Shown: positions 1 to 64,000 of the stretch, piece after piece
Layout of the letters: every line of letters begins with the position of its first letter
Position numbering within the stretch: position 1 is the first letter of the stretch
Source: Gymnodinialimonas phycosphaerae
GTDB lineage: Bacteria; Pseudomonadota; Alphaproteobacteria; Rhodobacterales; Rhodobacteraceae
Direction of reading: 5' to 3'
Length of the DNA: 64,000 nt
NCBI RefSeq assembly: GCF_019195455.1
Contig: NZ_JAIMBW010000001.1
Coordinates: 806,001 to 870,000, forward strand
Position numbers and translations under genes: made by a program
Notes under the pieces: model-generated
The model's input: the letters and a program-made list of their open reading frames with translations, nothing else
Told to the model about the DNA's origin: nothing
Databases searched by the model: none

Positions 1-1646
1 TGCGCATGGCGACCGTCCGCGAATATTTCGAGACGCTGGAGGCCAAGGCCCCCGATCTGCCGGTCTGGCGGGGAGAGTTTTACCTGGAGGGACACCGGGG
101 CGTGTTGACCAGCCAGGGCTGGATCAAACGCGCCAACCGCAAGGCAGAGGTGCTGTTGCACGACACCGAATTGGCGATGGCATTGGCGATGGTCGAGGGG
201 CAGACGCCCGATGACCTGACCGCCGTCTGGCAGCGCCTGTGCATGACGCAGTTCCACGACATCCTGACCGGCACCTCGATCACCGAGGTGTTCGACGACG
301 CGCGCGGCGACTTCGCCTTCATCGTATCCGAGGCAGAAGCAGCACTCGGCCGGGCAGCGGCGGCGCTGGGGCCCAAGGGCACCGACTGGCTGGTGCTTGA
401 CGGGGCGCAGCTGCCCGGTCCGCGCCTTATCGAGTTGCCCGAGGGCAGTGGTCCCGTGGCAGAGGCGGGCGGGGCCTTGCCGATGCAGCCCGTCAAAGGC
501 GGCGCGCTGGTGGAACTGCCCCCAGGTGCCCCTTTGTCGGCGCGGGGGCTGACCGCTGCCGATGGCCCGGCGTCGGTAGAAAACGCGGTGACGGCACGTC
601 CGCGCGGCGACGAGGTCGTACTTGAAAATGCCAGCCTACGCATCGTGATTGGCGCGCAGGGGATGATCACCGACATCCACGACAAGCGTGCGGACCGGGC
701 GGTTCTTGCCCCAGGGACACTGGGCAACCGTTTGGAATTGTTCGAAGATCGCCCAGTCAGCTGGGACGCTTGGGACATCGATATCTTCTTCGAGGATCGT
801 GGGGAACTCGTCGGCGGGTTGACCCGCATCGAGATCGTGGAGGATGGCCCCCTGCGCGCCACGGTCCAGATCGAGCGGGCCTTCCGCAAATCCCGCATCG
901 TGCAGCGAATCAGTCTTGGCCGGGCGTCGGCGCGGATCGATTTCGACACCTGGGTCGATTGGCACGAAACGCACCTGCTGTTGAAAGCCGCCTTCCCGGT
1001 CAATATCCGCGCCAGCCGGGCGACCTTCGACATCCAGTGGGGACAGATCGACCGCCCGACACACCGCAACACAAGCTGGGATGCCGCGCAGTTCGAAGTG
1101 CCCGCGCAAAAGTGGGCCGACCTGAGCGAGGGCGACTACGGGGTCGCCCTGCTGAACGATTGCAAATACGGCTATGACGTGCGCGGCAATGTCTTGCGGC
1201 TGTCGCTCATCAAATCGGCGACCATGCCGGACCGGGTGGCGGATCAGGGCGAGCATCGTTTTACCTATGCGCTGCTGCCACATCTTGGGGACACCCGCCT
1301 TGACGTGCGCGCCGAGGCCTATGCGTTGAACTATCCGCCACGGGTGTTCAAATCTACAGGCGCGGCGCGTGGCGGGCCGCTAATAAGCTGTGACAGCCCG
1401 CGGGCCGTCATCGAGACGATCAAACCTGCCGAGGACGGTGCGGGCGTGATCGCGCGGCTATTCGAGGCGCATAACACGCGGGGGCCGGTCCGCATCGCGT
1501 TGAATGATCGTGTCACCAAGCTTGAGCGTGTCGGGTTGCTGGAGGATGGGGGAGAGCCTGTCGAAATCATCGACGGCGCGGCGACGCTGCACCTGAGCCC
1601 CTGTGAGATCGTGACCCTGCGCCTTGGCATCTTCCCCTCGGGCTGA
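1..1646 (+). CDS. Alpha-mannosidase (GH38), C-terminal part; 5' end outside window
   Basis: The reading frame is already open at the first base, so this is the 3' part of a longer gene; the first ATG at position 6 is probably internal. The fragment contains the GH38 middle-domain signature QFHDILTGTSITEVF, whose His is a zinc ligand in this family, followed by the all-beta C-terminal mannosidase region (for example VSWDAWDIDIFFEDR and a conserved YALLPHLGD). GH38 enzymes are retaining, zinc-dependent alpha-mannosidases that trim mannosyl linkages. The catalytic N-terminal half is not visible, so substrate and localisation cannot be judged. The stop is TGA at 1644-1646. Confidence 0.85.
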   Translation, partial: RMATVREYFETLEAKAPDLPVWRGEFYLEGHRGVLTSQGWIKRANRKAEVLLHDTELAMALAMVEGQTPDDLTAVWQRLCMTQFHDILTGTSITEVFDDARGDFAFIVSEAEAALGRAAAALGPKGTDWLVLDGAQLPGPRLIELPEGSGPVAEAGGALPMQPVKGGALVELPPGAPLSARGLTAADGPASVENAVTARPRGDEVVLENASLRIVIGAQGMITDIHDKRADRAVLAPGTLGNRLELFEDRPVSWDAWDIDIFFEDRGELVGGLTRIEIVEDGPLRATVQIERAFRKSRIVQRISLGRASARIDFDTWVDWHETHLLLKAAFPVNIRASRATFDIQWGQIDRPTHRNTSWDAAQFEVPAQKWADLSEGDYGVALLNDCKYGYDVRGNVLRLSLIKSATMPDRVADQGEHRFTYALLPHLGDTRLDVRAEAYALNYPPRVFKSTGAARGGPLISCDSPRAVIETIKPAEDGAGVIARLFEAHNTRGPVRIALNDRVTKLERVGLLEDGGEPVEIIDGAATLHLSPCEIVTLRLGIFPSG

Positions 1647-1667
1647 TGGGGCCTGTCGCACTCATGG

Positions 1668-1916
1668 CTATTCCAACTCGTTCAGCAGCCATTGCGCGCG
1701 GTCGATATGGGTGCGCGCGACCTGCAACTTGCCCTCCAGCCGGGCCTTCTTGTCGGCCGAGGACGCCGAGGCGATCTCGGCCTCCAACTCCGCCGACTTG
1801 GCGCGGAGCTTTTGCAGGACCTCCTCCACATGGTGTGGCTTGATCTTGCTGGCCTTTCCGTCTTCAAGCCGCTCGTTATAGTCGACCACTTTGGCGGCAA
1901 GCTTTTTCAGTCCCAT
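1668..1916 (-). CDS. Small coiled-coil protein of unknown function
   Basis: This 82-residue protein is rich in Lys, Glu and Ala, with long heptad-like helical stretches (VEEVLQKLRAKSAELEAEI and KARLEGKLQVARTHI). It has no signal peptide or membrane segment, so it should be a soluble helical or coiled-coil protein. I prefer the ATG at 1916 because a GGAG lies 8 nt upstream of it; a GTG at 1925 in the same frame would add three residues. It runs head-on against the mannosidase gene, with 21 nt between stops, and lies in the same direction as the Na/Pi transporter gene behind it. Function not recognised. Confidence 0.65.
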   Translation of the reverse strand: MGLKKLAAKVVDYNERLEDGKASKIKPHHVEEVLQKLRAKSAELEAEIASASSADKKARLEGKLQVARTHIDRAQWLLNELE

Positions 1917-1961
1917 CGTCGGCACTCCAATCTTGACCTCGGGGGGAACCCTGAAGGCGTT

Positions 1962-3845
1962 TCATGACAGGCGTGTGACCGGATCTTTCGGCGCGGGTGT
2001 GGCGCCGGTGCTGGTCATCGCCTCTTTGAGTTCCTCTTCGTCGAGCGACAGGATCTGTTCGACTTCCGCCACCGAACTGTCGCGTTCCACATAATACCGT
2101 CGGGCCGCTTCGATCAATTCTCGCATGGCCCCATAGGCATAGGCGGCGTCGTTCATGAACGACGTGGCGGCAACAGCGCTTAGCTCCCGTTTGCGGATCA
2201 GGGCATCGACACGCTGTGCGGTCGATCGCGCGTCCTCTTCGATCCGGGCCCGTTCCAGGTCAAACCAGAGGGTGCTGCGGTCTTGCGGATCGGCCAGGCT
2301 GAGCTTCCTGATTTCCACGGCGATCCGCGCAATTTGCGTGCGCAAATCGTCATAAAGCTCAGTCGGGGCGCCTTGGGGGCGCACCGTATAGCGCAGCATG
2401 TTCCTGCGCAGATGCTTTACCGATTTCACCGCCTGCACGATATTGCTGGCGACGTCACGCAAGGCGTAGATCCGCTGCGCGATGTCGGGGTCGACCCGCG
2501 CGTCACCGGCGCGCGAGGCGAATTCCACGATCCCGGAGTAGAGCGTTTTCACGCGGCGCTCATAAGCTTCGTTGAGATCGAGTTCGAGCGGACGCCTGCT
2601 GCTGCGGACCAAGGCGGCGACATCGCTTGTGGCGAAGACGGCATCGCGATGGAGGTTCAGACCGTGCAGGATCAGCTCGGCTGCGTTTTCATAGAGGTGA
2701 AAAACCTCTTTTCGCAGGGCGCTTTCAAGGGTTTGCGGGAATTCATCGATGGCCTCGTTGAGGTAGCGCGGGCGGCTGACGTCCGGGATGGGTTCCGGCA
2801 TCCGGCGCTCCAGAAAGGCGATCAGCCGGGTCAGGAACGGCAGCATGAGGGCCACGCCAAGCACGTTGAAGACCGTGTGGAAGACGGCAAGCCGCAACGC
2901 GTAATCGGCCACGCCGATCCCCACCAGGTCACTGATCTTGTCCACCATGTCGCGCAGCGGTGCAATGAAGGCGAGGGCGACCATCGCCGTGGTCATGTTG
3001 AAGATCAGATGGGCCAGCGCCAGACGCTTGCCCTGGAAGTTTGCCCCAAGCGAGCCGATGATCGCCGTAACGGTCGTGCCAATGTTGGCCCCGATCGCCA
3101 ACGCCAGCGCATTTTCGTAGCTGATTTGTCGCGCGGCCAGCGCCGTAAGGATCAAGACCATCGTCGCATGGCTGGATTGCATCACAACGGTAGCGGTGGT
3201 CCCGATCAGGGAATAGATGACCAATCCCAACAGGCCAGACAGTGCAAACCGTGTCAGGTCGATCTGGTCCTGGAAGGCGTCGAAGCCTTCCTTCATGTAA
3301 TGGATGCCCAGGAACAGGAACCCCAGCCCCCCCAATGCATAGCCAATGCCCCGCAACAGCTTGGCTTTCTGGAAGACCAGAACGATGCTGATGGCGATCA
3401 TCGGCATCGCGTAGGCCGCGATATCGACCTTCAGGCCAAGCCCCGCGACCAGCCATGCGCCCGTTGTCGTTCCGATGTTCGCGCCAAAGATAATGCCGAC
3501 GCCGCCGACGAGGGAGATCAATCCAGCGCTCAGAAACGATATGGTGACGATCGAAACGAGCGAGCTGGACTGCAACAGCGAGGTCGAGAGGATCCCGAAC
3601 GAAATCGCACGGGGGGTGGAGCGTGTCGCCCGCTCCAGCAGCCGCTCAAGCGCTCCGCCGCCGAAGAGTTTGAAGCCGTCTTCCAGCATCAGCATGCCGA
3701 ACAGGAATATGGCGACGCCCGCTGCGATTTCCTGGGCGTCGGGGCTGAACCAGAAGGCCAGCAGAAGCGCTGTGATCGCGACGGGCAGGGTATAGCGCTT
3801 CACAAGGGCGCCCCAGCCGCAGGCACGGGCCCGCATTGGACACAT
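1962..3845 (-). CDS. Na+/phosphate cotransporter family protein (NptA/PhoU-tailed)
   Basis: The N-terminal half carries two Na_Pi_cotrans repeats, each with the QSS signature (LLQSSSLVSIV and VVMQSSHATMV), among about eight or nine hydrophobic segments. The C-terminal ~250 residues are hydrophilic and helical, like the PhoU-type tail of bacterial NptA homologues. The family imports phosphate with Na+, or in some bacteria acts in phosphate efflux or homeostasis. I chose ATG 3845 because AAGGAG precedes it by 11 nt; an ATG at 3836 is also possible. The frame stays open upstream to 5210, but that part is antisense to the PiT gene and is rejected. It is divergent from PiT. Confidence 0.85.
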   Translation of the reverse strand: MCPMRARACGWGALVKRYTLPVAITALLLAFWFSPDAQEIAAGVAIFLFGMLMLEDGFKLFGGGALERLLERATRSTPRAISFGILSTSLLQSSSLVSIVTISFLSAGLISLVGGVGIIFGANIGTTTGAWLVAGLGLKVDIAAYAMPMIAISIVLVFQKAKLLRGIGYALGGLGFLFLGIHYMKEGFDAFQDQIDLTRFALSGLLGLVIYSLIGTTATVVMQSSHATMVLILTALAARQISYENALALAIGANIGTTVTAIIGSLGANFQGKRLALAHLIFNMTTAMVALAFIAPLRDMVDKISDLVGIGVADYALRLAVFHTVFNVLGVALMLPFLTRLIAFLERRMPEPIPDVSRPRYLNEAIDEFPQTLESALRKEVFHLYENAAELILHGLNLHRDAVFATSDVAALVRSSRRPLELDLNEAYERRVKTLYSGIVEFASRAGDARVDPDIAQRIYALRDVASNIVQAVKSVKHLRRNMLRYTVRPQGAPTELYDDLRTQIARIAVEIRKLSLADPQDRSTLWFDLERARIEEDARSTAQRVDALIRKRELSAVAATSFMNDAAYAYGAMRELIEAARRYYVERDSSVAEVEQILSLDEEELKEAMTSTGATPAPKDPVTRLS

Positions 3846-4019
3846 GCAAGTCGTTGCTCCTTGCACCTGTTGCTGGTCATCGGGCGCGTCCCTTCGATGC
3901 GTTGCATCCGGGAAACATATCGAGGCGCGAAAGACGACACATTGACATAGCGCATTCTGCGCCCCCTGCCGCCTGTGATGATAACCCTGCCAAACGCGCA
4001 GAAAAGGGGGGACCGCACT

Positions 4020-5585
4020 GTGTTGCGAACTGAAAACATAGAATATGCCGTACAGCGAAACCGTGACGAGTTGTTCCGCTTTGGAACGGCGCTGATCTTC
4101 ATCGTCGGAATCATGCTCTTTACCATCGTGCGGACCGATGGGGGGACAGACGGCATCCTGATGGTCGCTGCCGCGATGATCGGTGGCTACATGGCGATGA
4201 ACATCGGCGCCAACGATGTGGCCAATAATGTCGGGCCTGCGGTGGGCTCGCAGGCCATCACGTTGACGGGCGCCATCCTGATCGCGGCCTTTTTCGAGGC
4301 CGGCGGCGCATTGATCGCGGGCGGGGACGTCGTGGGCACGATCAAGAGTGGGATCATCGATCCCGATCTGGTCGCGGACCGCGATACCTTCATCTGGCTG
4401 ATGATCGCGGCGCTGCTGGCGGCCGCCGTGTGGCTGAACTTTGCGACGGTCGTCGGCGCGCCGGTGTCCACCACCCATTCGATTGTCGGCGGGGTCCTGG
4501 GCGGGGGTAACGCCGCGACAGGCTGGGGTATCGCGGATTGGTCCGTCGTGGGCCAGATCGCGGCAAGCTGGGTGATCTCTCCGCTCTTGGGGGGGCTGAT
4601 CGCTGCGGGGTTCCTTTACATCATCAAGCGCACCATCACCTACAAACGCGACGTTCTGGCGGCGGCCAATCGCATGGTGCCGGTGCTGGTGGCTATCATG
4701 GCCTGGGCCTTCGCGACATATCTGATGCTCAAGGGCGTCAAGAAGATCGTTGCCGTCCCGTTCCCCGTGGCAATCCTGATCGGGATCGCCGTGGCCGCTG
4801 CAGTCTATGTGATCATGCGGCCCCACATCAAACGCAAAACCGCGCAGATGGAAAACCACAAGGCCAGCATCAATGACCTTTTTACGGTTCCCCTGATCTG
4901 CGCGGCGGCCCTGTTGAGCTTTGCACATGGCGCAAACGACGTGGCCAATGCGGTCGGTCCGCTTGCCGGGATCAACGAGGCGATTTCCGAAGGCGGCATC
5001 TCGGCGGAGGCCGGAATTCCCATATGGGTCATGGCTGTGGGGGCCATCGGGATCGCGCTGGGGCTGGCGCTTTATGGCCCCAAGCTGATCCGGACGGTTG
5101 GCAGTGAGATTACTGAACTCGACAAGATGCGCGCCTTTTGCATCGCCATGGCCTCCGCGATTACCGTGATCATCGCATCGCAACTGGGGCTGCCTGTCAG
5201 CTCTACACACATCGCTGTCGGCGGTGTCTTTGGCGTCGGTTTCCTGCGGGAATACATCAAGTCAAGCTACGCGCGCATGCTGCATGATATCCGAAGCCAC
5301 CATGCCGACACTGACCCCGCAGCCGTCGAGGAATTGTTGCAGGAATTCGAGGCGGCGGATGTTGCCACCAAGGGCGAATTGCTGCGCGACATGAAGGCGC
5401 AAACTTCGGCGGATCGTGTGTTGGGAAAGCAGGAGCGACGCGGGCTGCGCCGCGTGCACCGTGTGGAGCTGGTAAAGCGCAACCTGCTGCTGCGCATCGC
5501 GGCGGCGTGGATCATCACGGTTCCCATCGCGGCGACGCTTGCCGCGATGTTCTTCTACATGATCCGCGGCATGATGCTGCCTTGA
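4020..5585 (+). CDS. Inorganic phosphate transporter, PiT family
   Basis: The protein has about ten membrane segments and the two internally repeated PiT signatures GANDVANNVGPAVG and GANDVANAVGPLAG, which mark the duplicated PHO4 domains. Members are low-affinity, proton- or Na+-coupled phosphate (metal-phosphate) carriers. A hydrophilic loop of about 100 residues (roughly HADTDPAAVEEL through RRVHRVEL) precedes the last membrane segment. I prefer the GTG start at 4020 because a purine-rich AAAGGGGGG sits about 8 nt upstream; an in-frame ATG at 3975 would add 15 residues that do not look conserved. It is divergent from the NptA-like gene across about 175 bp. Confidence 0.88.
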   Translation: MLRTENIEYAVQRNRDELFRFGTALIFIVGIMLFTIVRTDGGTDGILMVAAAMIGGYMAMNIGANDVANNVGPAVGSQAITLTGAILIAAFFEAGGALIAGGDVVGTIKSGIIDPDLVADRDTFIWLMIAALLAAAVWLNFATVVGAPVSTTHSIVGGVLGGGNAATGWGIADWSVVGQIAASWVISPLLGGLIAAGFLYIIKRTITYKRDVLAAANRMVPVLVAIMAWAFATYLMLKGVKKIVAVPFPVAILIGIAVAAAVYVIMRPHIKRKTAQMENHKASINDLFTVPLICAAALLSFAHGANDVANAVGPLAGINEAISEGGISAEAGIPIWVMAVGAIGIALGLALYGPKLIRTVGSEITELDKMRAFCIAMASAITVIIASQLGLPVSSTHIAVGGVFGVGFLREYIKSSYARMLHDIRSHHADTDPAAVEELLQEFEAADVATKGELLRDMKAQTSADRVLGKQERRGLRRVHRVELVKRNLLLRIAAAWIITVPIAATLAAMFFYMIRGMMLP

Positions 5586-5590
5586 ACGGA

Positions 5591-5608
5591 TCTCGCGCTG
5601 TCGCGAGA
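5591..5608 (+). terminator. Stem-loop after the PiT gene
   Basis: TCTCGCG and CGCGAGA form a perfect 7-bp stem around the loop CTGT, starting 5 nt after the PiT stop codon. No T-run follows, so it could equally be an mRNA-end stabiliser. It lies in the convergent gap between PiT and znuB. Confidence 0.45.
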
Positions 5609-5727
5609 GGAGGGGTGATGCGTCCAAGCGTGGTTTGAAGAAGGGCTATGGAGGCCGTCGGCAGATCTTGCCAATAGCCGCGCCCCCGGTCTGATAGCGG
5701 GATAGATCGCAAGGCGAAGTCGGGCGC

Positions 5728-6525
5728 TCAGGCGCCGCGTCGGCTGCGCCAGCCCAAGGCGCTCAACCCCGCGAACAGCACCGCTGCCACGCAGACGATG
5801 GAGGGTCCTGCAGGAGTGTCGAAAAGGTAGGCCGCGCGCAGGCCCGCCGCGGCGGAAAGCGCCCCGATCGTCGCGGCGATCAGGGCCATGGCCTCGGGCG
5901 TGCGGGCCAGGCTGCGGGCGGCGGCTGCGGGAATGATCAGCATCGCCGCGATCAGCAGCACGCCGACAACCTTGATGGCGACGGCCACGGTGATGGCAAG
6001 GGCAAGGGTCAGGATCAACTGCTCGCGCTTGGGATCGATGCCACCGGCATAGGCCAGTTCCTCGGACAAGGTCGCGGTCAGCAGCGGCGACCAGCGCCAC
6101 GCGATCAGCCCCACGACAAGCGCCGCGCCGCCCCAGATGACAAGCAGATCCGTGCGAGAAACAGCCAGGATATCACCAAAGAGATACGCCATCAGGTCGA
6201 TGCGGATGCCCGACAGGAACGAGACAGCGACCAACCCGAAGGCCAGCGCGGAATGGGCCAGAACGCCCAGAAGCGTGTCCATCGCGTAGCCACGCCCCGT
6301 CAACACCGTGACAGTCAGCGCCATGATCAGCGCAACCGCGACCGTCCCCACAAAGATCGACATCTGAAGGGCCAGCGCCAGCGCCACACCCAGAATGGCG
6401 GCATGGGCCGTGGCGTCGCCAAAATAGGCCATGCGTCGCCAGACCACGAAACATCCAAGGGGGGCCGCCGCAACGGCCACGCCAACCCCGGCAAGGGTGG
6501 CGCGCGTCAAGAAATCATCAAGCAT
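5728..6525 (-). CDS. znuB: Zinc ABC transporter permease ZnuB
   Basis: This 265-residue ABC-3 family permease has about eight hydrophobic segments and the typical start FVVWRRMAYFGDATAHAAILG, where the GD-x-x-x-HA stretch is characteristic of Zn/Mn permeases. It forms the inner-membrane channel of the ZnuABC zinc importer. Its ATG shares one base with the znuC stop (TAATG), so translation is coupled. It is the last gene of a zur-znuC-znuB operon on the minus strand, divergent from znuA. Confidence 0.93.
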   Translation of the reverse strand: MLDDFLTRATLAGVGVAVAAAPLGCFVVWRRMAYFGDATAHAAILGVALALALQMSIFVGTVAVALIMALTVTVLTGRGYAMDTLLGVLAHSALAFGLVAVSFLSGIRIDLMAYLFGDILAVSRTDLLVIWGGAALVVGLIAWRWSPLLTATLSEELAYAGGIDPKREQLILTLALAITVAVAIKVVGVLLIAAMLIIPAAAARSLARTPEAMALIAATIGALSAAAGLRAAYLFDTPAGPSIVCVAAVLFAGLSALGWRSRRGA

Positions 6526-7286
6526 TATTCGGCGGCCTCGTGCGTGTTCGGATGATCGTGACCCTCATGGGGCCCATCTGCGTGGTCATGATCATGGTCA
6601 TGGCGGTAAAGGGCCAGCGCCCCCCCAGTCCCGGTGCCGAACAGCGCGCGATATTCCGGCGCCGAGGCCACCACATCCGGCGTTCCGGCGCAGCACACAT
6701 GGCCGTTGAGGCAGATCACCCGGTCCGATGCGCTCATCACCACGTGGAGTTCGTGGCTGATCATCAGCACAGCGCAGCCGGTGTCGCGCCGCACGTCTTC
6801 GATCTGGCGATAGAAGGCGGCTGATCCGGGTTGGTCCAGCCCCTGCGTGGCCTCATCCAGCAGCAGGATGTCGGGCCGATTGACGAGGGCTCCGGCAAGC
6901 AGCACCCTTTGGAACTGGCCCCCAGAAAGCTGCGACATCTGCCGCTTCAGCAAATCCGGCACCCCCGCAGTCGCGAGTGCCGCGACACAGTCTTGACGGG
7001 TCACTTCGCCGTTAAGGCGCAGGAAACGTTCAACGGTGATCGGAAGTGTCGCATCGATGTGCAAGCGCTGCGGCACATAGCCGATCCGCAAGCCCGGTTT
7101 CCGTGTGACGCGCCCCTCGGCGGGGGGCGTCGCCCCGATGATGGCTTTGAGAAGGCTCGTCTTGCCGGACCCGTTGGGGCCGACGATGGTGACGATCTCG
7201 CCGGGCTCCACCGCCAGCGAGACATGGCGCAACACCGTGTTGGCGCCATAGCGGACGCTCAGGTTGTCGACGTTGATCAGGCTCAT
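6525..7286 (-). CDS. znuC: Zinc ABC transporter ATP-binding protein ZnuC with His-rich tail
   Basis: Walker A is GPNGSGKTS, the ABC signature is LSGGQFQRV, Walker B is DILLLDEATQGLD, and the switch His lies in ISHEL, so the ATPase is complete. It powers ZnuB for zinc uptake. The last ~25 residues form a histidine-rich tail (RHDHDHDHADGPHEGHDH) that could bind zinc on the cytoplasmic side; similar tails occur in some ZnuC proteins. The start ATG overlaps the zur stop as ATGA. A longer frame upstream to 7427 is only overlap with zur and is not used. Confidence 0.93.
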   Translation of the reverse strand: MSLINVDNLSVRYGANTVLRHVSLAVEPGEIVTIVGPNGSGKTSLLKAIIGATPPAEGRVTRKPGLRIGYVPQRLHIDATLPITVERFLRLNGEVTRQDCVAALATAGVPDLLKRQMSQLSGGQFQRVLLAGALVNRPDILLLDEATQGLDQPGSAAFYRQIEDVRRDTGCAVLMISHELHVVMSASDRVICLNGHVCCAGTPDVVASAPEYRALFGTGTGGALALYRHDHDHDHADGPHEGHDHPNTHEAAE

Positions 7287-7801
7287 GCGCAGGCCTTTTC
7301 GGCACAGGCCGGGCAGATCCCCTCGGCCTCCACGACCGTTCGTTCGATCTGGAAACCGGCGGCGCGCGCCGCCGCGCCAAGTGCGCCCTTGGCGGGGGCG
7401 GACTGCGCCTCTGCGACCGCGTCGCACATACGGCAGATCATGAAGGCAGGGGCGTGGACCTGACCCGGATGGGCACAGGCGACAAAGGCGTTAAGGCGCT
7501 CGACCTTATGGACAAACCCGTTTTCGACAAGAAAATCCAGCGCCCGATAGGCCACGGGGGGCTGTGACCCGAACCCGGCTGCGCGCAGCAGATCAAGGAT
7601 CGCATAGGCCCCCAAGGCGCGGTGTTCCTGCAACAACAGCTCCAACACCTTGCGCCGCACCGGGGTCAGCCGCAGGCCCTCGGACGCACAGCGCGCCTCT
7701 GCCGAGGCAAGGGCCTCTGCCACACAGGCAGCGTGGTCGTGGTGTCGAAACCCGAGTGCGGCGTCATGTGCCGCGTGTTGGGTGGGTGAGTCACTTGTCA
7801 T
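7283..7801 (-). CDS. zur: Zinc uptake regulator Zur (Fur family)
   Basis: This 172-residue Fur-family repressor has a winged helix from about residue 40 (LTPVRRKVLELLL, then PVAYRALDFLVENG) and two CxxC pairs (CRMC and CPAC) that form the structural zinc site. Zur represses zinc-uptake genes when zinc is sufficient. It is first in the zur-znuC-znuB operon, and two dyads resembling alphaproteobacterial Zur boxes lie directly upstream, so it probably controls its own operon and the divergent znuA. The N-terminus is His-rich (FRHHDH). Confidence 0.9.
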   Translation of the reverse strand: MTSDSPTQHAAHDAALGFRHHDHAACVAEALASAEARCASEGLRLTPVRRKVLELLLQEHRALGAYAILDLLRAAGFGSQPPVAYRALDFLVENGFVHKVERLNAFVACAHPGQVHAPAFMICRMCDAVAEAQSAPAKGALGAAARAAGFQIERTVVEAEGICPACAEKACA

Positions 7802-7845
7802 GTTATTCCATAACGCTTATACCGCCGTTAATGTTATAAGATCAC
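7802..7845. promoter_or_regulatory. Two Zur-box-like dyads between zur and znuA
   Basis: The first dyad is a perfect 5-3-5 inverted repeat, GTTAT-TCC-ATAAC, at 7802-7814. The second, GTTAT-AAG-ATCAC at 7833-7845, has one mismatch. Centres are 31 bp apart, about three helical turns. The core resembles the alphaproteobacterial Zur consensus built on ATGTTAT...ATAACAT. One site abuts the zur start and the other lies just upstream of the preferred znuA start, which fits one operator for each divergent gene. Confidence 0.72.
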
Positions 7846-7857
7846 ATGAGGGATCCA

Positions 7858-8880
7858 ATGTCTAGAAAGCTTCTTTCCTTGTCCGCCATGGCGACGCTGA
7901 TGGGCGGCACGGCCCTGGCGGATGTGCCGAGCGTTGCCGTCGATATCGCGCCGATCCATTCGCTGGTGGCGCGCGTCATGGGGGATGTCGGAACGCCGGA
8001 CCTGATCGTGCAGCAGGGCGCCTCGCCGCACCAATACAGCTTGCGCCCGTCGGAGGCTGCGGCCCTGCAAGAGGCGAACCTGGTCTTCTGGATGGGGGCG
8101 GATTTGTCACCCTGGTTGGAGGATGCCATCGCGACCCTGTCCGATGACGCCGTGGTCACAACGCTGCTGGAGGCCGACGCGACCGTGCTGATCGAGTCGC
8201 GGGAAGGGGCACTGTTCGAAAGGCATGGTCATGGTGACGACGATCATGAGGAACATGATGAGCATGCGGACGAGCATGATCACGAAGTGCATGACCATGA
8301 AGAGCATGCTGATGAACATGCTGATGAGCATGACCATGAAGAACACGACCACGAAGAACACGAGCATGGGGCCCATGACCCCCATGCTTGGCTTTCCATC
8401 GAGAATGCCGATGCTTGGCTCAACCTGATTGCGGCGCAGCTTTCTGCCGCTGACCCCGACAATGCGGGCAGCTACTTTGCCAACGCCGCCGCCGCCCGCG
8501 CGGAGATGGAGAGGCTGGCCGCCGAGATCAACGCGACACTTGACCCGGCTCGCGGCGGCAGTTTCATCGTCTTTCACGATGCCTACCAGTATTTCGAGGT
8601 CGATTTCGACTTCCCTGCCTCGGGCTCGATCTCGTTGAGCGATGCCTCTGACCCCAGCCCCGCGCGGATCGCCGATATTCAGGGGCGTATTCAGGCGGAA
8701 GGTGTGGATTGCGTCCTGGCGGAGCCGCAGTTCAATCCGGGCATCGTCGAGGTGGTTCTTGATGGCACCGACGCAAATACCGGGGTGATCGACCCGCTCG
8801 GGTCCGAGCTTGCACCGGGCCCGGATCTCTATCCGCAACTGATGCGCAACATGGCGACAACGCTGCTCGATTGCCTGTAA
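7858..8880 (+). CDS. znuA: Zinc-binding periplasmic protein ZnuA with His-rich loop
   Basis: A signal peptide ends at TALA|D. Zinc ligand motifs of cluster A-I binding proteins are present (PIHSL, SPHQY and the DPHAW region). Between about residues 123 and 175 there is a very long His/Asp/Glu-rich loop (stretches such as HDEHADEHDHEVHDHEEH) typical of ZnuA, which captures zinc in the periplasm and passes it to ZnuB. I prefer ATG 7858 because GAGG lies 7 nt upstream; an in-frame ATG at 7846 would place the start at the edge of the second Zur dyad. It is monocistronic, followed by two stem-loops. Confidence 0.93.
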   Translation: MSRKLLSLSAMATLMGGTALADVPSVAVDIAPIHSLVARVMGDVGTPDLIVQQGASPHQYSLRPSEAAALQEANLVFWMGADLSPWLEDAIATLSDDAVVTTLLEADATVLIESREGALFERHGHGDDDHEEHDEHADEHDHEVHDHEEHADEHADEHDHEEHDHEEHEHGAHDPHAWLSIENADAWLNLIAAQLSAADPDNAGSYFANAAAARAEMERLAAEINATLDPARGGSFIVFHDAYQYFEVDFDFPASGSISLSDASDPSPARIADIQGRIQAEGVDCVLAEPQFNPGIVEVVLDGTDANTGVIDPLGSELAPGPDLYPQLMRNMATTLLDCL

Positions 8881-8892
8881 TGCCATAAGCTG

Positions 8893-8961
8893 CTTCGGCC
8901 GAGGGTCTTACCTCGGCCGAAGTTGAGACTCACCGGACGCCGGGGCGCAATCGGCGTCTTT
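8893..8961 (+). terminator. Two stem-loops after znuA
   Basis: CTTCGGCCGAGG and CCTCGGCCGAAG (8893-8922) form a perfect 12-bp stem with a 6-nt loop. A second hairpin, GACGCCG/CGGCGTC (8936-8958), is followed by TTT. Together they probably end the znuA transcript. Confidence 0.6.
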
Positions 8962-9081
8962 CCAACTTGGCGGACAGCAAGTGGCGGGCATCAAGGGGCA
9001 ATGCGTCCGTTTTCAATGCTGATTGGGTAGAAGGATATCCAGTCAGCTATTCACGCCCAGACGAAGCAGGTGCACGTAGCG

Positions 9082-9591
9082 TCAAACTGCTTGTGCTTGC
9101 GTTTGTGTCGCCCACAACAACCCAAACAGCAAAAGGGCGGATGACAGGCCACTGGCGAAGGTGCGCACGGTGTTCCAGAAGGTCCAACGCGGCAGATACG
9201 TTCCGGTCCAATAGTCGCGGGTTGTGTCTGCGGTCACGTCCATGCCTGCCAGTGTTTCGTTCATCGGCACGTTGAAGCCGACCGTGACCCCAAAACAGCC
9301 GATAAGATCTATCACGCCCGCAAGCATGATGACGTTGCCCGGCCCGTTGCCGATATAGATCCCACCATAGGCCGCGATCAGAAGCGACACAGGGGCCAAC
9401 CCGATGAAGAGGGCCATGAAGACCCAGCGGAACACCTCGCGGTTGATGACCTGCATCGCATCCACGCCACCAGCGCCGCCGGTTTGGGCCAGCGACCGCA
9501 TGATGAAATCGGAAAACGCGAGGAAGACGCCGCTGACCAGCGCATAGGCGATGATGGCGAGTTGCAGGAAAATGAAGATGATAGGGGACAT
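9082..9591 (-). CDS. DUF1772-like (anthrone oxygenase family) membrane protein
   Basis: This 169-residue protein has four predicted membrane helices. The pattern fits the DUF1772/anthrone-oxygenase-like family: an N-terminal helix ending in FSDFIMRSL, conserved Asn residues in GFNVPMNETL, and a late W-T-x-W-N-x-V-R motif. Family members are small membrane proteins, some tied to quinone chemistry; no activity can be assigned here. ATG 9591 is chosen for its AAGGAG. It is followed on the same strand by nothing until znuA's terminators, and preceded by the DUF4345 gene 67 bp upstream, so the two may be cotranscribed. Confidence 0.7.
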   Translation of the reverse strand: MSPIIFIFLQLAIIAYALVSGVFLAFSDFIMRSLAQTGGAGGVDAMQVINREVFRWVFMALFIGLAPVSLLIAAYGGIYIGNGPGNVIMLAGVIDLIGCFGVTVGFNVPMNETLAGMDVTADTTRDYWTGTYLPRWTFWNTVRTFASGLSSALLLFGLLWATQTQAQAV

Positions 9592-9658
9592 GGGAGCCTC
9601 TCCTTTGAAAGGGTGGCACGGCGGGAAGGGCGAATGATCCCGCCGCGTTTGACGGGAC

Positions 9659-10078
9659 CTATGCGGGTCCGGCGGCGTGCTGCTTGCCGGTCTGACTACG
9701 GCGACCAAACGCGGCAAGGCAAAGGGCCGCTATCGCAAGTTCAAGTCCCAAGGCGGCAAGCACGCTGCCCGAGGGGATGCCATCGACGATAAGCCCCACC
9801 ACCCGACCGGCCGGAAAAGCAAGGAACACGGTGAAAGCCGCGACGATCGACACATCGCGCCAAGCCTCGCGCCAGATGCCCATCAGCATGAGGGCACCAA
9901 GGACTGCAAGCCCCGCGGCAGGGGCGCGAAGCTCGCTCAGCAAGTTCACGTCCGCGCCAAGCGTGATGCCATAGCTGGCATAGAACGCATGGGGTGCGGC
10001 AAGGATCGCGAGGCCAATCCCAAGTGCTGTGACACCGGCCACGCCAAGCGTTGATTTCTGAAAGGTGCCAAAGGTCAT
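9659..10078 (-). CDS. DUF4345-like small membrane protein
   Basis: This 139-residue protein has four hydrophobic segments. The arrangement LAAPHAFYASYGI, then LLSELRAPAAGLAVLGALML, then GRVVGLIVDGIPSG matches the DUF4345 pattern I recognise. Function unknown; such proteins often sit beside oxidoreductases and regulators, as here. A GGAGG motif precedes the ATG. It lies 36 bp downstream of the NmrA-like gene on the same strand and may form an operon with it and the DUF1772 gene. Confidence 0.65.
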   Translation of the reverse strand: MTFGTFQKSTLGVAGVTALGIGLAILAAPHAFYASYGITLGADVNLLSELRAPAAGLAVLGALMLMGIWREAWRDVSIVAAFTVFLAFPAGRVVGLIVDGIPSGSVLAALGLELAIAALCLAAFGRRSQTGKQHAAGPA

Positions 10079-10114
10079 GAAAACCTCCTAGAAGTGCGAT
10101 TGGATGGGGGGGGA

Positions 10115-10942
10115 TCAGGCAGCCGTGGACCACTTGCCGGACCATGCTGCGGCTTTGGCATAATCTGCAAAGTCGCGTGGTGGGCGGCCCAAGGCACGCT
10201 GGACGCCGTCGCACACGTACGCATTGCGACCGTCGAGGGTTTCGCGGGCGATCGCTGTGAAGACGTCGGCGACGAAATCGCCACCGGACGCCGCGACATT
10301 GGCGTGGAAGTCTTCAAAGCTGATGGGCAGGTGCTGGATGGGGCGACCCACCGCTTCAGACAAGGTCTGGGCCATGTCCGCGAAGCTCATCAACCGGGGG
10401 CCGGTGACTTCGTAAAGCTCACCCCGGTGCCCGTCTTCGGTCAGGGCGGCGACGACGACATCGGCGATGTCGTCGATGTCGATGATGGGTTCCTGGATCA
10501 TCCCACCGGGTATGGGCAGGACACCCGCCAGGATCGGATCGCGCAGGTAGCCTTCGCTGAAGTTCTGGGCAAACCAGGACGAGCGCACCAGGGTGAAGTC
10601 GATCCCCGAGGTGCGCACGACCTCTTCGCCCATGCGGGCATGGTGTTCGCCGCGCCCCGACAGCAGGACAATGTGTTTCAGGCCGCTTGTCCTGGCCACG
10701 TCGCAAAAGGCCGCCACTTTCTCGACCGCACCGGGGAAGGCGAGATCCGGGAAATAGGTGACATAGGCCTTGTCGATACCTTCCAGGACCGGGCCCCAGG
10801 TTTCGGGGGCGTCCCAGTCGAAGGGGAGGGGGGCGCGGCGTGTGCCGTGCCGGACGGGCAGCTTCATCGCTTCAAGTCGGGCCGCGACGCGCAGGCCAGT
10901 CTTGCCGGTTGCGCCGATGACGAGGATTGGATTGGGTCGCAT
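10115..10942 (-). CDS. NAD(P)-binding NmrA-like oxidoreductase or sensor
   Basis: The 275-residue protein begins with a Rossmann motif ILVIGATGKTG (GxxGxxG) and continues with the NmrA/atypical-SDR pattern (KHIVLLSGRG, VRSSWFAQNF, IDIDDIADVV). The SDR Tyr-x-x-x-Lys pair is not evident, so it may be a redox sensor or a quinone-type reductase rather than a classical dehydrogenase. ATG 10942 has AAGGAG upstream. An AraC regulator on the same strand ends 107 bp upstream of it and may control it. Confidence 0.78.
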   Translation of the reverse strand: MRPNPILVIGATGKTGLRVAARLEAMKLPVRHGTRRAPLPFDWDAPETWGPVLEGIDKAYVTYFPDLAFPGAVEKVAAFCDVARTSGLKHIVLLSGRGEHHARMGEEVVRTSGIDFTLVRSSWFAQNFSEGYLRDPILAGVLPIPGGMIQEPIIDIDDIADVVVAALTEDGHRGELYEVTGPRLMSFADMAQTLSEAVGRPIQHLPISFEDFHANVAASGGDFVADVFTAIARETLDGRNAYVCDGVQRALGRPPRDFADYAKAAAWSGKWSTAA

Positions 10943-11049
10943 TGCTTTGCTCCTTGGCTGGGTTTGATAGCCAAGGGGGTAGGCCGTTCGGGGGGCTGAC
11001 GTATTGACCGGCCTTGCCAGTCTTTTGACTGCGGCGGCCAAGGTGGGCG

Positions 11050-12054
11050 TCAGCGGACCGAATGCGCCTTGCGGTAGCTGGCGGGGGTATGGCCGACCCA
11101 GCGCTTGAAAGCGCGAGTGAAGGCGCTCTGCTCGGAAAACCCGGTCAGAAATGCGATTTCAGCAAGCGAATGCTGATCGTCGCGCAGCAGCCCTTCGGCA
11201 AGATCGCGGCGCGTCGCGTCGGTCAATGTCTTGAAGCTCATGCCATGTTCCGACAGTCGCCTGTGAAAGGACCGCGCGCTCAGGCCAAGACCACTGGCGA
11301 TGGTGGCCATCTTCGGCGTGCCCTCGCTCAGTGCCTGTGCGATCGCGTCTTTCGCCTTGTCTACAAGGGGGGCGTCGACCGCCATCTGCGACAGTTCAGA
11401 ATCAAGATGCGAGATGAGGTAGCGCGAGATCCCTTCGTCACCCAGCAGGTTCGGCAAGGCCAGTGTCTTGGCCGAGAACACAATGGCATCGAGATCGGCA
11501 TCGAACCGCACAGGGCACCCGAACCAATCTTCATGGGCGGTGATCGACTTGGGGGCGGCGTGTTGAAAACGCACTTCGAGCGGGGCGATATGGGTGCGGT
11601 TGACCTGCCGCGCAATCGATATCGCACTAGCCAGGGTCGCTTCGTTCGACAGCCTCAGGCCCAAGCGCCGCGCGCCCGCCCGTCGCAGGATAAAGAGCGT
11701 GCCCGCAGGATCGGGGCGCAGTTCATAGTCAACTACGCTGGTCCAAAGCCGGGCGTAGCGTTCAATCCGCACATAGGACGCCCCCAGCGTCGTCGCAGCC
11801 TTGAACGCCAATCCCAGCGCGCCGTATTCGTCCAACCGCATCGAGGCCCCGGCCCGCAGGGGCAGTTCCGTGACATCGACTTGCGCGGCAATGCGCTCCA
11901 GCATGTCATAATAGGCGGGGGCGGGGATCATCTCTTTCGGGTCCCACGGGCCGTTTCGGTCGATCCCGACACGCGCCAACAACGCGGGTGCATCGACGCA
12001 ATCGCCAGCTGCGGCAACCATTTTTCGTGCAAAGAGTGACGTAACGTGACCCAT
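11050..12054 (-). CDS. AraC family regulator with arabinose-binding-like sensor domain
   Basis: Residues about 10-190 look like the PF12625 sensor domain (LPLRAGASMRLDEYGALG and SVVDYEL are typical). The C-terminal ~100 residues contain two helix-turn-helix units (MATIASGLGLSARSFHRRL and LAEIAFLTGFSEQSAFTRAF) ending GHTPASYR. This architecture is common in OruR-type regulators. The ligand is unknown. The start is uncertain: ATG 12054 is listed, while ATG 12066 adds four residues, and neither has a good ribosome site. It lies between the MDR gene and the NmrA-like gene, both on the same strand. Confidence 0.85.
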   Translation of the reverse strand: MGHVTSLFARKMVAAAGDCVDAPALLARVGIDRNGPWDPKEMIPAPAYYDMLERIAAQVDVTELPLRAGASMRLDEYGALGLAFKAATTLGASYVRIERYARLWTSVVDYELRPDPAGTLFILRRAGARRLGLRLSNEATLASAISIARQVNRTHIAPLEVRFQHAAPKSITAHEDWFGCPVRFDADLDAIVFSAKTLALPNLLGDEGISRYLISHLDSELSQMAVDAPLVDKAKDAIAQALSEGTPKMATIASGLGLSARSFHRRLSEHGMSFKTLTDATRRDLAEGLLRDDQHSLAEIAFLTGFSEQSAFTRAFKRWVGHTPASYRKAHSVR

Positions 12055-12151
12055 GGGGAGAAACATACACGCGACGCATGGCCTGCCAAGCCTTGCCACA
12101 TGTTGACGGCCCCGGCCTTCGCCAGAGCCGTCGCGCTTAAGGCAGGTGGAT

Positions 12152-13153
12152 TTACGCGGCTTTCCGGGCTTGAGGCTGCTCGGCGACGCGCACCACGACG
12201 TTTCCGCGCTTGCGACCCGTGTCGACATGGGAATGGGCCGCTTTCATGTCGTCGAACCCATAGCTTCTGTCGATCACCGGCTTGAAGCCGCCACGTGCCG
12301 CCAGATCGACGACCGCCTGTAGAACGCCGCGATCCTCTGATGCGACGCCACCGATCAACTTCTTGCCCTTCAGCGCGGCCTTGAGGCTTCCGAACAGCAT
12401 ATCCGACGTCCTGCCCGCAATCAGGACCATCTTGCCACCGGGCCGCAGGGCATGTTGGGCCCGCGCCCACGGAAGCGTGCCGACCGTATCAACGACCATA
12501 TCGTAATGATCGCCAGCCGCGATGACGTCTTGCGTGCGATAGTCGATCACGCGGTCAGCCCCAAGGCTGCGCACCAACTCCACGTTCGCCCCGCTGGACA
12601 CGCCCGTAACATGGGCCCCAAGATGCTTGGCAATCTGGACACAGGCCGAGCCGACGGACCCGGAGGCACCGTTGATCAAGACGGTATCACCCGATTGCAG
12701 TTTGGCCTTGTTGACCAGAAAATCATAGGCTGCCGTCCCGCCGAAGGGGATCGCCGCGGCATCGGTGAAGCTGATGTTGTCGGGTTTCCGGGTCAGCTTA
12801 CCCGCCTCAGGCATCGTGATGAACTCCGCATGGGCGCCGAAGCCTGCACCGGGGAAACCGATGACGGCGTCGCCTGGTTGATACGTCGTGACCTGTGCGC
12901 CGACGGCCTCGATCACACCTGAAAATTCAGTGCCAAGGATCGGTTTGCGCGGGCCGGTGATCCCGAACACCAACCGCCCCAGCAGCCCCAGGCCCCTTGG
13001 CATCGTCAGGCTGCGCGCGCGCCAGTCGCCTGCGCTGACGGTGGTGGCATGGACCCGGACCAGGACCTCATCTGGTTTTGGGGTCGGGGTTGGAACGTCG
13101 ACTTTCTCCAGCACGTCAGGCGCGCCGTAGTCTTTGTATGAATAAGCAAGCAT
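12152..13153 (-). CDS. NAD(P)-dependent medium-chain dehydrogenase/reductase (quinone oxidoreductase-like)
   Basis: The protein shows the MDR fold: N-terminal GroES-like part (PKPDEVLVRVHATTVSAGDWRAR), GTEFSGVIEAVG, and the Rossmann motif LINGASGSVGSACVQIAKHLGA. The catalytic-zinc Cys/His residues of alcohol dehydrogenases are absent, so it belongs to the zinc-free quinone reductase/enoyl reductase branch. ATG 13153 is preferred, with GGAGA 6-7 nt upstream; a GTG just before it is also in frame. It follows the DUF4386 gene by 12 bp, suggesting a shared transcript divergent from the LysR gene. Confidence 0.87.
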   Translation of the reverse strand: MLAYSYKDYGAPDVLEKVDVPTPTPKPDEVLVRVHATTVSAGDWRARSLTMPRGLGLLGRLVFGITGPRKPILGTEFSGVIEAVGAQVTTYQPGDAVIGFPGAGFGAHAEFITMPEAGKLTRKPDNISFTDAAAIPFGGTAAYDFLVNKAKLQSGDTVLINGASGSVGSACVQIAKHLGAHVTGVSSGANVELVRSLGADRVIDYRTQDVIAAGDHYDMVVDTVGTLPWARAQHALRPGGKMVLIAGRTSDMLFGSLKAALKGKKLIGGVASEDRGVLQAVVDLAARGGFKPVIDRSYGFDDMKAAHSHVDTGRKRGNVVVRVAEQPQARKAA

Positions 13154-13165
13154 CACTACTCTCCT

Positions 13166-13888
13166 TCAAGCCGCAGCTGGGGCGATGTGTGTGTTTTGGG
13201 GTGAACGTCCGCCACGGATCAGCAGCCAAAGACCAAAGCTGATCTCCGACAGGGTGACGACGACCAGCAAGCCGACATAGGTGTAGTCGATCACAGCAAC
13301 TTGGGTGAACGTCAGCCTTGCAACGCCTTGGATCAGGTAGCCGACGGCCCCGATGAACAGACCCCAGCCCAGAAGATGTGGGACGACATCGGACTTCAGG
13401 ATCAGCCAACCCAAGGCCAGTAGGTGCGCGCCGAAGAACAACTGCCAGACAAAGACACCCATGGCATGTGCGTCAAAACAGAACTGAGCAAGCGCAGTCA
13501 GCATCGTGTCATCCAGACCAGGTGACCCGGTCAGCAGGATGTAGGGCATCACCCACAGCAGGATGTTGACCCCCATGACCACGATCATGCCCAAGCGCGA
13601 GATGACCGCGACAAGGGCCATCTTGGGGCCGACATGACGGAACATGTGGTAGAGAATGGCGGTGATCGCCAGTTCAAACAGGATCACGGCACTGTCCGCC
13701 AGAACACCCAGCTTGAAGAGGCCTTGGTAGGCCAGCAGGTTGGCGACAGAGGTTGCAGCGTCATCAGCGACGATCTGCATGGGCACGTAGCCGATGCTGA
13801 AGCCGCCACAGACGGCGATCGCAAGGTAAAGCGCGCCCGCCAGGCGTGCGGCATTCGGATCCCAGTGCAGTCTTGCGGGGTCGGTCAT
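13166..13888 (-). CDS. DUF4386 family membrane protein
   Basis: The 240-residue protein begins AARLAGALYLAIAVCGGF and shows the DUF4386 pattern with about six membrane helices (FKLGVLADSAVILFEL, LLGWGLFIGAVGYLIQG). The biochemical role is unknown. The ATG has AAGGA 8 nt upstream. It heads a probable two-gene transcript with the MDR enzyme and is divergent from the LysR gene, the classical layout for LysR control. Confidence 0.75.
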   Translation of the reverse strand: MTDPARLHWDPNAARLAGALYLAIAVCGGFSIGYVPMQIVADDAATSVANLLAYQGLFKLGVLADSAVILFELAITAILYHMFRHVGPKMALVAVISRLGMIVVMGVNILLWVMPYILLTGSPGLDDTMLTALAQFCFDAHAMGVFVWQLFFGAHLLALGWLILKSDVVPHLLGWGLFIGAVGYLIQGVARLTFTQVAVIDYTYVGLLVVVTLSEISFGLWLLIRGGRSPQNTHIAPAAA

Positions 13889-13977
13889 CGTCTATCCTTT
13901 CGCTTTGGTAAGAGGGCGTCCTGGCATTGGTGTATGCCGTCGGGCTGCTCATGCGAATTGACTAAATTTCCATTCTT

Positions 13978-13989
13978 GATATGCATATC
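13978..13989. promoter_or_regulatory. Palindrome GATATGCATATC at the LysR start
   Basis: A perfect 12-bp palindrome lies in the gap between the divergent DUF4386 and LysR genes and covers the upstream alternative ATG (13981). An AT-rich stretch ATTGACTAAATTTCC lies just before it. Position and symmetry suggest a regulator site, possibly LysR autoregulation; this is inference. Confidence 0.35.
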
Positions 13990-13992
13990 TGT

Positions 13993-14880
13993 ATGGATTG
14001 GCGTGCCGTGAAATTTGATTGGAACAAGGCCCGCGCCTTTTTGGTGACGGCGGAAGAGGGGTCGCTTTCTGCCGCTGCGCGCGCGTTGGGCATGGCGCAA
14101 CCGACACTTGGGCGGCAGGTCGATGGGCTGGAGCAAGAGCTGGGAGTTGTCCTGTTCGAGCGCGTGGGCCGTGGCCTGACGCTGACCCCCAGCGGGGTGG
14201 AGTTGCTGGAACATGTCCGCGCGATGGGCGCGGCTGCGGGCCGGGTTTCGCTGGCCGCCCTTGGCCAGTCGCAGGCGCTGGAAGGGACGATCAGCATTTC
14301 AGCCAGCGAGACCTACGCCGCCGCATTGTTGCCGCCGATTGTCGCCAAGCTGAGGGTCGAAGAGCCGGGCATTCACGTTGAAATCGTCGTTTCAAACCGG
14401 GCAAGCGATTTGCTGCGCCGCGAAGCGGATATCGCGATCCGCAGCTTTCGGCCCACCGAACCTGATCTGATCGCAACGAAAATCGGTATGGCGGATGCAA
14501 TCCTCTATGCCAGTCCAGGCTATGTCGAAAAGCTCGGGCATCCCAAAACGCCTTATGACCTGCGGCACGCCGACTTCGTCAGCATTGATCCGTCAGGGGG
14601 CATGATCAAACCGCTCAACAGCCTTGGCCTTGGTCTGACCGAGGCGAATTTTCCGCTGCTGACGGAAAGCTATCTGGTGATGTGGGAGTTGGTGAAGCAA
14701 GGCGCTGCCATCGGTATTCTGGATGCGCACATCGGGGACGCCGCCCCCGATGTCGTGCGCGTTCTGCCCGATCTGGAACCCCTCAGCTTTCCGATCTGGC
14801 TGGTGGCCCATCGGGAATTGACGACAAGCCGACGGATCAGGCGCGTCTATGACTTTCTGAAAGAAGAGTTGAAGCGTTAA
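13993..14880 (+). CDS. LysR family transcriptional regulator
   Basis: The N-terminal winged helix (WNKARAFLVTAEEGSLSAAARALG, read in two parts: WNKARAFLVTAEEGS and LSAAARALGMAQPTLGRQV) is followed by the periplasmic-binding-like effector domain. The translation MDWRAVKFDW supports ATG 13993; ATG 13981 lies inside a palindrome and GTG 14008 is also possible. LysR proteins usually control the divergently transcribed neighbours, here the DUF4386-MDR pair. The effector is unknown. A stem-loop follows the stop directly. Confidence 0.88.
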   Translation: MDWRAVKFDWNKARAFLVTAEEGSLSAAARALGMAQPTLGRQVDGLEQELGVVLFERVGRGLTLTPSGVELLEHVRAMGAAAGRVSLAALGQSQALEGTISISASETYAAALLPPIVAKLRVEEPGIHVEIVVSNRASDLLRREADIAIRSFRPTEPDLIATKIGMADAILYASPGYVEKLGHPKTPYDLRHADFVSIDPSGGMIKPLNSLGLGLTEANFPLLTESYLVMWELVKQGAAIGILDAHIGDAAPDVVRVLPDLEPLSFPIWLVAHRELTTSRRIRRVYDFLKEELKR

Positions 14881-14881
14881 A

Positions 14882-14914
14882 GGCCCTCATGCGTGGCGCA
14901 GACGGCTGAGGGCC
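14882..14914 (+). terminator. Stem-loop after the LysR gene
   Basis: GGCCCTCA and TGAGGGCC form a perfect 8-bp stem with a 17-nt loop, immediately after the LysR stop. There is no T-run, so the terminator call is tentative. Confidence 0.4.
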
Positions 14915-15015
14915 CATCCGTGCGGTGGGTCAACCGGATGCAACTCCGTCCTGCCCGGGCATGCCTTCGCGCCAAGCTGCGACGCACCGGATTCTGTGCG
15001 CTTTGCAGCGTTTTA

Positions 15016-15738
15016 TTATACGAGACGAACGGGGCGAATGGGGTGTACACCTTCATCAAAGGGAACGACGCGCCGACGAAATGACGCCCCCTCAACGCAT
15101 TCGGGCGCGCGGATCCGATCCATTCGGAAGTGGCGAAAATCGTCGCGCGACGGGTCCCAGGCCACCAGATACCACAACGGCGGCAAGATCAGCATGGCTT
15201 GCGGCTCGACATGGCGCGTGGTCTCGGCCCCTTTCGCGTCACGATAGCGGAACTGCAAAAGGAACCGGCTGAGAAAAGCAGTCTCGAAGGCGGGCAGTAA
15301 TGCGGGGTCCATCTGCCCGAGGTTGGAGAGGTCGACTTGTGGTGCAAGCGGGCCGACGTACAGGCATTCCAGAAACCGGCGCAGATCGCGGACCTTGTCA
15401 GTGGGAAGGGCTTTCTCGATCTTGGAAAGCCCCGCGTCAGCAAGGCTGGAAAAAGGAAGGTTTCCAGCCGCACGCATGCTTGAGACACCAATGATCAGCG
15501 CGAACACCTCTGCGACGGACAGGCGCGCCGTCGTCTGGATCGAGTGTGGGTCAAGGCTCAACCCGCCGCCACGCCCCGGTTCGGTATGAATGACAAACCC
15601 TTCATCGCGCAGGGCAGCGATGTCGCGAATGATCGTGCGCCGTGACGCGCCGACATCCGCTGCAAGCCCTTGAATCGTTGTCATGCCGTTGCGGCGCAGG
15701 CTGCGCACGATGGCGTCTTGTCGATTGCGACTACTCAT
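15016..15738 (-). CDS. HTH/WYL-domain regulator (YafY-like)
   Basis: The 240-residue protein starts with an HTH_11 winged helix (RQDAIVRSLRRNGMTTIQGL, then GASRRTIIRDIAAL) and ends with a WYL-type domain (RHVEPQAMLILPPLWYLVAW, where PLWYLVAWD corresponds to the WYL region). WYL domains bind small ligands or nucleic acid and often control the adjacent gene. ATG 15738 is preferred; the open frame extends 13 codons further without support. It is divergent from the epoxide hydrolase gene, with an imperfect dyad between them. Confidence 0.85.
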   Translation of the reverse strand: MSSRNRQDAIVRSLRRNGMTTIQGLAADVGASRRTIIRDIAALRDEGFVIHTEPGRGGGLSLDPHSIQTTARLSVAEVFALIIGVSSMRAAGNLPFSSLADAGLSKIEKALPTDKVRDLRRFLECLYVGPLAPQVDLSNLGQMDPALLPAFETAFLSRFLLQFRYRDAKGAETTRHVEPQAMLILPPLWYLVAWDPSRDDFRHFRMDRIRAPECVEGASFRRRVVPFDEGVHPIRPVRLV

Positions 15739-15759
15739 ATCTGCAAACCACCACACAAA

Positions 15760-15778
15760 GGTGTCAAAAATTGGCACC
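15760..15778. promoter_or_regulatory. Imperfect dyad between WYL regulator and epoxide hydrolase
   Basis: GGTGTC-AAAAATT-GGCACC is an inverted repeat with 5 of 6 positions matching, centred between the two divergent genes, 22 bp from the WYL start codon. It is the most likely operator for the WYL regulator. Confidence 0.45.
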
Positions 15779-15825
15779 TTTCCAGCCTAGGCGGTGTTGA
15801 AGCCATTCAACAAGGAGATACCATC

Positions 15826-16758
15826 ATGTCCAATATCGCAGACTTCCCCAAACCCACGCTTGTGTCCGTAAACGGTGTCGTGCTTGAGGTCTTTGAAGCG
15901 GGTCAACGAAACAAGGGAAATCCGATTGTCTTGTGCCACGGGTGGCCAGAGCAAGCCTTTTCCTGGCGTCACCAGATGCCAGCACTGGCGGCAGCGGGCT
16001 TCCACGTCATCGTCCCCAACCAGCGGGGCTACGGGCAATCATCACGTCCCGAACAGGTCACGGATTACGATATCTCTCATCTGACAGGCGATCTCGTGGC
16101 GCTTCTTGATCACTTCGGCTACGACGACGCCGTTTTTGTCGGCCACGATTGGGGCGCGAATGTCGTCTGGAGCATGGCGCAGCTGCACCCAGATCGCGTC
16201 TCCAGGATCATCAGCCTCGCGCTGCCCTATCAAGCCCGGACACCAAAGCCCTGGATCGAGTTCATGGAGGAATTCTTCGGACCCGATAACTACTTCGTTC
16301 ACTTCAATCGGCAGCCCGGCGTTGCCGATGCGGTGCTTGACCAGAATACCGCGCAATTCCTGCGCAATCTGTATCGCAAGGCCGTCCCGCCCGCGCCGCC
16401 CGAGGCTGGTATGATGATGATCAACCTCGCGCAAGCCGAAGCCCCCCTTGGAGAGCCGATCCTTGGGGAAGCGGAACTCGCCGTCTACGTCGCCGCCTTT
16501 GAGGCGACGGGCTTTACGGGCAGCATCAATTGGTACCGGAACATGGACCGCAACTGGCATATATTGGCGGATGTCGACCCGATCATCCGCAAGCCCGCCC
16601 TCATGATCTACGGGGAACACGACATGATCCCGAAGTCTGAAAACCTGGCGGATTTCGTGCCGAACGTGGAGGTGGTCAGCCTTGATTGCGGTCATTGGAT
16701 CCAGCAGGAAATGGCCGCAGAAACGACCCACGCGATCCTGGCATGGTTAGCGGGGTAG
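15826..16758 (+). CDS. Alpha/beta hydrolase, epoxide hydrolase type
   Basis: The 310-residue protein has the epoxide-hydrolase hallmarks: oxyanion-hole motif HGWPE, nucleophile elbow GHDWGAN (Asp nucleophile), lid motif NWYRNMDRN with a candidate catalytic Tyr, acid in GEHDMI and the general-base His in CGHWIQQE. The family opens epoxides to diols through an ester intermediate in the cytoplasm; haloalkane dehalogenases share the fold but lack this lid motif. CAAGGAG precedes ATG 15826. Regulation is probably by the divergent WYL protein. Two strong stem-loops follow the stop. Confidence 0.88.
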   Translation: MSNIADFPKPTLVSVNGVVLEVFEAGQRNKGNPIVLCHGWPEQAFSWRHQMPALAAAGFHVIVPNQRGYGQSSRPEQVTDYDISHLTGDLVALLDHFGYDDAVFVGHDWGANVVWSMAQLHPDRVSRIISLALPYQARTPKPWIEFMEEFFGPDNYFVHFNRQPGVADAVLDQNTAQFLRNLYRKAVPPAPPEAGMMMINLAQAEAPLGEPILGEAELAVYVAAFEATGFTGSINWYRNMDRNWHILADVDPIIRKPALMIYGEHDMIPKSENLADFVPNVEVVSLDCGHWIQQEMAAETTHAILAWLAG

Positions 16759-16813
16759 GGCGCGTGCCAGGCTACGCGCCCATAGAAACACAGCGGCCCG
16801 AGAATAGGGCCGC
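16758..16813 (+). terminator. Two hairpins after the epoxide hydrolase gene
   Basis: GGGCGCGT/ACGCGCCC (16758-16781, 8-nt loop) begins at the last base of the stop codon. GCGGCCC/GGGCCGC (16793-16813, loop GAGAATA) follows. Both arms pairs are perfect; neither has a T-run. Confidence 0.5.
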
Positions 16814-16875
16814 AGTGACCCCGTATGCGACAGCGCGAGGCGCTTTTTGGACAGCTACCCCACCTTCGTTCGTAA

Positions 16876-17094
16876 AAGATCGGGCTTGTCGGCGCTGAGG
16901 TCGATCAACGGGATGCTCGGCTGGTGTTAGTCACGGCCACCGACGCCGGAACGGAAAAGCTGTCCGAGGCGCTTGCCACGCTTGCGAAGCGGGCGGCGTA
17001 TCTGTTCGATGATCGCTGGAACGACAAGGAGGTGGACCAATTCGCCGTCATGTTGCGCCGCGTGATTGCAGGGACGGGCGACACGCTGGCCTGA
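16876..17094 (+). pseudogene. C-terminal remnant of a MarR family regulator
   Basis: The frame ending at TGA 17092-17094 reads VDQRDARLVLVTATDAG followed by KLSEALATLAKRAAYLFDD and QFAVMLRRVIAG. This is the wing (usually D-x-R-D-x-R) and the C-terminal dimer helices of a MarR protein. The frame is closed by TAA at 16873-16875, and no helix-turn-helix or start codon lies upstream, so the first half is missing. It appears to be a decayed gene left between the epoxide hydrolase and the membrane AraC gene. Confidence 0.6.
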
Positions 17095-17215
17095 TCCCAA
17101 GGCGCAGAAGGCTTACAGCACACAATTGGTTGCTGTTTGCCAACGTGTATCGAATAAATGTGCAGGTTCTCGGTTCTTGACCGGTTTCAACCAAACCCTC
17201 CGGAGCAGCACATCC

Positions 17216-18412
17216 ATGTTGTCGATATACGAACGCCTATATTGGGAGCATCTGGGCGTCGCAGCCGCATTGGCGATTTCACTATTCGTGATCGTGGGCT
17301 TGCTTCTGAGGTTGCGGGAAACAACCGGGCCCAGGATGCATATCTGGGCGATGCTGGCGTTTTTTGCCGTCAACACATCCGATGCCGTCAACTCCTTTGC
17401 CTACTCGGATATCTTCTCGGCCCCGAACCGGTTCTACCGCTGGAACGACGTCCTGATCCCCGGCTTCATGGTGTCGCTCTATTTCTATGTCAGGGCGTTG
17501 ACCAGTTCCGACCCAATGATAGGCCGTCGGGATTGGCTGCACGTGGTGCCCTTTATTGCGGGCCTGATCTGCCTTGCGCCCGCCCTTTTGCTGCCGGGGG
17601 ATGTAAGGCGCGGGGTCTCGGACGTGCCCCTCTCGGACGGTTACCGGCAGCTGGTCGAGCTTGGCGACACGGCATTCTGGATTTTGTGGGTCGTCATTCT
17701 TGGCGTCTATGGCACCCTGTGCATTCGCCGCCTCATGGCGCATAAACGCAACATCCGTGCGGTCTTTTCCGATCTTGAGGGCAAGACCCTGCGCTGGCTG
17801 GATGGTCTGGTGGCAACCATTCTTGTTCTGGCGCTGATCGTCATCATCGACGAAATCCGAATCTTGCTTGGCCAGCCGTCTATCCGCGACGGGATCGCCT
17901 CGTTGCTGTATGACGTGGTGCTGGCCGGATCGTTCGGCATCTTCGCTTTGCGCGCCGTGCCACCGCTGCCGCAGTGGTCTGGGGAAATCGTCGCGCCAGA
18001 TCGCCCGGTCCCCGACACGCGCGAGGAAATCTCCGAGACGACCAAACCCTACGCGCGATCCGGGCTGCAACAAGACGATATCGCCCGCTATGCCGCGCGG
18101 CTGGAAAAACGGATGGCCGAGGGGCAGCTGTGGCGCAAACATGCGCTGAACCTCCAGGGCCTCGCCTCTGAAGTCGCTGTATCCCCGATCCATCTGTCGG
18201 AGGTCTTGAACACGAAGATCGGCATGTCGTTTTACGATTACGTCAACCAGTGCCGCATCCGCGATGCCTGTGATCTTCTGATCCAGACCAATATGTCCGT
18301 GATCGAGATCAGTGAGGCTGTTGGCTTCAACGCCAAGTCGACCTTCAACACCAGTTTCAAGAAGGTGACGGATCAAACGCCAAGCCAATGGCGTGCGACA
18401 CACAAGCCTTGA
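17216..18412 (+). CDS. Membrane-anchored AraC family regulator
   Basis: About seven hydrophobic segments cover roughly residues 10-250 (VAAALAISLFVIVGLLLRLR, FMVSLYFYVRAL, LVATILVLALIVIIDEIRIL). An AraC-type DNA-binding domain follows at the C-terminus (LQGLASEVAVSPIHLSEVLN and VIEISEAVGFNAKSTFNTSF). Such proteins sense signals at the membrane and act directly on DNA. ATG 17216 has GGAG about 10 nt upstream. It sits upstream of, and in the same direction as, the lipoprotein-to-hydrolase gene group, a plausible target. Confidence 0.87.
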   Translation: MLSIYERLYWEHLGVAAALAISLFVIVGLLLRLRETTGPRMHIWAMLAFFAVNTSDAVNSFAYSDIFSAPNRFYRWNDVLIPGFMVSLYFYVRALTSSDPMIGRRDWLHVVPFIAGLICLAPALLLPGDVRRGVSDVPLSDGYRQLVELGDTAFWILWVVILGVYGTLCIRRLMAHKRNIRAVFSDLEGKTLRWLDGLVATILVLALIVIIDEIRILLGQPSIRDGIASLLYDVVLAGSFGIFALRAVPPLPQWSGEIVAPDRPVPDTREEISETTKPYARSGLQQDDIARYAARLEKRMAEGQLWRKHALNLQGLASEVAVSPIHLSEVLNTKIGMSFYDYVNQCRIRDACDLLIQTNMSVIEISEAVGFNAKSTFNTSFKKVTDQTPSQWRATHKP

Positions 18413-18643
18413 GGGGTATCAACCCTCGTTTGCCAAGGCGACGGCGCGAAACCTGATTTCCCAAATAACTGAAAAGAAATCGTAAAAGGCTGACACGCGT
18501 GTTGTCCAGCTTGTCCGAACGTCCGGGCCAGTCGGTCCGGTCGCGGCATGATCGCGCCCTGCCTATTCCTTTGACACATCGCCGGACCGCAGCGCGTGAA
18601 GACCACGCAGCACCCGGCCATCCTGTCGAGAAGGACGCAAATT

Positions 18644-18997
18644 ATGAAATACCTGATGACACTTCCCGCCGTGCTGATTGTCGCCGCCTGTGCGGACAGT
18701 GGCGCGAACTATCAACCGATCCTCGATGGACCGGCGACGCCCGCGTATCGGTCCGATCTGTCCGCCTGCCAGACGCTCGCGCGCAATCAGTTTGGACAAG
18801 AGGCCCTTGGGGCAGCCGCGCTGGGTGCCGGGGCAGGGGCGGTTCTTGGCGAAGTGGACGACGCGGGCGATGCCTTGGGGGGCGCCATATTCGGTGCGTT
18901 GGCCGGTAGGGCCGCGGGGGCGGTGGATGTCAGTGACCGCCGTCAGGCGATCGTGCTGGAATGTCTGCGTGGTCGTGGCCACCGCGTCGTCGGATAG
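18644..18997 (+). CDS. Glycine-zipper lipoprotein
   Basis: The 117-residue precursor has a lipoprotein signal with lipobox VAAC (Cys16). The central part is a glycine-zipper-like segment (ALGAAALGAGAGAVLGEV and ALGGAIFGALAGRAAGAV), then a short Cys-containing tail (VLECLRGRGHRVVG). It is presumably anchored in the outer or inner membrane and may self-associate through the zipper. ATG 18644 has GAAGGA upstream; a longer frame from 18596 would bury the signal peptide. Function unknown. Confidence 0.75.
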   Translation: MKYLMTLPAVLIVAACADSGANYQPILDGPATPAYRSDLSACQTLARNQFGQEALGAAALGAGAGAVLGEVDDAGDALGGAIFGALAGRAAGAVDVSDRRQAIVLECLRGRGHRVVG

Positions 18998-19008
18998 GGG
19001 GGACGGCA

Positions 19009-19224
19009 ATGGCCCATCACTCACCCACACGGTCCCGGCGCTTTCAAACGCTCTACGATCTTCTGACAGGCGGTCTTCTGATAGGCGGTGCTGATCGCGC
19101 GCTGCCAATCCGAACCGATATCCCGGATCACCTGCGCTCTGACGTCGGTCTGCCGGACGTCCAGACAGACGGTCGTACGAACCACCCTCTCGGCACGCTT
19201 CGTGCCGACATCCATAGATACTGA
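19009..19224 (+). CDS. Possible small protein, unknown function
   Basis: This 71-codon frame starts with ATG behind a GGGGGGACGGCA purine stretch, 11 nt after the lipoprotein stop. The segment IPDHLRSDVGLPD resembles the short D-H-L/L-x-D-I/V-G-L motif of small DUF1127-like Rhodobacterales proteins. Support is limited to the start site, position and this motif. A minus-strand frame of similar length (19021-19278) overlaps it. Confidence 0.35.
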   Translation: MAHHSPTRSRRFQTLYDLLTGGLLIGGADRALPIRTDIPDHLRSDVGLPDVQTDGRTNHPLGTLRADIHRY

Positions 19225-19249
19225 CCACACCCGAGAAGGGAGACCGCAG

Positions 19250-20098
19250 ATGAAACGCGTATTGATCGCAGGGGCCACGGGGTATCTGGGCCGTCACCTC
19301 TGCGCAGAATACCAAGGCCGCGGATGGCATGTGACGGCGCTGGTTCGGTCTGAACCGGGCGCCCGCGACATCAAGGCAAATGCTTTGGTCGTCGCGCAAG
19401 CCACCTGGCCCGAAACGCTGGTGGGGGTCATGGACAACATCGATCTGGTTGTCTCTGCCCTTGGGATAACGCGACAGGCCGACGGTGTCGGCTATTGGGA
19501 TGTTGATTACCAAGCCAACCTCAACTTGCTGGAAGAAGCGGTGCGCGCCAATGCAAAGCAGTTCGGCTTCATCCACGTCCTGAACGCGGATCGCATGGGC
19601 GACGTCCCACTTGTTGCCGCCAAAAGCGCCTTCGTGCGCAAGTTGCAGCAAGCGCCGCTGCAATCCACCGTCATTGCGCCCACGGGGTACTTTTCCGACA
19701 TGGCCGATTTCCTGGCCATGGCCAGGGCCGGGCGGGTCTGGCTCTTTGGCAAGGGATTGCAAAGGATCAACCCCATTCACGGTGCCGATCTTGCGGCAGC
19801 GAGCTTTGATGCCATCGCGCGCGGCGAAGCATGGTACGCGGTCGGCGGTCCCGAGCCGTTCACGCAGATCGAGCTTGCGACCCTGTGTTTCGAGGTGCTG
19901 GACGCCCCCGTTCGCATCACACATGTGCCCGATGTCTTGCGCCGCCTGTCGCTTTGGCTTTTGCCGCGTCTTGCGCCGCGCAGGATCGCCGGACCGGCAC
20001 AGTTCTTTCTGACGGCACTGGCCATGAACATGACCGCACCGCCATTCGGAACGCATCGCTTGGCCGCGCATTTTCAATCCATCGCAGATCAGGACTGA
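19250..20098 (+). CDS. Atypical SDR, NAD(P)-binding protein
   Basis: The protein begins KRVLIAGATGYLGRHLC, the GxxGxxG Rossmann motif of atypical/NmrA-like SDRs, and continues with LVVSALGITRQ and YWDVDYQANLNLLEEA. The typical catalytic Tyr-x-x-x-Lys is not evident. The C-terminus has hydrophobic helices that could contact the membrane (LSLWLLPRLAPRRIAG). ATG 19250 has GAAGGGAGA upstream. It heads a plus-strand group with a membrane protein, a serine hydrolase and an alpha/beta hydrolase. Confidence 0.8.
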   Translation: MKRVLIAGATGYLGRHLCAEYQGRGWHVTALVRSEPGARDIKANALVVAQATWPETLVGVMDNIDLVVSALGITRQADGVGYWDVDYQANLNLLEEAVRANAKQFGFIHVLNADRMGDVPLVAAKSAFVRKLQQAPLQSTVIAPTGYFSDMADFLAMARAGRVWLFGKGLQRINPIHGADLAAASFDAIARGEAWYAVGGPEPFTQIELATLCFEVLDAPVRITHVPDVLRRLSLWLLPRLAPRRIAGPAQFFLTALAMNMTAPPFGTHRLAAHFQSIADQD

Positions 20099-20135
20099 AG
20101 GCCTGCCGAGGCCTTCCATGGGGCGGAGATCCAAT

Positions 20136-20801
20136 ATGACACTTCAACGAATGGGGGGCTTTGCCGCCGTGACCTGCGCCGCAACCTATGTGTTCGGATT
20201 TGCTTTGCTGGTCACCGTCTTGGCCCCATTACGGTACGGGACCATCGACATAGATGCAGCCGCCGTCGTGGCGTTTATCGATGTGCGCCCCGGTGTGTTG
20301 ATCGTCTGGAACACGGTCATCTACATCCTGAACGCCCTGGCCTTGACCGTCGTTGTGCTTGCGCTGCATGCGCGCCTTGCGATCGCCACGCCTGACTGGG
20401 CGGCCACGACGCGGGCGTTTGGCTTGCTCTGGGCCACATTGGTTCTTGCGGCGGGTATGATAGGGAATGTCGCGGTGGAACGGGCGGCGCATCTCTTCCC
20501 AACCGATCCGGCACGGGCGGTCGCGGTTTGGGATATGCTCCACTCGGTTGAACTGGGCCTTGGCGGCGGCAATGAGATCGCAGGCGGTGTCTGGATCCTG
20601 CTTGTAAGCATTGCAGGCCTGATGGGCCGCAGCTTGGGAAGGATCACGGTTGGACTGGGGCTGCTGACCGGCACAGCCGGCCTTGCCACGCTGTTCCCCT
20701 TTATCGGGGATATCTCCGGCGCTGTTTTCGGGCTGGGGGGCATCGCGTGGTTTATCGCGGTTGGACTGTCCCCGGGCCGTGTTGGGCGAACGAAGCATTG
20801 A
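20136..20801 (+). CDS. Multi-pass membrane protein, DUF4386-like
   Basis: The 221-residue protein has about six membrane helices and a DUF4386-like course (VRPGVLIVWNTVIYILNALAL, LGLGGGNEIAGGVWILLVS). I am not certain of the family. It follows the atypical SDR by 37 bp and precedes the serine hydrolase by 33 bp, so it is probably cotranscribed. ATG 20136 is preferred, with GGAG 7-8 nt upstream. Confidence 0.65.
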   Translation: MTLQRMGGFAAVTCAATYVFGFALLVTVLAPLRYGTIDIDAAAVVAFIDVRPGVLIVWNTVIYILNALALTVVVLALHARLAIATPDWAATTRAFGLLWATLVLAAGMIGNVAVERAAHLFPTDPARAVAVWDMLHSVELGLGGGNEIAGGVWILLVSIAGLMGRSLGRITVGLGLLTGTAGLATLFPFIGDISGAVFGLGGIAWFIAVGLSPGRVGRTKH

Positions 20802-20834
20802 CGCGCGAGAAAACCCCCACAGGAGGATGCAACG

Positions 20835-21872
20835 ATGACGACACTTAATCACGATTTGCAAAAGCTGATCGATGCAGAGGCCAGCACGGCCAACACCCAT
20901 AGCCTGCTGCTCGCGGTGCAATCCGGCGACCGACGGGTCGATTTCAAGGGCAGTGCGGGGGCCGCCGCCGACGCGCGGTTCTTCATTGCCAGCGTCACCA
21001 AGATGTTCACAGCCACGTTGATCCTGCAACTGAAGGATCAGGGTCTGATCGACCTCGACACGACCGCTCAAAGCATCCTGAGCCAATACGACCTGTCGGA
21101 CCTTCATGTAGTCAAAGGTCGCGCGTATGGCCCACAGTTGACCATCCGCCACCTGCTTCATCAGACGTCCGGGCTGGCGGATTACTACGAAGGCGATGTG
21201 GCAATCGCAATCAAACAAGGCCACGATCAGGCCTATGACCTGAACGATGTCTTGCGCATGTCGAAGGCTCTGCCACCGCTGGCGGCACCCGGTCGCGGCA
21301 GGTCCTACTATTCGGACACCAACTGGCAGTTGCTTGGCGCGATCATTGAAACTGTGACGGGGCGGCCTTTTGGCGATGTGGTGCAGACGCAAATCTGCGC
21401 GCCACTGGGGCTGAAGCACACGTCGGTCCATGGGCCGGATCAACCCGCGCCTTTGACCCTCTACAATCGGTCCAGACCGCTTCACTTGCCCCTGAGCTTG
21501 TCCAGCATGGGCCCCGATGGCGGGATCGTGTCCACGCTGGATGATATGCTTGTGTTTCTAAGGGCATATATGGGGAATGCTCTGTTCGACCCACGCCACG
21601 AGGCAGATGTGCGGGCCTTCAACAAGCTGTTCTTTCCCCTCCAGTACGGGTTCGGGCTCATGCGGTTCAAACTGCCGCGCTGGTTGAACCTGTTTCGCGA
21701 GACGCCAGAGTTGATCGGGCATTCAGGCGCAAGCGGCTCGTTCGCCTTCCATGCGCCAAAGGAGGACATCTTCCTGACGGGAACCTTCAATCAGGTCGAC
21801 GCTCCAAAACGGCCCTTTGCCCTGATGATGAAGGTCATGCACTGGCTGCAACGCCACGGGGATCGCACATGA
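20835..21872 (+). CDS. Serine hydrolase, beta-lactamase/D-aminopeptidase family
   Basis: The 345-residue protein has the class C beta-lactamase fold signature: SVTK (S-x-x-K nucleophile and base) and a third box GHSGASG. The usual Y-x-N box is YSD in YYSDTNWQLLG, a common substitution in esterase-like members. There is no signal peptide, so it should act in the cytoplasm, arguing against a resistance beta-lactamase. AGGAGG precedes the ATG. Its stop overlaps the start of the next hydrolase gene (ATGA), so the two are translationally coupled. Confidence 0.85.
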   Translation: MTTLNHDLQKLIDAEASTANTHSLLLAVQSGDRRVDFKGSAGAAADARFFIASVTKMFTATLILQLKDQGLIDLDTTAQSILSQYDLSDLHVVKGRAYGPQLTIRHLLHQTSGLADYYEGDVAIAIKQGHDQAYDLNDVLRMSKALPPLAAPGRGRSYYSDTNWQLLGAIIETVTGRPFGDVVQTQICAPLGLKHTSVHGPDQPAPLTLYNRSRPLHLPLSLSSMGPDGGIVSTLDDMLVFLRAYMGNALFDPRHEADVRAFNKLFFPLQYGFGLMRFKLPRWLNLFRETPELIGHSGASGSFAFHAPKEDIFLTGTFNQVDAPKRPFALMMKVMHWLQRHGDRT

Positions 21873-22870
21873 AGACCGTCTTCAAACTCAGCATGGGTGT
21901 CTTTCTGATTGCGGTCGCGATCGTGGGCCTCCTCATGGTCGCCACGCGCGGGGACTACCGCGTCCTCCCCCTTGTCATCGATGACCCGGCCTTGCCGTCC
22001 CGGGTGATTGCGGGGATCAATCTGCATCTGCGCATCGTCGAGGGGCCACCTGATACGACGACGGTCATCGTTTTGCACGGCGGGCCCGGCGGCGATTTTC
22101 GGTCCCTTCAGGGCCTTGACGCTTTGTCCGATGACTACCGCATCGTCTATTATGATCAGCGCGGGGCGGGCCTGTCGCAGCGAGTGGAAAGCGACCATCT
22201 GACGTTGGAGGGGCATGTAACCGAGCTTGCAGGGGTCATTGACCATGTCTCTCCCCATGCCAATCCCGTGTTGATCGGACACTCATGGGGTGCGATTCTT
22301 GCGACGTCTTATCTGGGCCGCTACCCGGAAAGGATTGCAGGTGTGGTGCTGATCGAACCGGGGTTTCTGAACGCGGCCGGGCGCGAACGCTGGGAAGAAC
22401 GAAGCCGTGACTACATGTCCGGTCTCACTTACTGGCGGGAGGCGGTACTGACGGGCTTTCGTGCGCAGCACGTCGACGGCCCTGATCTGAGCGCGCCGGA
22501 TGATTTCCTAATCGGACACATGGTCGACGTCTTCGTCAACCACCCGCACAATCCCTATCATTGCGGGCAAGGGTACACCGCCCCAAGTTGGCGCTTTGGT
22601 GCCGCCTCAAGCGACATTCTCGAAGCGATCAGCCCGCGCGATCTTGACGACATCGCCGAACGCGCAGCCGATTTCAGCGGGCACGTGATGTTGATGGCGG
22701 GCGCGTGTAACTCATGGACGGGGCCGGAATTGCAGCGCCTTCATCAATCGCATTTCAATGATGCCGAAGTTGTCGTGGTCAACGACGCAGGTCACAACGT
22801 GATTTGGGATAATCCCGGCGTCTCATTGACAGCCATCAGAGGCTTCTTGTCCGGTATCACGACCCACTGA
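21869..22870 (+). CDS. Alpha/beta hydrolase, prolyl-aminopeptidase-like, membrane-anchored
   Basis: An N-terminal hydrophobic segment (GVFLIAVAIVGLLMVAT) probably anchors or exports the protein. The hydrolase core shows HGGPGGDF (oxyanion hole), YYDQRGAGLS, the nucleophile elbow GHSWGA and a catalytic His in DAGHNVIWDN. HGGPG and DQRGxGxS are typical of S33 proline iminopeptidases. The start overlaps the preceding serine hydrolase stop. Substrate unknown; the pair could process a small peptide, amide or ester. Confidence 0.85.
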   Translation: MKTVFKLSMGVFLIAVAIVGLLMVATRGDYRVLPLVIDDPALPSRVIAGINLHLRIVEGPPDTTTVIVLHGGPGGDFRSLQGLDALSDDYRIVYYDQRGAGLSQRVESDHLTLEGHVTELAGVIDHVSPHANPVLIGHSWGAILATSYLGRYPERIAGVVLIEPGFLNAAGRERWEERSRDYMSGLTYWREAVLTGFRAQHVDGPDLSAPDDFLIGHMVDVFVNHPHNPYHCGQGYTAPSWRFGAASSDILEAISPRDLDDIAERAADFSGHVMLMAGACNSWTGPELQRLHQSHFNDAEVVVVNDAGHNVIWDNPGVSLTAIRGFLSGITTH

Positions 22871-22982
22871 TGCGCGCCGTGGCATGTGGAACGGTCCTTG
22901 GTCGCAGATGGGCTGGGACAGCGAAGGGACTAAGGGCTCTTCGCGTATCGGATGGGCGCTTTCATTGAAGGGAAGGGCACAA

Positions 22983-24077
22983 ATGCAGACATCAAGCTCC
23001 CTAATTCCCGAGGCTGTTCTGGCCCCCTACAGGGGGAAGAAAACGGCTATCGTGACCCTGTTTCTCCGGGACGGCGACATGACCTTCGCGGCGTCCGGAG
23101 ACCTTGATCCCAGGAACAACACGGCCCCGGACCGCGCGCTTTTTGAGATCGGATCAATCACCAAGGTTTTTACGGCGCTTCTCCTTGCTGTTCTTGTCGA
23201 GGAGGGAAGGATTGATCCTGACCGACCCATCAGAGATTTGGTAAGCGGCCTGTCCGATGCGCCGCCGTGGATCACGCCGCGGAACCTGGCAACGCACACA
23301 AGCGGCTTGCCCACGATTCACATGCCGCTTTGGAAAGCAGTGTTTTGCCTGCCCGATGATCCCTATGCCGCGTTTTCGCGACGTGACCTGATCGACTGGC
23401 TCCGCATCCGAGGCAGCACCGCGCCGCCCCGCCGTCAGCTGCATCGCTACTCCAACCTCGGCTACGGGCTTTTGGGCGAGGCAATGGCGATGCGCGAAGG
23501 AAAGCCCTTTTCGGATCTGTTGGCCGAAAAAGTCCTTACCCCTTTGGGTCTAACGGATACGACGGCGGACCTGACGACCGCGCAGCAGGCACGCTTCATG
23601 CAGCCCTTCAACGTCAAAGACAGACCCGTTGTGCCTTGGTCATTCCAGGCCATTGCCGGCGCCGGGTGCCTCCGCTCGACGGCGCGGGATCTCGGCCAAT
23701 TCTCATCTGCTGTCTTGAAGGCCTTGGCACACCCAGAGTCCGCGCTGGACCGCGCGATTTGCCGAAGTGCGTTGCCCTTGGTTGGTTTGGGACCAAACGG
23801 CGCCCACGCGCCTGTCACGCAATGTCTTGGCTGGTTGTCCATCAAGCTGGACCGCGAAGCGCCCCGAATGCTGTTTCACAATGGGGGCACCGCTGGGTCA
23901 ACCTGCGCGCTTTATATTTGCCCCGCAGCAAACGCCAGCGCGCTCATTCTTTCCAACCGAGGCGTCGCGGCCGGAATGTGGTCAAGTGCGAAATGGCGCC
24001 GGTCAGATCCCGACCGCGCCATGAGCGACGTGTTCGCGAGCTTGAGCTCAAGCGCCAATGCAACGCCATCTGCTTGA
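22983..24077 (+). CDS. Second serine hydrolase, beta-lactamase family
   Basis: The protein has all three boxes of the class C beta-lactamase/esterase family: SITK, YSN (RYSNLGYGLLGEAM) and HNGGTAG. It lacks a clear signal peptide. ATG 22983 is chosen because GGAAGGG lies a few nt upstream; the open frame extends 33 codons further without support. It follows the alpha/beta hydrolase by 112 bp on the same strand and may belong to the same accessory group, but it is not a close copy of the 20835 hydrolase. Confidence 0.83.
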   Translation: MQTSSSLIPEAVLAPYRGKKTAIVTLFLRDGDMTFAASGDLDPRNNTAPDRALFEIGSITKVFTALLLAVLVEEGRIDPDRPIRDLVSGLSDAPPWITPRNLATHTSGLPTIHMPLWKAVFCLPDDPYAAFSRRDLIDWLRIRGSTAPPRRQLHRYSNLGYGLLGEAMAMREGKPFSDLLAEKVLTPLGLTDTTADLTTAQQARFMQPFNVKDRPVVPWSFQAIAGAGCLRSTARDLGQFSSAVLKALAHPESALDRAICRSALPLVGLGPNGAHAPVTQCLGWLSIKLDREAPRMLFHNGGTAGSTCALYICPAANASALILSNRGVAAGMWSSAKWRRSDPDRAMSDVFASLSSSANATPSA

Positions 24078-24259
24078 ATGGGCGCACCGATCCTGAAACG
24101 GGATAAGAGATGGCTTGCCGTCGCAGGGAGGGCGCGACGAATGTCCGCCCGTGGCGGGCGCGACAGCGGTCTACATGCGTCAGTCTCGTATGACGTCTTG
24201 GTCGGCGAACATATATGGCCGTTGTTGCACAAACCGGTGCCCGGCGCCCAATCAGGCGT

Positions 24260-24721
24260 TCAAACCGGGATCGGTCGATCTTCAATAATGCCCTCCATCG
24301 CGAAATAGGAGGTGACGGCGTCAAGCTCGATCGTGTCGATCAGCCGTTGATAGACCTGGTCGAAGCTTTCCATGTCCTCGGTCACGATCTTGATCATGTA
24401 ATCGTAGTCACCGCCGATGCGGTAAAAGTCCACGATGTCGGGAATTGCCGTCACATGGCGGCGGAACTTGGTGAGCCACTCCTTTGAATGGCTGCGTGTG
24501 CGCAGCAACGTGAAGACCACAAGGGTCTTGCCCAGGGCCCGCCGGTCGATCAACACGCGCTGCCCCTTGATGACGCCCCTCTCTTCCAGCTGTTTCAGGC
24601 GACGCCAACAGGCATTCTGCGACAGCCCGACACGGTCCGCCAGGTCACGCTGACTGAGCCGTTCGTCTTTTTGAAGCTCCCGAATGAGGGAACGGTCAAT
24701 ATGATCCATTTTCTTATCCAT
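24260..24721 (-). CDS. Lrp/AsnC family transcriptional regulator
   Basis: The 153-residue protein has the standard Lrp layout: N-terminal HTH (DRSLIRELQKDERLSQRDLA, then GLSQNACWRRLKQLEERGVI) and a C-terminal RAM domain (VVFTLLRTRSH through IGGDYDYMIKI). Lrp proteins sense amino acids and usually control the divergent gene, here a PLP enzyme, so an amino-acid substrate for that enzyme is likely. An alternative start is ATG 24709. A TTGA-TTTT-TCAA dyad lies between the genes. Confidence 0.92.
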   Translation of the reverse strand: MDKKMDHIDRSLIRELQKDERLSQRDLADRVGLSQNACWRRLKQLEERGVIKGQRVLIDRRALGKTLVVFTLLRTRSHSKEWLTKFRRHVTAIPDIVDFYRIGGDYDYMIKIVTEDMESFDQVYQRLIDTIELDAVTSYFAMEGIIEDRPIPV

Positions 24722-24736
24722 TCTTCGATCATAACC

Positions 24737-24763
24737 TTTCCAAAATTTGATTTTTCAAGGAAA
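24737..24763. promoter_or_regulatory. AT-rich dyad between lrp-like gene and aminotransferase gene
   Basis: TTGATTTTTCAA (24747-24758) is a perfect inverted repeat of TTGA around TTTT. Outer arms TTTCC (from about 24737) and GGAAA (24759-24763) flank it. AT-rich dyads of this type are typical Lrp/AsnC targets. Confidence 0.5.
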
Positions 24764-24831
24764 TAGCGCAGAAAAATTCGCTGAGCCATAGTCTATCCTT
24801 TGGGTGCGCAGCCAAAAGAGGGAAGACGCCG

Positions 24832-26301
24832 ATGACCGCTTTAGCAGACTTCCGAGACGGCCTTGACCGCCCCGACATCGTGGAATTTCTCCGCGATGGC
24901 TTGATCGGTGACGGCGTTGCGATTGAAACGCCCTTCGGGTCACAGCGCCTTGTCTATGCGGACTATGTCGCCTCGGGGCGGGCCTTGCGGCAAGTCGAGG
25001 ATTTCGTGATGGAGCATGTGCTGCCCTATTACGCCAACAGTCACACCGAGGCGTCGTTCTGTGGCATGACCATGACCCGGATGCGAGAAGAGGCGCGCGC
25101 CACCATCGCCCGATTGGTGAAGGCGGATGAAAGCTGCCATGTGATCTTTGCGGGATCGGGCGCGACGGCTGGGATCAACCGGATCGTCGGCCTGCTGCAA
25201 ATCGAAAAACTGGTCGCGTCCGACAAGCGGGTCGTGGTCCTGATCGGACCCTATGAGCATCACTCCAACATCCTGCCTTGGCGCGAAACGGGCGCAGAAC
25301 TTGTCGTCGTACCAGAGGCGCCGGGGGGCGGTCTTGATATGGCAGCCTTGCGGGCCAGCTTGACGGCGGCACAGGGGGCGGATCTGATCGTTGGCAGCTT
25401 CTCGGCGGCCTCGAACGTCACGGGCATTGTTACCGATACCACTGACGTCACCCGTGTCCTGAAGGCCAATGGCGCGCTTGCGATCTGGGATTACGCAGGG
25501 GGGGCGCCCTATCTGCCGATGGAGATGGGGTCATCTGCGGACTGTCAGAAAGACGCGATCATCTTCTCGCCCCACAAGTTTGCCGGTGGCCCGGGTGCGA
25601 CCGGCATCGCAGTTGTCCGCGATACCATTGTCCGGTGCAAAACCCCCACGGCTCCGGGGGGCGGAACGGTCAGCTTTGTGTCCCCTTGGCGCCATGCGTA
25701 TTCCGCCAAGGTCGAGGTGCGCGAAGAAGCCGGCACGCCGAACGTGGTGGGGGACATTCGCGCGGCGCTTGTGATGTTGGTCAAGGACGCAATCGGGACG
25801 GACGCGATCCTTGCGCGCGACGCCGTGTTGCGCGATCGGGCCTCCACCGTGCTGGCAAGACATCCTTTCATCCGGGTGTTGGGCAAGTCTGACAACGTCC
25901 CGGCGCTTCCGATCTTCTCTTTCCAGGTGGCCGATGAAGACGGCACCTTGGTGCACCAGCAGCTGTTCACGCGAATGCTGTCGGATTTCTTTGGTGTGCA
26001 GGTTCGCGGCGGGTGCGCCTGCGCGGGTCCCTACGCCCACGCGCTGCTTGGTCTTGATGAGGCGCAATCCGAGGATCTTTTCAAGAGGTTGGGCGCGGGT
26101 CATGAGGTCGAAAAACCGGGTTGGGTGCGGTTCAACCTAAGCTATCTGCACAGCGACGCGCAGGTAGCCTCTATCCTTGAGGCGATTTCAACCCTGGCCA
26201 GCACCGCAAGGGAACGTGCCGCCCAATACGAGTGCGACCCGGCAACGGCCCGCTTCAATGCCCGGGGGGCTGACGATCATACGCTTTTGCGTGCCGGTTG
26301 A
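24832..26301 (+). CDS. Class-V aminotransferase-fold PLP enzyme (cysteine desulfurase-like)
   Basis: The 489-residue protein has the fold-type I class V pattern: YADYVASGRALRQVE, NSHTEASFCG, FAGSGATAGINRIVG, and the PLP lysine in SPHKFAGGPGATG. A late Cys-containing segment RGGCACAGPYAH aligns with the active-site Cys loop of cysteine desulfurases. It is longer than SufS/IscS, and the genomic context is an Lrp regulator rather than Fe-S genes, so amino-acid lyase or transaminase activity is as likely as desulfuration. No partner gene follows; the next 600 bp hold only a pseudogene. Confidence 0.82.
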   Translation: MTALADFRDGLDRPDIVEFLRDGLIGDGVAIETPFGSQRLVYADYVASGRALRQVEDFVMEHVLPYYANSHTEASFCGMTMTRMREEARATIARLVKADESCHVIFAGSGATAGINRIVGLLQIEKLVASDKRVVVLIGPYEHHSNILPWRETGAELVVVPEAPGGGLDMAALRASLTAAQGADLIVGSFSAASNVTGIVTDTTDVTRVLKANGALAIWDYAGGAPYLPMEMGSSADCQKDAIIFSPHKFAGGPGATGIAVVRDTIVRCKTPTAPGGGTVSFVSPWRHAYSAKVEVREEAGTPNVVGDIRAALVMLVKDAIGTDAILARDAVLRDRASTVLARHPFIRVLGKSDNVPALPIFSFQVADEDGTLVHQQLFTRMLSDFFGVQVRGGCACAGPYAHALLGLDEAQSEDLFKRLGAGHEVEKPGWVRFNLSYLHSDAQVASILEAISTLASTARERAAQYECDPATARFNARGADDHTLLRAG

Positions 26302-26473
26302 TGTCCCGTGTATCGCGGGCAGGGCGCCACCTGGCTGGAGTGACCCAGCGGGTGCATCAGCCGGTTTGCCCACCCGAAAACCGCAATCGAAGGGATCAGG
26401 TCCAAGGCTCAGGCGTCCTCCATACCGGCATCGCGCAGCGCCTTGATAGGGGAGTGATCTACGTGGGGCGTTC

Positions 26474-26764
26474 ATGGACAACTGCGGCATCCTCATCGAC
26501 CTGGGCCATGTCGGGATTCAGACCTGCCTTGATGCCATCGACCGCGCCCTGAACCCTGGATGATCTGGGCCAACAAGGACAAGAGTAGGGGCCGGAGATT
26601 GGCGGATTTCGGGTCCTCCAAGATATCCAAGCCGGAAGGCATGGGCACAATCGGGATTTCGCAAACCTCACCCTGGAAATGCACAAAGCGGGTCAATCAT
26701 GGCGCGTATCGTCAAAATCCTCCGCAGCAACTGGATGCGGCTTTTCGAACAGATGTGGGGGTAG
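26474..26764 (+). pseudogene. Decayed membrane dipeptidase (peptidase M19)
   Basis: Separate short frames read like the second half of an M19 renal-type dipeptidase. MDNCGILIDLGHVGIQT (26474-26563) matches the I-D-L-S-H-V active-site region. EGMGTIG, then FANLTLEMHKAG in a shifted frame, then MARIVKILRSNWMRLFEQ (to TAG 26762-26764) match the C-terminus, where intact enzymes read ILGGNWLR. The pieces lie in at least two frames and the distance between the motifs is shorter than in intact proteins, so there are frameshifts and an internal deletion. No 5' half was recognised in 26302-26473; 26765-26917 shows nothing. Confidence 0.6.
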
Positions 26765-26917
26765 AACGTTTCAGGCAGCCCGAATGAAGACATCGCGGCG
26801 CATCGGTGCTAGATTCGGCGACGCGCAGGTAGCGATAGCCGGGGTCGCTTTCGACCGAGTTGCGGCATCAAGTCCGCCTTTGATGGGGGGCGCCAACAGC
26901 CTGTCACCCGCCCCAAG

Positions 26918-27316
26918 TCAGATCGAAATGTCCGCGAGGGTCGATCTGTCGAGGTCCGCCAGGAATGCGGCCTCTGCCGTGCGTAGCCTTGTTTTCAATC
27001 CACACCTTCCATCCAGTGTGCATGCGTTCCGGCCATCGGAAAAACACTCGACCAACGCGTGATCCTCTTCCAGCAAACGGATGATCTGGCCCAGTTTGAG
27101 GGACCCTGGATCTTTGGCAAGAATGGCCCCACCGCCGCCGCCGCGACGTGTTTCGATGATGCCGGCGCGCGAAAGCCGTTGCATGATCTTGCTAAGATGG
27201 TTGCGGGACAGGTTCAGATCTTCGGCCATCTGCGCCGTTGAGAAGGCGCGATCCGGGCTGCCAGCCATCAGCATGAGCATCCGAAGGCCGTAGTCGGTGA
27301 ATGATGTCAAACGCAT
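26918..27316 (-). CDS. nsrR: Rrf2 family regulator, NsrR-like (nitric oxide sensing)
   Basis: The 132-residue protein begins MRLTSFTDYGLRMLM, typical of NsrR, with a winged helix (AEDLNLSRNHLSKIMQRLSR). Its three cysteines, in ECFSDGRNACTLDGRCGLK (C-x7-C-x5-C), can ligate an Fe-S cluster. NsrR represses nitric-oxide defence genes until NO damages the cluster. It is divergent from nnrS-nnrU, with a perfect dyad between, which strongly supports this role. ATG 27316 has GGAGGG upstream; the longer frame to 27424 crosses the operator. Confidence 0.85.
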   Translation of the reverse strand: MRLTSFTDYGLRMLMLMAGSPDRAFSTAQMAEDLNLSRNHLSKIMQRLSRAGIIETRRGGGGGAILAKDPGSLKLGQIIRLLEEDHALVECFSDGRNACTLDGRCGLKTRLRTAEAAFLADLDRSTLADISI

Positions 27317-27333
27317 TGGACCCTCCAGGCCGG

Positions 27334-27356
27334 AATAGGTATTTAAGGTACCTATT
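27334..27356. promoter_or_regulatory. NsrR-type operator dyad
   Basis: AATAGGTA-TTTAAGG-TACCTATT is a perfect 8-bp inverted repeat with a 7-bp spacer. It starts 18 bp upstream of the Rrf2 start codon and 48 bp upstream of nnrS. Its length and A/T-rich centre fit an Rrf2 dimer site, so it probably gives both autoregulation and control of nnrS-nnrU. Confidence 0.7.
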
Positions 27357-27403
27357 AGGGGGTATACTCGCCAAGGCAAGACCTGTTTATTGGGGCGAGT
27401 CGC

Positions 27404-28609
27404 ATGACCAGCACAGCCAAACAAATGCGCGCATGGCGCGGCCCGGCACTTTTGAGTTTCGGGTTTCGACCGTTCTTCCTTGGGGCAGCCTTATGGGCGG
27501 TCCTGGCGATGTTGCTGTGGGTCATGATGCTGGCCGGTGAGGTGACGCTTCGCACAGCTTTCGACCCGCTTTCCTGGCACGCCCATGCGTTTCTGTTCGG
27601 CTATGTGCCCGCCGTGGTAGCTGGATTTCTGCTGACGGCGGTGCCGAACTGGACCGGGCGCCTGCCGATCGTCGGGTGGTCGCTTGGGGCTCTATTCACT
27701 CTTTGGATTGTGGGCCGGGTGGCGGTCATGTTTTAGGCAATTTTGGACCCGCTATGGGTCGCCTGCGTTGATCTGGCCATGCCTTTGGTGCTGTCGGCCA
27801 TGATCGGGCGCGAGATCGTTGTGGGCAAGAATTGGCGCAACCTTATCGTCTTGGCCATGCTGGTGGCGCTGATCATCGGCAACGCCGTGTTTCATTGGGG
27901 GGCGGCGCGGGGCGATTTCGCGGCCCAAGGCTATGGGTTCCGCATTGGCCTTGGGGCGACGCTTATGATGATCGCCGTGATCGGGGGGCGCGTTGTGCCG
28001 TCTTTTACGCGGAACTGGCTGGTCAAGCAGGGGCCAGAGCGGCGACCTGCGCCGCCCATGCAGCGGTTCGACAAAGGGGCATTGTTGGTTCTTTTGCTGG
28101 CATTGATCCTGTGGGCCGCCGTGCCATTTGCCCCGCTCACCGGCGCGGCGCTTTGTGTCGCGGGCGTGCTTCACGTCGTTCGCTTGGCGCGTTGGGCTGG
28201 ACTTGCGACGGTTTCTGAGCCCCTGGTGTTCGTCCTGCATGGGGCCTATGCCTTTATTCCTCTTGGCGCGACGGCGCTTGGGGTGGAGCTTCTGGTGCCC
28301 GGCCTTTCCGGCCTCGGGGCGGTGCAACACTTGTGGATGGGCGGCGCAATCGGGCTGATGGCACTCGCCGTCAAGACGCGGGCCACGTTGGGGCACACGG
28401 GCCGGGATCTGACTGCGGGGGCAGGGACGGCACTGATCTATTCTGGCGTTATCGGCGCGGTCGTTCTGCGGGTATCGGCGGGCATATGGCCCTCGCTCGC
28501 CATGACGCTCTACACCGGATCTGCGGTGCTGTGGGTGCTGGGTTTCGCCGGTTTCGTGGCGATCTATGGACCTTTGCTGCTGCGCGCCAAGCCGGCGAAA
28601 GCGATCTGA
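27404..28609 (+). pseudogene. nnrS: NnrS family haem/copper membrane protein, interrupted by in-frame amber codon
   Basis: Read through one TAG (27734-27736), this 401-codon frame is a normal-length NnrS with about twelve membrane helices. The first part has GFRPFFLGAALWA and WHAHAFLFGYVPAVVAGFLLTAVPNW (two signature stretches). The second has REIVVGKNWRNL, GGRVVPSFTRNW and HLWMGGAIGLM. Both parts lie in the same frame, so a single base substitution, not an indel, made the stop. NnrS is linked to nitric-oxide tolerance. As written, only a 110-residue N-terminal piece, and perhaps a second product restarting downstream, could be made. Confidence 0.8.
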
Positions 28610-28626
28610 GGCCGGTGGGCGGGGTC

Positions 28627-29295
28627 ATGGCTTGGGCGGAATACATCCTGGCGATCCTTGCGTTTTTCGTCAGCCACTCCGTGCCTGTGCGCCCCCGTAT
28701 ACGCGCCTCACTTGTTCAGGGGCTGGGTCAATCGGGGTTCACGGCGGCCTATTCGCTGCTGTCCCTCGCGGTGCTGGCATGGGTGATCGGGGCGGCCGGG
28801 CGCGCCCCGTTCATTCCCCTGTGGCCTTGGGCGCCATGGCAAAACCACCTTGTTCTAGGGGTGATGGGCCTTTTGTGTCTGCTGCTGGCCCTGTGCATCG
28901 CGCGCCCCAATCCGTTTTCCTTTGGAGGAACGCAAAACGAGGCGTTCGATCCTGCGCGCCCCGGCGTGGTGCGGGTGTCGCGGCACCCGCTTTTGCTGGC
29001 GCTGGGTCTCTGGGCCTTTGCGCATATGGTGCCGAACGGGGATCTCGCGCATGTCTTGCTGTTCGGCATGTTCGGCGGATTTGCAGCCTTGGGTCACCGG
29101 ATCATTGACCGCCGCCGACGGCGCCAGATGGGCCCCGCCTGGCACAGCCTACAGCACAAGATGCAGAGTGTCCCGCGGGCAGGCGGGATAGCGGTTTCCC
29201 CGGACACCGCCGCCCGGGTGATCTGCGCAGGCCTGCTATATGGTCTGCCCTTGTGGGCTCATCCCTGGCTTTTCGGGGTCAGTCCGATCATCTGA
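28627..29295 (+). CDS. nnrU: NnrU family protein
   Basis: The 222-residue protein has five or six membrane helices and the NnrU/methyltransferase-like pattern FVSHSVPVRP, WPWAPWQNHLVLGVMG, VVRVSRHPLLLALGLWAFAH and GHRIIDRRRRRQMG. NnrU genes usually accompany nitrite/NO reduction or NnrS. It starts 17 bp after nnrS and should share the NsrR-controlled transcript. Here no denitrification reductase is nearby, so the pair probably serves NO tolerance. Confidence 0.87.
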   Translation: MAWAEYILAILAFFVSHSVPVRPRIRASLVQGLGQSGFTAAYSLLSLAVLAWVIGAAGRAPFIPLWPWAPWQNHLVLGVMGLLCLLLALCIARPNPFSFGGTQNEAFDPARPGVVRVSRHPLLLALGLWAFAHMVPNGDLAHVLLFGMFGGFAALGHRIIDRRRRRQMGPAWHSLQHKMQSVPRAGGIAVSPDTAARVICAGLLYGLPLWAHPWLFGVSPII

Positions 29296-29307
29296 AATAG
29301 CCGTAGC

Positions 29308-30018
29308 TCAGGGTTTGCCATCCTCGATCCAGTTCTTCGCCGCCACGGCGTGGGGCAGGCCAAGCGGTCCGATCGCAAGTAGTGCCACTTGGGCGATCGC
29401 GTCCTCGGGGATGTTTTCGGAACGGGCGCGCCGGGCATGGGAGTGGACTGCACCTTCGGAACTTGCACCAACGGCCAACGCCAGCTTCACAAGCCGCTTT
29501 TCACGGTCGCTCAACGGGCCCTCAGTCGCGCAGGCTTTGCCAAGGGCGGCATAGGCTTGCCAGATGTCGGGGTGTTGGTCGGCCAGCGCCAGTCGTTCGC
29601 GTTCAAGCTCCAGAATGCGGGCCGTGTTCGCCGTCTCGGCGATCAGTTGCGCCCCCTCGGCCTCCAGCGCTGCAAGATCGGCCTGGGACTGGGCCAGGGC
29701 CAGTTCGTAGTCGGCCGGGTCGATGCGCAAGACCTCGGTCCCGGCGGGGATCAGGCGGCCCGGCTCCAGATCGGGATGGCGCCAGATCACTTCGCCCTGC
29801 ACCTCGGCCACGGCCACCCATGTCTCGGCGGCGCGCAGGTTGCCCCAGACGGCGGCAGTGGGCCGGATATCTTCTTGCGCCACGGTCATCACCCGAACGG
29901 GCAGGGCGGGCGGGCGCCCGTCGATCTGTGCGGGGCCCGGGGCCGAGGCGATCATCCAGGCCGCAGCGGCGATCCCGAGGGCGATGGGCGGCAGCGCGAG
30001 GAGGGGGGCCAGTCGAAT
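29308..30018 (-). CDS. In-frame fusion: truncated HlyD-type adaptor + carboxymuconolactone-decarboxylase domain
   Basis: The first ~145 residues read as the start of a periplasmic adaptor of RND pumps: a membrane anchor (LLALPPIALGIAAAAWMIAS), VRVMTVAQEDIRPTAAVWGN, half a lipoyl domain (PAGTEVLRIDPADYELALAQ) and one arm of the helical hairpin (ARILELERERLALA). It then switches to a CMD-like domain (HPDIWQAYAALGKA, LVKLALAVGASSEGAVHSH, LLAIGPLGLPHAVAA). The adaptor's second half and the pump gene are absent. The CMD part has HSH but no CxxC, unlike AhpD. The start is uncertain: no ATG fits before 29955 except one at 30090 overlapping cytochrome b561; 30018 marks where adaptor similarity begins. 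Confidence 0.65.
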   Translation of the reverse strand: MRLAPLLALPPIALGIAAAAWMIASAPGPAQIDGRPPALPVRVMTVAQEDIRPTAAVWGNLRAAETWVAVAEVQGEVIWRHPDLEPGRLIPAGTEVLRIDPADYELALAQSQADLAALEAEGAQLIAETANTARILELERERLALADQHPDIWQAYAALGKACATEGPLSDREKRLVKLALAVGASSEGAVHSHARRARSENIPEDAIAQVALLAIGPLGLPHAVAAKNWIEDGKP

Positions 30019-30022
30019 GGGA

Positions 30023-30520
30023 TCAGCCCTGCGCCCGCCGCATGCGCGCCAGCGTTCCGTCGCGCAGCACGACCTGGTGATACAGGGCACCCACGATATG
30101 TAAGGCGAGCAGCGCCAGAAGGATGATCTTCATCACGTTGTGCCCCTGGGCCGCCGCCTCGACCCCGCCAATCCACGCAACAGCCCCGCTGACCGGCATC
30201 AGGATCATCAGGGCGTAAAGCCCGACATGGGTCAGCTTTGCCACGATACCCTGCACCTTGGTGGCCTCGATCGCCGGGGGCACGCCGCGACGGGCACGCA
30301 GCATCAGCCGCCACAGCGCGAAAATCAGGATCAGCGCACCGCCCGCCACATGGGCGAGCACAAGCGGATCGAACGTGGCCCCCAGCCCCTCGGCCAGGCG
30401 ATCCCAGGCGGCGGACATCGCGTCCTTGAAGATGTATTGCTGCGCGATCAGCGGGAAGACGAGCCAATGCAAGATGATCTGAAGGCGCGAATATCCGGTG
30501 ACGGCGGGTGTGGTAGACAT
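30023..30520 (-). CDS. Cytochrome b561
   Basis: The 165-residue protein has four membrane helices and the bacterial b561 pattern YSRLQIILHWLVFPLIAQQY, where the first helix carries a haem-ligand His. Further His residues occur in LAHVAGGALIL, LTHVGLYALMILMPVSG and LLALHIVGALYHQVVLRDG. It is an inner-membrane dihaem protein passing electrons from quinol to an acceptor such as superoxide. ATG 30520 has AAGGA 8 nt upstream. It is divergent from a TetR gene and immediately upstream of the adaptor fusion, so both are probably TetR-controlled. Confidence 0.88.
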   Translation of the reverse strand: MSTTPAVTGYSRLQIILHWLVFPLIAQQYIFKDAMSAAWDRLAEGLGATFDPLVLAHVAGGALILIFALWRLMLRARRGVPPAIEATKVQGIVAKLTHVGLYALMILMPVSGAVAWIGGVEAAAQGHNVMKIILLALLALHIVGALYHQVVLRDGTLARMRRAQG

Positions 30521-30566
30521 GTCCGGGGTCCTTTCGGTCGATCGGAAGCAACGCGGGGCAGGGTTG

Positions 30567-30604
30567 CTTATACCGGCAGTATAAGTTAGTGAGTTATAAC
30601 TAAC
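30567..30604. promoter_or_regulatory. Two adjoining dyads in the cytochrome b561/TetR gap
   Basis: CTTATAC-CGGCA-GTATAAG (30567-30585) has perfect 7-bp arms. GTTAGT-GAGTTATA-ACTAAC (30585-30604) has perfect 6-bp arms and shares one base with the first. Both lie between divergent start codons and are the likely TetR operators. Confidence 0.65.
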
Positions 30605-30616
30605 AAGAGGTGATGC

Positions 30617-31261
30617 ATGGGTGGTCGTCAAAGCACGGAAGAGCGCAAGGCGCAGATCGTGGCCGAGGTGCTGCGCCTGGCCGATGAGATCGGGCCAGAC
30701 CGGTTAAGCACCACGGATGTCGCGCGCGCCGTTGGCATCAGCCAGCCCGCGATCTTTCGACACTTCCCTACCAAGGCCGCGCTTTGGCTGGCAGTTGCCG
30801 AGGATATCGCGGCGCGATTGCAAGCCGACTGGGCCGCCGCTGAGGCCAAGGTTGCTGCGCGGGGTGAGGCTGTGGAAAAGGGCACGGGGCCGCAGGCGCG
30901 CCTGAAGGCGCTGATCGGCGCGCAACTGGCCGCCATATCTGAAACGCCCGCCCTGCCGTCGATCCTGTTTTCCCGAGAGTTGCAGGTCGACAACCAGGGT
31001 CTTCGGGACGTGTTTCGGGGCGTTTTGGGCGCGTTTCAGGGCCGTCTTGTTGCCACGATCCGCGATAGCCAGGCGCAGGGCACCCTGCGCCGCGACGTCA
31101 GCCCGGAGGATATCGCCATGTTGCTGACCGCTCTGGTGCAGGGCGTTGCAATCCGCTGGACGCTTGGGGCGCGGGGCTTCGCCCTGGTGTCCGAGGGTTT
31201 GCGCCTGCTCGATGTGCAGATGGCGCTTTTGACAGATAAGAAGGGCGGACCCGATGAATAG
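30617..31261 (+). CDS. TetR/AcrR family transcriptional regulator
   Basis: The 214-residue protein has a TetR-type N-terminal HTH (LSTTDVARAVGISQPAIFRHFPTK, in two halves: LSTTDVARAVGISQ and PAIFRHFPTKAALW) and a helical ligand domain. Adaptor/RND efflux genes are common TetR targets, which fits the divergent adaptor-fusion gene. AGAGG lies 7 nt before the ATG. Two dyads upstream are probable autoregulatory operators. Its end overlaps the next gene by 8 nt. Confidence 0.9.
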   Translation: MGGRQSTEERKAQIVAEVLRLADEIGPDRLSTTDVARAVGISQPAIFRHFPTKAALWLAVAEDIAARLQADWAAAEAKVAARGEAVEKGTGPQARLKALIGAQLAAISETPALPSILFSRELQVDNQGLRDVFRGVLGAFQGRLVATIRDSQAQGTLRRDVSPEDIAMLLTALVQGVAIRWTLGARGFALVSEGLRLLDVQMALLTDKKGGPDE

Positions 31262-31631
31262 GCAAAGTAACGCGCTGCGCATCGCCGGGGGCGCTGCGAT
31301 CATTTTCGGCCTTTTGACGGTTGTCTCCGGCGGGGCCACGCTTCTGGACGGGCTCGACATGGGGGCGGTCGTCTATTTCGTGCTGTTATTCAACGCGCTG
31401 GCCGGGCTGGCCTATATCGTTGCGGGCTTCGGCCTTTGGCAGGGGCGGCGTTGGGCTTTTGCCCTGTCGCTCCTGATCTTCCTGGCGACGGTGTTGGTCT
31501 TTGCAGGTTTTGGTCTGCATGTCGCCCAAGGCGGCGCCTATGAAATGAGGACGGTCTTCGCCATGGCCCTGCGCTGCGCCGTCTGGGGCGCACTCACCCT
31601 CGTGGCGCGCAAAGCGTACGCGAACCCCTAG
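31254..31631 (+). CDS. Small four-helix membrane protein, unknown
   Basis: The 125-residue protein has four hydrophobic segments (RIAGGAAIIFGLLTVVSGGA, AVVYFVLLFNALAGLAYIVA, RWAFALSLLIFLATVLVFAG and a last one near MALRCAVWGALTLV). I do not recognise a family. It overlaps the TetR gene by 8 nt and is presumably cotranscribed with it, so it may be part of the same stress or efflux response. Confidence 0.65.
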   Translation: MNRQSNALRIAGGAAIIFGLLTVVSGGATLLDGLDMGAVVYFVLLFNALAGLAYIVAGFGLWQGRRWAFALSLLIFLATVLVFAGFGLHVAQGGAYEMRTVFAMALRCAVWGALTLVARKAYANP

Positions 31632-31666
31632 GCGTCTCTTGGGCGGCCCTCCGGTGTCCCGCGCCG

Positions 31667-32545
31667 CTAGATCAGCATCCTGCGCGGATCAGCGATCAGG
31701 TCCCTGTAGTGCACCATGAAACGCGCCGCATCGGCACCGTTGATCACGCGGTGGTCATAGCTCAGATCCAGCGGTGCCATCGGGACGGGACGCGGCGTGT
31801 CGCCGTCCCAGACCGTCACCGTCTCGGTCCGGGTGATCCCAAGGATCGCGACCTCTGGCGGGTTGACGATGGGCGTGAAGGCCGTGCCGCCGATACCGCC
31901 CAGATTGGTGATGGTCATGGAAGCGCCGCCCATCTCGTCCGGGCCGATCTTTCGGGCCTGCGCGCGGTGGGCAAGATCGTTGATCTCGGTGGCGATTTGC
32001 CAAAGCCCCTTGGTGTCCGCATCGCGGATCACCGGCACCATCAGGCCGTGGGGCGTGTCCACGGCAATGCCGATATGCACGTAGCCCTTCAGCACCAGCG
32101 TCTGCCCATCGGCTGAGAGCGAGGCGTTGAAGCGCGGGAAGGCGATCAGGCTCCGCGCAAGGGCGGCCACGTGGAACGCCAGCGCCGTCAGCTTCACGCC
32201 GCGCGACTGGGCTTCGGGCTTCAGGGATTGGCGAAATGCCTCCAACGCGCTGACGTCCGCGCGCTCGTGGTGGGTGACAGCGGGGATCAGCGACTGGGCC
32301 GCCGCAAGATTGCGCGCGGTGACCTGTGCGAACCGGCTTAGCGGTTCTTCCGCGACGGGTCCGTATTGCCCATGATCCACGTCCCAATAGGCCGCGCCCC
32401 CAGACGCCTGTGCCGGGGCCGGGCCCCCGTCCAGGTCTTCGGCGGCCAGCGTTCGACGCCCCAGCGATTTCGCCCGGGCCTCCAGGTCAACGCCCATCTC
32501 CTGGGCGCGTTTGCGGACAGAGGGGCTGGCGATGACATCCGACAT
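31667..32545 (-). CDS. 2-oxo acid dehydrogenase E2 catalytic subunit without lipoyl domain
   Basis: The 292-residue protein has a short peripheral-subunit-binding domain (SPSVRKRAQEMGVDLEARAK) and a complete acyltransferase domain ending SYDHRVINGADAARFM. The active-site His-x-x-x-Asn-Gly variant of HxxxDG is known in some E2 enzymes. There is no lipoyl domain; lipoyl domains are supplied by the gene at 34010. It should transfer the acyl group from lipoamide to CoA. It is the last gene of the minus-strand operon, 9 bp after the aldehyde dehydrogenase. Convergent with the small membrane gene. Confidence 0.87.
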   Translation of the reverse strand: MSDVIASPSVRKRAQEMGVDLEARAKSLGRRTLAAEDLDGGPAPAQASGGAAYWDVDHGQYGPVAEEPLSRFAQVTARNLAAAQSLIPAVTHHERADVSALEAFRQSLKPEAQSRGVKLTALAFHVAALARSLIAFPRFNASLSADGQTLVLKGYVHIGIAVDTPHGLMVPVIRDADTKGLWQIATEINDLAHRAQARKIGPDEMGGASMTITNLGGIGGTAFTPIVNPPEVAILGITRTETVTVWDGDTPRPVPMAPLDLSYDHRVINGADAARFMVHYRDLIADPRRMLI

Positions 32546-32554
32546 GAACTTCCC

Positions 32555-33979
32555 CTACCAACTAGCTGAAATATATTGAGTTTCCATGAATTCAAGCATC
32601 CCCTCATGGCCGCCTTCGCGGCCCAACCCCGATTGCTTCACGCCGCCGAAAGGGGCCGCCGGATCGCTGACCAAACCCCGGTTGAGGCCGACCATGCCAT
32701 AATCCAGCCGCTCGCAGACCTGCAACGCGCGCTTGAAGTTTTCCGAGAACACATAGGCCACCAGGCCGTATTCGGTGTCGTTGGCGCGGCGGATCACGTC
32801 GTCCTGATCCGTGAAGGTCTGGATCGCGGCGACCGGTCCGAAAATCTCGTCATGGACGCAATCGGCGGTCTCGGGCACGTTGGACAGGACCGTGGGCGGG
32901 TAGAAATACCCCTTGCCGTCTGGCGTGACCCCGCCGCATTCGACCTTTGCGCCCTTGGCAATCGCATCGGCCACGAAGTGTGCCACCTTGTCGCGGGTGT
33001 CCGCGTTGACCAGCGGGCCGACGTCCACCGACGGATCTGTTCCATTGCCGACCTTGAGCGTTTTCATCCGTTCGGTCAGGCGGCGGGTAAAGGCCTCTGC
33101 CACGTCCTCGTGCACGTAGATGCGGTTGGCGGCGGTGCAGGCCTCGCCCAGGTTGCGCATCTTGGCCAGCATCGTACCTTCGACGGCAACCTCCAGATCG
33201 GCATCCTCGAACACCACGCAGGGGGCGTTGCCGCCCAGTTCCATAGCGGGTTTCAGCACCTGATCGGCGGCGGATTTCAGCAATTTGCGCCCCACGGGGG
33301 TGGAGCCGGTGAAACTGACGACGCGCACGCGCGGATCGTGCAGCATATGATCCACCAGCGCGCCGGTTTTCTTCGACGGCAGGACGTTCACCAGACCCTT
33401 GGGCACGCCCGCTTCCTCCAGCAGCGGCATCAGCGCCAGCATGGTCAGCGGCGTCTCGGACGCGGGCTTGATGATCACACCGCACCCCGCCGCCAGCGCG
33501 GGCGCGATCTTCCGCGTCCCCATGGCCGCCGGGTAATTCCAGGGCGTGACCAGCACGGCAAGACCTGCCGGCTTATGCTGCACCACGATGCGCGCACCCG
33601 AGGCGGGCGCGTGGGTGATCATCCCGTCGGCGCGCACGGCCTCTTCGGCGAACCAGCGGAAGAACTCGGCCGCGTAGGTCGCCTCGCCCATGGCGTCCGC
33701 GCGGGCCTTGCCGTTTTCCAGCGTGATGATGTGGGCAAACTCCTCCAGCCGGGCTGTCATCAGCTCCCACGCGCGGCGCAGCACTTCCGAGCGTGCGCGG
33801 GGCGTGCGGGCGGCCCAGTCGGCCATCGCGGCCTCGGCAGCGTCGAGGGCGGCATCCGCATCCGCGATATCGGCCGAGGCGACGGAGGCCAGGACCTCTT
33901 CGGTGGCTGGATTGATCACGTCGAACCGTTCCGCGCCCTTGTGCCAGGTGCCGTTGATGTAAAGGTCTGTGTAGTCCAT
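32555..33979 (-). CDS. NAD(P)+-dependent aldehyde dehydrogenase, succinate-semialdehyde dehydrogenase type
   Basis: The 474-residue protein has the ALDH motifs VTPWNYPAAMGTRKIAPALA, FTGSTPVGRKLL, the general base in MELGGNAPCVVFEDAD and the nucleophile Cys in NLGEACTAANRIYVHE. Overall pattern matches GabD-like enzymes, but context argues for a dedicated aldehyde produced by the adjacent acetoin-dehydrogenase-type complex. It lies between the two E2 genes (30 bp and 9 bp gaps), so it is firmly part of the catabolic operon. Confidence 0.9.
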   Translation of the reverse strand: MDYTDLYINGTWHKGAERFDVINPATEEVLASVASADIADADAALDAAEAAMADWAARTPRARSEVLRRAWELMTARLEEFAHIITLENGKARADAMGEATYAAEFFRWFAEEAVRADGMITHAPASGARIVVQHKPAGLAVLVTPWNYPAAMGTRKIAPALAAGCGVIIKPASETPLTMLALMPLLEEAGVPKGLVNVLPSKKTGALVDHMLHDPRVRVVSFTGSTPVGRKLLKSAADQVLKPAMELGGNAPCVVFEDADLEVAVEGTMLAKMRNLGEACTAANRIYVHEDVAEAFTRRLTERMKTLKVGNGTDPSVDVGPLVNADTRDKVAHFVADAIAKGAKVECGGVTPDGKGYFYPPTVLSNVPETADCVHDEIFGPVAAIQTFTDQDDVIRRANDTEYGLVAYVFSENFKRALQVCERLDYGMVGLNRGLVSDPAAPFGGVKQSGLGREGGHEGMLEFMETQYISASW

Positions 33980-34009
33980 GTCCGGTGTCCGATCGCTGAA
34001 GTCAGTGGG

Positions 34010-35329
34010 TCAAAGCAGGTGGTGGAGCGGTTGCTCCATCCGGGCTGCGAATTGGGTGAGAAGGTGAATGGCCTGATCCGGGGCCAATTGATCCGGTCCG
34101 CATTCCAGCGTCAGCGTCAGGCCGCCGTCCTGCGCGCTCGTCAGCGTCAGCACCGGTGTTTCTTCCACGCCGATCGAGGCTCTGCGCAGGGCCGTGCCGC
34201 GCAAATCGCGAACGCTCAGGTCCGGGGCCGTGTCCGAGGGCGCGACCTGCGACAGCGCCCTTGAAGAGGGCACGTCGTAGCCCCTCAAGGTGCCGTGGCG
34301 AGAAATCGCGACGGTGGCCCCCTTCCGGTCGGGCAGGCTGGCCCCGGCAAGGCCCGCCAAAAGCGCATTGGCGTCGGTCAGACCATGGGCCTGCGCCGCC
34401 CAGGTCGCGAACTCGGCCAATCCGTCCGTTGCAATGCTGGCCGTCAGTTGCATCCCTGACGCCGGGATGGGGGCGGGGGCGTCGACGGGAAGGACTGCCA
34501 AGGCCTCCAGATCGGCAACATGGTAGGGTTGCGGATGACCCGCCGCGACCAACCGCGCCAGGTCGAGGCCGCGTTCGCGGGCCAGCCGCCGCGCCTTGGG
34601 CGAGGCGAGGATCTTGCCGTCGGGCGCAGGGGCCACGGGGGGCCAGGGCCCCGGTTTGGACGCGGGGGCCGGTTCAGACGCAGGCGGCGCTTTCGGGGCA
34701 GCGGCATCTGCGGTCTCGGCGGGTATGTCGGCGACCGGGGCCCTGGTCGCCCCGGCCACGCCACGCGCCACGGGGGCGTCGGGCTTCTTGGCCGAGATGA
34801 TGGCCACGGCAACGCCGACAGGCACATCGTCGCCCGGCGCGGCCAGCGTGGCGGCAAGGAACCCACTGGTGCCCGCCGGGACCTCCATGGTGCTCTTGTC
34901 GGTCTCGACCTCGAACAGGATATCGTCCGCATCTACGGCGTCACCGGGCGCCGCGTGCCAGCCGATCAGAACGGCACTATCCTGGGCCATGCCCAATTGC
35001 GGCATGGTGATCTCTTTGCCATCGGGCAATGCGCCGTCGGCTCCGGGGGCTTCCGGCACATCGGATGCAGGGGTCGCATCCGGCGCATCGGCGCTTTCAC
35101 TGATCCGGGCAATCACCTGGCCCACGGGCACATCGGCACCGGCCGCCGCCGACACCCCCGTCAAATAGCCCGAAGCCTGCGCCTCAACCTCCATCACGGC
35201 CTTGTCGGTCTCCACCTCCAACAGCGCATCACCCTTGGCCACTTCGTCGCCCTCGGCCTTCAGCCAGGACACGATCTTGCCCGCATCCTGCGCCATGCCA
35301 AGCTGGGGCATCGTCACGTCATGCGGCAT
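34010..35329 (-). CDS. Double-lipoyl E2-like carrier with degenerate catalytic domain
   Basis: Two lipoyl domains lie at about residues 3-77 and 107-182, with lipoyl lysines in VETDKAVMEV and VETDKSTMEV. A Pro/Ala linker and a subunit-binding domain (SPKARRLARERGLDLARLVA) follow. The C-terminal ~170 residues look like an E2 catalytic domain that has lost the HxxxDG active site, so acyl transfer must be done by the 31667 subunit. ATG 35329 is preferred; a TTG precedes it in frame. Its start overlaps the E1 beta stop by 11 nt. Together the two genes make a split E2. Confidence 0.85.
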   Translation of the reverse strand: MPHDVTMPQLGMAQDAGKIVSWLKAEGDEVAKGDALLEVETDKAVMEVEAQASGYLTGVSAAAGADVPVGQVIARISESADAPDATPASDVPEAPGADGALPDGKEITMPQLGMAQDSAVLIGWHAAPGDAVDADDILFEVETDKSTMEVPAGTSGFLAATLAAPGDDVPVGVAVAIISAKKPDAPVARGVAGATRAPVADIPAETADAAAPKAPPASEPAPASKPGPWPPVAPAPDGKILASPKARRLARERGLDLARLVAAGHPQPYHVADLEALAVLPVDAPAPIPASGMQLTASIATDGLAEFATWAAQAHGLTDANALLAGLAGASLPDRKGATVAISRHGTLRGYDVPSSRALSQVAPSDTAPDLSVRDLRGTALRRASIGVEETPVLTLTSAQDGGLTLTLECGPDQLAPDQAIHLLTQFAARMEQPLHHLL

Positions 35330-36314
35330 CAATCAACTCCCCGCCGCAAAGCAGCCGCGCCTTGGCAGCCACGGTTTCGGGTGTCGGTACGGTCAAATCC
35401 TCCAGCGCGGGCGAAAACGGCACCGGCACATCCATCGCCCCCATGCGCGTGACCGGCGCATCCAGGTGGTAGAACGCCTTTTCATTCAGGCGGCTGGCAA
35501 TTTCAGAGGTCACGCCATAGCTTTGATGCCCCTCATCAATCACGATGGCGCGGCTCGTCTTCTTGACGCTTTCGATCAACAAATCCTCGTCCAGCGGCAC
35601 GATGGTGCGCGGGTCGATGACCTCGGCCTCGATCCCCTCAGCGCTTAGGATGTCGGCGGCTTTCTCGGCCACCTGAACCATCGACGAGGTGGCGATCAGG
35701 GTGATGTCGCGGCCCTTGCGCTTCACATTGCCGACGCCGAAGGGGATCAGGTATTCCTCTTCAGGCACCTCCGCCTTGTCCTGATACATAAGCTTGTCTT
35801 CGAAAATCACGACGGGGTTGTTGTCGCGGATCGCGCTTTTCATCAGGCCCTTCGCCTCATAGGCCGAAGAGGGCATGGCCACTTTCAACCCGGGAATATG
35901 CGCCACCAGCGCCTGCAAGCTTTGCGAATGCTGCGCGGCGGATCGGCGGGTCGCGCCAAGGTTGGTGCGCAGAACCAGCGGCACATTCAACTTGCCGCCC
36001 GACATGTAGTGGGTCTTGGCGGCCTGATTGCACAGCTGATCCATGATCAGGAAAATGAAATCGCCAAACATCAGGTCGACGATGGGCCGCGCGCCGGTCA
36101 TCGCCGCGCCCACGGCGATGCCCATGAAGCCGGGCTCCGCAATCGGCGTGTCGATCACACGCTCGGTGCCGAATTCTTCTACAAGACCTGACAGCACCTT
36201 GAAGGGCGTTCCGGCCTCGGCCACGTCTTCACCAAGCAGGAAGACGGTCTCGTCTCGGCGCATTTCCTCGGCGATGGCTTCGTTCACGGCCTGGGACAGG
36301 GTGATCTCTCGCAT
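35319..36314 (-). CDS. TPP-dependent dehydrogenase E1 component, beta subunit (acetoin/pyruvate type)
   Basis: The 331-residue protein shows the E1 beta pattern: LLGEDVAEAGTPFKVLSGL, FGTERVIDTPIAEPGFMGIAVGAA, MFGDFIFLIMDQLCNQAAK, and the C-terminal transketolase domain with IDPRTIVPLDEDLLIESVKK and VIDEGHQSYGVTSEIA. It pairs with the alpha subunit to decarboxylate a 2-oxo acid or cleave an acyloin such as acetoin. It is 12 bp downstream of E1 alpha. Confidence 0.9.
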   Translation of the reverse strand: MREITLSQAVNEAIAEEMRRDETVFLLGEDVAEAGTPFKVLSGLVEEFGTERVIDTPIAEPGFMGIAVGAAMTGARPIVDLMFGDFIFLIMDQLCNQAAKTHYMSGGKLNVPLVLRTNLGATRRSAAQHSQSLQALVAHIPGLKVAMPSSAYEAKGLMKSAIRDNNPVVIFEDKLMYQDKAEVPEEEYLIPFGVGNVKRKGRDITLIATSSMVQVAEKAADILSAEGIEAEVIDPRTIVPLDEDLLIESVKKTSRAIVIDEGHQSYGVTSEIASRLNEKAFYHLDAPVTRMGAMDVPVPFSPALEDLTVPTPETVAAKARLLCGGELIDAA

Positions 36315-36326
36315 ATCAGGTTCTCC

Positions 36327-37322
36327 TCAATCCGCGTAGACGTGCTGGGTGACTTCGGATCCGTCCGGGTAGGCGGCGGCCTCGGCATAGGCGACGGCTT
36401 GGGCGGCGTCTTGTTCAATCTCGGCGTTCATCGCGTCGATGTCTTCGTCCGTGGCAATGCCCTCGCTGACCAGCCACGACCGGAAGCGGATGATGGGGTC
36501 ACGATTGGTTTTCCAATCCTTTTCCTCGTCCTTGGTGCGGTAGTACTCGCGGTTGATGTCGCCCACGTGGTGGCCGTGGTAGCGATAGGTTTCCAACTCG
36601 ATAAAGAACGGCCCTTCGCCTTTGCGACAGCGCGCGACCAGCTTTTGGGTCAGGTCATTGACCGCCAGCACGTCTTGCCCGTCGACCTTGAAGGCCTCGA
36701 TCCCGAAGGCCTCGGCCCGCGCGGTGATGGAGCCTGCGGCGATCTCCTCGGTCTTGGTGTATTCCGAATAGCCGTTGTTTTCGCAGGCATAGATGACGGG
36801 CAGGTTCCACAGGGCGGCCATGTTCATGACCTCGTAAAGCAGCCCCTGCGCCGTGGCCCCGTCACCAAAGAAGCACACCGTCACGTCATCCTTGCCCTGC
36901 AACTTCGCGCGCAGGGCCGATCCCGTGGCAATCCCCATGGAGCCGCCCACAATGGCATTTGCGCCAAGGTTGCCGTGGCTTTGGTCCGCGATGTGCATGG
37001 ACCCGCCCTTGCCGCGACAGTAGCCTTCTTCCTTGCCCAGAAGCTCGCAGAACATCTCTTTGAAGTTCGCGCCCTTGGCGACGCAATGGCCATGCCCCCG
37101 GTGGGTGGAGGTGATCTTGTCGTCGTCCGTCAACGCCTCGCAGATGCCCACCGCCACCGCTTCCTCACCCGAATACATGTGGGTGAGGCCCGGCATTTTC
37201 GCGGACAGATAGAGCTGGTTGGCGGTGTCCTCGAACGTGCGGATGCGGACCATCTGGCGATACATCTGCAAGTAATCCTCGGCGTTTGTCTTGCCTTTCG
37301 GCGTCTTGGCGCTTTTTGCCAT
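36327..37322 (-). CDS. TPP-dependent dehydrogenase E1 component, alpha subunit (acetoin dehydrogenase type)
   Basis: The 331-residue protein has the thiamine-diphosphate motif starting GDGATAQG and ending ENN, with E1 alpha features HMYSGEEAVAVGICEAL, STHRGHGHCVAKG, RGKGGSMHI and RYHGHHVGD. Length and sequence flavour fit AcoA-like enzymes rather than housekeeping pyruvate dehydrogenase. ATG 37322 with GGGAG upstream is preferred over a TTG two codons earlier. It starts the second part of the minus-strand catabolic operon behind a 135-bp gap containing two dyads, so it may have its own promoter. Confidence 0.9.
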   Translation of the reverse strand: MAKSAKTPKGKTNAEDYLQMYRQMVRIRTFEDTANQLYLSAKMPGLTHMYSGEEAVAVGICEALTDDDKITSTHRGHGHCVAKGANFKEMFCELLGKEEGYCRGKGGSMHIADQSHGNLGANAIVGGSMGIATGSALRAKLQGKDDVTVCFFGDGATAQGLLYEVMNMAALWNLPVIYACENNGYSEYTKTEEIAAGSITARAEAFGIEAFKVDGQDVLAVNDLTQKLVARCRKGEGPFFIELETYRYHGHHVGDINREYYRTKDEEKDWKTNRDPIIRFRSWLVSEGIATDEDIDAMNAEIEQDAAQAVAYAEAAAYPDGSEVTQHVYAD

Positions 37323-37386
37323 GGTCAACTCCCTGTCTGCCCGGCGGCGCGGCCCCAGTCCCTGCCGTCGGGCCGGTCGGGGCAGG

Positions 37387-37459
37387 ACCTTAACATAAGG
37401 TTAATTTTTTGGCGAAAGTCATGTTTTTCAGAGACTTAGCCGTTTGCTCAAGCTTGAGC
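37387..37459. promoter_or_regulatory. Dyad and 14-bp palindrome between the M24 gene and E1 alpha
   Basis: ACCTTA-ACA-TAAGGT (37387-37401) and the perfect palindrome GCTCAAGCTTGAGC (37446-37459) lie in the gap upstream of E1 alpha; an AT-rich stretch (TTAATTTTTT) is between them. The palindrome is only 4 bp past the M24 stop and could also be a weak terminator. They suggest an internal promoter with its own operator. Confidence 0.45.
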
Positions 37460-37463
37460 AGCC

Positions 37464-38774
37464 TCAATATCGGTTCGCGATCGGCAGCTCTTCCGCCGGG
37501 AACAGGCTGATCACTTCACATCCGGTTTCCGTCACCACGACCTCTTCCTCGATCCGAGCGGCAGAGTAGCCGTCGGTTGCCGGGCAGTAGGTTTCCAGCG
37601 CGAAGACCATGCCGGTCTTGATCTCCATCGGATGATCGAGGCTGACCGCGCGACTGATGATGGGCCGCTCGTGCAGCGCCAGTCCCAGACCGTGTCCGAA
37701 TTGCAGACCGAAGGCGGCGTCCTCATTGGGGAAGCCCAGGCTTTCGGCGGTGGGCCAGACCTCGGCCACCTTGTCGGTGCTGACACCCGGCTTGATCATC
37801 GCGATCGAGGCGTCGATCCATTCGCGCGCCTTCACATAGGCGTCGTTTTGGGACGGCGTTGCGCGGCCCACGTTGAAGGTCCGGTAGTAGCATGTCCGAT
37901 AGCCCTGATAGGATTGCAGGATGTCAAAGAACGCCTGATCGCCGGGGCGGATGAGCCTGTCGGTGAAATTGTGGGGATGCGGGTTGCAGCGTTCGCCCGA
38001 GATGGCGTTGATCGCCTCCACATCGTCCGAGCCCATTTCGTAGAGCATCTTGTTGGACAGCGCGACGATATCATTCTCGCGCACGCCGGGTTTCAGTTCC
38101 TCGTAGATCATGTGGTAGACGCCATCGACCATCGCGGCGGCCTGGGTCAGCAACTGGATCTCGTCCCAGTTCTTGATCTCTCGCGCCGCCAGCATGATCT
38201 GCTGGCCATCGACCACGTTGATGCCTTCCTCTTGCAGCGCATGGAACATGGCGGTTTCGGCATAATCCACGCCCACGGGCATGTCGGCCATACCGGCATC
38301 CTTGATCAGCTGCGCGATCATCTTGGCGTATTTCTTCATCAGCCCGAATTCCGGCGGGATGGTGCCGCGCATGCCGACGACGCCCGCAAGGCAATGGTCA
38401 GGCTCCAGCCAGTCGGAGTAGCGCTTGTGGTGGACGGCAGCTGATCCAAAGTCCCAGACATAGGGGCTGTCGTCACCGGTCAGCAGGCAGAAGCGGCACA
38501 TCTTGTCCCGTTCCCATTCGCCGATCTTTGTGGCGCTGACGTAGCGGATGTTGTTCACGTCGAACAGCAGCAGCGTACCGGCGTTCGACGCCTTCAGCGA
38601 CTGCCGCGTGCGTGCCAGACGGTAGCGGCGCAGGCGGTCGTGGTCGACGCGGTTCTCGAAATCGACGGACATGTGACCCCAGGCGGGGATCTTCTCTCGC
38701 CATTCCCAGTTCGGCTCCAGATCCTGGGGCGTCAGCAGGTTGGGCATAAGGGCATTTCCGGGACGGTCTGACAT
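37464..38774 (-). CDS. M24 (creatinase/aminopeptidase P-fold) family protein with altered metal site
   Basis: The 436-residue protein has a creatinase N-terminal domain (SLKASNAGTLLLFDVNNIRY) and a pita-bread C-terminal domain. The usual metal ligands are only partly kept: FFDILQSYQ retains one Asp, but the Asp of the second motif is Tyr (RTCYYRTF). The His (FGHGLGLALHE) and two Glu (FALETYCP, RIEEEVVV) remain. This resembles creatinase, which works without metal, more than Xaa-Pro peptidase. It is likely a C-N or related hydrolase acting on the locus substrate. It lies 63 bp after the SDR gene. Confidence 0.8.
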   Translation of the reverse strand: MSDRPGNALMPNLLTPQDLEPNWEWREKIPAWGHMSVDFENRVDHDRLRRYRLARTRQSLKASNAGTLLLFDVNNIRYVSATKIGEWERDKMCRFCLLTGDDSPYVWDFGSAAVHHKRYSDWLEPDHCLAGVVGMRGTIPPEFGLMKKYAKMIAQLIKDAGMADMPVGVDYAETAMFHALQEEGINVVDGQQIMLAAREIKNWDEIQLLTQAAAMVDGVYHMIYEELKPGVRENDIVALSNKMLYEMGSDDVEAINAISGERCNPHPHNFTDRLIRPGDQAFFDILQSYQGYRTCYYRTFNVGRATPSQNDAYVKAREWIDASIAMIKPGVSTDKVAEVWPTAESLGFPNEDAAFGLQFGHGLGLALHERPIISRAVSLDHPMEIKTGMVFALETYCPATDGYSAARIEEEVVVTETGCEVISLFPAEELPIANRY

Positions 38775-38837
38775 GGGGTCACTCCTTCGGGGGCCAGATG
38801 CCCCCGTTGCTTCAATGGCTTGCGATGGGCGGCGGCG

Positions 38838-39647
38838 TTACTGGATGCACCAACCGCCATCGATGTGGATCATTTGGCCTGTCATGTAATCGCTGTCGTC
38901 GGACGCGAGGAACGAGGCGGTGCCGACGATGTCCTTGGGATAGGACACGCGCTTGATCTGCAGCGCGTCGCGCACGATGTCCTCGTAGGCCTGGCCCTCT
39001 TTGTCCTTGAAGCCGATATCCACCAGGTCTTTGTCCAGCTGTTCCCATAGCGGGGTCACGACGACGCCGGGGGCGTACCCGTTGACGGTGATGTTATGCT
39101 CTGACAGCCCAAGCGCGCCGCAATGGGTCAGCGCCAGCACGCCATATTTCGAGGTGCAGTAGACGGTGACATCCAGCAGAGGTTTGCGCGATGCGATGGA
39201 GCCCACGTTGATGATCTTGTAGGGATGGTCTTCCATCGGGCCCTGGGCGATCATCTGGCGGGCGGTTTCCTGCATCCCCAACCACATCGCCTTGGTGTTA
39301 ACGTTCATGATCAAATCCCAGTTGTCTTCATCGATATCCATGAAGAACCGGGGTTTGTTCAGGCCCGCGTTGAACAGGCCGACATTGATCGACCCGAACG
39401 CGTCGACTGTAGCGGCCACGGCGGCTGCGTTGTCTTCGCGTTTGGTGACATCCATCTGTACCGCAATCGCGCGGCCATTCCCGGCCGCGTTGATCTTGTC
39501 GGCCATCTCTTGGGCGGCGGCTTCGTCCAGATCGCCGAGGCAGACATTCGCGCCTTGCGCGGCATAGCTTTCGGCATTGGCCGCGCCCATGCCACGTCCG
39601 GCACCGGTGATGAGAATGTTCTTCCCGCTGAGGCGATTGGGGTCCAT
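38838..39647 (-). CDS. Classical SDR family dehydrogenase
   Basis: The 269-residue protein has the cofactor motif TGAGRGMG, NAG in LFNAGLNK, catalytic Ser in NVGSIASRK and the Tyr-x-x-x-Lys pair YCTSK. The acidic residue in GDLDEA suggests NAD+. SDRs of this type oxidise polyols or hydroxy-ketones. It is a paralogue of the SDR at 42745 on the other arm (both share GVV-T--W-Q-D-DL--IG and SDYMTGQ). It follows the regulator gene by 36 bp. Confidence 0.9.
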   Translation of the reverse strand: MDPNRLSGKNILITGAGRGMGAANAESYAAQGANVCLGDLDEAAAQEMADKINAAGNGRAIAVQMDVTKREDNAAAVAATVDAFGSINVGLFNAGLNKPRFFMDIDEDNWDLIMNVNTKAMWLGMQETARQMIAQGPMEDHPYKIINVGSIASRKPLLDVTVYCTSKYGVLALTHCGALGLSEHNITVNGYAPGVVVTPLWEQLDKDLVDIGFKDKEGQAYEDIVRDALQIKRVSYPKDIVGTASFLASDDSDYMTGQMIHIDGGWCIQ

Positions 39648-39683
39648 GGTTTCCTCCCTGATGTGTTGGCCTGTTGCATTGGT

Positions 39684-41510
39684 CTAGTGTTTTGTATGTC
39701 GCATGAGGTCTTCGGTGCGCGCCTGCACGCGGGCCAGCGCATCGGCTGGCGTCGCGATGCCTCGCAGCATGTCGTGAAGCTCGTGCCCGCAGATCTGGAC
39801 GATGTCCGAGATCTGGGGGATCGGCGGGCGCGGCCAGAATTGTAGCTCGTCGCGCCAGGACATCTGGTCCACCGCGTCGAAAATGGGTGACAGGCGCCGC
39901 ACTTCCGGGTCAGCGGCAACGGAATAGCGCGGTGAGGTGCGGCTACCGTTTTGAACATAAAGCTTTTGCGCGCCCGGTGAGGTAAAGGTGACAAGCGCCT
40001 CCACGGCTTCCGGCACGCGTTCCTCGGCCAGATTGGACGGGATGCAGAAGGCATAGCCGCCCACCGGCGCAATCGCCCCCCCATCGCGCCCATGGGGATG
40101 CGGCAGGTAGCCCGTGTTGCCGTGGGCCGAGCATGTCTCGTCCAGCTCGAAATAGGGGGCAAGAAGCGTGTAGCCATAGGCCATGGCGACCTTGCCGGCG
40201 GCGTAGGGGCGGACCCGCTCGTACCAGGACATGGAAAGGATGTCGGGGGGCGAATATTGCAGCAGTTCCAGCAGATATTCTGCGGCGGCGCGCGCCTGCG
40301 GCGTGTCGAACATCGGGCGAAAACCGCCGCGTGCCAGGATGTCGGTGTCGAACCCGCCAGCCCTGGGGGGGAGATCTATGATGGGCTGGCCGAACGCGGC
40401 ACAAGTCATCATGAACGTGTGGCCCAAGGCGGTGCCCCGCGCCGCATTCCAGGCAATGCCGTAGTTGCCGTTTTGCGGATCGTGGAAATGCCGCGCCGCC
40501 GTGATGACATCCTCGATTGTTGCCGGTGGGTTCAGGCCCGCCTGCGCGAACCAGTCTTTCCGGAAAAACATCAATTCGGGCGTGGTTTGACTGGGCACGC
40601 CACAAGGCACGCCGCCCCAGTGGGCCGCGCGCCAGCCAGCGGTGTGAAAATCATTGGGGTCCAGCCGGTCGATATCCATGACTTCGGGCAGGGGGCGGAT
40701 CACGCCCTTGTCGATGAACTCACCTATCCACGGAAGATCCACGGCGATCAGGTCATAGCTGCTTTTCTTTCGGTCGGCATTGCGCAGCGCCTCTTCGCGC
40801 AGCCGATCGATGGAGAAGGCGCGCTGATGGATGTTCGTGCCGACGATTTGATCAAACTGCCGTTTGAGGTTGTCCATCACCATGAATGTCGGGTCGACGT
40901 GCACCAGAATGCGCAGACCGCCCGCCAGTTTCAGGGGGCGTTGGCGCACCGCCAGCGGCGGGATCGTGGACTGACCGGGCACATAAGAGCCGCCGAAAAA
41001 GTAGTCTTGCTTGGCCCGGGTCTGCGGGCTTTCGCCCAACGTCGTGCTTGCGATGCGGTCGATCCGATCGGCAAGCTGCTGGAACTGCGTCAACAAAAGC
41101 GCGCTTGGATGAAGGGAGAAGCTTTTACCCGTTTTCGTTCGGGGGCGTTGTTCGACCAGCCCATTGGCCTGGATATCGGCAAGCTTGCGCACGGCGGTCG
41201 CGTAGGGAACGCCCGCAGCGGAGACCATGGAAGAGGCGGATACAAGCCGACCTTCGATGTGGCCGCGCAGCAGGTGCAGGATCATGTGGAGATGCGGATT
41301 GCGGGTGTTGGGATCAAGCAAAGTATCAATCTCGACAAAGGCTTGCTCCAGGAAGTTCGCCACGCGGTCAAGGTCCGCCAAGGCCACACCGCCTGCACCC
41401 GTCGCGATTTGCGGCACGGCTTTTTGTCCATAACGGATATCTTTGGCGGTGTGCTGTTGCATGTACTTCTTACGACGGGGTTTGGTGGGTTTGGCAGGTG
41501 GCTTTTTCAT
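39684..41510 (-). CDS. Winged-helix regulator fused to an ABC solute-binding-protein domain
   Basis: The 608-residue protein has no signal peptide; it starts with a basic stretch (KKPPAKPTKPRRKK). Residues about 70-135 form a winged helix (HMILHLLRGHIEGRLVSASS, then GVPYATAVRKLADIQANGLV). Residues about 197-600 are a complete family-1 extracellular solute-binding fold: YDLIAVDLPWIGEFIDKGVI, GVPCGVPSQTTPELMFFRKD, GYTLLAPYFEL, APVGGYAFCIPSN. It should be a cytoplasmic one-component sensor using a binding-protein fold unlike the RbsB-type protein of its neighbour transporter. ATG 41510 has GAGG 7 nt upstream. Tandem dyads lie in the promoter. Confidence 0.85.
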   Translation of the reverse strand: MKKPPAKPTKPRRKKYMQQHTAKDIRYGQKAVPQIATGAGGVALADLDRVANFLEQAFVEIDTLLDPNTRNPHLHMILHLLRGHIEGRLVSASSMVSAAGVPYATAVRKLADIQANGLVEQRPRTKTGKSFSLHPSALLLTQFQQLADRIDRIASTTLGESPQTRAKQDYFFGGSYVPGQSTIPPLAVRQRPLKLAGGLRILVHVDPTFMVMDNLKRQFDQIVGTNIHQRAFSIDRLREEALRNADRKKSSYDLIAVDLPWIGEFIDKGVIRPLPEVMDIDRLDPNDFHTAGWRAAHWGGVPCGVPSQTTPELMFFRKDWFAQAGLNPPATIEDVITAARHFHDPQNGNYGIAWNAARGTALGHTFMMTCAAFGQPIIDLPPRAGGFDTDILARGGFRPMFDTPQARAAAEYLLELLQYSPPDILSMSWYERVRPYAAGKVAMAYGYTLLAPYFELDETCSAHGNTGYLPHPHGRDGGAIAPVGGYAFCIPSNLAEERVPEAVEALVTFTSPGAQKLYVQNGSRTSPRYSVAADPEVRRLSPIFDAVDQMSWRDELQFWPRPPIPQISDIVQICGHELHDMLRGIATPADALARVQARTEDLMRHTKH

Positions 41511-41530
41511 CGCTGAGCCTCTTAAATTGT

Positions 41531-41596
41531 CCAGATTGGTGCGGATGTGGTACCGAAAGAATATCCATTTTGGATGTCGAGTCATTCATTTTGGAT
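41531..41596. promoter_or_regulatory. Tandem CCA-N3-TGG dyads in the divergent catabolic promoter
   Basis: ATCCA-TTT-TGGAT (41563-41575) is a perfect dyad. ATTCATTTTGGAT (41584-41596) matches it at 12 of 13 positions, with centres 21 bp apart (two helical turns). A shorter CCA-GAT-TGG lies at 41531-41539. They sit between the regulator and the importer operon and are the likely sites of the SBP-fused regulator. Confidence 0.65.
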
Positions 41597-41712
41597 AAAA
41601 TTACACGGTTCGGCGTTTTTGGAATTGGGTTGCAATGAAGGTCGGTTGCGTCAGTCGATTCCCGTTTGAGGATCGACGCGGCAACCCTCAGAATGCTCCA
41701 GGGAGGAACAAA

Positions 41713-42666
41713 ATGTCTTACAAGTCGAAATTCGCGATGACATGCACGGCCGCACTTCTTGCATCCGCTGCGTCAGCACAGACGATCACGATCGGCATCA
41801 CGCAGAACAACGTCGGCGTCGACAGCTACCAGACGACATACGAGCAGGCGTTCATCGCCGCCGCCGAAGCCAACCCCGATGTCGAGATTGTCGTTCTTGA
41901 CGCAGGCGGCGATGTGGCGCGTCAGATTGCGCAGATCCAGGATCTGGTGCAGCAGGAAGTCGATGCCATGATCATTTGGCCCACCAACGGCGAGGCTGTC
42001 ATTCCCGCCGTGCGCGAGGCTTATCAGGCGGGCATTCCGGTGATTATCACCAACTCCAACATCGCCGAGCCGGGGTTCGAGTTCGTCGCCTCTTTCTCGG
42101 GTCCTGACAATATCACCCAAGGCTCGCGTGCCGCCGAAATCATGTGTGAGCGGTTCACCGATCTGGGCATTCAGGATGAAGCGCAGATTGTGCAGATCAC
42201 CGGCCAGCCCGGCTACACCACGGCGATCGAACGGGCAGAGGGCTTCGAGCAGCGTCTGCCGGAAGTCTGCCCCAACGTGACGCTGGTCGAAAGCCAGCCT
42301 GGCAACTGGAACCGGGAGGATGCGCAGCGCGTGATGGAGGCGTTCCTTGTCCAGTATGATGACATCGACGGCGTCTATTCCGGCGATGACAACATGGGCG
42401 TGGGCGCCATGAACGCCGCAATTGCAGCGGGCCGCGTTGAAGACATCACCTTTGTGGGCGCCACCAACTTCGCCGTCGGCTATGACGCGATGGGGCGGGG
42501 CGAATACTGGGGCTCGATCTACCAGTCGCCGGTGGACGATGCGGAAGCCGCGCTTCAGACAGCACTGGATGTATTGGCCGGCGAAGAGGTGCCGTTCCTG
42601 AACTACTTCGACACGCCGAAGATTACCCAGGAAAACATGGGCGACTACGACCGCCCGGTCTTCTGA
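41713..42666 (+). CDS. Sugar ABC transporter periplasmic binding protein (RbsB-like)
   Basis: A signal peptide ends at ASAASA|Q. The mature protein matches the Peripla_BP_4 fold of ribose/xylose-type binding proteins: ITIGITQNNVGVDSYQTTYEQ, VDAMIIWPTNGEAVIPAV, VQITGQPGYTTAIERAEGF and DGVYSGDDNMGVGAMNA. It captures a sugar or polyol in the periplasm for the two permeases and ATPase encoded downstream. GGGAGG precedes ATG 41713. An intrinsic terminator-like hairpin follows, which would make the binding protein more abundant than the transporter. Confidence 0.92.
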   Translation: MSYKSKFAMTCTAALLASAASAQTITIGITQNNVGVDSYQTTYEQAFIAAAEANPDVEIVVLDAGGDVARQIAQIQDLVQQEVDAMIIWPTNGEAVIPAVREAYQAGIPVIITNSNIAEPGFEFVASFSGPDNITQGSRAAEIMCERFTDLGIQDEAQIVQITGQPGYTTAIERAEGFEQRLPEVCPNVTLVESQPGNWNREDAQRVMEAFLVQYDDIDGVYSGDDNMGVGAMNAAIAAGRVEDITFVGATNFAVGYDAMGRGEYWGSIYQSPVDDAEAALQTALDVLAGEEVPFLNYFDTPKITQENMGDYDRPVF

Positions 42667-42683
42667 TCCAGAACCACTTCATG

Positions 42684-42714
42684 GGGCTCGGCCACAAGTG
42701 GTCGGGCCCTTTTT
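42684..42714 (+). terminator. Intrinsic terminator-like hairpin after the binding-protein gene
   Basis: GGGCTCGGCCAC and GTGGTCGGGCCC pair with two G-T wobbles and are followed by TTTTT. Because transporter genes follow in the same direction, it probably acts as a partial terminator or mRNA-end stabiliser. Confidence 0.7.
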
Positions 42715-42744
42715 CCGACACTAGAAAGAGATTGGGGGTGTGCC

Positions 42745-43548
42745 TTGGCAGAACCTCAAGGGGTCGAGGCGCGCACCTGTATCGTGACGGGGGCCGCCCG
42801 CGGGATCGGACGCGCAATTGGTGAGGCGCTGCTGGATGCAGGGGCATCTGTATGCTTTGCCGATGTGAATACCGCCGAAGTCGAACAGGTCGCCAACGCA
42901 AACGCGGCGCGCCTGGATGATCGGTCCCGCGTCATGGCCGCAAGCGTCGATGTCCGCGACCGCGCACAGGTCGCATCCATGATCGCACAGACCGTCGCGC
43001 AGTTCGGACGGCTGGATGTCATGTTCAATAATGCGGGGATCAACCGGCCAATGAACCTGCTCGATGTGACCGAGGAGAACTGGCACATGATCATGGACGT
43101 CAACGGCCTTGGGTGTCTGATCGGGATTCAGGAAGCGGCCAAGCAGATGGTGGCACAGGGCGGCGGAGGCAAGATCATCAACACGGCCTCCATCGCGTCG
43201 CGGCAGGGCTTCGACAACGTCGCACCCTATTGCGCATCGAAATTCGCCGTGGTCAGCCTGACGCAATCCGCGGCCCGCGATCTGGCCAAGCACGATATCA
43301 CGGTGACGGGGTTCGCCCCCGGCGTCGTGGCGACTGAGATGTGGGATCAGGTCGATCGCGACTTGATGGAGATCGGCGCCTCGGATCGACCGGGGCAGGC
43401 GATGGAAGAATTCTCGAGTGAGATCTTGAAGGGACGCGTCGCCGTGCCTGCGGATATCACCGGCACCACGACGTTTCTGGCGTCGCGGGCAAGCGATTAC
43501 ATGACCGGCCAGATCGTTATGATCGACGGCGGGATGACGCTGGTTTGA
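42745..43548 (+). CDS. SDR family dehydrogenase (plus-arm paralogue)
   Basis: The 267-residue protein has TGAARGIG, NNAGINRP, catalytic Ser in NTASIASRQ and YCASK. FADVNT suggests NAD+. It starts with TTG at 42745 behind GGGGG; no ATG fits the conserved N-terminus. It resembles the 38838 SDR closely in the C-terminal half, so the two may act on successive or stereoisomeric hydroxyl groups of the imported compound. It lies between the binding-protein and permease genes. Confidence 0.88.
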   Translation: MAEPQGVEARTCIVTGAARGIGRAIGEALLDAGASVCFADVNTAEVEQVANANAARLDDRSRVMAASVDVRDRAQVASMIAQTVAQFGRLDVMFNNAGINRPMNLLDVTEENWHMIMDVNGLGCLIGIQEAAKQMVAQGGGGKIINTASIASRQGFDNVAPYCASKFAVVSLTQSAARDLAKHDITVTGFAPGVVATEMWDQVDRDLMEIGASDRPGQAMEEFSSEILKGRVAVPADITGTTTFLASRASDYMTGQIVMIDGGMTLV

Positions 43549-43560
43549 CGAAGAAGGGCG

Positions 43561-43577
43561 CCTGACCCGTGGTCAGG
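43561..43577 (+). other. Hairpin between SDR and permease genes
   Basis: CCTGACC-CGT-GGTCAGG is a perfect 7-bp stem with a 3-nt loop followed by TTT, 36 nt before the permease start. It may fine-tune expression within the operon. Confidence 0.4.
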
Positions 43578-43612
43578 TTTCTCGGGCCGAAGGGTCGAAG
43601 GGGGGACAGGCG

Positions 43613-44593
43613 ATGCCTGAATTGAATATGAGGTCCATCGGAGGGGTTCTGGCGCGTCAAGGCATTCTGATCGCGTTTATCGCGTTCATGATCGGGTTCA
43701 CCTTGTGGAACCCACGGTTCATCGAGCCCAACAATGTCTTCGGTGTTGTTCGGTCCTCGGCCATCCTCGGCGTCATGGCCCTTGGGGTGACATTTGTGGT
43801 GATCGGCGGAAATCTTGATCTGTCCGTGGGGTCCATGTTGTCTTTCTCGGCCATCGTTGTCCTGGACCTGCATGAGAACCCCGCATTCGGTCCGGCCCTA
43901 GCGATCCCAGCCATGTTCGCCGCGACCCTGTGCCTGGGGGCGATCAACGGGTTTCTGATCGGCTACCTCAGGCTGAATTCGCTGATTGTGACGCTGGGGA
44001 TGTTATCGGCCATCCACGGCCTGACGCTGACTTATTCCGGCGGGCAGAACATGGATATCGCCAACCAGAGCGCCACCTGGTTCGATGTTTTCGGGCGCGG
44101 CACGGCCATGGGCATTCCGGTGCCGGTTCTGATTTTCGGTCTGCTTGCGGCATTTCTCGGCATATTGCTGGCGAAGACTCCTTTCGGTCGCAAGGTCTAC
44201 GCCGTGGGCGGCAACGGCACGGCGGCAACCTTCTCGGGCATTCCGCGCGCGCGCATCGTGTTTTTCACCTACATGATCTCTGCCTTCTGCGTGGCCACGG
44301 CAGGCCTGATCCAGGCCAGCCGCACCATGGGTGCGCAAAACACCGTGGGGCAGGGGCTGGAGTTGGAGGTCCTTGCCGCCGTTATCCTTGGGGGCGCGTC
44401 CTTGCTGGGGGGATCGGGCACCATTTTCAAGACCGTGATCGGGGTGCTGATCCTTGGGTTCATCCAGAACGGCCTGCTTCTGGCTGGCCTCGAATTCTAC
44501 GTCCAGTTCGTCGTGACCTGGGTCATCATTATCCTCGCCGTCTGGCTCGATATCGCAGCCAAGCGCGGCAAGCTTTGGTCGCCAATTGCCTGA
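43613..44593 (+). CDS. Sugar ABC transporter permease (RbsC-like), first
   Basis: The 326-residue BPD_transp_2 permease has about eight to ten helices and typical segments VVIGGNLDLSVGSMLSFSAI, GAINGFLIGYLRLNSLIVTL, KTPFGRKVYAVGGNGTAATF and EVLAAVILGGASLLGGSGTI. It forms half of the inner-membrane channel with the next gene product. GGGGGGACAGG lies upstream of the ATG. The next permease starts 13 nt after its stop. Confidence 0.93.
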   Translation: MPELNMRSIGGVLARQGILIAFIAFMIGFTLWNPRFIEPNNVFGVVRSSAILGVMALGVTFVVIGGNLDLSVGSMLSFSAIVVLDLHENPAFGPALAIPAMFAATLCLGAINGFLIGYLRLNSLIVTLGMLSAIHGLTLTYSGGQNMDIANQSATWFDVFGRGTAMGIPVPVLIFGLLAAFLGILLAKTPFGRKVYAVGGNGTAATFSGIPRARIVFFTYMISAFCVATAGLIQASRTMGAQNTVGQGLELEVLAAVILGGASLLGGSGTIFKTVIGVLILGFIQNGLLLAGLEFYVQFVVTWVIIILAVWLDIAAKRGKLWSPIA

Positions 44594-44605
44594 AGGGAGG
44601 CCGTC

Positions 44606-45607
44606 ATGCAGCAAGATCGTCTGAAAAACCTGCTCAGCAGTGGGGCCATCTGGGGCTTCATCGTACTGGAACTGATCTTCTTCTCGATTGCGGGCGAATA
44701 CCTTTCGCTGTCTGAACGGGCCTTCATGGACCTCGACAACATGCTGTTGTTGCTGAAGCAATCCGCGCCCATCGGGATCATTGCGGTCGGCATGTGCGTG
44801 ATCATGATCAACGGCAACATCGACCTGTCGGTGGGGGCGATCTTCGCGCTTTGCGCCATCGTGATGCTGGATTCCATGTCTTGGCCGATGTTCGACGCCC
44901 TCGGCGATTGGGTGATCCCGGTCAGTGCCTGCCTCGCGCTTTTGACTGGGTGCGTTCTTGGGTTCATCAACGGGTTCATCGTTTGGAAAACCGGCGTGGA
45001 CGCCTTCATTGTCACCCTCGGCGCGATGCTCGGCTATCGCGGATTGGTGTTCATGTACAATGGTGAGCAGCCGACCTCGAACCTCAATTGGACCCTGGTG
45101 GACATGGCCGAGGCCGACATTCTGGGGGTAGAGACCCCGGCGATCATCTTTCTGGTCGTCGTCGTCGTCGTCTGGCTGATCATGAGCCGCACGGTCCATG
45201 GCCGAAACGCCTATGCCATCGGTGACAACCGCGAGGCTGCGGTAAATGCCGGCATTCGTGTGGGGCCGCACTTCGTGATGAACTTCGTCCTGATCGGGTT
45301 CCTGTCCGCGCTGTCCGCCGTCGCATTCTATTCCGCCAGCGGGTCGGTCAACCCGAACGACGGCATGTTGTTCGAGCTTTGGGCCATCACGGCGGTTGTT
45401 CTGGGCGGTACAAAGCTGACGGGGGGCAAGGGCTCGGTGATCGGGACCTTCGGCGGTGTCATCGCCATTCAGCTGCTGCGCAAGGGTCTTGGCCATATCG
45501 GCGCGGACAGTGAAACCGTGAACCTCGTGATCGGGTGCATCCTGATCGCCGTCCTGTTCCTGGATCGTCAACTCAATCGCAAATCCACTGGGGAGTTGAA
45601 GGTATGA
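44606..45607 (+). CDS. Sugar ABC transporter permease (RbsC-like), second
   Basis: The 333-residue protein is a second BPD_transp_2 permease: MCVIMINGNIDLSVGAIFAL, GVDAFIVTLGAMLGYRGLVF, SRTVHGRNAYAIGDNREAAV and WAITAVVLGGTKLTGGKGSV. The RbsC type usually works as a homodimer or heterodimer; two distinct genes point to a heterodimer. AAGGGAGG precedes the ATG, and its TGA overlaps the ATPase start (ATGA). Confidence 0.93.
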   Translation: MQQDRLKNLLSSGAIWGFIVLELIFFSIAGEYLSLSERAFMDLDNMLLLLKQSAPIGIIAVGMCVIMINGNIDLSVGAIFALCAIVMLDSMSWPMFDALGDWVIPVSACLALLTGCVLGFINGFIVWKTGVDAFIVTLGAMLGYRGLVFMYNGEQPTSNLNWTLVDMAEADILGVETPAIIFLVVVVVVWLIMSRTVHGRNAYAIGDNREAAVNAGIRVGPHFVMNFVLIGFLSALSAVAFYSASGSVNPNDGMLFELWAITAVVLGGTKLTGGKGSVIGTFGGVIAIQLLRKGLGHIGADSETVNLVIGCILIAVLFLDRQLNRKSTGELKV

Positions 45608-47112
45608 CCGATCAGACACCCGCCCTGCGTCTTGAGGGCATCGTAAAGACGTTCCCCGGAGTGCGGGCCCTTGATGGCGTCAGCTTCTCGGTTCTGCCGG
45701 GCGAAGTTCACGCCCTGATGGGCGAGAACGGGGCCGGCAAATCAACCCTGATGAAGGTTCTGGGCGGGATCTATCAGCCCGACGAAGGCCGCATATTCAT
45801 CGCCGAGCGTGAAACCGTGATGAACAATCCGCTGGAGGCCAAGGCCAACGGCGTGATGTTCATTCACCAGGAACTCAGCCTCGCAGAGGAGCTTTCGGTG
45901 GCCGAGAACATCTATCTTGGCGAGCTGCCCCTCAGGCGTTTCGGGGTTGTGGATTGGGCGACGCTTTATGCGCGCACCGACGCAATCCTTGAAAAACTGA
46001 AGGTCGGTTTCAACGCCCGCACCGTGGTGGGGAGTTTGTCGATTGCCAATCAACAGATGGTCGAAATCGCGCGCGCGCTGACGGTGGATGCCAAGGCCGT
46101 GATTTTCGATGAACCGACGGCGTCCTTGACCGACTCCGAGAAGGTCGTGCTGTTCGACGTCATCGCAGACCTGCAAGCACAGGGGGTGGGGATCATCTAT
46201 ATCTCTCACCGGATGGAAGAGATCTTCAAGATCACCGACAGGATCTCGGTCCTGCGCGACGGTGAGTATCGCGGCACCCTGGCCACGGCCGAGACGAACG
46301 AGGATGAAGTCACCCAACTGATGATCGGCCGTTCCCTCGACCTGAGCCGCAACACCGCGCCGGTTGAACTTGGGCCTGTGGCGCTTCGCGTCGAAGGTCT
46401 GTCCTGCGGGAGCCTGTTCAACGACGCCACCTTCGAAGTGCGCGAAGGGGAGGTGCTTGGGTTCTACGGTCTGGTCGGGGCAGGCCGCACCGAGATTGCG
46501 GAAACCCTGTTTGGTCTGCGCACGCCAACCTCTGGCCGTATCATGCTCAAAGGTGAGGAGGTCACGATCACGTCGCCCATCGATGCAATCGCCAAAGGCA
46601 TTTCGCTTGTCCCCGAAAGCCGCAAGGAACAGGGGTTGGTTCTGGGCATGAATTGCCGCGATAACATGACGCTGCCGCAGGTCAGTGACCTTCGGGCAGG
46701 ACCTTTCGTGGCGGAAGGGGCGGAAATCTCGATCTACGATCAATACCGCGACCGGTTGCAAATCAAGGCGCCAAGCTGGCGCACGACGGTGGGCAACCTC
46801 TCCGGCGGGAACCAACAGAAGATCGTGATCGGCAAGTGGCTGTCGATGCGGCCGGAGGTTCTGATCGTGGATGAGCCGACACGCGGCATCGACGTGGGTT
46901 CAAAATCCGAGATCCACAACCTGCTGCGGGATCTGGCGGCGCAAGGCTATGCGGTGATCGTCATCTCGTCTGAGATGCCCGAGGTACTTCACGTCTCTGA
47001 CCGGATCGTGGCGATGTATAATGGCCGCATCATGCGTGAATTCAGCGCGGCGGAGGTGACGGAAGATAACCTGATCCAAGCCATCTCGGGCATCGCCAAC
47101 GAGGCTGCGTGA
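45604..47112 (+). CDS. Sugar ABC transporter ATP-binding protein (RbsA-like)
   Basis: The 502-residue protein has two ABC domains in tandem. The first has a canonical Walker A (GENGAGKST) and an SLSIANQQMVEIARAL signature region. The second has the degenerate Walker A typical of RbsA (GLVGAGRTE) and a canonical LSGGNQQK signature, then LIVDEPTRGIDVGSKSEIH. It energises the two permeases. Start and stop overlap the neighbouring genes (ATGA and TGATG), so the operon is translationally coupled. Confidence 0.94.
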   Translation: MTDQTPALRLEGIVKTFPGVRALDGVSFSVLPGEVHALMGENGAGKSTLMKVLGGIYQPDEGRIFIAERETVMNNPLEAKANGVMFIHQELSLAEELSVAENIYLGELPLRRFGVVDWATLYARTDAILEKLKVGFNARTVVGSLSIANQQMVEIARALTVDAKAVIFDEPTASLTDSEKVVLFDVIADLQAQGVGIIYISHRMEEIFKITDRISVLRDGEYRGTLATAETNEDEVTQLMIGRSLDLSRNTAPVELGPVALRVEGLSCGSLFNDATFEVREGEVLGFYGLVGAGRTEIAETLFGLRTPTSGRIMLKGEEVTITSPIDAIAKGISLVPESRKEQGLVLGMNCRDNMTLPQVSDLRAGPFVAEGAEISIYDQYRDRLQIKAPSWRTTVGNLSGGNQQKIVIGKWLSMRPEVLIVDEPTRGIDVGSKSEIHNLLRDLAAQGYAVIVISSEMPEVLHVSDRIVAMYNGRIMREFSAAEVTEDNLIQAISGIANEAA

Positions 47113-47981
47113 TGCGCGTGGGGTTTGCTGGCCTGGGCCGGATGGGCCGTGAGATGGCGGCCAACCTTGCCAGTGCGGGATACGACATGGTTCTGTGGAA
47201 CCGCAGCCGTGACCGGGCGCAGGACGCGGCGAGGGATGTCGGCGCGCGCATCGCCGCAACCCCACGAGAGCTTGCAGAGACCACCGAGATCGTCGTCACC
47301 ATGCTGGCCGATGATCCCGCGTCCGCGCAGGTTCACTTTGGCGCCGACGGCCTGTTTGCCGCCACCGGCGCACGCTTGTTTGTCGAAATGGGCACGATGA
47401 GCCCAGACCATATCGCGGATCTCAACGCCCGTGCGCCGGAGGGGGCCGTCGTTATCGATGCCCCGGTGTCGGGTGCCACGCAAGCGGCGCGGGACGCGCA
47501 ATTGCTGATCATGGCGGGCTGCGATGCGGCCACGGGGGCCGACGTGAGACCGCTGTTTGATGCCATGGGCCGCAACACCGTCTACCTTGGTCGCCCTGGC
47601 GCGGGCGCGGTGATGAAGCTTGGCGTCAACATGTTGATCCACGGGCTCAACCAGACCCTGGCCGAGGCGCTGGCCCTGACCCAGGCTGCAGGGATCCCGC
47701 GCGAGGCGGCGTTTGGCGTGATTGAGCAAAGCGCCGCCGCCGCGCCGATGTTGTCGTACCGCAAACCCCTCTACCTCGATGATATGTCCGGTGATGTCAG
47801 TTTCACCGTTGCGCTGGCACAAAAGGATATGGCGGTGACATGCGCCCTGGCGCGGCAGCTTGGGGTCGAAATCCCGCAATCCCAGATCACCCGCGCGCTT
47901 CTGGACGATGCTGCGGCGGCGGGGTTTGCGGACCGCGACATGGCCGCGATCGTGGCCTACATGCAGGAGAAAACCAAATGA
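47112..47981 (+). CDS. NAD(P)-dependent 3-hydroxyisobutyrate dehydrogenase-like enzyme
   Basis: The 289-residue protein starts VGFAGLGRMGREMAANL (GxGxMG Rossmann motif). It has VIDAPVSGATQAARDAQLLI and the catalytic Lys/Asn in GAVMKLGVNMLI. The family oxidises beta-hydroxyacids (hydroxyisobutyrate, tartronate semialdehyde/glycerate) in the cytoplasm. In this locus it may handle a hydroxyacid formed from the imported sugar or polyol. The ATG shares a base with the ATPase stop, and its end overlaps the ThuA-like gene by 4 nt. Confidence 0.9.
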   Translation: MRVGFAGLGRMGREMAANLASAGYDMVLWNRSRDRAQDAARDVGARIAATPRELAETTEIVVTMLADDPASAQVHFGADGLFAATGARLFVEMGTMSPDHIADLNARAPEGAVVIDAPVSGATQAARDAQLLIMAGCDAATGADVRPLFDAMGRNTVYLGRPGAGAVMKLGVNMLIHGLNQTLAEALALTQAAGIPREAAFGVIEQSAAAAPMLSYRKPLYLDDMSGDVSFTVALAQKDMAVTCALARQLGVEIPQSQITRALLDDAAAAGFADRDMAAIVAYMQEKTK

Positions 47982-48688
47982 AAGCAGCGCTCTTTGCCGG
48001 TGGTTGGGAAGGCCACGACCCATCCGCCTTCGCCAATTGGTGCCGCGACCTGTTGATCGAAGACGGTTTCGAGGTGGACGTTTACGACACGCTGGATCCG
48101 CTGGCGGAGCCGGATGGTTTGGCGGATGTGGACCTGATCGTCCCGATATGGTCCTCGGCCCGGTCCGGTCACAGGGCCGAGTTCGGCAACATGACCAAGG
48201 CCCAGGAAGACGGACTCCTGAAGTTGATCGGAGAGGGGCGTGGCCTTGCGGGCTGGCATGGCCATATGGGCGATGCCTTCCGCGATCGCCCCACGTATCA
48301 TTTTCTGATCGGCGGGCAGTTCGTGGCCCATCCGCCCGGCTGGCCCGATAACCTTCAACCCCGCGAGGACTACATCGACTATGACGTCACGGTGACACGC
48401 CCCGCTGACCCGATCATGGAGGGGATCCGCAGCTTTCGCCTGACGTCCGAGCAATATTACATGCTGGTCGACCCCTCGAACGAAGTGCTGGCGACGACGA
48501 CCTTCTCGGGCGATCACCTTTGGTGGATCGAGGGCACGGTGATCCCCGTGGTCTGGAAGCGGCGTTGGGACAAGGGCCGGGTGTTCTATTGCTCCATCGG
48601 CCACGAATTGGACGATTTGCGCCACCCTCAGGTGACGACGATCCTGCGCCGGGGCATGGCATGGGCGGCGGCGGCGTCGCGGAACTAG
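47978..48688 (+). CDS. ThuA-like domain protein
   Basis: The 236-residue protein has the ThuA glutamine-amidotransferase-like fold: KAALFAGGWEGHDPSAFANW at the start, LIGEGRGLAGWHGHMGDAF in the middle, and PVVWKRRWDKGRVFYCSIGH near the end. ThuA proteins occur in sugar (trehalose and related) utilisation operons with ABC importers; their exact reaction is poorly defined. GGAG precedes the ATG. Its last four bases overlap the end of the convergent kinase/GTPase operon. Confidence 0.87.
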   Translation: MKAALFAGGWEGHDPSAFANWCRDLLIEDGFEVDVYDTLDPLAEPDGLADVDLIVPIWSSARSGHRAEFGNMTKAQEDGLLKLIGEGRGLAGWHGHMGDAFRDRPTYHFLIGGQFVAHPPGWPDNLQPREDYIDYDVTVTRPADPIMEGIRSFRLTSEQYYMLVDPSNEVLATTTFSGDHLWWIEGTVIPVVWKRRWDKGRVFYCSIGHELDDLRHPQVTTILRRGMAWAAAASRN

Positions 48689-49473
48689 GGGCGGTGCAGT
48701 TGGGATCTTAGCTCAGTCAACAGGTCCGACCCATGGTCGGTCTCGACCAGGACAAGGCCCACCTGATGCGCTGCATTTGCAATCAAAAGCTGGCGGGGAT
48801 TGGGACCGCCCCAATTGAGCGCGCAAACGCCGCCGGTCTGAAACTTGCAAGATCTGTCCGACGCCGCCGTCCCAGCAACGCCCAGAACCGGTTTTGCCAA
48901 ATCCACCATGGCAAGCACTTGCTCGTCCGATCCGTCGATCACGAAAATGTCCTCGGAGGTCAGGACACATGCCCCCAGGATTTTCGCTGGCGTCGTCGCG
49001 ACAAGCCCGGTCAAAACGGTTTCCAAATTGACCATCGCAGGGGGCCGGGGGTCGTGGTCGAGGCATTGCAGTATAAGGGCAGCCGACACGCCGGACGTTG
49101 CCGGAAATTCGATGGCCGGATCATCGATGAAGCGCTGTCGAATGATCGTTTTGCCGTCCAAAATGGCCCGGAGTTGCTGAGCAATCTCCGTTCCGTTTTC
49201 AGAGATGCAGCGGGTCGTGGGCGCCGCCACTCCGTGAATGTCCTTGGACGTCGCAGAAAACTGAAGAAGGCGTCGGTTTCGCGCATCCAAGGCGATTTCT
49301 GTCTTGTCGGACAGCGTGAATTGAAGGCGACATTCAAGCGACGTTCTGTCGATAGAGGTCGCAACCTGGCGCAACGCGTCGTCGGGATCTGATGGCATCA
49401 AGCGGGCGTTCAGGAGAGACCCCGTTTGCGCTGTCGCCAACAGCGTATCACGCACGGTTTGAACATGTGTCAT
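48685..49473 (-). CDS. Uncharacterised protein, possible Roadblock-like C-terminal domain
   Basis: This 262-residue soluble protein is the last gene of the kinase/GTPase operon; its ATG overlaps the preceding stop by 4 nt. The C-terminal ~100 residues (ILGACVLTSEDIFVIDGSDE, then QLLIANAAHQVGLVLVETD) alternate strands and helices in a way that resembles Roadblock/LC7 dimers, but I am not certain. The N-terminal part is unlike anything I recognise. In other bacteria Roadblock proteins are regulators of small GTPases, which would fit the two upstream GTPases. Confidence 0.7.
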   Translation of the reverse strand: MTHVQTVRDTLLATAQTGSLLNARLMPSDPDDALRQVATSIDRTSLECRLQFTLSDKTEIALDARNRRLLQFSATSKDIHGVAAPTTRCISENGTEIAQQLRAILDGKTIIRQRFIDDPAIEFPATSGVSAALILQCLDHDPRPPAMVNLETVLTGLVATTPAKILGACVLTSEDIFVIDGSDEQVLAMVDLAKPVLGVAGTAASDRSCKFQTGGVCALNWGGPNPRQLLIANAAHQVGLVLVETDHGSDLLTELRSQLHRP

Positions 49474-49865
49474 TGCGCAACGTCCATTGCCGCCGGGGAT
49501 GACATGAACTCGGTCATGGCAAGAAGAAGATCATTGGGGTCAAGCCCGGGCCCGGACGTGCAGACCAAGGCGTGCGTTGCCTGCGTTTTGTCACGCAAGA
49601 ACAGGCTGTTGCCCGTGGGTTCCACGAAAACCGCGCTGTCGGGCGCTGTTTCAGGTGCCCCGCCGAGGACGCAGGAGGCAATGCTGCCCAACGCGTCAAG
49701 ACCCTCTTGTGGGTGGCGAAGGTCACTATCGACAAAGAGGACGAGGCGCGCCTCGATATCCGTCCAAAGCGCCAGGACGCAGTCGGGATGATGTGAGCGG
49801 AACGCGGACAATCCTTCGCGCGTGATGGCGGTGGCGTCGGACTTCATTTGGGTGTTGGCGCTCAT
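49470..49865 (-). CDS. Small Roadblock/LC7-like protein
   Basis: The 131-residue protein reads as one compact alpha/beta domain: CVLALWTDIEARLVLFVDSD, LDALGSIASCVLGG, AVFVEPTGNSLFLRDKTQAT and ALVCTSGPGLDPNDLLLAM. This order resembles Roadblock/LC7 (MglB-type) domains; the assignment is by pattern only. AGGA precedes ATG 49865, which overlaps the GTPase stop as ATGA. It may be the activator or partner of the small GTPase encoded just before it. Confidence 0.7.
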   Translation of the reverse strand: MSANTQMKSDATAITREGLSAFRSHHPDCVLALWTDIEARLVLFVDSDLRHPQEGLDALGSIASCVLGGAPETAPDSAVFVEPTGNSLFLRDKTQATHALVCTSGPGLDPNDLLLAMTEFMSSPAAMDVAQ

Positions 49866-50701
49866 GTCGTGGTTTCCTGTGGCTTTGGCCGCCTTACGAT
49901 GCGCAGCCTCGGTGGCAAAGGTTGAGCCGAGACGCGGCGCGGAATGATCTTGGGACCTTCCTTTTCCGGAGCCGATGGAGGGGGCGCCGTTTGGGGCAAA
50001 GATGCGCAGCTTTGAACAGGGGATCGGCTCATGGCACCGGCAAGCGTGCGCAGTACGGCTCCCATCCCCGATGCCTCGCATTGATCGATGGGTTTGCTGA
50101 CCTCCAGCAACGAGACCGGTAATACCGCGCGGAACAGGCCCCTTGTTTCCCGCTCGACGCGGTCGAGGATCCGCCGCCGGTCGGTGGCACCTGTGACCTT
50201 GTCCATCCGAGTCACCACCAACACGCTGCGAGCGCGCAAGGTGTCGGGCACCATGTCCCAGATCGCAGCCTCGGACTGGCGCCACGCTTGGGTGGCCGGT
50301 GTGCACCAGACCGCGATATCCGCCAAGGGCAACAGGGCGTCCCAGATATCCGGCGACATGTTGGGATCTGCACTTCCTGGCATGTCGATGATCGTGAAGT
50401 GTTCAAGGAATGCGGCCTGAACCGGCATCCGCACGGCGCATGTGTCTTGCAGATCGATCTTATCCATCCCAGCGGCGTCAAGCTCTGTCTCAGAGCCGTC
50501 GGTACCAATCCGCACGGGCGCGCCGGTACCGGACACGTACCAAATGGGGGGGGCCTGTGTGGCGGTCACACGAACGGTTGATTGATCGGCACCTAACAAC
50601 ACATTCGCCAAGGTGCTTTTGCCGGCGCTGAATTCGCCAAGCAAAGCGATGGTGGGGCGCTTGCCGGTTTGCGGGTCACTGTCGGTCTTGACGAGGGTCA
50701 T
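49862..50701 (-). CDS. Dynamin-superfamily/Era-like small GTPase
   Basis: The 279-residue protein has complete GTPase motifs: G1 GEFSAGKST (residues 22-30), a switch-I region, G3 DMPG and G4 TRMD. The GEFSAGKS form is typical of dynamin-like and SrfC-type bacterial GTPases. After the G domain comes a Pro/Arg-rich tail (PPPSAPEKEGPKIIPRR). No membrane segment is present. It overlaps both neighbours by 4 nt. It is a sequence relative of the GTPase-like protein at 52772 (shared WCTPA motif). Confidence 0.85.
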   Translation of the reverse strand: MTLVKTDSDPQTGKRPTIALLGEFSAGKSTLANVLLGADQSTVRVTATQAPPIWYVSGTGAPVRIGTDGSETELDAAGMDKIDLQDTCAVRMPVQAAFLEHFTIIDMPGSADPNMSPDIWDALLPLADIAVWCTPATQAWRQSEAAIWDMVPDTLRARSVLVVTRMDKVTGATDRRRILDRVERETRGLFRAVLPVSLLEVSKPIDQCEASGMGAVLRTLAGAMSRSPVQSCASLPQTAPPPSAPEKEGPKIIPRRVSAQPLPPRLRIVRRPKPQETTT

Positions 50702-52770
50702 CTATGGGCCTTCCCGGACTCTGTGCGGCCGAAATCCATCAAGATCGACCGGGCTTCGTTCAACGACGCGTTCCTTTGGTCGAATGCGTCGTCTTGCTGA
50801 TGTCTGACGTCCGCCAGGTCGGCCTGCGATCTCTGGGCCAAACTCAAGAAGACATTGCGTTGCCCGACGATGAACTCTTCCAGTTCGGACGTGAGGGCTT
50901 GGCTGAACGATGTCGCCAGCTCTGCCTTGATCGTTTCGACCATCGGTGCAATTTCCGCGTCGACCAGCGCGCGAAACTCTTCTCCATATGCCGCGTAGCT
51001 GCGCTTGCGACGCCACCATCTGGTCCACCAGCCCCCTTTGATATCAAGGGCAATGGTCTGCCCCAAAGTGACCGGCACGCCCGGCATGGGAAGCGGCGGA
51101 GACTCCAGGTCAAAGCCGACCTGCGAAAGGGCGAAATTCTCTAGAAACAGGTTCTTCAGTTTAAGTGAGCATCCCAAATATTGCTCTTCACCACTGCGCG
51201 ACGCTTTGGCCGAGAACACCTGATAGCCGGATCGAAGAAGAAGCCGCAGCCCTGTCGGATCGTAGGTCCAGACAACATCTTCGCCGTGGGCTTCCAGATG
51301 TTCGATCAAAGAGACGACAGCGCGCGACACAAAGGAGTGCCGTGATTTTTCCAGCCGCGCATCCAGCGCCACCAGCAGGTCATCAAGCTCTTGTGTGAGG
51401 CTGGAAATTGTCGTGGCGGCAATCGCATCAATGGCACGGCTCAATTCGGCCGCATCCACCGGCGTGCAAGGCCCTTCGAATATCCGCCGATCCGACATGG
51501 CGCGCGAGGCGGAAATTGCATTGGCAACGTTCCGCGCCCCGGTCGCGATTGCCTCGATGCTTTGCGCGCCTTCGCCCGAGACGATGCGCTCGGCCACCGC
51601 GCGGCCAAGATCCGGAAGACCCGACAGGCTCCAGACGAGCGCAACAGGGTCCTTTGGAAGGCTCTTCCGGGTCGCTTCGAACCTGGCAAGTTTTATCATT
51701 GCTTCGGCACTGGCCGGATCCATGGCGCCGATTTTCCCGGATAATGCGTGACTGGCCCAATGGGCGCTGCCAAAGATGATCTCGATGTTTGCGGAAATGC
51801 CCTGACCCGACAGCGTTTTCAGGATGGACGCTCGGATCTCCGGGATTTCTTCGGGCGGATTTGCCAGCTCATCCACCCGGTTCACGAAAATGATCACGTC
51901 ACGGGTTGGGATGTTGGCGACCAACCGGATCAGGGCCAGATCAACGGTGGAGAGCGCTTGGCTGGCGGACAGGACCACAACGCAAAGCCTGCTCCCACGG
52001 ATGGCATTCACCGTGATCTGTTCTCGCACCATGAACGTGTCATTCACACCCGGCGTGTCGCGCAGACACAACTTCAACGGCAGTGCGGGTTTGCTGACAA
52101 ATAGATCTGCCGACTTCGTGATATCGGCGAAGCGGCCTTGGGTCTTGTCGGCATTGGTATCGAGATCAAACTCGTCGCCAAGGCAGACATACCGTTGGAT
52201 CAGCTCTTCATCGATATAGCGGTATTCATGGGTTTGCCCCAGCAGTTGCTCGAAACTGGCCCCAAGGCGCGCGCGGGATTTCTGTCGCATGTCGTTCAAT
52301 TGCTGGCGCACTTTTTCCAGCTCTTTATCCGCACCCGCTCGGCTTGCAAGCTCGCCCACACGCCCGCCGGTGTTCAGCAGGTTGCGCCATTCTTCTTCCG
52401 CAAAGAACCGAAAACATGCGTGCTGATTGGCCGGCGCGAGTGTGGGTGACAAATGCAGGGACGTCACCACGGAGGTCCACGGATTGACGTCAGCAGGCAG
52501 CAGATTGCCCATCCCAGTCACCGCGTTGACGAGCGATGTCTTACCCGCTTTGACCTGCCCAATGAACGTGACCGACGGTTCGAAATCCCGAAGTTGGCCG
52601 TGCAGTTTCTGGATTGCCCCTAGATTGGCGTCGTCCCCGGCTTCTTGCAGGTTTTGCAACGCCACATCGAGGTTGCGCAGATCGCTGACCAGCGGATCAA
52701 GCCCGTGGAACAGGTCTTTTTCGAGAGACGGCCCGCTGACGGGCGGCGAGATTTTGCGGTCGTGGTGCAT
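50698..52770 (-). CDS. Dynamin-like GTPase
   Basis: The 690-residue protein has an N-terminal helical segment and then a dynamin-type G domain: G1 GQVKAGKTS (residues 71-79), G3 DTPGVND and G4 NRVDEL. Long helical stalk-like regions follow. Near residues 590-610 the segment GGWWTRWWRRKRSYAAYG is rich in Trp and Arg and could insert into membrane. Bacterial dynamins remodel membranes or protect them under stress. ATG 52770 follows the stop of the previous gene by 1 nt. The upstream longer frame would overlap that gene. Confidence 0.85.
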   Translation of the reverse strand: MHHDRKISPPVSGPSLEKDLFHGLDPLVSDLRNLDVALQNLQEAGDDANLGAIQKLHGQLRDFEPSVTFIGQVKAGKTSLVNAVTGMGNLLPADVNPWTSVVTSLHLSPTLAPANQHACFRFFAEEEWRNLLNTGGRVGELASRAGADKELEKVRQQLNDMRQKSRARLGASFEQLLGQTHEYRYIDEELIQRYVCLGDEFDLDTNADKTQGRFADITKSADLFVSKPALPLKLCLRDTPGVNDTFMVREQITVNAIRGSRLCVVVLSASQALSTVDLALIRLVANIPTRDVIIFVNRVDELANPPEEIPEIRASILKTLSGQGISANIEIIFGSAHWASHALSGKIGAMDPASAEAMIKLARFEATRKSLPKDPVALVWSLSGLPDLGRAVAERIVSGEGAQSIEAIATGARNVANAISASRAMSDRRIFEGPCTPVDAAELSRAIDAIAATTISSLTQELDDLLVALDARLEKSRHSFVSRAVVSLIEHLEAHGEDVVWTYDPTGLRLLLRSGYQVFSAKASRSGEEQYLGCSLKLKNLFLENFALSQVGFDLESPPLPMPGVPVTLGQTIALDIKGGWWTRWWRRKRSYAAYGEEFRALVDAEIAPMVETIKAELATSFSQALTSELEEFIVGQRNVFLSLAQRSQADLADVRHQQDDAFDQRNASLNEARSILMDFGRTESGKAHR

Positions 52771-52771
52771 T

Positions 52772-53908
52772 TCAGACGGTCTCCCAACCCAAGGCTTTCT
52801 CAAACGCCACGCGCAACTGGAACAACAGGGCTGCGGTGTCCTGGGCCTGCTCAGCCTGGCCTTCTATTTCAAGCAGGATAATCATGTCGCCGATGTCTTC
52901 GATTGTTGATTTCAGGGTTTGAGCGGACGCGACGTCCTCTGGCCAATTCGCGGCGCGGTGGCGCAGCCCCTCAACGGTCTCGCTGCAGTGCGACAGAACC
53001 CGCGCGACCCAATCCTCAGGTTCCAAGCCAGGCGAAAGCAGCTCGGCCAGTTCACCCGTGCGCGCGATGAGAAAGAGCAATGGCTCGGACAGCGTGGGGC
53101 GCAGATCATGGGCGGGCGCGTGCGGGGTGACTTGCGTATCGTCGCCCGCCTGCTCCCGGTCCTTGGGCGCAAAGTGCCCTAATCGGTGCAAGATCAACTG
53201 CGCCATGTCCAGATCCGCAACGCGCGCGTCTTCGATGTCGGCGATCAAGCGGTTCGTCAGGGGCGTGAGGTCCAATGCCTCCGGATGTGGCAATGAGAAT
53301 ATTTCAGCGAAATGCGCGATCTCGGAATGCTTTGGCACAGCATTATTCGGGCGGGTCTCAAGCAAGTATGCATGTTGCGTCAGGCGCTCTGGGGCCAGGT
53401 TCAAGGCTTGGGCATCTGCATGGTTGAAGGCTGGTGTGCACCAGACAGTGATTTCGCTGCGTCGTGAGGCCCAGGATAACGCGGGCCGCTGCATCGCCGG
53501 GTCGTCTTGTAGCACCAGAACTAGCAAGGACATTAACCTCAGGCGATCCTCAGGCAGGAAGATCTGCAGAAAGACCGGGTCACGCTGCAGGATTTCGTCG
53601 CTCGGCCAGCCCGGCGCCTCAAGGGTCGTGCCGTCTTCCAGGGTCACTTTTGACATCAGCTTCTGTCCAAAGTGCAACTCCACCGCGGGCAGCAGGCCCC
53701 CACAAAACAAGTTCTCGGCCCCGATGAAGCCCTGGGCAACCCGCGCAATATCGCCCGTGGCAAACCCCAAGAGGCAGACCCGGGCAGGTCGTCTGAGCGT
53801 ATCGGCAAGGCGGCAGCATTGGTCCGCCTCTCGCGCTGGCAACTTGGCCGACGCGATAAGGGCATCAAGCTTTGTAACCGCATCGTGGGGCGCGAACTCC
53901 AGCATCAT
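52772..53908 (-). CDS. GTPase-like protein lacking the P-loop lysine
   Basis: The 378-residue protein aligns by eye with the 49862 GTPase. VCLLGFATGDIARVAQGFIG occupies the place of ALLGEFSAGKSTLANVLLG, and EITVWCTPAFNHADAQAL that of IAVWCTPATQAWRQSEAA. The P-loop GKS is replaced by GDI, and the G4 position reads TRPN instead of TRMD, so nucleotide binding is probably lost. It may be a non-catalytic partner or scaffold for the two active GTPases. It overlaps the phosphatase stop by 4 nt. Confidence 0.75.
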   Translation of the reverse strand: MMLEFAPHDAVTKLDALIASAKLPAREADQCCRLADTLRRPARVCLLGFATGDIARVAQGFIGAENLFCGGLLPAVELHFGQKLMSKVTLEDGTTLEAPGWPSDEILQRDPVFLQIFLPEDRLRLMSLLVLVLQDDPAMQRPALSWASRRSEITVWCTPAFNHADAQALNLAPERLTQHAYLLETRPNNAVPKHSEIAHFAEIFSLPHPEALDLTPLTNRLIADIEDARVADLDMAQLILHRLGHFAPKDREQAGDDTQVTPHAPAHDLRPTLSEPLLFLIARTGELAELLSPGLEPEDWVARVLSHCSETVEGLRHRAANWPEDVASAQTLKSTIEDIGDMIILLEIEGQAEQAQDTAALLFQLRVAFEKALGWETV

Positions 53909-54792
53909 TCCCTCCGCGTAGTGACGTAAGCGGGCGGCGGTACAGCGCGACGGAAGGCCCTGCGGATTGCATCAGATGTTGTGCGAAATCGGTTCGGCCT
54001 GGAGCGCACGGCACAGGCCTTGGCTTGAACGACCACGATTGCGGTGTTGTCTTGCTCGGGATCATTCAGCGTGGCCAAGGCATCCAACAGATCCAAGGCA
54101 ATGTCTGCACTCTTTTCGCTGCGCGCGCGCAGCAAAAGGGCTTCGATAATCGGATCAGGCAAGAACTGTAGCCCGTCGCTTGCGAGAATGACGATATCGT
54201 CCGGTTTCAACGACACGGGAATATCCGGGCAATCCACAGCGGCGATCTTTTCGCCCATCAGGGCCGATGTCAGGCAGTTGCGTTGCGGATGATGTGCGGC
54301 CTGTTCGGCCGTGAGCATCCCCTGCGCCAGCATCAGGTCAATTTCTGGCGCCATCGAGTGATCTTCATTCAATCGTGTCAGCGTCTCGTCGCGGAACAGG
54401 TAAAGCACTGAATCGCCCACCGAAATCCAGTGCAGTTTGTCGTTTGCGGCCACGACGGCAACCACGGTGCCGCCCATACCACGGCGTGTCGGGTGCCCCT
54501 CTACGCTTGACGTCAAGGCGGCATTGGCCTTGGTGATCGCGCCCCCCAAAAGGCCGGGAAGGTGGGCTGCATCTTCCAGATCACCAAGCGTGAGGCCCGA
54601 GAAGATCTCGGCCACGATCGTGCGGCTTGCCAGGTCTCCGGAGGCATGCCCGCCCATCCCGTCAGAGAGAACGGCAAAACCCTGACGCGCCTTTTCGGGG
54701 AAGGCGACCGCCACCGCGTCTTCTTGTCGGGTGCGCGCGCCCATCGCCAGGGCCGAGGACACATCAAATTCGATCTGCTGACGCTCATTCAT
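53905..54792 (-). CDS. PP2C-type Ser/Thr protein phosphatase
   Basis: The 295-residue protein has PP2C motifs: RQED (22-25), the metal-binding SDGMGGHASGD, MGGTVVAVV, WISVGDSVLYLFR, ILASDGLQF and EQDNTAIVVV. It should remove phosphate from Ser/Thr with Mg/Mn in the cytoplasm and oppose the kinase of the same operon. ATG 54792 overlaps the FHA gene end by 8 nt; the upstream frame to 54882 has no start-site support. Confidence 0.92.
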   Translation of the reverse strand: MNERQQIEFDVSSALAMGARTRQEDAVAVAFPEKARQGFAVLSDGMGGHASGDLASRTIVAEIFSGLTLGDLEDAAHLPGLLGGAITKANAALTSSVEGHPTRRGMGGTVVAVVAANDKLHWISVGDSVLYLFRDETLTRLNEDHSMAPEIDLMLAQGMLTAEQAAHHPQRNCLTSALMGEKIAAVDCPDIPVSLKPDDIVILASDGLQFLPDPIIEALLLRARSEKSADIALDLLDALATLNDPEQDNTAIVVVQAKACAVRSRPNRFRTTSDAIRRAFRRAVPPPAYVTTRRE

Positions 54793-55585
54793 CGGGGCGA
54801 CCTGCCTTCGGTGCGGTGGTTGCGCCTGACCACGTGAAGTCGTCGCCGCAAAAGGCGTGAAACCGTAGCGATGTCTTGCCAATCCTGATCGTGTCGTTGT
54901 GTGTCAGTTCTTCCGTCATCAGCACGGGTGTATCGTTGCGACGCACTACATTGGCCTTGTTGCCTTGTCCTAGAAAGAACCGGTTCTGCTCATCGTCGTA
55001 CACGACCGAAGCGTGGCCCTCGCGAGAGATGCTTTCGTCGCCAAAATCCAGTGACACGTCCTGGTCTGGTGCCCGGCCGATCGAGGAAACGCGTGTTGTG
55101 ACCGCGAAAAACGCGCCGCGCCCCGGACCATCGACGACGACCAGAAAGCCAGCCGGGAATTGCGGACCCTCATGGGCGGCTTTCTTGTCATCGAACAACC
55201 CCGCGTCGGGCTCTTGGGCGTGGAATCCAAGCATGCGTGTCTTGGCGCGACCCGGTCCGGGCGTGTCCGGCGCAATGGGATTCGATAGTACAAGCGGCGG
55301 CGTAGGTTCGTCGCGCGCCACGCTCGCGGGCCGCGGCGCGGGGATCGGCGCTGGCGTGGCTTCTGGCGTCGGCTCTGGCTGGGACGCGCGTGCGACTTCA
55401 TCCGCTTCCAGATCCCAGATCTGCCGACGGCTTGTTCGGACGACTTCCTCGGCCCTTGGCCGTTGTGGCTGCACGGCCCCCGCTCTTGCGTGGGGATCTT
55501 CGGAAGGGTGTGCGTGTTCCGCAGGAGACTGATGCGAAAGAGGTCGCATCCGGACAGCAACATTGCGTAGGCGATTCATGCTCAT
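54785..55585 (-). CDS. FHA domain protein
   Basis: The 266-residue protein has a disordered, Pro/Ala/Glu-rich N-terminal half and a C-terminal FHA domain (SSIGRAPDQDVSLDFGDESI, then SREGHASVVYD; the GR and SxxH residues contact phosphothreonine). FHA domains read Thr phosphorylation, so it probably binds the operon kinase or its substrates. Its ATG overlaps the kinase stop (ATGA). Confidence 0.9.
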   Translation of the reverse strand: MSMNRLRNVAVRMRPLSHQSPAEHAHPSEDPHARAGAVQPQRPRAEEVVRTSRRQIWDLEADEVARASQPEPTPEATPAPIPAPRPASVARDEPTPPLVLSNPIAPDTPGPGRAKTRMLGFHAQEPDAGLFDDKKAAHEGPQFPAGFLVVVDGPGRGAFFAVTTRVSSIGRAPDQDVSLDFGDESISREGHASVVYDDEQNRFFLGQGNKANVVRRNDTPVLMTEELTHNDTIRIGKTSLRFHAFCGDDFTWSGATTAPKAGRPDE

Positions 55586-56982
55586 ACTTTTTCCTCTGTC
55601 GGATCATGGCTGCCGTCCGGTTTGGAGGCTAATGATGACATCCGCCCCAACCGCGCAAACAGATCGGGCAGGATGGTTCCCTTGGGTTTTTCGACTGCCG
55701 TCTCTTCCGGGGGGGCGGGTTTGGCGTATTTCAAACGAATGCGGTCAATCGGCAAAAGCGCCGGTTCCGCGTCCGCGGCCGCTTTGCGTCGCGGTCGCGC
55801 GGGCCGGTTCGGCCTGACAGGGACGACGGGACCGTCGTCCTGGGACGCTGGTGTCTTGATGGGATCCTCGTCGAGTTCTGGTTCGATCGGGTCAAGGGCA
55901 GGCGCTGGAACGACACGGGCGCGCGTGGCCTCTGGCGCCTTGGCCTTGGGGGTAGCGGCGCCTTTCGCTTCCGGCTTTACGGGCTGGAAGTCCTTGAAGA
56001 AGTCTTTCACAAGCTGGGTGATCGTTTTGTCGAGGTGCTCATCCTGCTCGGCCAATTGCATCAACTTCTTCTTGCGCAATTCTGCGTTGATCGCCTCGTG
56101 CCACGCATCGGCGGTTTGCAGGCGATCTTTCGGGAACAGGCTAAGGCACGCGTTGATCGCCCCCACGAAGGCAGCATCATACCCGTCGATGCGCCCCAGT
56201 GGCTTGAGCGGATCCGGGGCCTCGCGCGCGGCTGCCGCCATACGCGAATGGCTGCTGGTCGGCGCAGTTCCTGACAGGACATGATGGAACGTCGCGGCCA
56301 AGGCATAAAGGTCGCTGGCGTAGACTTGGTCGCTGCCAGCAAGGTAGAACTCTTGCGGTGAGTAGCCATCCTTGACGGTCAGGACCTTTGACAAGGCGCG
56401 GCTGACGCGCGAGGCATCTTCGCGGGCCGCCCCGAAATCAATAAGAACGGGCAAGTTGTCATCGTCGATCAGAATGTTGTCGGGCGAAATATCACGATGC
56501 AGGATATCGCTACGGTGAATGAAGCTTACAGCTTGCAAAAGCTGGATGAGAAGGGCTTTCACCATGTCCGGCGTTAGGCGGGCGGGGTCGCGTTCGATGA
56601 TATCGAGAAGCGTCTGCCCCTCAACGAAGTCCATCGCCATATAGGCCGTGTCATTGTCGCGAAAGTACTGGTGAACGCCCACAATATAGGGGTGTTGAAG
56701 GCCTGCGAGCGCGCGGGCTTCCTTTTCGAACAGCTCCAGGATGGTTTCGAATTCGACCGTACTGGTTTGAGAGCGCACGCGCACCGTTTTCTGGCTTCGG
56801 AAACACAGCGCGCTTGGAAAGCATTCCTTGATGACAACACGTCGGCCAAGGCTGTCGCGCGCCAGATAGGTGACACCAAAGCCGCCAGCGTTGAGATATC
56901 TCTCTATCGAATACTGCCCTCCGCATAGGACTGACCCGGGCGGCAGTTCATCTCCTTGAATGTCTGCACCGTCGATAGCCAT
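55582..56982 (-). CDS. Ser/Thr protein kinase (Hanks type, soluble)
   Basis: The 466-residue protein has a complete kinase domain: glycine loop NAGGFGVTY (31-39), lysine in VVIKE (K52), catalytic HRDISPDN (162-169), DFG in IDFGAARE (182-184) and an activation segment DGYSPQEFY. The C-terminal ~170 residues are Pro/Ala/Lys-rich, apparently disordered, without a membrane helix. Thus it is a cytoplasmic PknB-like kinase. It heads an eight-gene coupled operon. ATG 56982 has GGAAG just upstream; the frame open to 57120 adds an unsupported N-terminus. Confidence 0.92.
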   Translation of the reverse strand: MAIDGADIQGDELPPGSVLCGGQYSIERYLNAGGFGVTYLARDSLGRRVVIKECFPSALCFRSQKTVRVRSQTSTVEFETILELFEKEARALAGLQHPYIVGVHQYFRDNDTAYMAMDFVEGQTLLDIIERDPARLTPDMVKALLIQLLQAVSFIHRSDILHRDISPDNILIDDDNLPVLIDFGAAREDASRVSRALSKVLTVKDGYSPQEFYLAGSDQVYASDLYALAATFHHVLSGTAPTSSHSRMAAAAREAPDPLKPLGRIDGYDAAFVGAINACLSLFPKDRLQTADAWHEAINAELRKKKLMQLAEQDEHLDKTITQLVKDFFKDFQPVKPEAKGAATPKAKAPEATRARVVPAPALDPIEPELDEDPIKTPASQDDGPVVPVRPNRPARPRRKAAADAEPALLPIDRIRLKYAKPAPPEETAVEKPKGTILPDLFARLGRMSSLASKPDGSHDPTEEKV

Positions 56983-57102
56983 TCTCTTCCGCTGACCCTC
57001 TAGTTGTTCTGTTCCAGGGAACAGGTTTGAACGGAATTGGGCGCCCGCTCGTCGGAGTGGGCATGCGCCGATCTTCCCAACATCAAGGGTCTCTCGGGAA
57101 TG

Positions 57103-57995
57103 AGGCGGGAACTTGTTCAAATGCTGAGACAGGAGGGCCGTTTAGATCCAAAACGTCGCAAATTTATCTTGTGCAGACAGACAACGCCGTCGCGCACGGA
57201 GGTCGCCTACGTTTTGTCCTCGTCCGAGGCAGGAACGCCTGTAGGAGATCTGCAAAACAGTGTTGATCGACACACCAATGGTGAATTGTCTTTGGAATGG
57301 GCGACGGTGCGCCTTATTGCCGATGACCCGCTAAAAGGGCAGGGGATCGCGACACTTGATCAACTGATGATCACGCAGGTGGGGGAGACACTCGGCAGTG
57401 TCGAAAACAGGCTGGATCTGGTGTCTGCTTACTTCGTGCCCGGAGTGCAGGGAACCACGTACCTGACAGACCTGTCAGAACGAGGCATCGATGGTCGCAT
57501 TCTGACGCATGCGTAGAACACCACCGATGTCCTTTTGGTCCATGCTGAATACACCAGGTATCGGCGGGAACTGCTGGAAGCGGGCATATCGCTCCATGAA
57601 TTGAGACCGCGCGGCGACATGGCGCCTGGGTCTGATTTGCAGATTCTGCCATTCGGTTTGTCAGGTGCCAGTCTGCGCGCAAAAACTTTCGCAATCGACG
57701 GGACGCGCATATTTATCGGATCTTTCAATTTTGACCCGCGTTCGGCCATGCTTAACTGTGAAATGGGATTTTGATCGATGGCCCGTCTCTCGTGTCGGAG
57801 ATGAGCGAGCGCTTTGACAGGCACCTCGATTTTGTCAGTTACCGGCCACGACTGACGCCTGAAGGAAAAATGGTCTGGCTCGAACTTCTCGAGGACGGCA
57901 ACTCGGTGATCTATCAAGAGGAACCCGGCGCAAGCTGGTTTCAACAGGTCGCCATCATCTTGATAGGGATGCTTCCGGTGGAGTGGTTGCTATGA
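57103..57995 (+). pseudogene. Decayed phospholipase D / cardiolipin synthase-like gene
   Basis: Three pieces read as the C-terminal two thirds of a ClsC-like PLD protein. Piece one includes VRLIADDPLKGQGIATLDQL, then DLVSAYFVPGVQG, and stops at TAG 57514-57516. The same frame resumes with TDVLLVHAEYTRYRRELLEA and SLRAKTFAIDGTRIFIGSFN up to TGA 57772-57774. A -1 shift then gives LIDGPSLVSEMSERFDRHL to LPVEWLL at 57995. The second HKD motif reads LRAKTF (His to Arg), and the first HKD half is missing. It is clearly inactive. Confidence 0.8.
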
Positions 57996-58532
57996 CGCTA
58001 AAGCGGTTCATACCACGAGCCGAGTTGACCGAGAGCTTCGACGCTCAAAAGCATCCATTGTGGGCACCACGGCTTCCGGTGTCGGCTTGAAGGGGACCTT
58101 GGACGAGGATCTGGCCATTCCTCCCAAGTTCGCCGTTGCTTTTGATTAGTGTTGCCGGGCGTAAACATGTTGCGGAAAGCATCACGCCATGTTGTCGATG
58201 TGTCCGGAAGAACAGCCCACACGAATACCTTGGAGGCATTTTGAGCGCTGCTCGTTCTCCAGACCTGGTTGGGAAATCATGGTTTTGACTGGCGCGTTTC
58301 CGTTTGGATGCTGAATTAACGCCCATCAACGAGTCACGAAGCGAGCATTCATTGCCGCGATGCTTAGGAAACTCCGACCCACATCAGCACCAACGATGGA
58401 TTGGCTTGGTTCGTTTTATTTCAATGAGTTAAATGGCGTCGTGTGCATTATATGTGCAACACAAAATAGCCTTCTGGCGCGCTCTGTCGGGTACTTGTCG
58501 ACCCATTGCAAATCCACAGGGTGCGTCCGAAA
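57996..58532. other. Intergenic stretch, no gene recognised
   Basis: About 540 bp between the phospholipase D remnant and the betaine permease stop. Codon use is irregular, short frames on both strands resemble nothing I know, and the base composition is visibly more A/T-rich near 58400-58480. It may be further gene decay or an old insertion junction. Confidence 0.4.
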
Positions 58533-60518
58533 TTACGCCTCCAGACCCAACTGCTGCTTCCGCAGCGATGCCCATTTCATGATGATCAGGTCGAAGCTGA
58601 GCGCCATGAGAGAGACGCAGATACCGAGGACGAAGTTGGTGCCAAGGTTGGTGCCCGCAAGCGTCCGCTGAAGCTCTTGCCCAAGGTCTTGCGTGCCGAT
58701 GAAGGCGGCAATGATGACCATGAAGAACGCGAACATGATGGCTTGGTTGAAGCCTACGGCCATGGTCGGGAAGGCGAGGGGTATCTGCACTGTCAGCAAC
58801 TTCTGCATCCGCGTGGCCCCTGACATATCGGCCGCCTCGGTGATTTCCAGCGGCACCGTCCGCAGCCCTTCGATCGTGTAGCGCACAAGCGGAACCGTCG
58901 AGAAGATCAGGATGGAGAATATGACGGCGATGTCGGTGATTCCGAAAAGCATGATCGCGGGCAAAAGGTAGACGAAGCTCGGGAACGTCTGCGCTGTGTC
59001 GCAGGCTAGGAGCACTCGCTTGGCAGATCGCTCGTTGCGGGCGGCGAGAACTGCAATCGGCAGACCGATCAGCGCGGCCAGAATGACGGCGGCCAGCACA
59101 GAGTAAAGTGTGATTACGGCGCGGTCCCACCAACCCGATAGGGCGACTAGAGAGAAAAACAGGCCCGCCAGCATCGCCTGCCTGCGCCCTGCGAGCGCGA
59201 ACCCGAAGGCCATGACCATCAGGATCAGGGCAGGTGTGGGCAACGACAGAAGGAAGTTGCGGAACGGGATGAAGACCATGGTGTTGAAGAACACCCGCAT
59301 GCCCCCGGTAATCGCGCGCACCCAATCGAGCGCCAGGAAGGTGCGCATGATGCCATCAATCTCGCGACCCATCGACAGGCTTTGGCGGCGGCCGATCTCG
59401 GACAAATAGGGGATGAACTGGGCGAGGATGTAGAAGAAGACGAATACCCCAAGCCCGATCAGCGCAAACCGGTGTTGTTTCCACCATGGCGTGCCTTTCT
59501 CGAAATGCTCGGGCTGCTTGGCAACCCACGCCTTCGACATCCGGTCCAGAGCGACGGCGAGCAATACGATCGTTATTCCGATCTCGAATGAGCGGCCAAG
59601 GCGGAAGCTACCCATCATCTCCAGCAGCTTCGCGCCAAGGCCGGGCATGCCGATGAAAGCGGTCAGAACGACCATGGCCAGACACAGCATGATAACCTGG
59701 TTCACGCCCACCAATATCTCGGTTCGGGCGGACGGGATGTAGACGTGGCGCAGCATCTGGAACCGGGAACATCCGCTCATCTTGCCGGCCTCTACCACTT
59801 CGGGAGACACCTTCTGGAGGCCCAGAATAGTCATCAGGATCATCGGCGGAATGGCATAGACTACAGTCGCAACGGCGCCTGCCGTGGGGCCGACTTTGAA
59901 GAAGATCACTGCCGGAAGCAGGTAGGTGAAGAAAGGCAGGGTTTGCAACACGGCGAGGATCGGTTTGATCGTCCGCTCGAATGCGGGATATTTCCACGCG
60001 ATAATGCCAAGCGACAGGCCGATGACGAAGGCCATGGGGGCCGCGACGACCAGCACCGACATGGTCTGCATCGCCAATTCCCACTGACCAATCAATGCTG
60101 TCCATAGGAACGTGCCGCCTGCCAGAACGGACATGCGCCACCCTCCCAGCCAATATCCCAGAACGGTGACCGCGGCGGCAATGGCGGCCCATGGAATGGG
60201 TCCAAGGTAGGGCCAGCGACGGCGCCCGAACAGAAGGTTGCCGGTCACATCCAGAATCCATTCCAAGCCCTCGGTCAGGAACCGGGTCAGGGTCAGAAGG
60301 CCAAGGTCGTCCTTGATGAAGTTGAAGATGATGTCGAGCCAATCGGCGAATGGCGGAATGGCGGTTTCAGGTAGTCGGTGCAGTACCGCCGGTAGGACGC
60401 CTGCATATTGCGCAATGGTCAGTGCAATGGCGGCGGCCACGCAGATCAACGCGGCCTTCTGTCTGCCGAGGCCTCCAAATGCCGTCGGTTTGGAGAGCGT
60501 ATGTTCCGCAGCACTCAT
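58533..60518 (-). CDS. proW: Betaine-type ABC transporter permease with two fused permease domains (ProW-like)
   Basis: The 661-residue protein contains two BPD_transp_1 domains: one with AGKMSGCSRFQMLRHVYIPS, the second with EAADMSGATRMQKLLTVQIP (both EAA loops). There are about twelve to fourteen helices. Single-domain ProW proteins are half this length, so this is a tandem fusion forming both halves of the channel. It probably imports glycine betaine or a related methylated amine. Its start overlaps the ATPase stop by 4 nt. Confidence 0.9.
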   Translation of the reverse strand: MSAAEHTLSKPTAFGGLGRQKAALICVAAAIALTIAQYAGVLPAVLHRLPETAIPPFADWLDIIFNFIKDDLGLLTLTRFLTEGLEWILDVTGNLLFGRRRWPYLGPIPWAAIAAAVTVLGYWLGGWRMSVLAGGTFLWTALIGQWELAMQTMSVLVVAAPMAFVIGLSLGIIAWKYPAFERTIKPILAVLQTLPFFTYLLPAVIFFKVGPTAGAVATVVYAIPPMILMTILGLQKVSPEVVEAGKMSGCSRFQMLRHVYIPSARTEILVGVNQVIMLCLAMVVLTAFIGMPGLGAKLLEMMGSFRLGRSFEIGITIVLLAVALDRMSKAWVAKQPEHFEKGTPWWKQHRFALIGLGVFVFFYILAQFIPYLSEIGRRQSLSMGREIDGIMRTFLALDWVRAITGGMRVFFNTMVFIPFRNFLLSLPTPALILMVMAFGFALAGRRQAMLAGLFFSLVALSGWWDRAVITLYSVLAAVILAALIGLPIAVLAARNERSAKRVLLACDTAQTFPSFVYLLPAIMLFGITDIAVIFSILIFSTVPLVRYTIEGLRTVPLEITEAADMSGATRMQKLLTVQIPLAFPTMAVGFNQAIMFAFFMVIIAAFIGTQDLGQELQRTLAGTNLGTNFVLGICVSLMALSFDLIIMKWASLRKQQLGLEA

Positions 60519-61534
60519 CGTTGGCCCAACAGCACTTCGAGCGCTTGCGACTTCTGCATCGCACCCAGAGCCTGACCATTCTCGACGACCGGGAAAGCCT
60601 CTCGCGGATCCGTGATCAGCAGCTTGGCAAGATCGTGCACGGAGGCAGAGCCATCAATGGCTTCACCCTCTGCGGTGGTTCCCGCTTCGGCCAGAACGCG
60701 CGCGTGAACCACGCGGGCCTTGTCGATGTCCTCGGTGAATCTGCGCACGTATTCGGTGGCGGGGTTCAGGACGATCTGGTCGGGCGTATCAATTTGCTCG
60801 ACCGCGCCGTCTTTCATGATCGCGATGCGGTCTGCAAGGCGCAGGGCCTCGTCGAAATCGTGGGTGATGAAAACGATGGTTTTGCCCAACATGCCTTGCA
60901 GGCGCAGGAATTCGTCCTGCATTTCACGGCGAATCAGGGGATCTAGCGCGCTGAACGGCTCATCAAGGAACCAGATGTCAGGCTCGATCGCGAGAGAGCG
61001 CGCGATGCCGACGCGCTGTTGCTGCCCACCGGACAGTTCGCGTGGAAAATAGTCTTCGCGGCCTTCAAGTCCCACGAGTTTCACCACCTCCATCGCGCGG
61101 TCACGACGGGTATGGCGATCCTGGCCGCGCATCTCCAGCGGGAAGGCGACGTTCTCAAGCACAGTGCGGTGGGGAAGGAGGCCGAAGGACTGAAAGACCA
61201 TGCCCATCTTGCTGCGGCGCAATTCGATCAAATCGCGCTCGGGCAGGCTGCCAATGTCGGTTCCGTCGACCGTAATCGTACCGGCTGTAATCTCGTGCAG
61301 CCGTGAAAAGCAGCGAACAAGGGTGGACTTTCCAGAGCCCGACAGCCCCATGATCACCAGCATTTCGCCTTTGTGAACCTCGAGCGAGACATCGCGGACC
61401 CCTGCGATAAAGCCGTCGGCCCGGATATCATCGAAGCTACGTCCTTCCGGCATGGACCGAAGATAGGCCTCAGGGTTATTCCCGAAAACTTTCCAGACGT
61501 TGGAACAAGAAATGACTGGTGCGTCGTTCGCCAT
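60515..61534 (-). CDS. proV: Betaine-type ABC transporter ATP-binding protein (ProV-like)
   Basis: The 339-residue protein has Walker A GLSGSGKST, signature LSGGQQQRVG, Walker B IWFLDEPFSALD and the switch His in FITHDFDEAL. The N-terminal extension (SCSNVWKVFGNNPEAYLRSM) is typical of ProV/OpuAA. The C-terminus is a short CBS-like region (ASVHDLAKLLITDPREAFPV), which in OpuA senses ionic strength. It powers the fused permease encoded next. Confidence 0.92.
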   Translation of the reverse strand: MANDAPVISCSNVWKVFGNNPEAYLRSMPEGRSFDDIRADGFIAGVRDVSLEVHKGEMLVIMGLSGSGKSTLVRCFSRLHEITAGTITVDGTDIGSLPERDLIELRRSKMGMVFQSFGLLPHRTVLENVAFPLEMRGQDRHTRRDRAMEVVKLVGLEGREDYFPRELSGGQQQRVGIARSLAIEPDIWFLDEPFSALDPLIRREMQDEFLRLQGMLGKTIVFITHDFDEALRLADRIAIMKDGAVEQIDTPDQIVLNPATEYVRRFTEDIDKARVVHARVLAEAGTTAEGEAIDGSASVHDLAKLLITDPREAFPVVENGQALGAMQKSQALEVLLGQR

Positions 61535-61554
61535 GGAGACCCTCGTTTAATGAA

Positions 61555-61579
61555 CCCCGCCCGGTATCACCGGACGGGG
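61555..61579 (-). other. Hairpin between proX and proV
   Basis: CCCCGCCCGG and CCGGACGGGG pair with one mismatch around TATCA, in the 68-bp gap after the binding-protein gene. As in many ABC operons it probably protects the proX message or partly stops transcription, raising the binding-protein ratio. Confidence 0.5.
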
Positions 61580-61602
61580 CATCCTTGCAGAATGGAGATG
61601 GA

Positions 61603-62574
<972 letters not shown>

Positions 62575-62667
62575 CTAATGCTCGAGGTCTTGGGCCTGTG
62601 TTCGGATTGGTCCGAGCGGTTTGGCCAGCGAGCGCCATGATCGAATCTCGAGGTGCCGTCGCAAACG

Positions 62668-62736
62668 CCTGTACACAGGTTCACTGTAATTTTCCTGTAG
62701 ATCAAGAAATTTTCCTGAAAGGGGTGAATTTTTCAC
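62668..62736. repeat. Repeat array upstream of proX
   Basis: AATTTTCCTG occurs at 62688-62697 and 62708-62717, with a weaker AATTTTTCAC at 62727-62736; spacing is 20 and 19 bp. The last copy lies within the perfect dyad GTGAA-TTT-TTCAC (62724-62736). CCTGT-AC-ACAGG (62668-62679) is another dyad. This looks like a promoter-proximal activator array for the minus-strand transporter. Confidence 0.55.
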
Positions 62737-62775
62737 ACCGTAGATGGCATTCTGCAAGGCGGGATGTTGGCCTGA

Positions 62776-62830
62776 TGTCCGATTTCGCATGGGTATTGTC
62801 CGAAGTATCTGCTGATTCTGTCCGATTTCG
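62776..62830 (+). repeat. Triple TGTCCGA repeat upstream of soxB
   Basis: TGTCCGATTTCG (62776), TGTCCGAAGTAT (62797) and TGTCCGATTTCG (62819) are direct repeats spaced 21 and 22 bp, about two helical turns. The last ends 31 bp before the soxB ATG. Same-face direct repeats are typical of AraC-type activators such as GbdR, but no such regulator is in the window. Confidence 0.6.
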
Positions 62831-62861
62831 ACTGCATCCTGTGCGGAAGGAGGCCTTTGCC

Positions 62862-64000
62862 ATGACCTATTCTGGATTTCGCGTCATCAAAGAGGCGCTG
62901 ACCGGCCATCGGGGGTGGGGCCCTGCATGGCGCACGCCAGAGCCTAAATCGCACTACGATTACGTGATCATCGGTGGCGGCGGGCACGGCCTTGCCACGG
63001 CGCACTACCTAGCCTCCGTCTACGGCCAAGCGCGCGTCGCGGTGCTGGAAAAGGGCTGGATCGGCGGCGGTAACGTAGGCCGGAACACAACGATCATCCG
63101 CTCCAACTACCTGCTCGACGGGAACGAGCCGTTCTATGAGATGTCCTTGAAGCTGTGGGAGGGGCTGGAGCAGGACCTGAACTATAACGCGATGGTCAGC
63201 CAGCGTGGTATCCTCAACCTGATCCACTCTGACGCGCAACGCGATGCATTCGTTCGGCGGGGCAATGCAATGATGCTGAACGGCGCCGATGCGGATCTGA
63301 TGAGCACCGAGGATATCCTCAAACGCTATCCGTTTTTGAACGTCAACAATGCGCGGTTTCCCATCAAGGGCGGTCTTGCGCAGCACAGGGGCGGCACCGT
63401 TCGACATGATGCTGTCGCTTGGGGCTACGCGCGGGCGGCGGACAGGCGCGGCGTAGACATCATCCAGAATTGCGAGGTGACGGGCTTCCGGATCGAAAAT
63501 GGCAAATGCTTGGGTGTCGAGACATCGCGCGGCTTCGTCGGCGCGGGCAAAGTGGCGGCCTGCGTCGCCGGATCGTCGGGGCGGTTGATGGCGAAGGCGG
63601 GCATGCGCCTGCCGATCGAAAGCCACGTCTTGCAGGCCTTCGTGACCGAAGGGCTGAAGCCGGTTCTTCCGGGCGTGATCACCTTCGGGGCCGGTCACTT
63701 TTATTGTAGCCAGTCCGACAAGGGCGGGTTGGTCTTTGGCGGCGACATCGATGGCTACAACTCCTATGCACAAAGGGGCAACCTGCCGGTCGTCGAAGAC
63801 GTGTGCGAGGGCGGCATGGCGATCTTCCCCATGCTTGGCCGCGTGCGGCTTTTGCGGATGTGGGGCGGCATCATGGACATGTCGATGGATGGCTCCCCGA
63901 TCATCGACCAGACCCATATCGAAGGGCTCTATTTCAATGGTGGCTGGTGCTACGGCGGATTCAAGGCCACGCCCGCCAGCGGCATGGCCTACGCCCATCT
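62862..64000 (+). CDS. soxB: Sarcosine oxidase beta subunit family protein, 3' end outside window
   Basis: The frame from ATG 62862 stays open to the end of the window (379 codons). A strong GGAAGGAGG lies upstream. The N-terminal FAD motif is YVIIGGGGHGLATAHYLA, followed by VAVLEKGWIGGGNVGRNTTI and IIRSNYLLDGNEPFYEMSLK, typical of heterotetrameric sarcosine oxidase SoxB. Near the window end come FGGDIDGYNSYAQRGNLP and LYFNGGWCYGGFKATPASG. The enzyme demethylates sarcosine, or a related N-methyl amine, with folate. The neighbouring betaine-type importer supports methylated-glycine catabolism. Confidence 0.92.
   Translation, partial: MTYSGFRVIKEALTGHRGWGPAWRTPEPKSHYDYVIIGGGGHGLATAHYLASVYGQARVAVLEKGWIGGGNVGRNTTIIRSNYLLDGNEPFYEMSLKLWEGLEQDLNYNAMVSQRGILNLIHSDAQRDAFVRRGNAMMLNGADADLMSTEDILKRYPFLNVNNARFPIKGGLAQHRGGTVRHDAVAWGYARAADRRGVDIIQNCEVTGFRIENGKCLGVETSRGFVGAGKVAACVAGSSGRLMAKAGMRLPIESHVLQAFVTEGLKPVLPGVITFGAGHFYCSQSDKGGLVFGGDIDGYNSYAQRGNLPVVEDVCEGGMAIFPMLGRVRLLRMWGGIMDMSMDGSPIIDQTHIEGLYFNGGWCYGGFKATPASGMAYAH

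What the first reader, a model, noticed from the sequence alone, without database searches (positions are those of the whole stretch)
48685..56982. Eight-gene coupled operon joining Ser/Thr phosphorylation to dynamin-like GTPases
Seen: kinase, FHA reader, PP2C, GTPase-like protein, dynamin-like GTPase, small GTPase and two further soluble proteins in one strand, with 4-nt overlaps at five of seven junctions, an 8-nt overlap at one and a 1-nt gap at the other. Known: kinase-FHA-phosphatase triads control type VI secretion, and Roadblock proteins regulate small GTPases. Inference: here phosphorylation switches a membrane-remodelling GTPase module. No secretion genes lie nearby. It may be a membrane-stress or defence system.
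Basis: partly seen in the sequence, partly recalled or inferred. Interest (0 to 1): 0.85.

Follow-up and report, generated by a model that had tools for sequence, protein, structure and literature searches.

The report
Phosphorylation-controlled dynamin-like operon in Rhodobacteraceae
Bacteria of one largely marine family carry a conserved eight-gene operon that places a protein kinase, its reader and its phosphatase next to membrane-remodelling-type GTPases and two regulator-like proteins, suggesting that such membrane machines may be switched by phosphorylation.

Summary
The operon is real and correctly described. Eight genes on the minus strand (48685-56982) encode a Ser/Thr kinase, FHA protein, PP2C phosphatase, degenerate GTPase, dynamin-like DynA, a second dynamin-family GTPase DynB, and two proteins with predicted Roadblock folds. 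The junctions are as stated.

It is conserved. In one genome per genus of the same family, P8 occurs in 65 of 295. Of 60 such loci read, 31 have exactly this order. A permuted form in Ruegeria and relatives has two GTPase pairs.

P7 and the C-terminal half of P8 are predicted Roadblock folds. The "GTPase-like" protein is related to a second-pair GTPase but has lost its nucleotide-binding motifs. Where the kinase has a predicted transmembrane segment, the locus usually also encodes probably exported binding proteins with OmpA- or LysM-like parts.

A type VI secretion role is not supported: the own genome has no VipB, and 44 of 65 genomes with P8 have none. Nothing found supports a defence island. 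Best reading: a stand-alone, phosphorylation-gated dynamin-pair machine at the cell envelope. Parts and conservation are shown; the mechanism is inferred.

The parts
55582..56982 (-). K: Hanks-type Ser/Thr kinase, 466 aa; HRD and DFG motifs present, no predicted transmembrane segment
   Evidence: start ATG 56982 preceded by GGAAGAGA (by eye)
54785..55585 (-). FHA-domain protein, 266 aa, FHA at residues 168-236, proline-rich N-terminal part
   Evidence: far below the type VI TagH cut-off
53905..54792 (-). PP2C-type Ser/Thr phosphatase, 295 aa, DGMGG motif present
   Evidence: (Stp1-like 142.6 bits, below that model's cut-off of 230)
52772..53908 (-). G4: pseudo-GTPase, 378 aa, related to the GTPases DynB and DynB2
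53744..53767 (-). degenerate P-loop of G4 (GFATGDIA)
50698..52770 (-). DynA: dynamin-like large GTPase, 690 aa; best match by sequence among solved structures 5owv chain A (E 1.3e-6)
52534..52560 (-). intact P-loop of DynA (GQVKAGKTS)
49862..50701 (-). DynB: dynamin-family GTPase, 279 aa; best match among solved structures 5owv chain C (27.3 bits), level with GTPase Era (27.2 bits)
50612..50638 (-). intact P-loop of DynB (GEFSAGKST)
49470..49865 (-). P7: predicted Roadblock/LC7-fold protein, 131 aa
   Evidence: AF2 pLDDT 89.4; Foldseek 3kye E 7e-6, M. xanthus MglB 6hjm E 3.4e-5
48685..49473 (-). P8: two-domain protein, 262 aa, found almost only in this family of bacteria
   Evidence: AF2 pLDDT 83.4; range
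48688..49029 (-). C-terminal domain of P8 (residues 149-262), predicted Roadblock fold

Best explanation
This is a stand-alone envelope-remodelling machine under Ser/Thr phosphorylation control. DynA and DynB form a dynamin-like pair that acts on membrane. G4, a relative of a second-pair GTPase that has lost nucleotide binding, is a fixed structural or regulatory subunit of that complex. P7 and P8 form Roadblock-type dimers that set the GTPase state or scaffold it. The kinase phosphorylates one or more of these proteins, the FHA protein reads the phosphate and recruits or releases the GTPases, and PP2C resets the switch. In some clades the kinase has a transmembrane segment and probably periplasmic binding proteins are co-encoded, so there the input is probably periplasmic; in the window the kinase looks soluble and its input is unknown. 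Shown: genes, order, conservation, predicted folds, motif loss, kinase topology correlation. Inferred: complex formation, phosphorylation targets, membrane action.
For: Order conserved in 31 of 60 loci of separate genera. All three GTPase motifs in 57 of 60 DynA1 and 58 of 60 DynB1, against 2 of 43 G4 and 14 of 16 DynB2. Unrooted tree: DynB1 one clade (0.998), G4 one clade (1.0), and a split (0.92) that puts G4 with 15 of 16 DynB2 apart from DynB1. DynA's best solved relatives are bacterial dynamin-like proteins (5owv, 2j68); 5OWV is the Cj-DLP1/2 pair. Predicted Roadblock folds. FHA motif in 42 of 42, PP2C DGMGG in 42 of 44, kinase HRD-type motif in 36 of 39. Transmembrane kinase with binding-protein partners: 5 of 8 against 1 of 34, Fisher p 4e-4; one of the three exceptions was resolved by reading on, and the one case against lies beside a second, transmembrane kinase.
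Against: No experiment links any of these proteins. No structure was predicted for DynA, DynB or G4, so stalk and membrane paddle are untested; DynB at 279 aa is little more than a GTPase domain, and its best PDB match is level with Era. P7 and P8 are not found as Roadblock by Pfam (2 of 30 P7 members at E <= 1, best 0.15), and Foldseek's Roadblock matches to P8 are weak. K was found in 42 of 60 loci; many loci end near the operon. One genome (G746) has P7-P8 unlinked from its dynamin genes. The envelope link rests on few clades: the MreBCD neighbourhood is one clade.
Confidence: 0.5

Rival explanations
1. It is a type VI secretion regulatory triad (PpkA-Fha-PppA type) that has kept extra GTPase genes.
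For: The same three domains in series; T6SS is common in the family, VipB in 71 of 295 genomes; a slight excess of overlap, 21 of 65 against 50 of 230, p 0.10.
Against: No VipB in the own genome; 44 of 65 genomes with P8 lack it; where a contig is shared (4 of 21 genomes) the distance is 69 to 338 kb. The FHA protein scores 13.6 against a cut-off of 120.25 for TagH.
Confidence: 0.03
2. It is an anti-phage defence system, with the dynamin-like pair acting on membranes during infection and the kinase triad as sensor.
For: Patchy presence (65 of 295 genera); plasmid copies in Leisingera and Ruegeria; a Bacillus dynamin-like protein gives phage resistance (PMC8844932, start of abstract in the listing); the kinase matches PD-T4-6 models at E 1.8e-45, as many Hanks-type kinases might (inference).
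Against: No recurrent defence neighbours: 114 flanking ORFs, no PADLOC family in more than two (mostly the P8 side, no control region). The other seven proteins have only weak or partial PADLOC matches: LeoA and LeoBC round the P-loop, PP2C to PDC-M21C at 26.5 bits. Binding proteins as partners do not suggest defence.
Confidence: 0.12
3. The GTPases are not membrane remodellers but a signalling or polarity switch, like MglA-MglB, with the Roadblock proteins as GAP and the dynamin-like fold used as a scaffold.
For: Two predicted Roadblock-fold proteins; DynB is nearly a bare GTPase domain; P7 relatives in another family lie beside Roadblock-like and small-GTPase-like genes (by eye).
Against: DynA is a 690-residue protein with Dynamin_N above cut-off and dynamin-like proteins as its nearest PDB relatives; no MglA or Ras family is listed for DynB.
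Confidence: 0.25
4. The eight genes are two neighbouring operons, a phospho-signalling triad and a GTPase group, kept together only by linkage.
For: A larger gap between G4 and DynA in 25 of 33 relatives; the two halves are permuted in type II loci and divergent in L181.
Against: The halves are found together in several different arrangements, and G4, a GTPase relative, sits in the triad's half with a 4-nt overlap to PP2C in 29 of 33.
Confidence: 0.1

Closest known systems
Campylobacter jejuni Cj-DLP1/Cj-DLP2 dynamin-like pair (PMC6104087, passages read; PDB 5OWV)
   Same: Two adjacent dynamin-family genes; DynA matches chain A best, DynB chain C best but level with Era. The paper says most bacterial dynamin-like genes are paired in operons and that the pair tethers liposomes.
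   Different: The word 'kinase' occurs 0 times in that paper; the passages name no Roadblock or pseudo-GTPase; DynB here is much shorter (279 aa against a 614-residue chain).
LeoA/LeoB/LeoC of E. coli H10407 (PMC4159319, passages read)
   Same: Split dynamin-like genes in one putative operon, linked there to vesicle release.
   Different: DynB scores 12.3 bits against a cut-off of 325 for the LeoA family and DynA is not listed for it; PADLOC LeoA matches are partial. 'kinase' occurs 0 times in that paper.
Myxococcus MglA-MglB and Streptomyces conservons (CvnB)
   Same: P7 and the C-terminal half of P8 are predicted to have the Roadblock fold seen in MglB and CvnB5.
   Different: The GTPases are dynamin-family, with no MglA/Ras family listed; no histidine kinase or DUF742 among the eight. 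The make-up of conservons is recalled.
PpkA-Fha-PppA triad of type VI secretion (recalled)
   Same: Kinase, FHA and PP2C in series.
   Different: No VipB in the own genome; FHA protein far below the TagH cut-off.
Rag GTPase-Ragulator (eukaryotes)
   Same: Roadblock-type domains beside a GTPase pair; Foldseek and VIA list these chains.
   Different: Only a shared fold; no sequence relation shown.

Membership tests
Bacterial dynamin-like protein pair | Two adjacent dynamin-family genes with Dynamin_N above cut-off | tested here: met
   DynA 46.6 and DynB 39.8 bits, cut-off 27; adjacent, 4-nt overlap
Bacterial dynamin-like protein pair | G1, G3 and G4 nucleotide motifs | tested here: met
   57 of 60 DynA1 and 58 of 60 DynB1 have all three
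Bacterial dynamin-like protein pair | Helical stalk and membrane paddle | not tested
Bacterial dynamin-like protein pair | Hetero-oligomer that binds lipid | not testable with these tools
   needs purified protein
Roadblock/LC7 | alpha-beta-beta-alpha-beta-beta-beta-alpha fold | tested here: met
   predicted models only: P7; P8 residues 149-262 (Foldseek weaker)
Roadblock/LC7 | Pfam Robl_LC7 match | tested here: not met
   2 of 30 P7 members at E <= 1, best 0.15; P8 no match at E <= 0.1
MglA-MglB or conservon | Ras-like MglA/CvnD GTPase partner | tested here: not met
   DynB best family Dynamin_N; small_GTP 19.5 bits against 42.5; no Ras or MglA family listed
Type VI secretion PpkA-Fha-PppA triad | Encoded in a genome with type VI secretion, near its genes | tested here: not met
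   VipB absent from own genome and from 44 of 65 genomes with P8; 69 kb or more apart in the 4 genomes where a contig is shared
Type VI secretion PpkA-Fha-PppA triad | FHA protein of the TagH family | tested here: not met
   13.6 bits, cut-off 120.25
LeoABC dynamins | Member of the LeoA family model of NCBIfam | tested here: not met
   DynB 12.3 bits against 325, DynA not listed; PADLOC matches partial
Anti-phage defence system | Defence-gene neighbourhood | tested here: inconclusive
   114 of 126 flanking ORFs scanned, mostly on the P8 side; no PADLOC family in more than two; no control region was scanned
Hanks-type kinase with PP2C phosphatase | Catalytic motifs present | tested here: met

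The most novel reading that the evidence does not exclude
Rhodobacteraceae have a previously undescribed class of phosphorylation-gated dynamin machine. A kinase-FHA-PP2C circuit controls a dynamin-like pair through Roadblock platforms. One arm of an ancestral two-pair machine decayed into a conserved pseudo-GTPase, and receptor-kinase versions sense the periplasm through binding proteins held at peptidoglycan. This would be a bacterial counterpart of eukaryotic phospho-control of dynamins.
Probability: 0.4. Interest if true: 0.82.

Novelty: new variant of a known kind. Interest (0 to 1): 0.66.

Why it matters
Bacterial dynamin-like pairs are known from structures, but to my knowledge little is known of what switches them on. 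An operon that is conserved over dozens of genera and carries its own kinase, phosphate reader and phosphatase would give a direct genetic handle on that question. The contrast between loci with two GTPase pairs and loci with one pair plus a pseudo-GTPase is also a natural experiment in how a pseudo-enzyme arises.

Tried and rejected
Type VI secretion was tested by co-occurrence and distance and not supported. A defence island was tested by PADLOC on the eight proteins and on 114 flanking ORFs and not supported. LeoA membership was rejected. A promoter and terminator scan of 48400-58600 found 1 and 8 sites against 2.5 and 11.0 in shuffles and told nothing.

The MreB-MreC neighbourhood directly downstream in seven genera looked like strong evidence for a cell-wall role, but the DynA tree puts all seven in one clade, so it counts once.

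P7 as a marker of the whole system failed: in 398 genomes of the phylum it occurs in 42, 7 of them in the own family; in the ten longer loci of other families that I read it stood without the other seven genes. P8 is the better marker: in 385 genomes of the class 4 matched, two of the own family strongly and two others weakly and in part.

Ten paper searches showed no title or abstract describing this gene combination; others returned no paper, one search listed 10 of 67 and one search listed 6 of 18,049. Subscription papers and preprints are not held.

Rows dropped and limits: 5 of the 65 P8-positive genomes were not read as long loci (own, G099, G810 weak, G884, G930). Of 126 flanking ORFs found, 5 were removed by length and 7 at locus edges by hand, leaving 114. 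Because the loci were centred on P8, in 44 of 60 an outermost operon gene lies within 1500 nt of the end of the DNA held, so the flank scans see mainly the P8 side. In one search the kinase of L163 was called transmembrane by hand, because its reading frame is cut by the locus edge. L159's two LysM-type proteins lie between its second, transmembrane kinase and a second PP2C gene. L198's segment is only 32 residues from the C-terminus. L179 has no partner in the DNA held. Some loci are the same genomes, so counts hold repeats. Export of the binding proteins rests on hydrophobic N-terminal stretches by a simple scan, clear for most but not for the two of L159. Both type II Pfam matches (SBP_bac_3 21.4 against 26.4, LysM 18 against 20.9) are below cut-off.
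Full report
What is there. Pfam gives a protein kinase, an FHA domain, a PP2C phosphatase and two dynamin-family GTPases, all above cut-off; the other three proteins match nothing. No NCBIfam match shown reaches its cut-off. In PADLOC, which has no cut-offs, the kinase matches PD-T4-6 and other kinase models strongly (best E 1.8e-45) and the rest weakly or not at all. The window is part of a 4.3-Mb, two-contig genome. Its P8 is 90 percent identical to one from Jannaschia sp. EhC01; the three named relatives among eleven are called hypothetical proteins.

Conservation. A DynA search of genome contigs kept 80 loci (of 86 found), whose titles are Rhodobacterales-type genera or unspecified Alphaproteobacteria. 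Profiles of the eight families show two main layouts: type I, as in the window, and type II (Ruegeria, Aliiroseovarius), DynA-DynB-P7-P8-DynA2-DynB2-K-FHA, with PP2C and two binding proteins behind in the annotated case. To avoid the bias towards Ruegeria I searched one genome per genus in the same family: P8 in 65 of 295. Sixty of those loci were read: K 42, FHA 44, PP2C 47, G4 45, DynA 55, DynB 54, P7 56, P8 60 (the bait); 31 of 60 have the exact order and nothing else, 33 of 60 contain the exact run. Several gaps are contig ends. In 385 genomes of the class P8 matched in 4: two of the own family, and two others only weakly and in part.

The pseudo-GTPase. In DynA and DynB the P-loop, DxPG and N/T-x-x-D-type motifs are present in nearly every relative; in G4 all three are present in 2 of 43. 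The window and its nearest relatives have lost even the P-loop lysine, while other clades keep it. In an unrooted FastTree of 312 columns G4 is one clade (support 1.0) and DynB of the first pair another (0.998). A split with support 0.92 puts G4 with 15 of 16 second-pair DynB2 proteins apart from DynB1. DynB2 itself is not a clade (at best 10 of 16, 0.80). DynB2 keeps all motifs in 14 of 16. The simplest reading is that type I loci lost DynA2 and turned DynB2 into a pseudo-GTPase; the root was not tested, so the direction is inference.

Kinase topology. Long kinases (over 600 residues) have a hydrophobic segment in 60 of 62 cases, short ones in 2 of 51 (repeats included). In the long ones listed, the segment is followed by 273 to 530 residues, with one exception of 32. 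In 42 genus-level loci with a kinase, a transmembrane kinase and a binding-protein partner go together: 5 both, 3 kinase only, 1 partner only, 33 neither, Fisher p 4e-4 (one kinase labelled by hand). Reading further showed two LysM-type binding proteins behind L181 as well. In L159, the one partner without a transmembrane kinase in that table, the partners lie between a second, 974-residue transmembrane kinase and a second PP2C gene. The partners are of two kinds. In a type I clade it is a PBP-like domain plus OmpA (both above cut-off) with a PilJ-domain protein. In type II and L159 it is a LysM-like and solute-binding type, called transporter substrate-binding by PLSDB, with Pfam matches below cut-off. 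These are few clades, but both kinds suggest a binding protein held at peptidoglycan. The window has the soluble-type kinase and no such partner gene was recognised beside it (by eye).

What it is not. VipB is absent from the own genome and present in 71 of 295; with P8 it overlaps in 21, Fisher p 0.10. In the 4 genomes where both share a contig they are 69 to 338 kb apart; in 17 they lie on different contigs and distance cannot be given. Flanking ORFs of type I loci, mostly on the P8 side, show no recurrent defence family. The recurrent neighbours are MreB/MreC, PilJ, LysR, PBP-like, response-regulator and OmpA families; the MreB and PBP-OmpA groups are each bound to one clade.

How it may work. 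DynA resembles a subunit of the Campylobacter dynamin-like pair (5OWV identified), which tethers liposomes in vitro (PMC6104087, passages); DynB's match to the other subunit is no better than to GTPase Era. LeoA and LeoB were linked to vesicle release (PMC4159319, passages). Roadblock proteins act as GTPase regulators or scaffolds (MglB, Ragulator; recalled). I therefore propose a phosphorylation-gated membrane-remodelling complex at the cell envelope. The gene set and its conservation are shown; every interaction is inferred. Ten full-text searches showed no description of this combination, within the limits of the open library and of the listings.

Noticed in passing
window 57037-57930, + strand: Remnant of what looks (by eye) like a phospholipase D or cardiolipin-synthase-type gene, divergent from the operon, with an internal stop and shortened ends. 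No Pfam match at E <= 0.001 for its first part.
   Followed up: partly
window 43613-48688 and 58533-62547: The operon lies between a sugar-type ABC transporter group and a glycine-betaine-type ABC transporter group (by eye), an ordinary metabolic setting.
   Followed up: no
L164, L168, L174, L182, L161, L162, L165 (downstream): MreB directly downstream on the same strand in seven genera, with MreC and, by eye, MreD, PBP2-like and RodA-like genes behind it in six; one clade on the DynA tree.
   Followed up: yes
L106, L108, L109, L208: P7 relatives lie next to an ABC-type ATPase gene (by eye), three times in other families and once in a P7-P8-ATPase-DynA-DynB row: perhaps another partner of P7.
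   Followed up: no
L110, L112: P7 relatives, in tandem in L110, beside Roadblock-like and small-GTPase-like genes in genomes of another family (by eye).
   Followed up: no
L184 and L211 (genome G746): P7-P8 with an OmpA-type binding protein and a PilJ protein stand apart from two DynA-DynB pairs elsewhere in the same one-contig genome: co-retention without linkage.
   Followed up: partly
L059, L073, L075, L085: Arrays of two or three DynA-DynB pairs in tandem, without a detected kinase in the stretch held.
   Followed up: no
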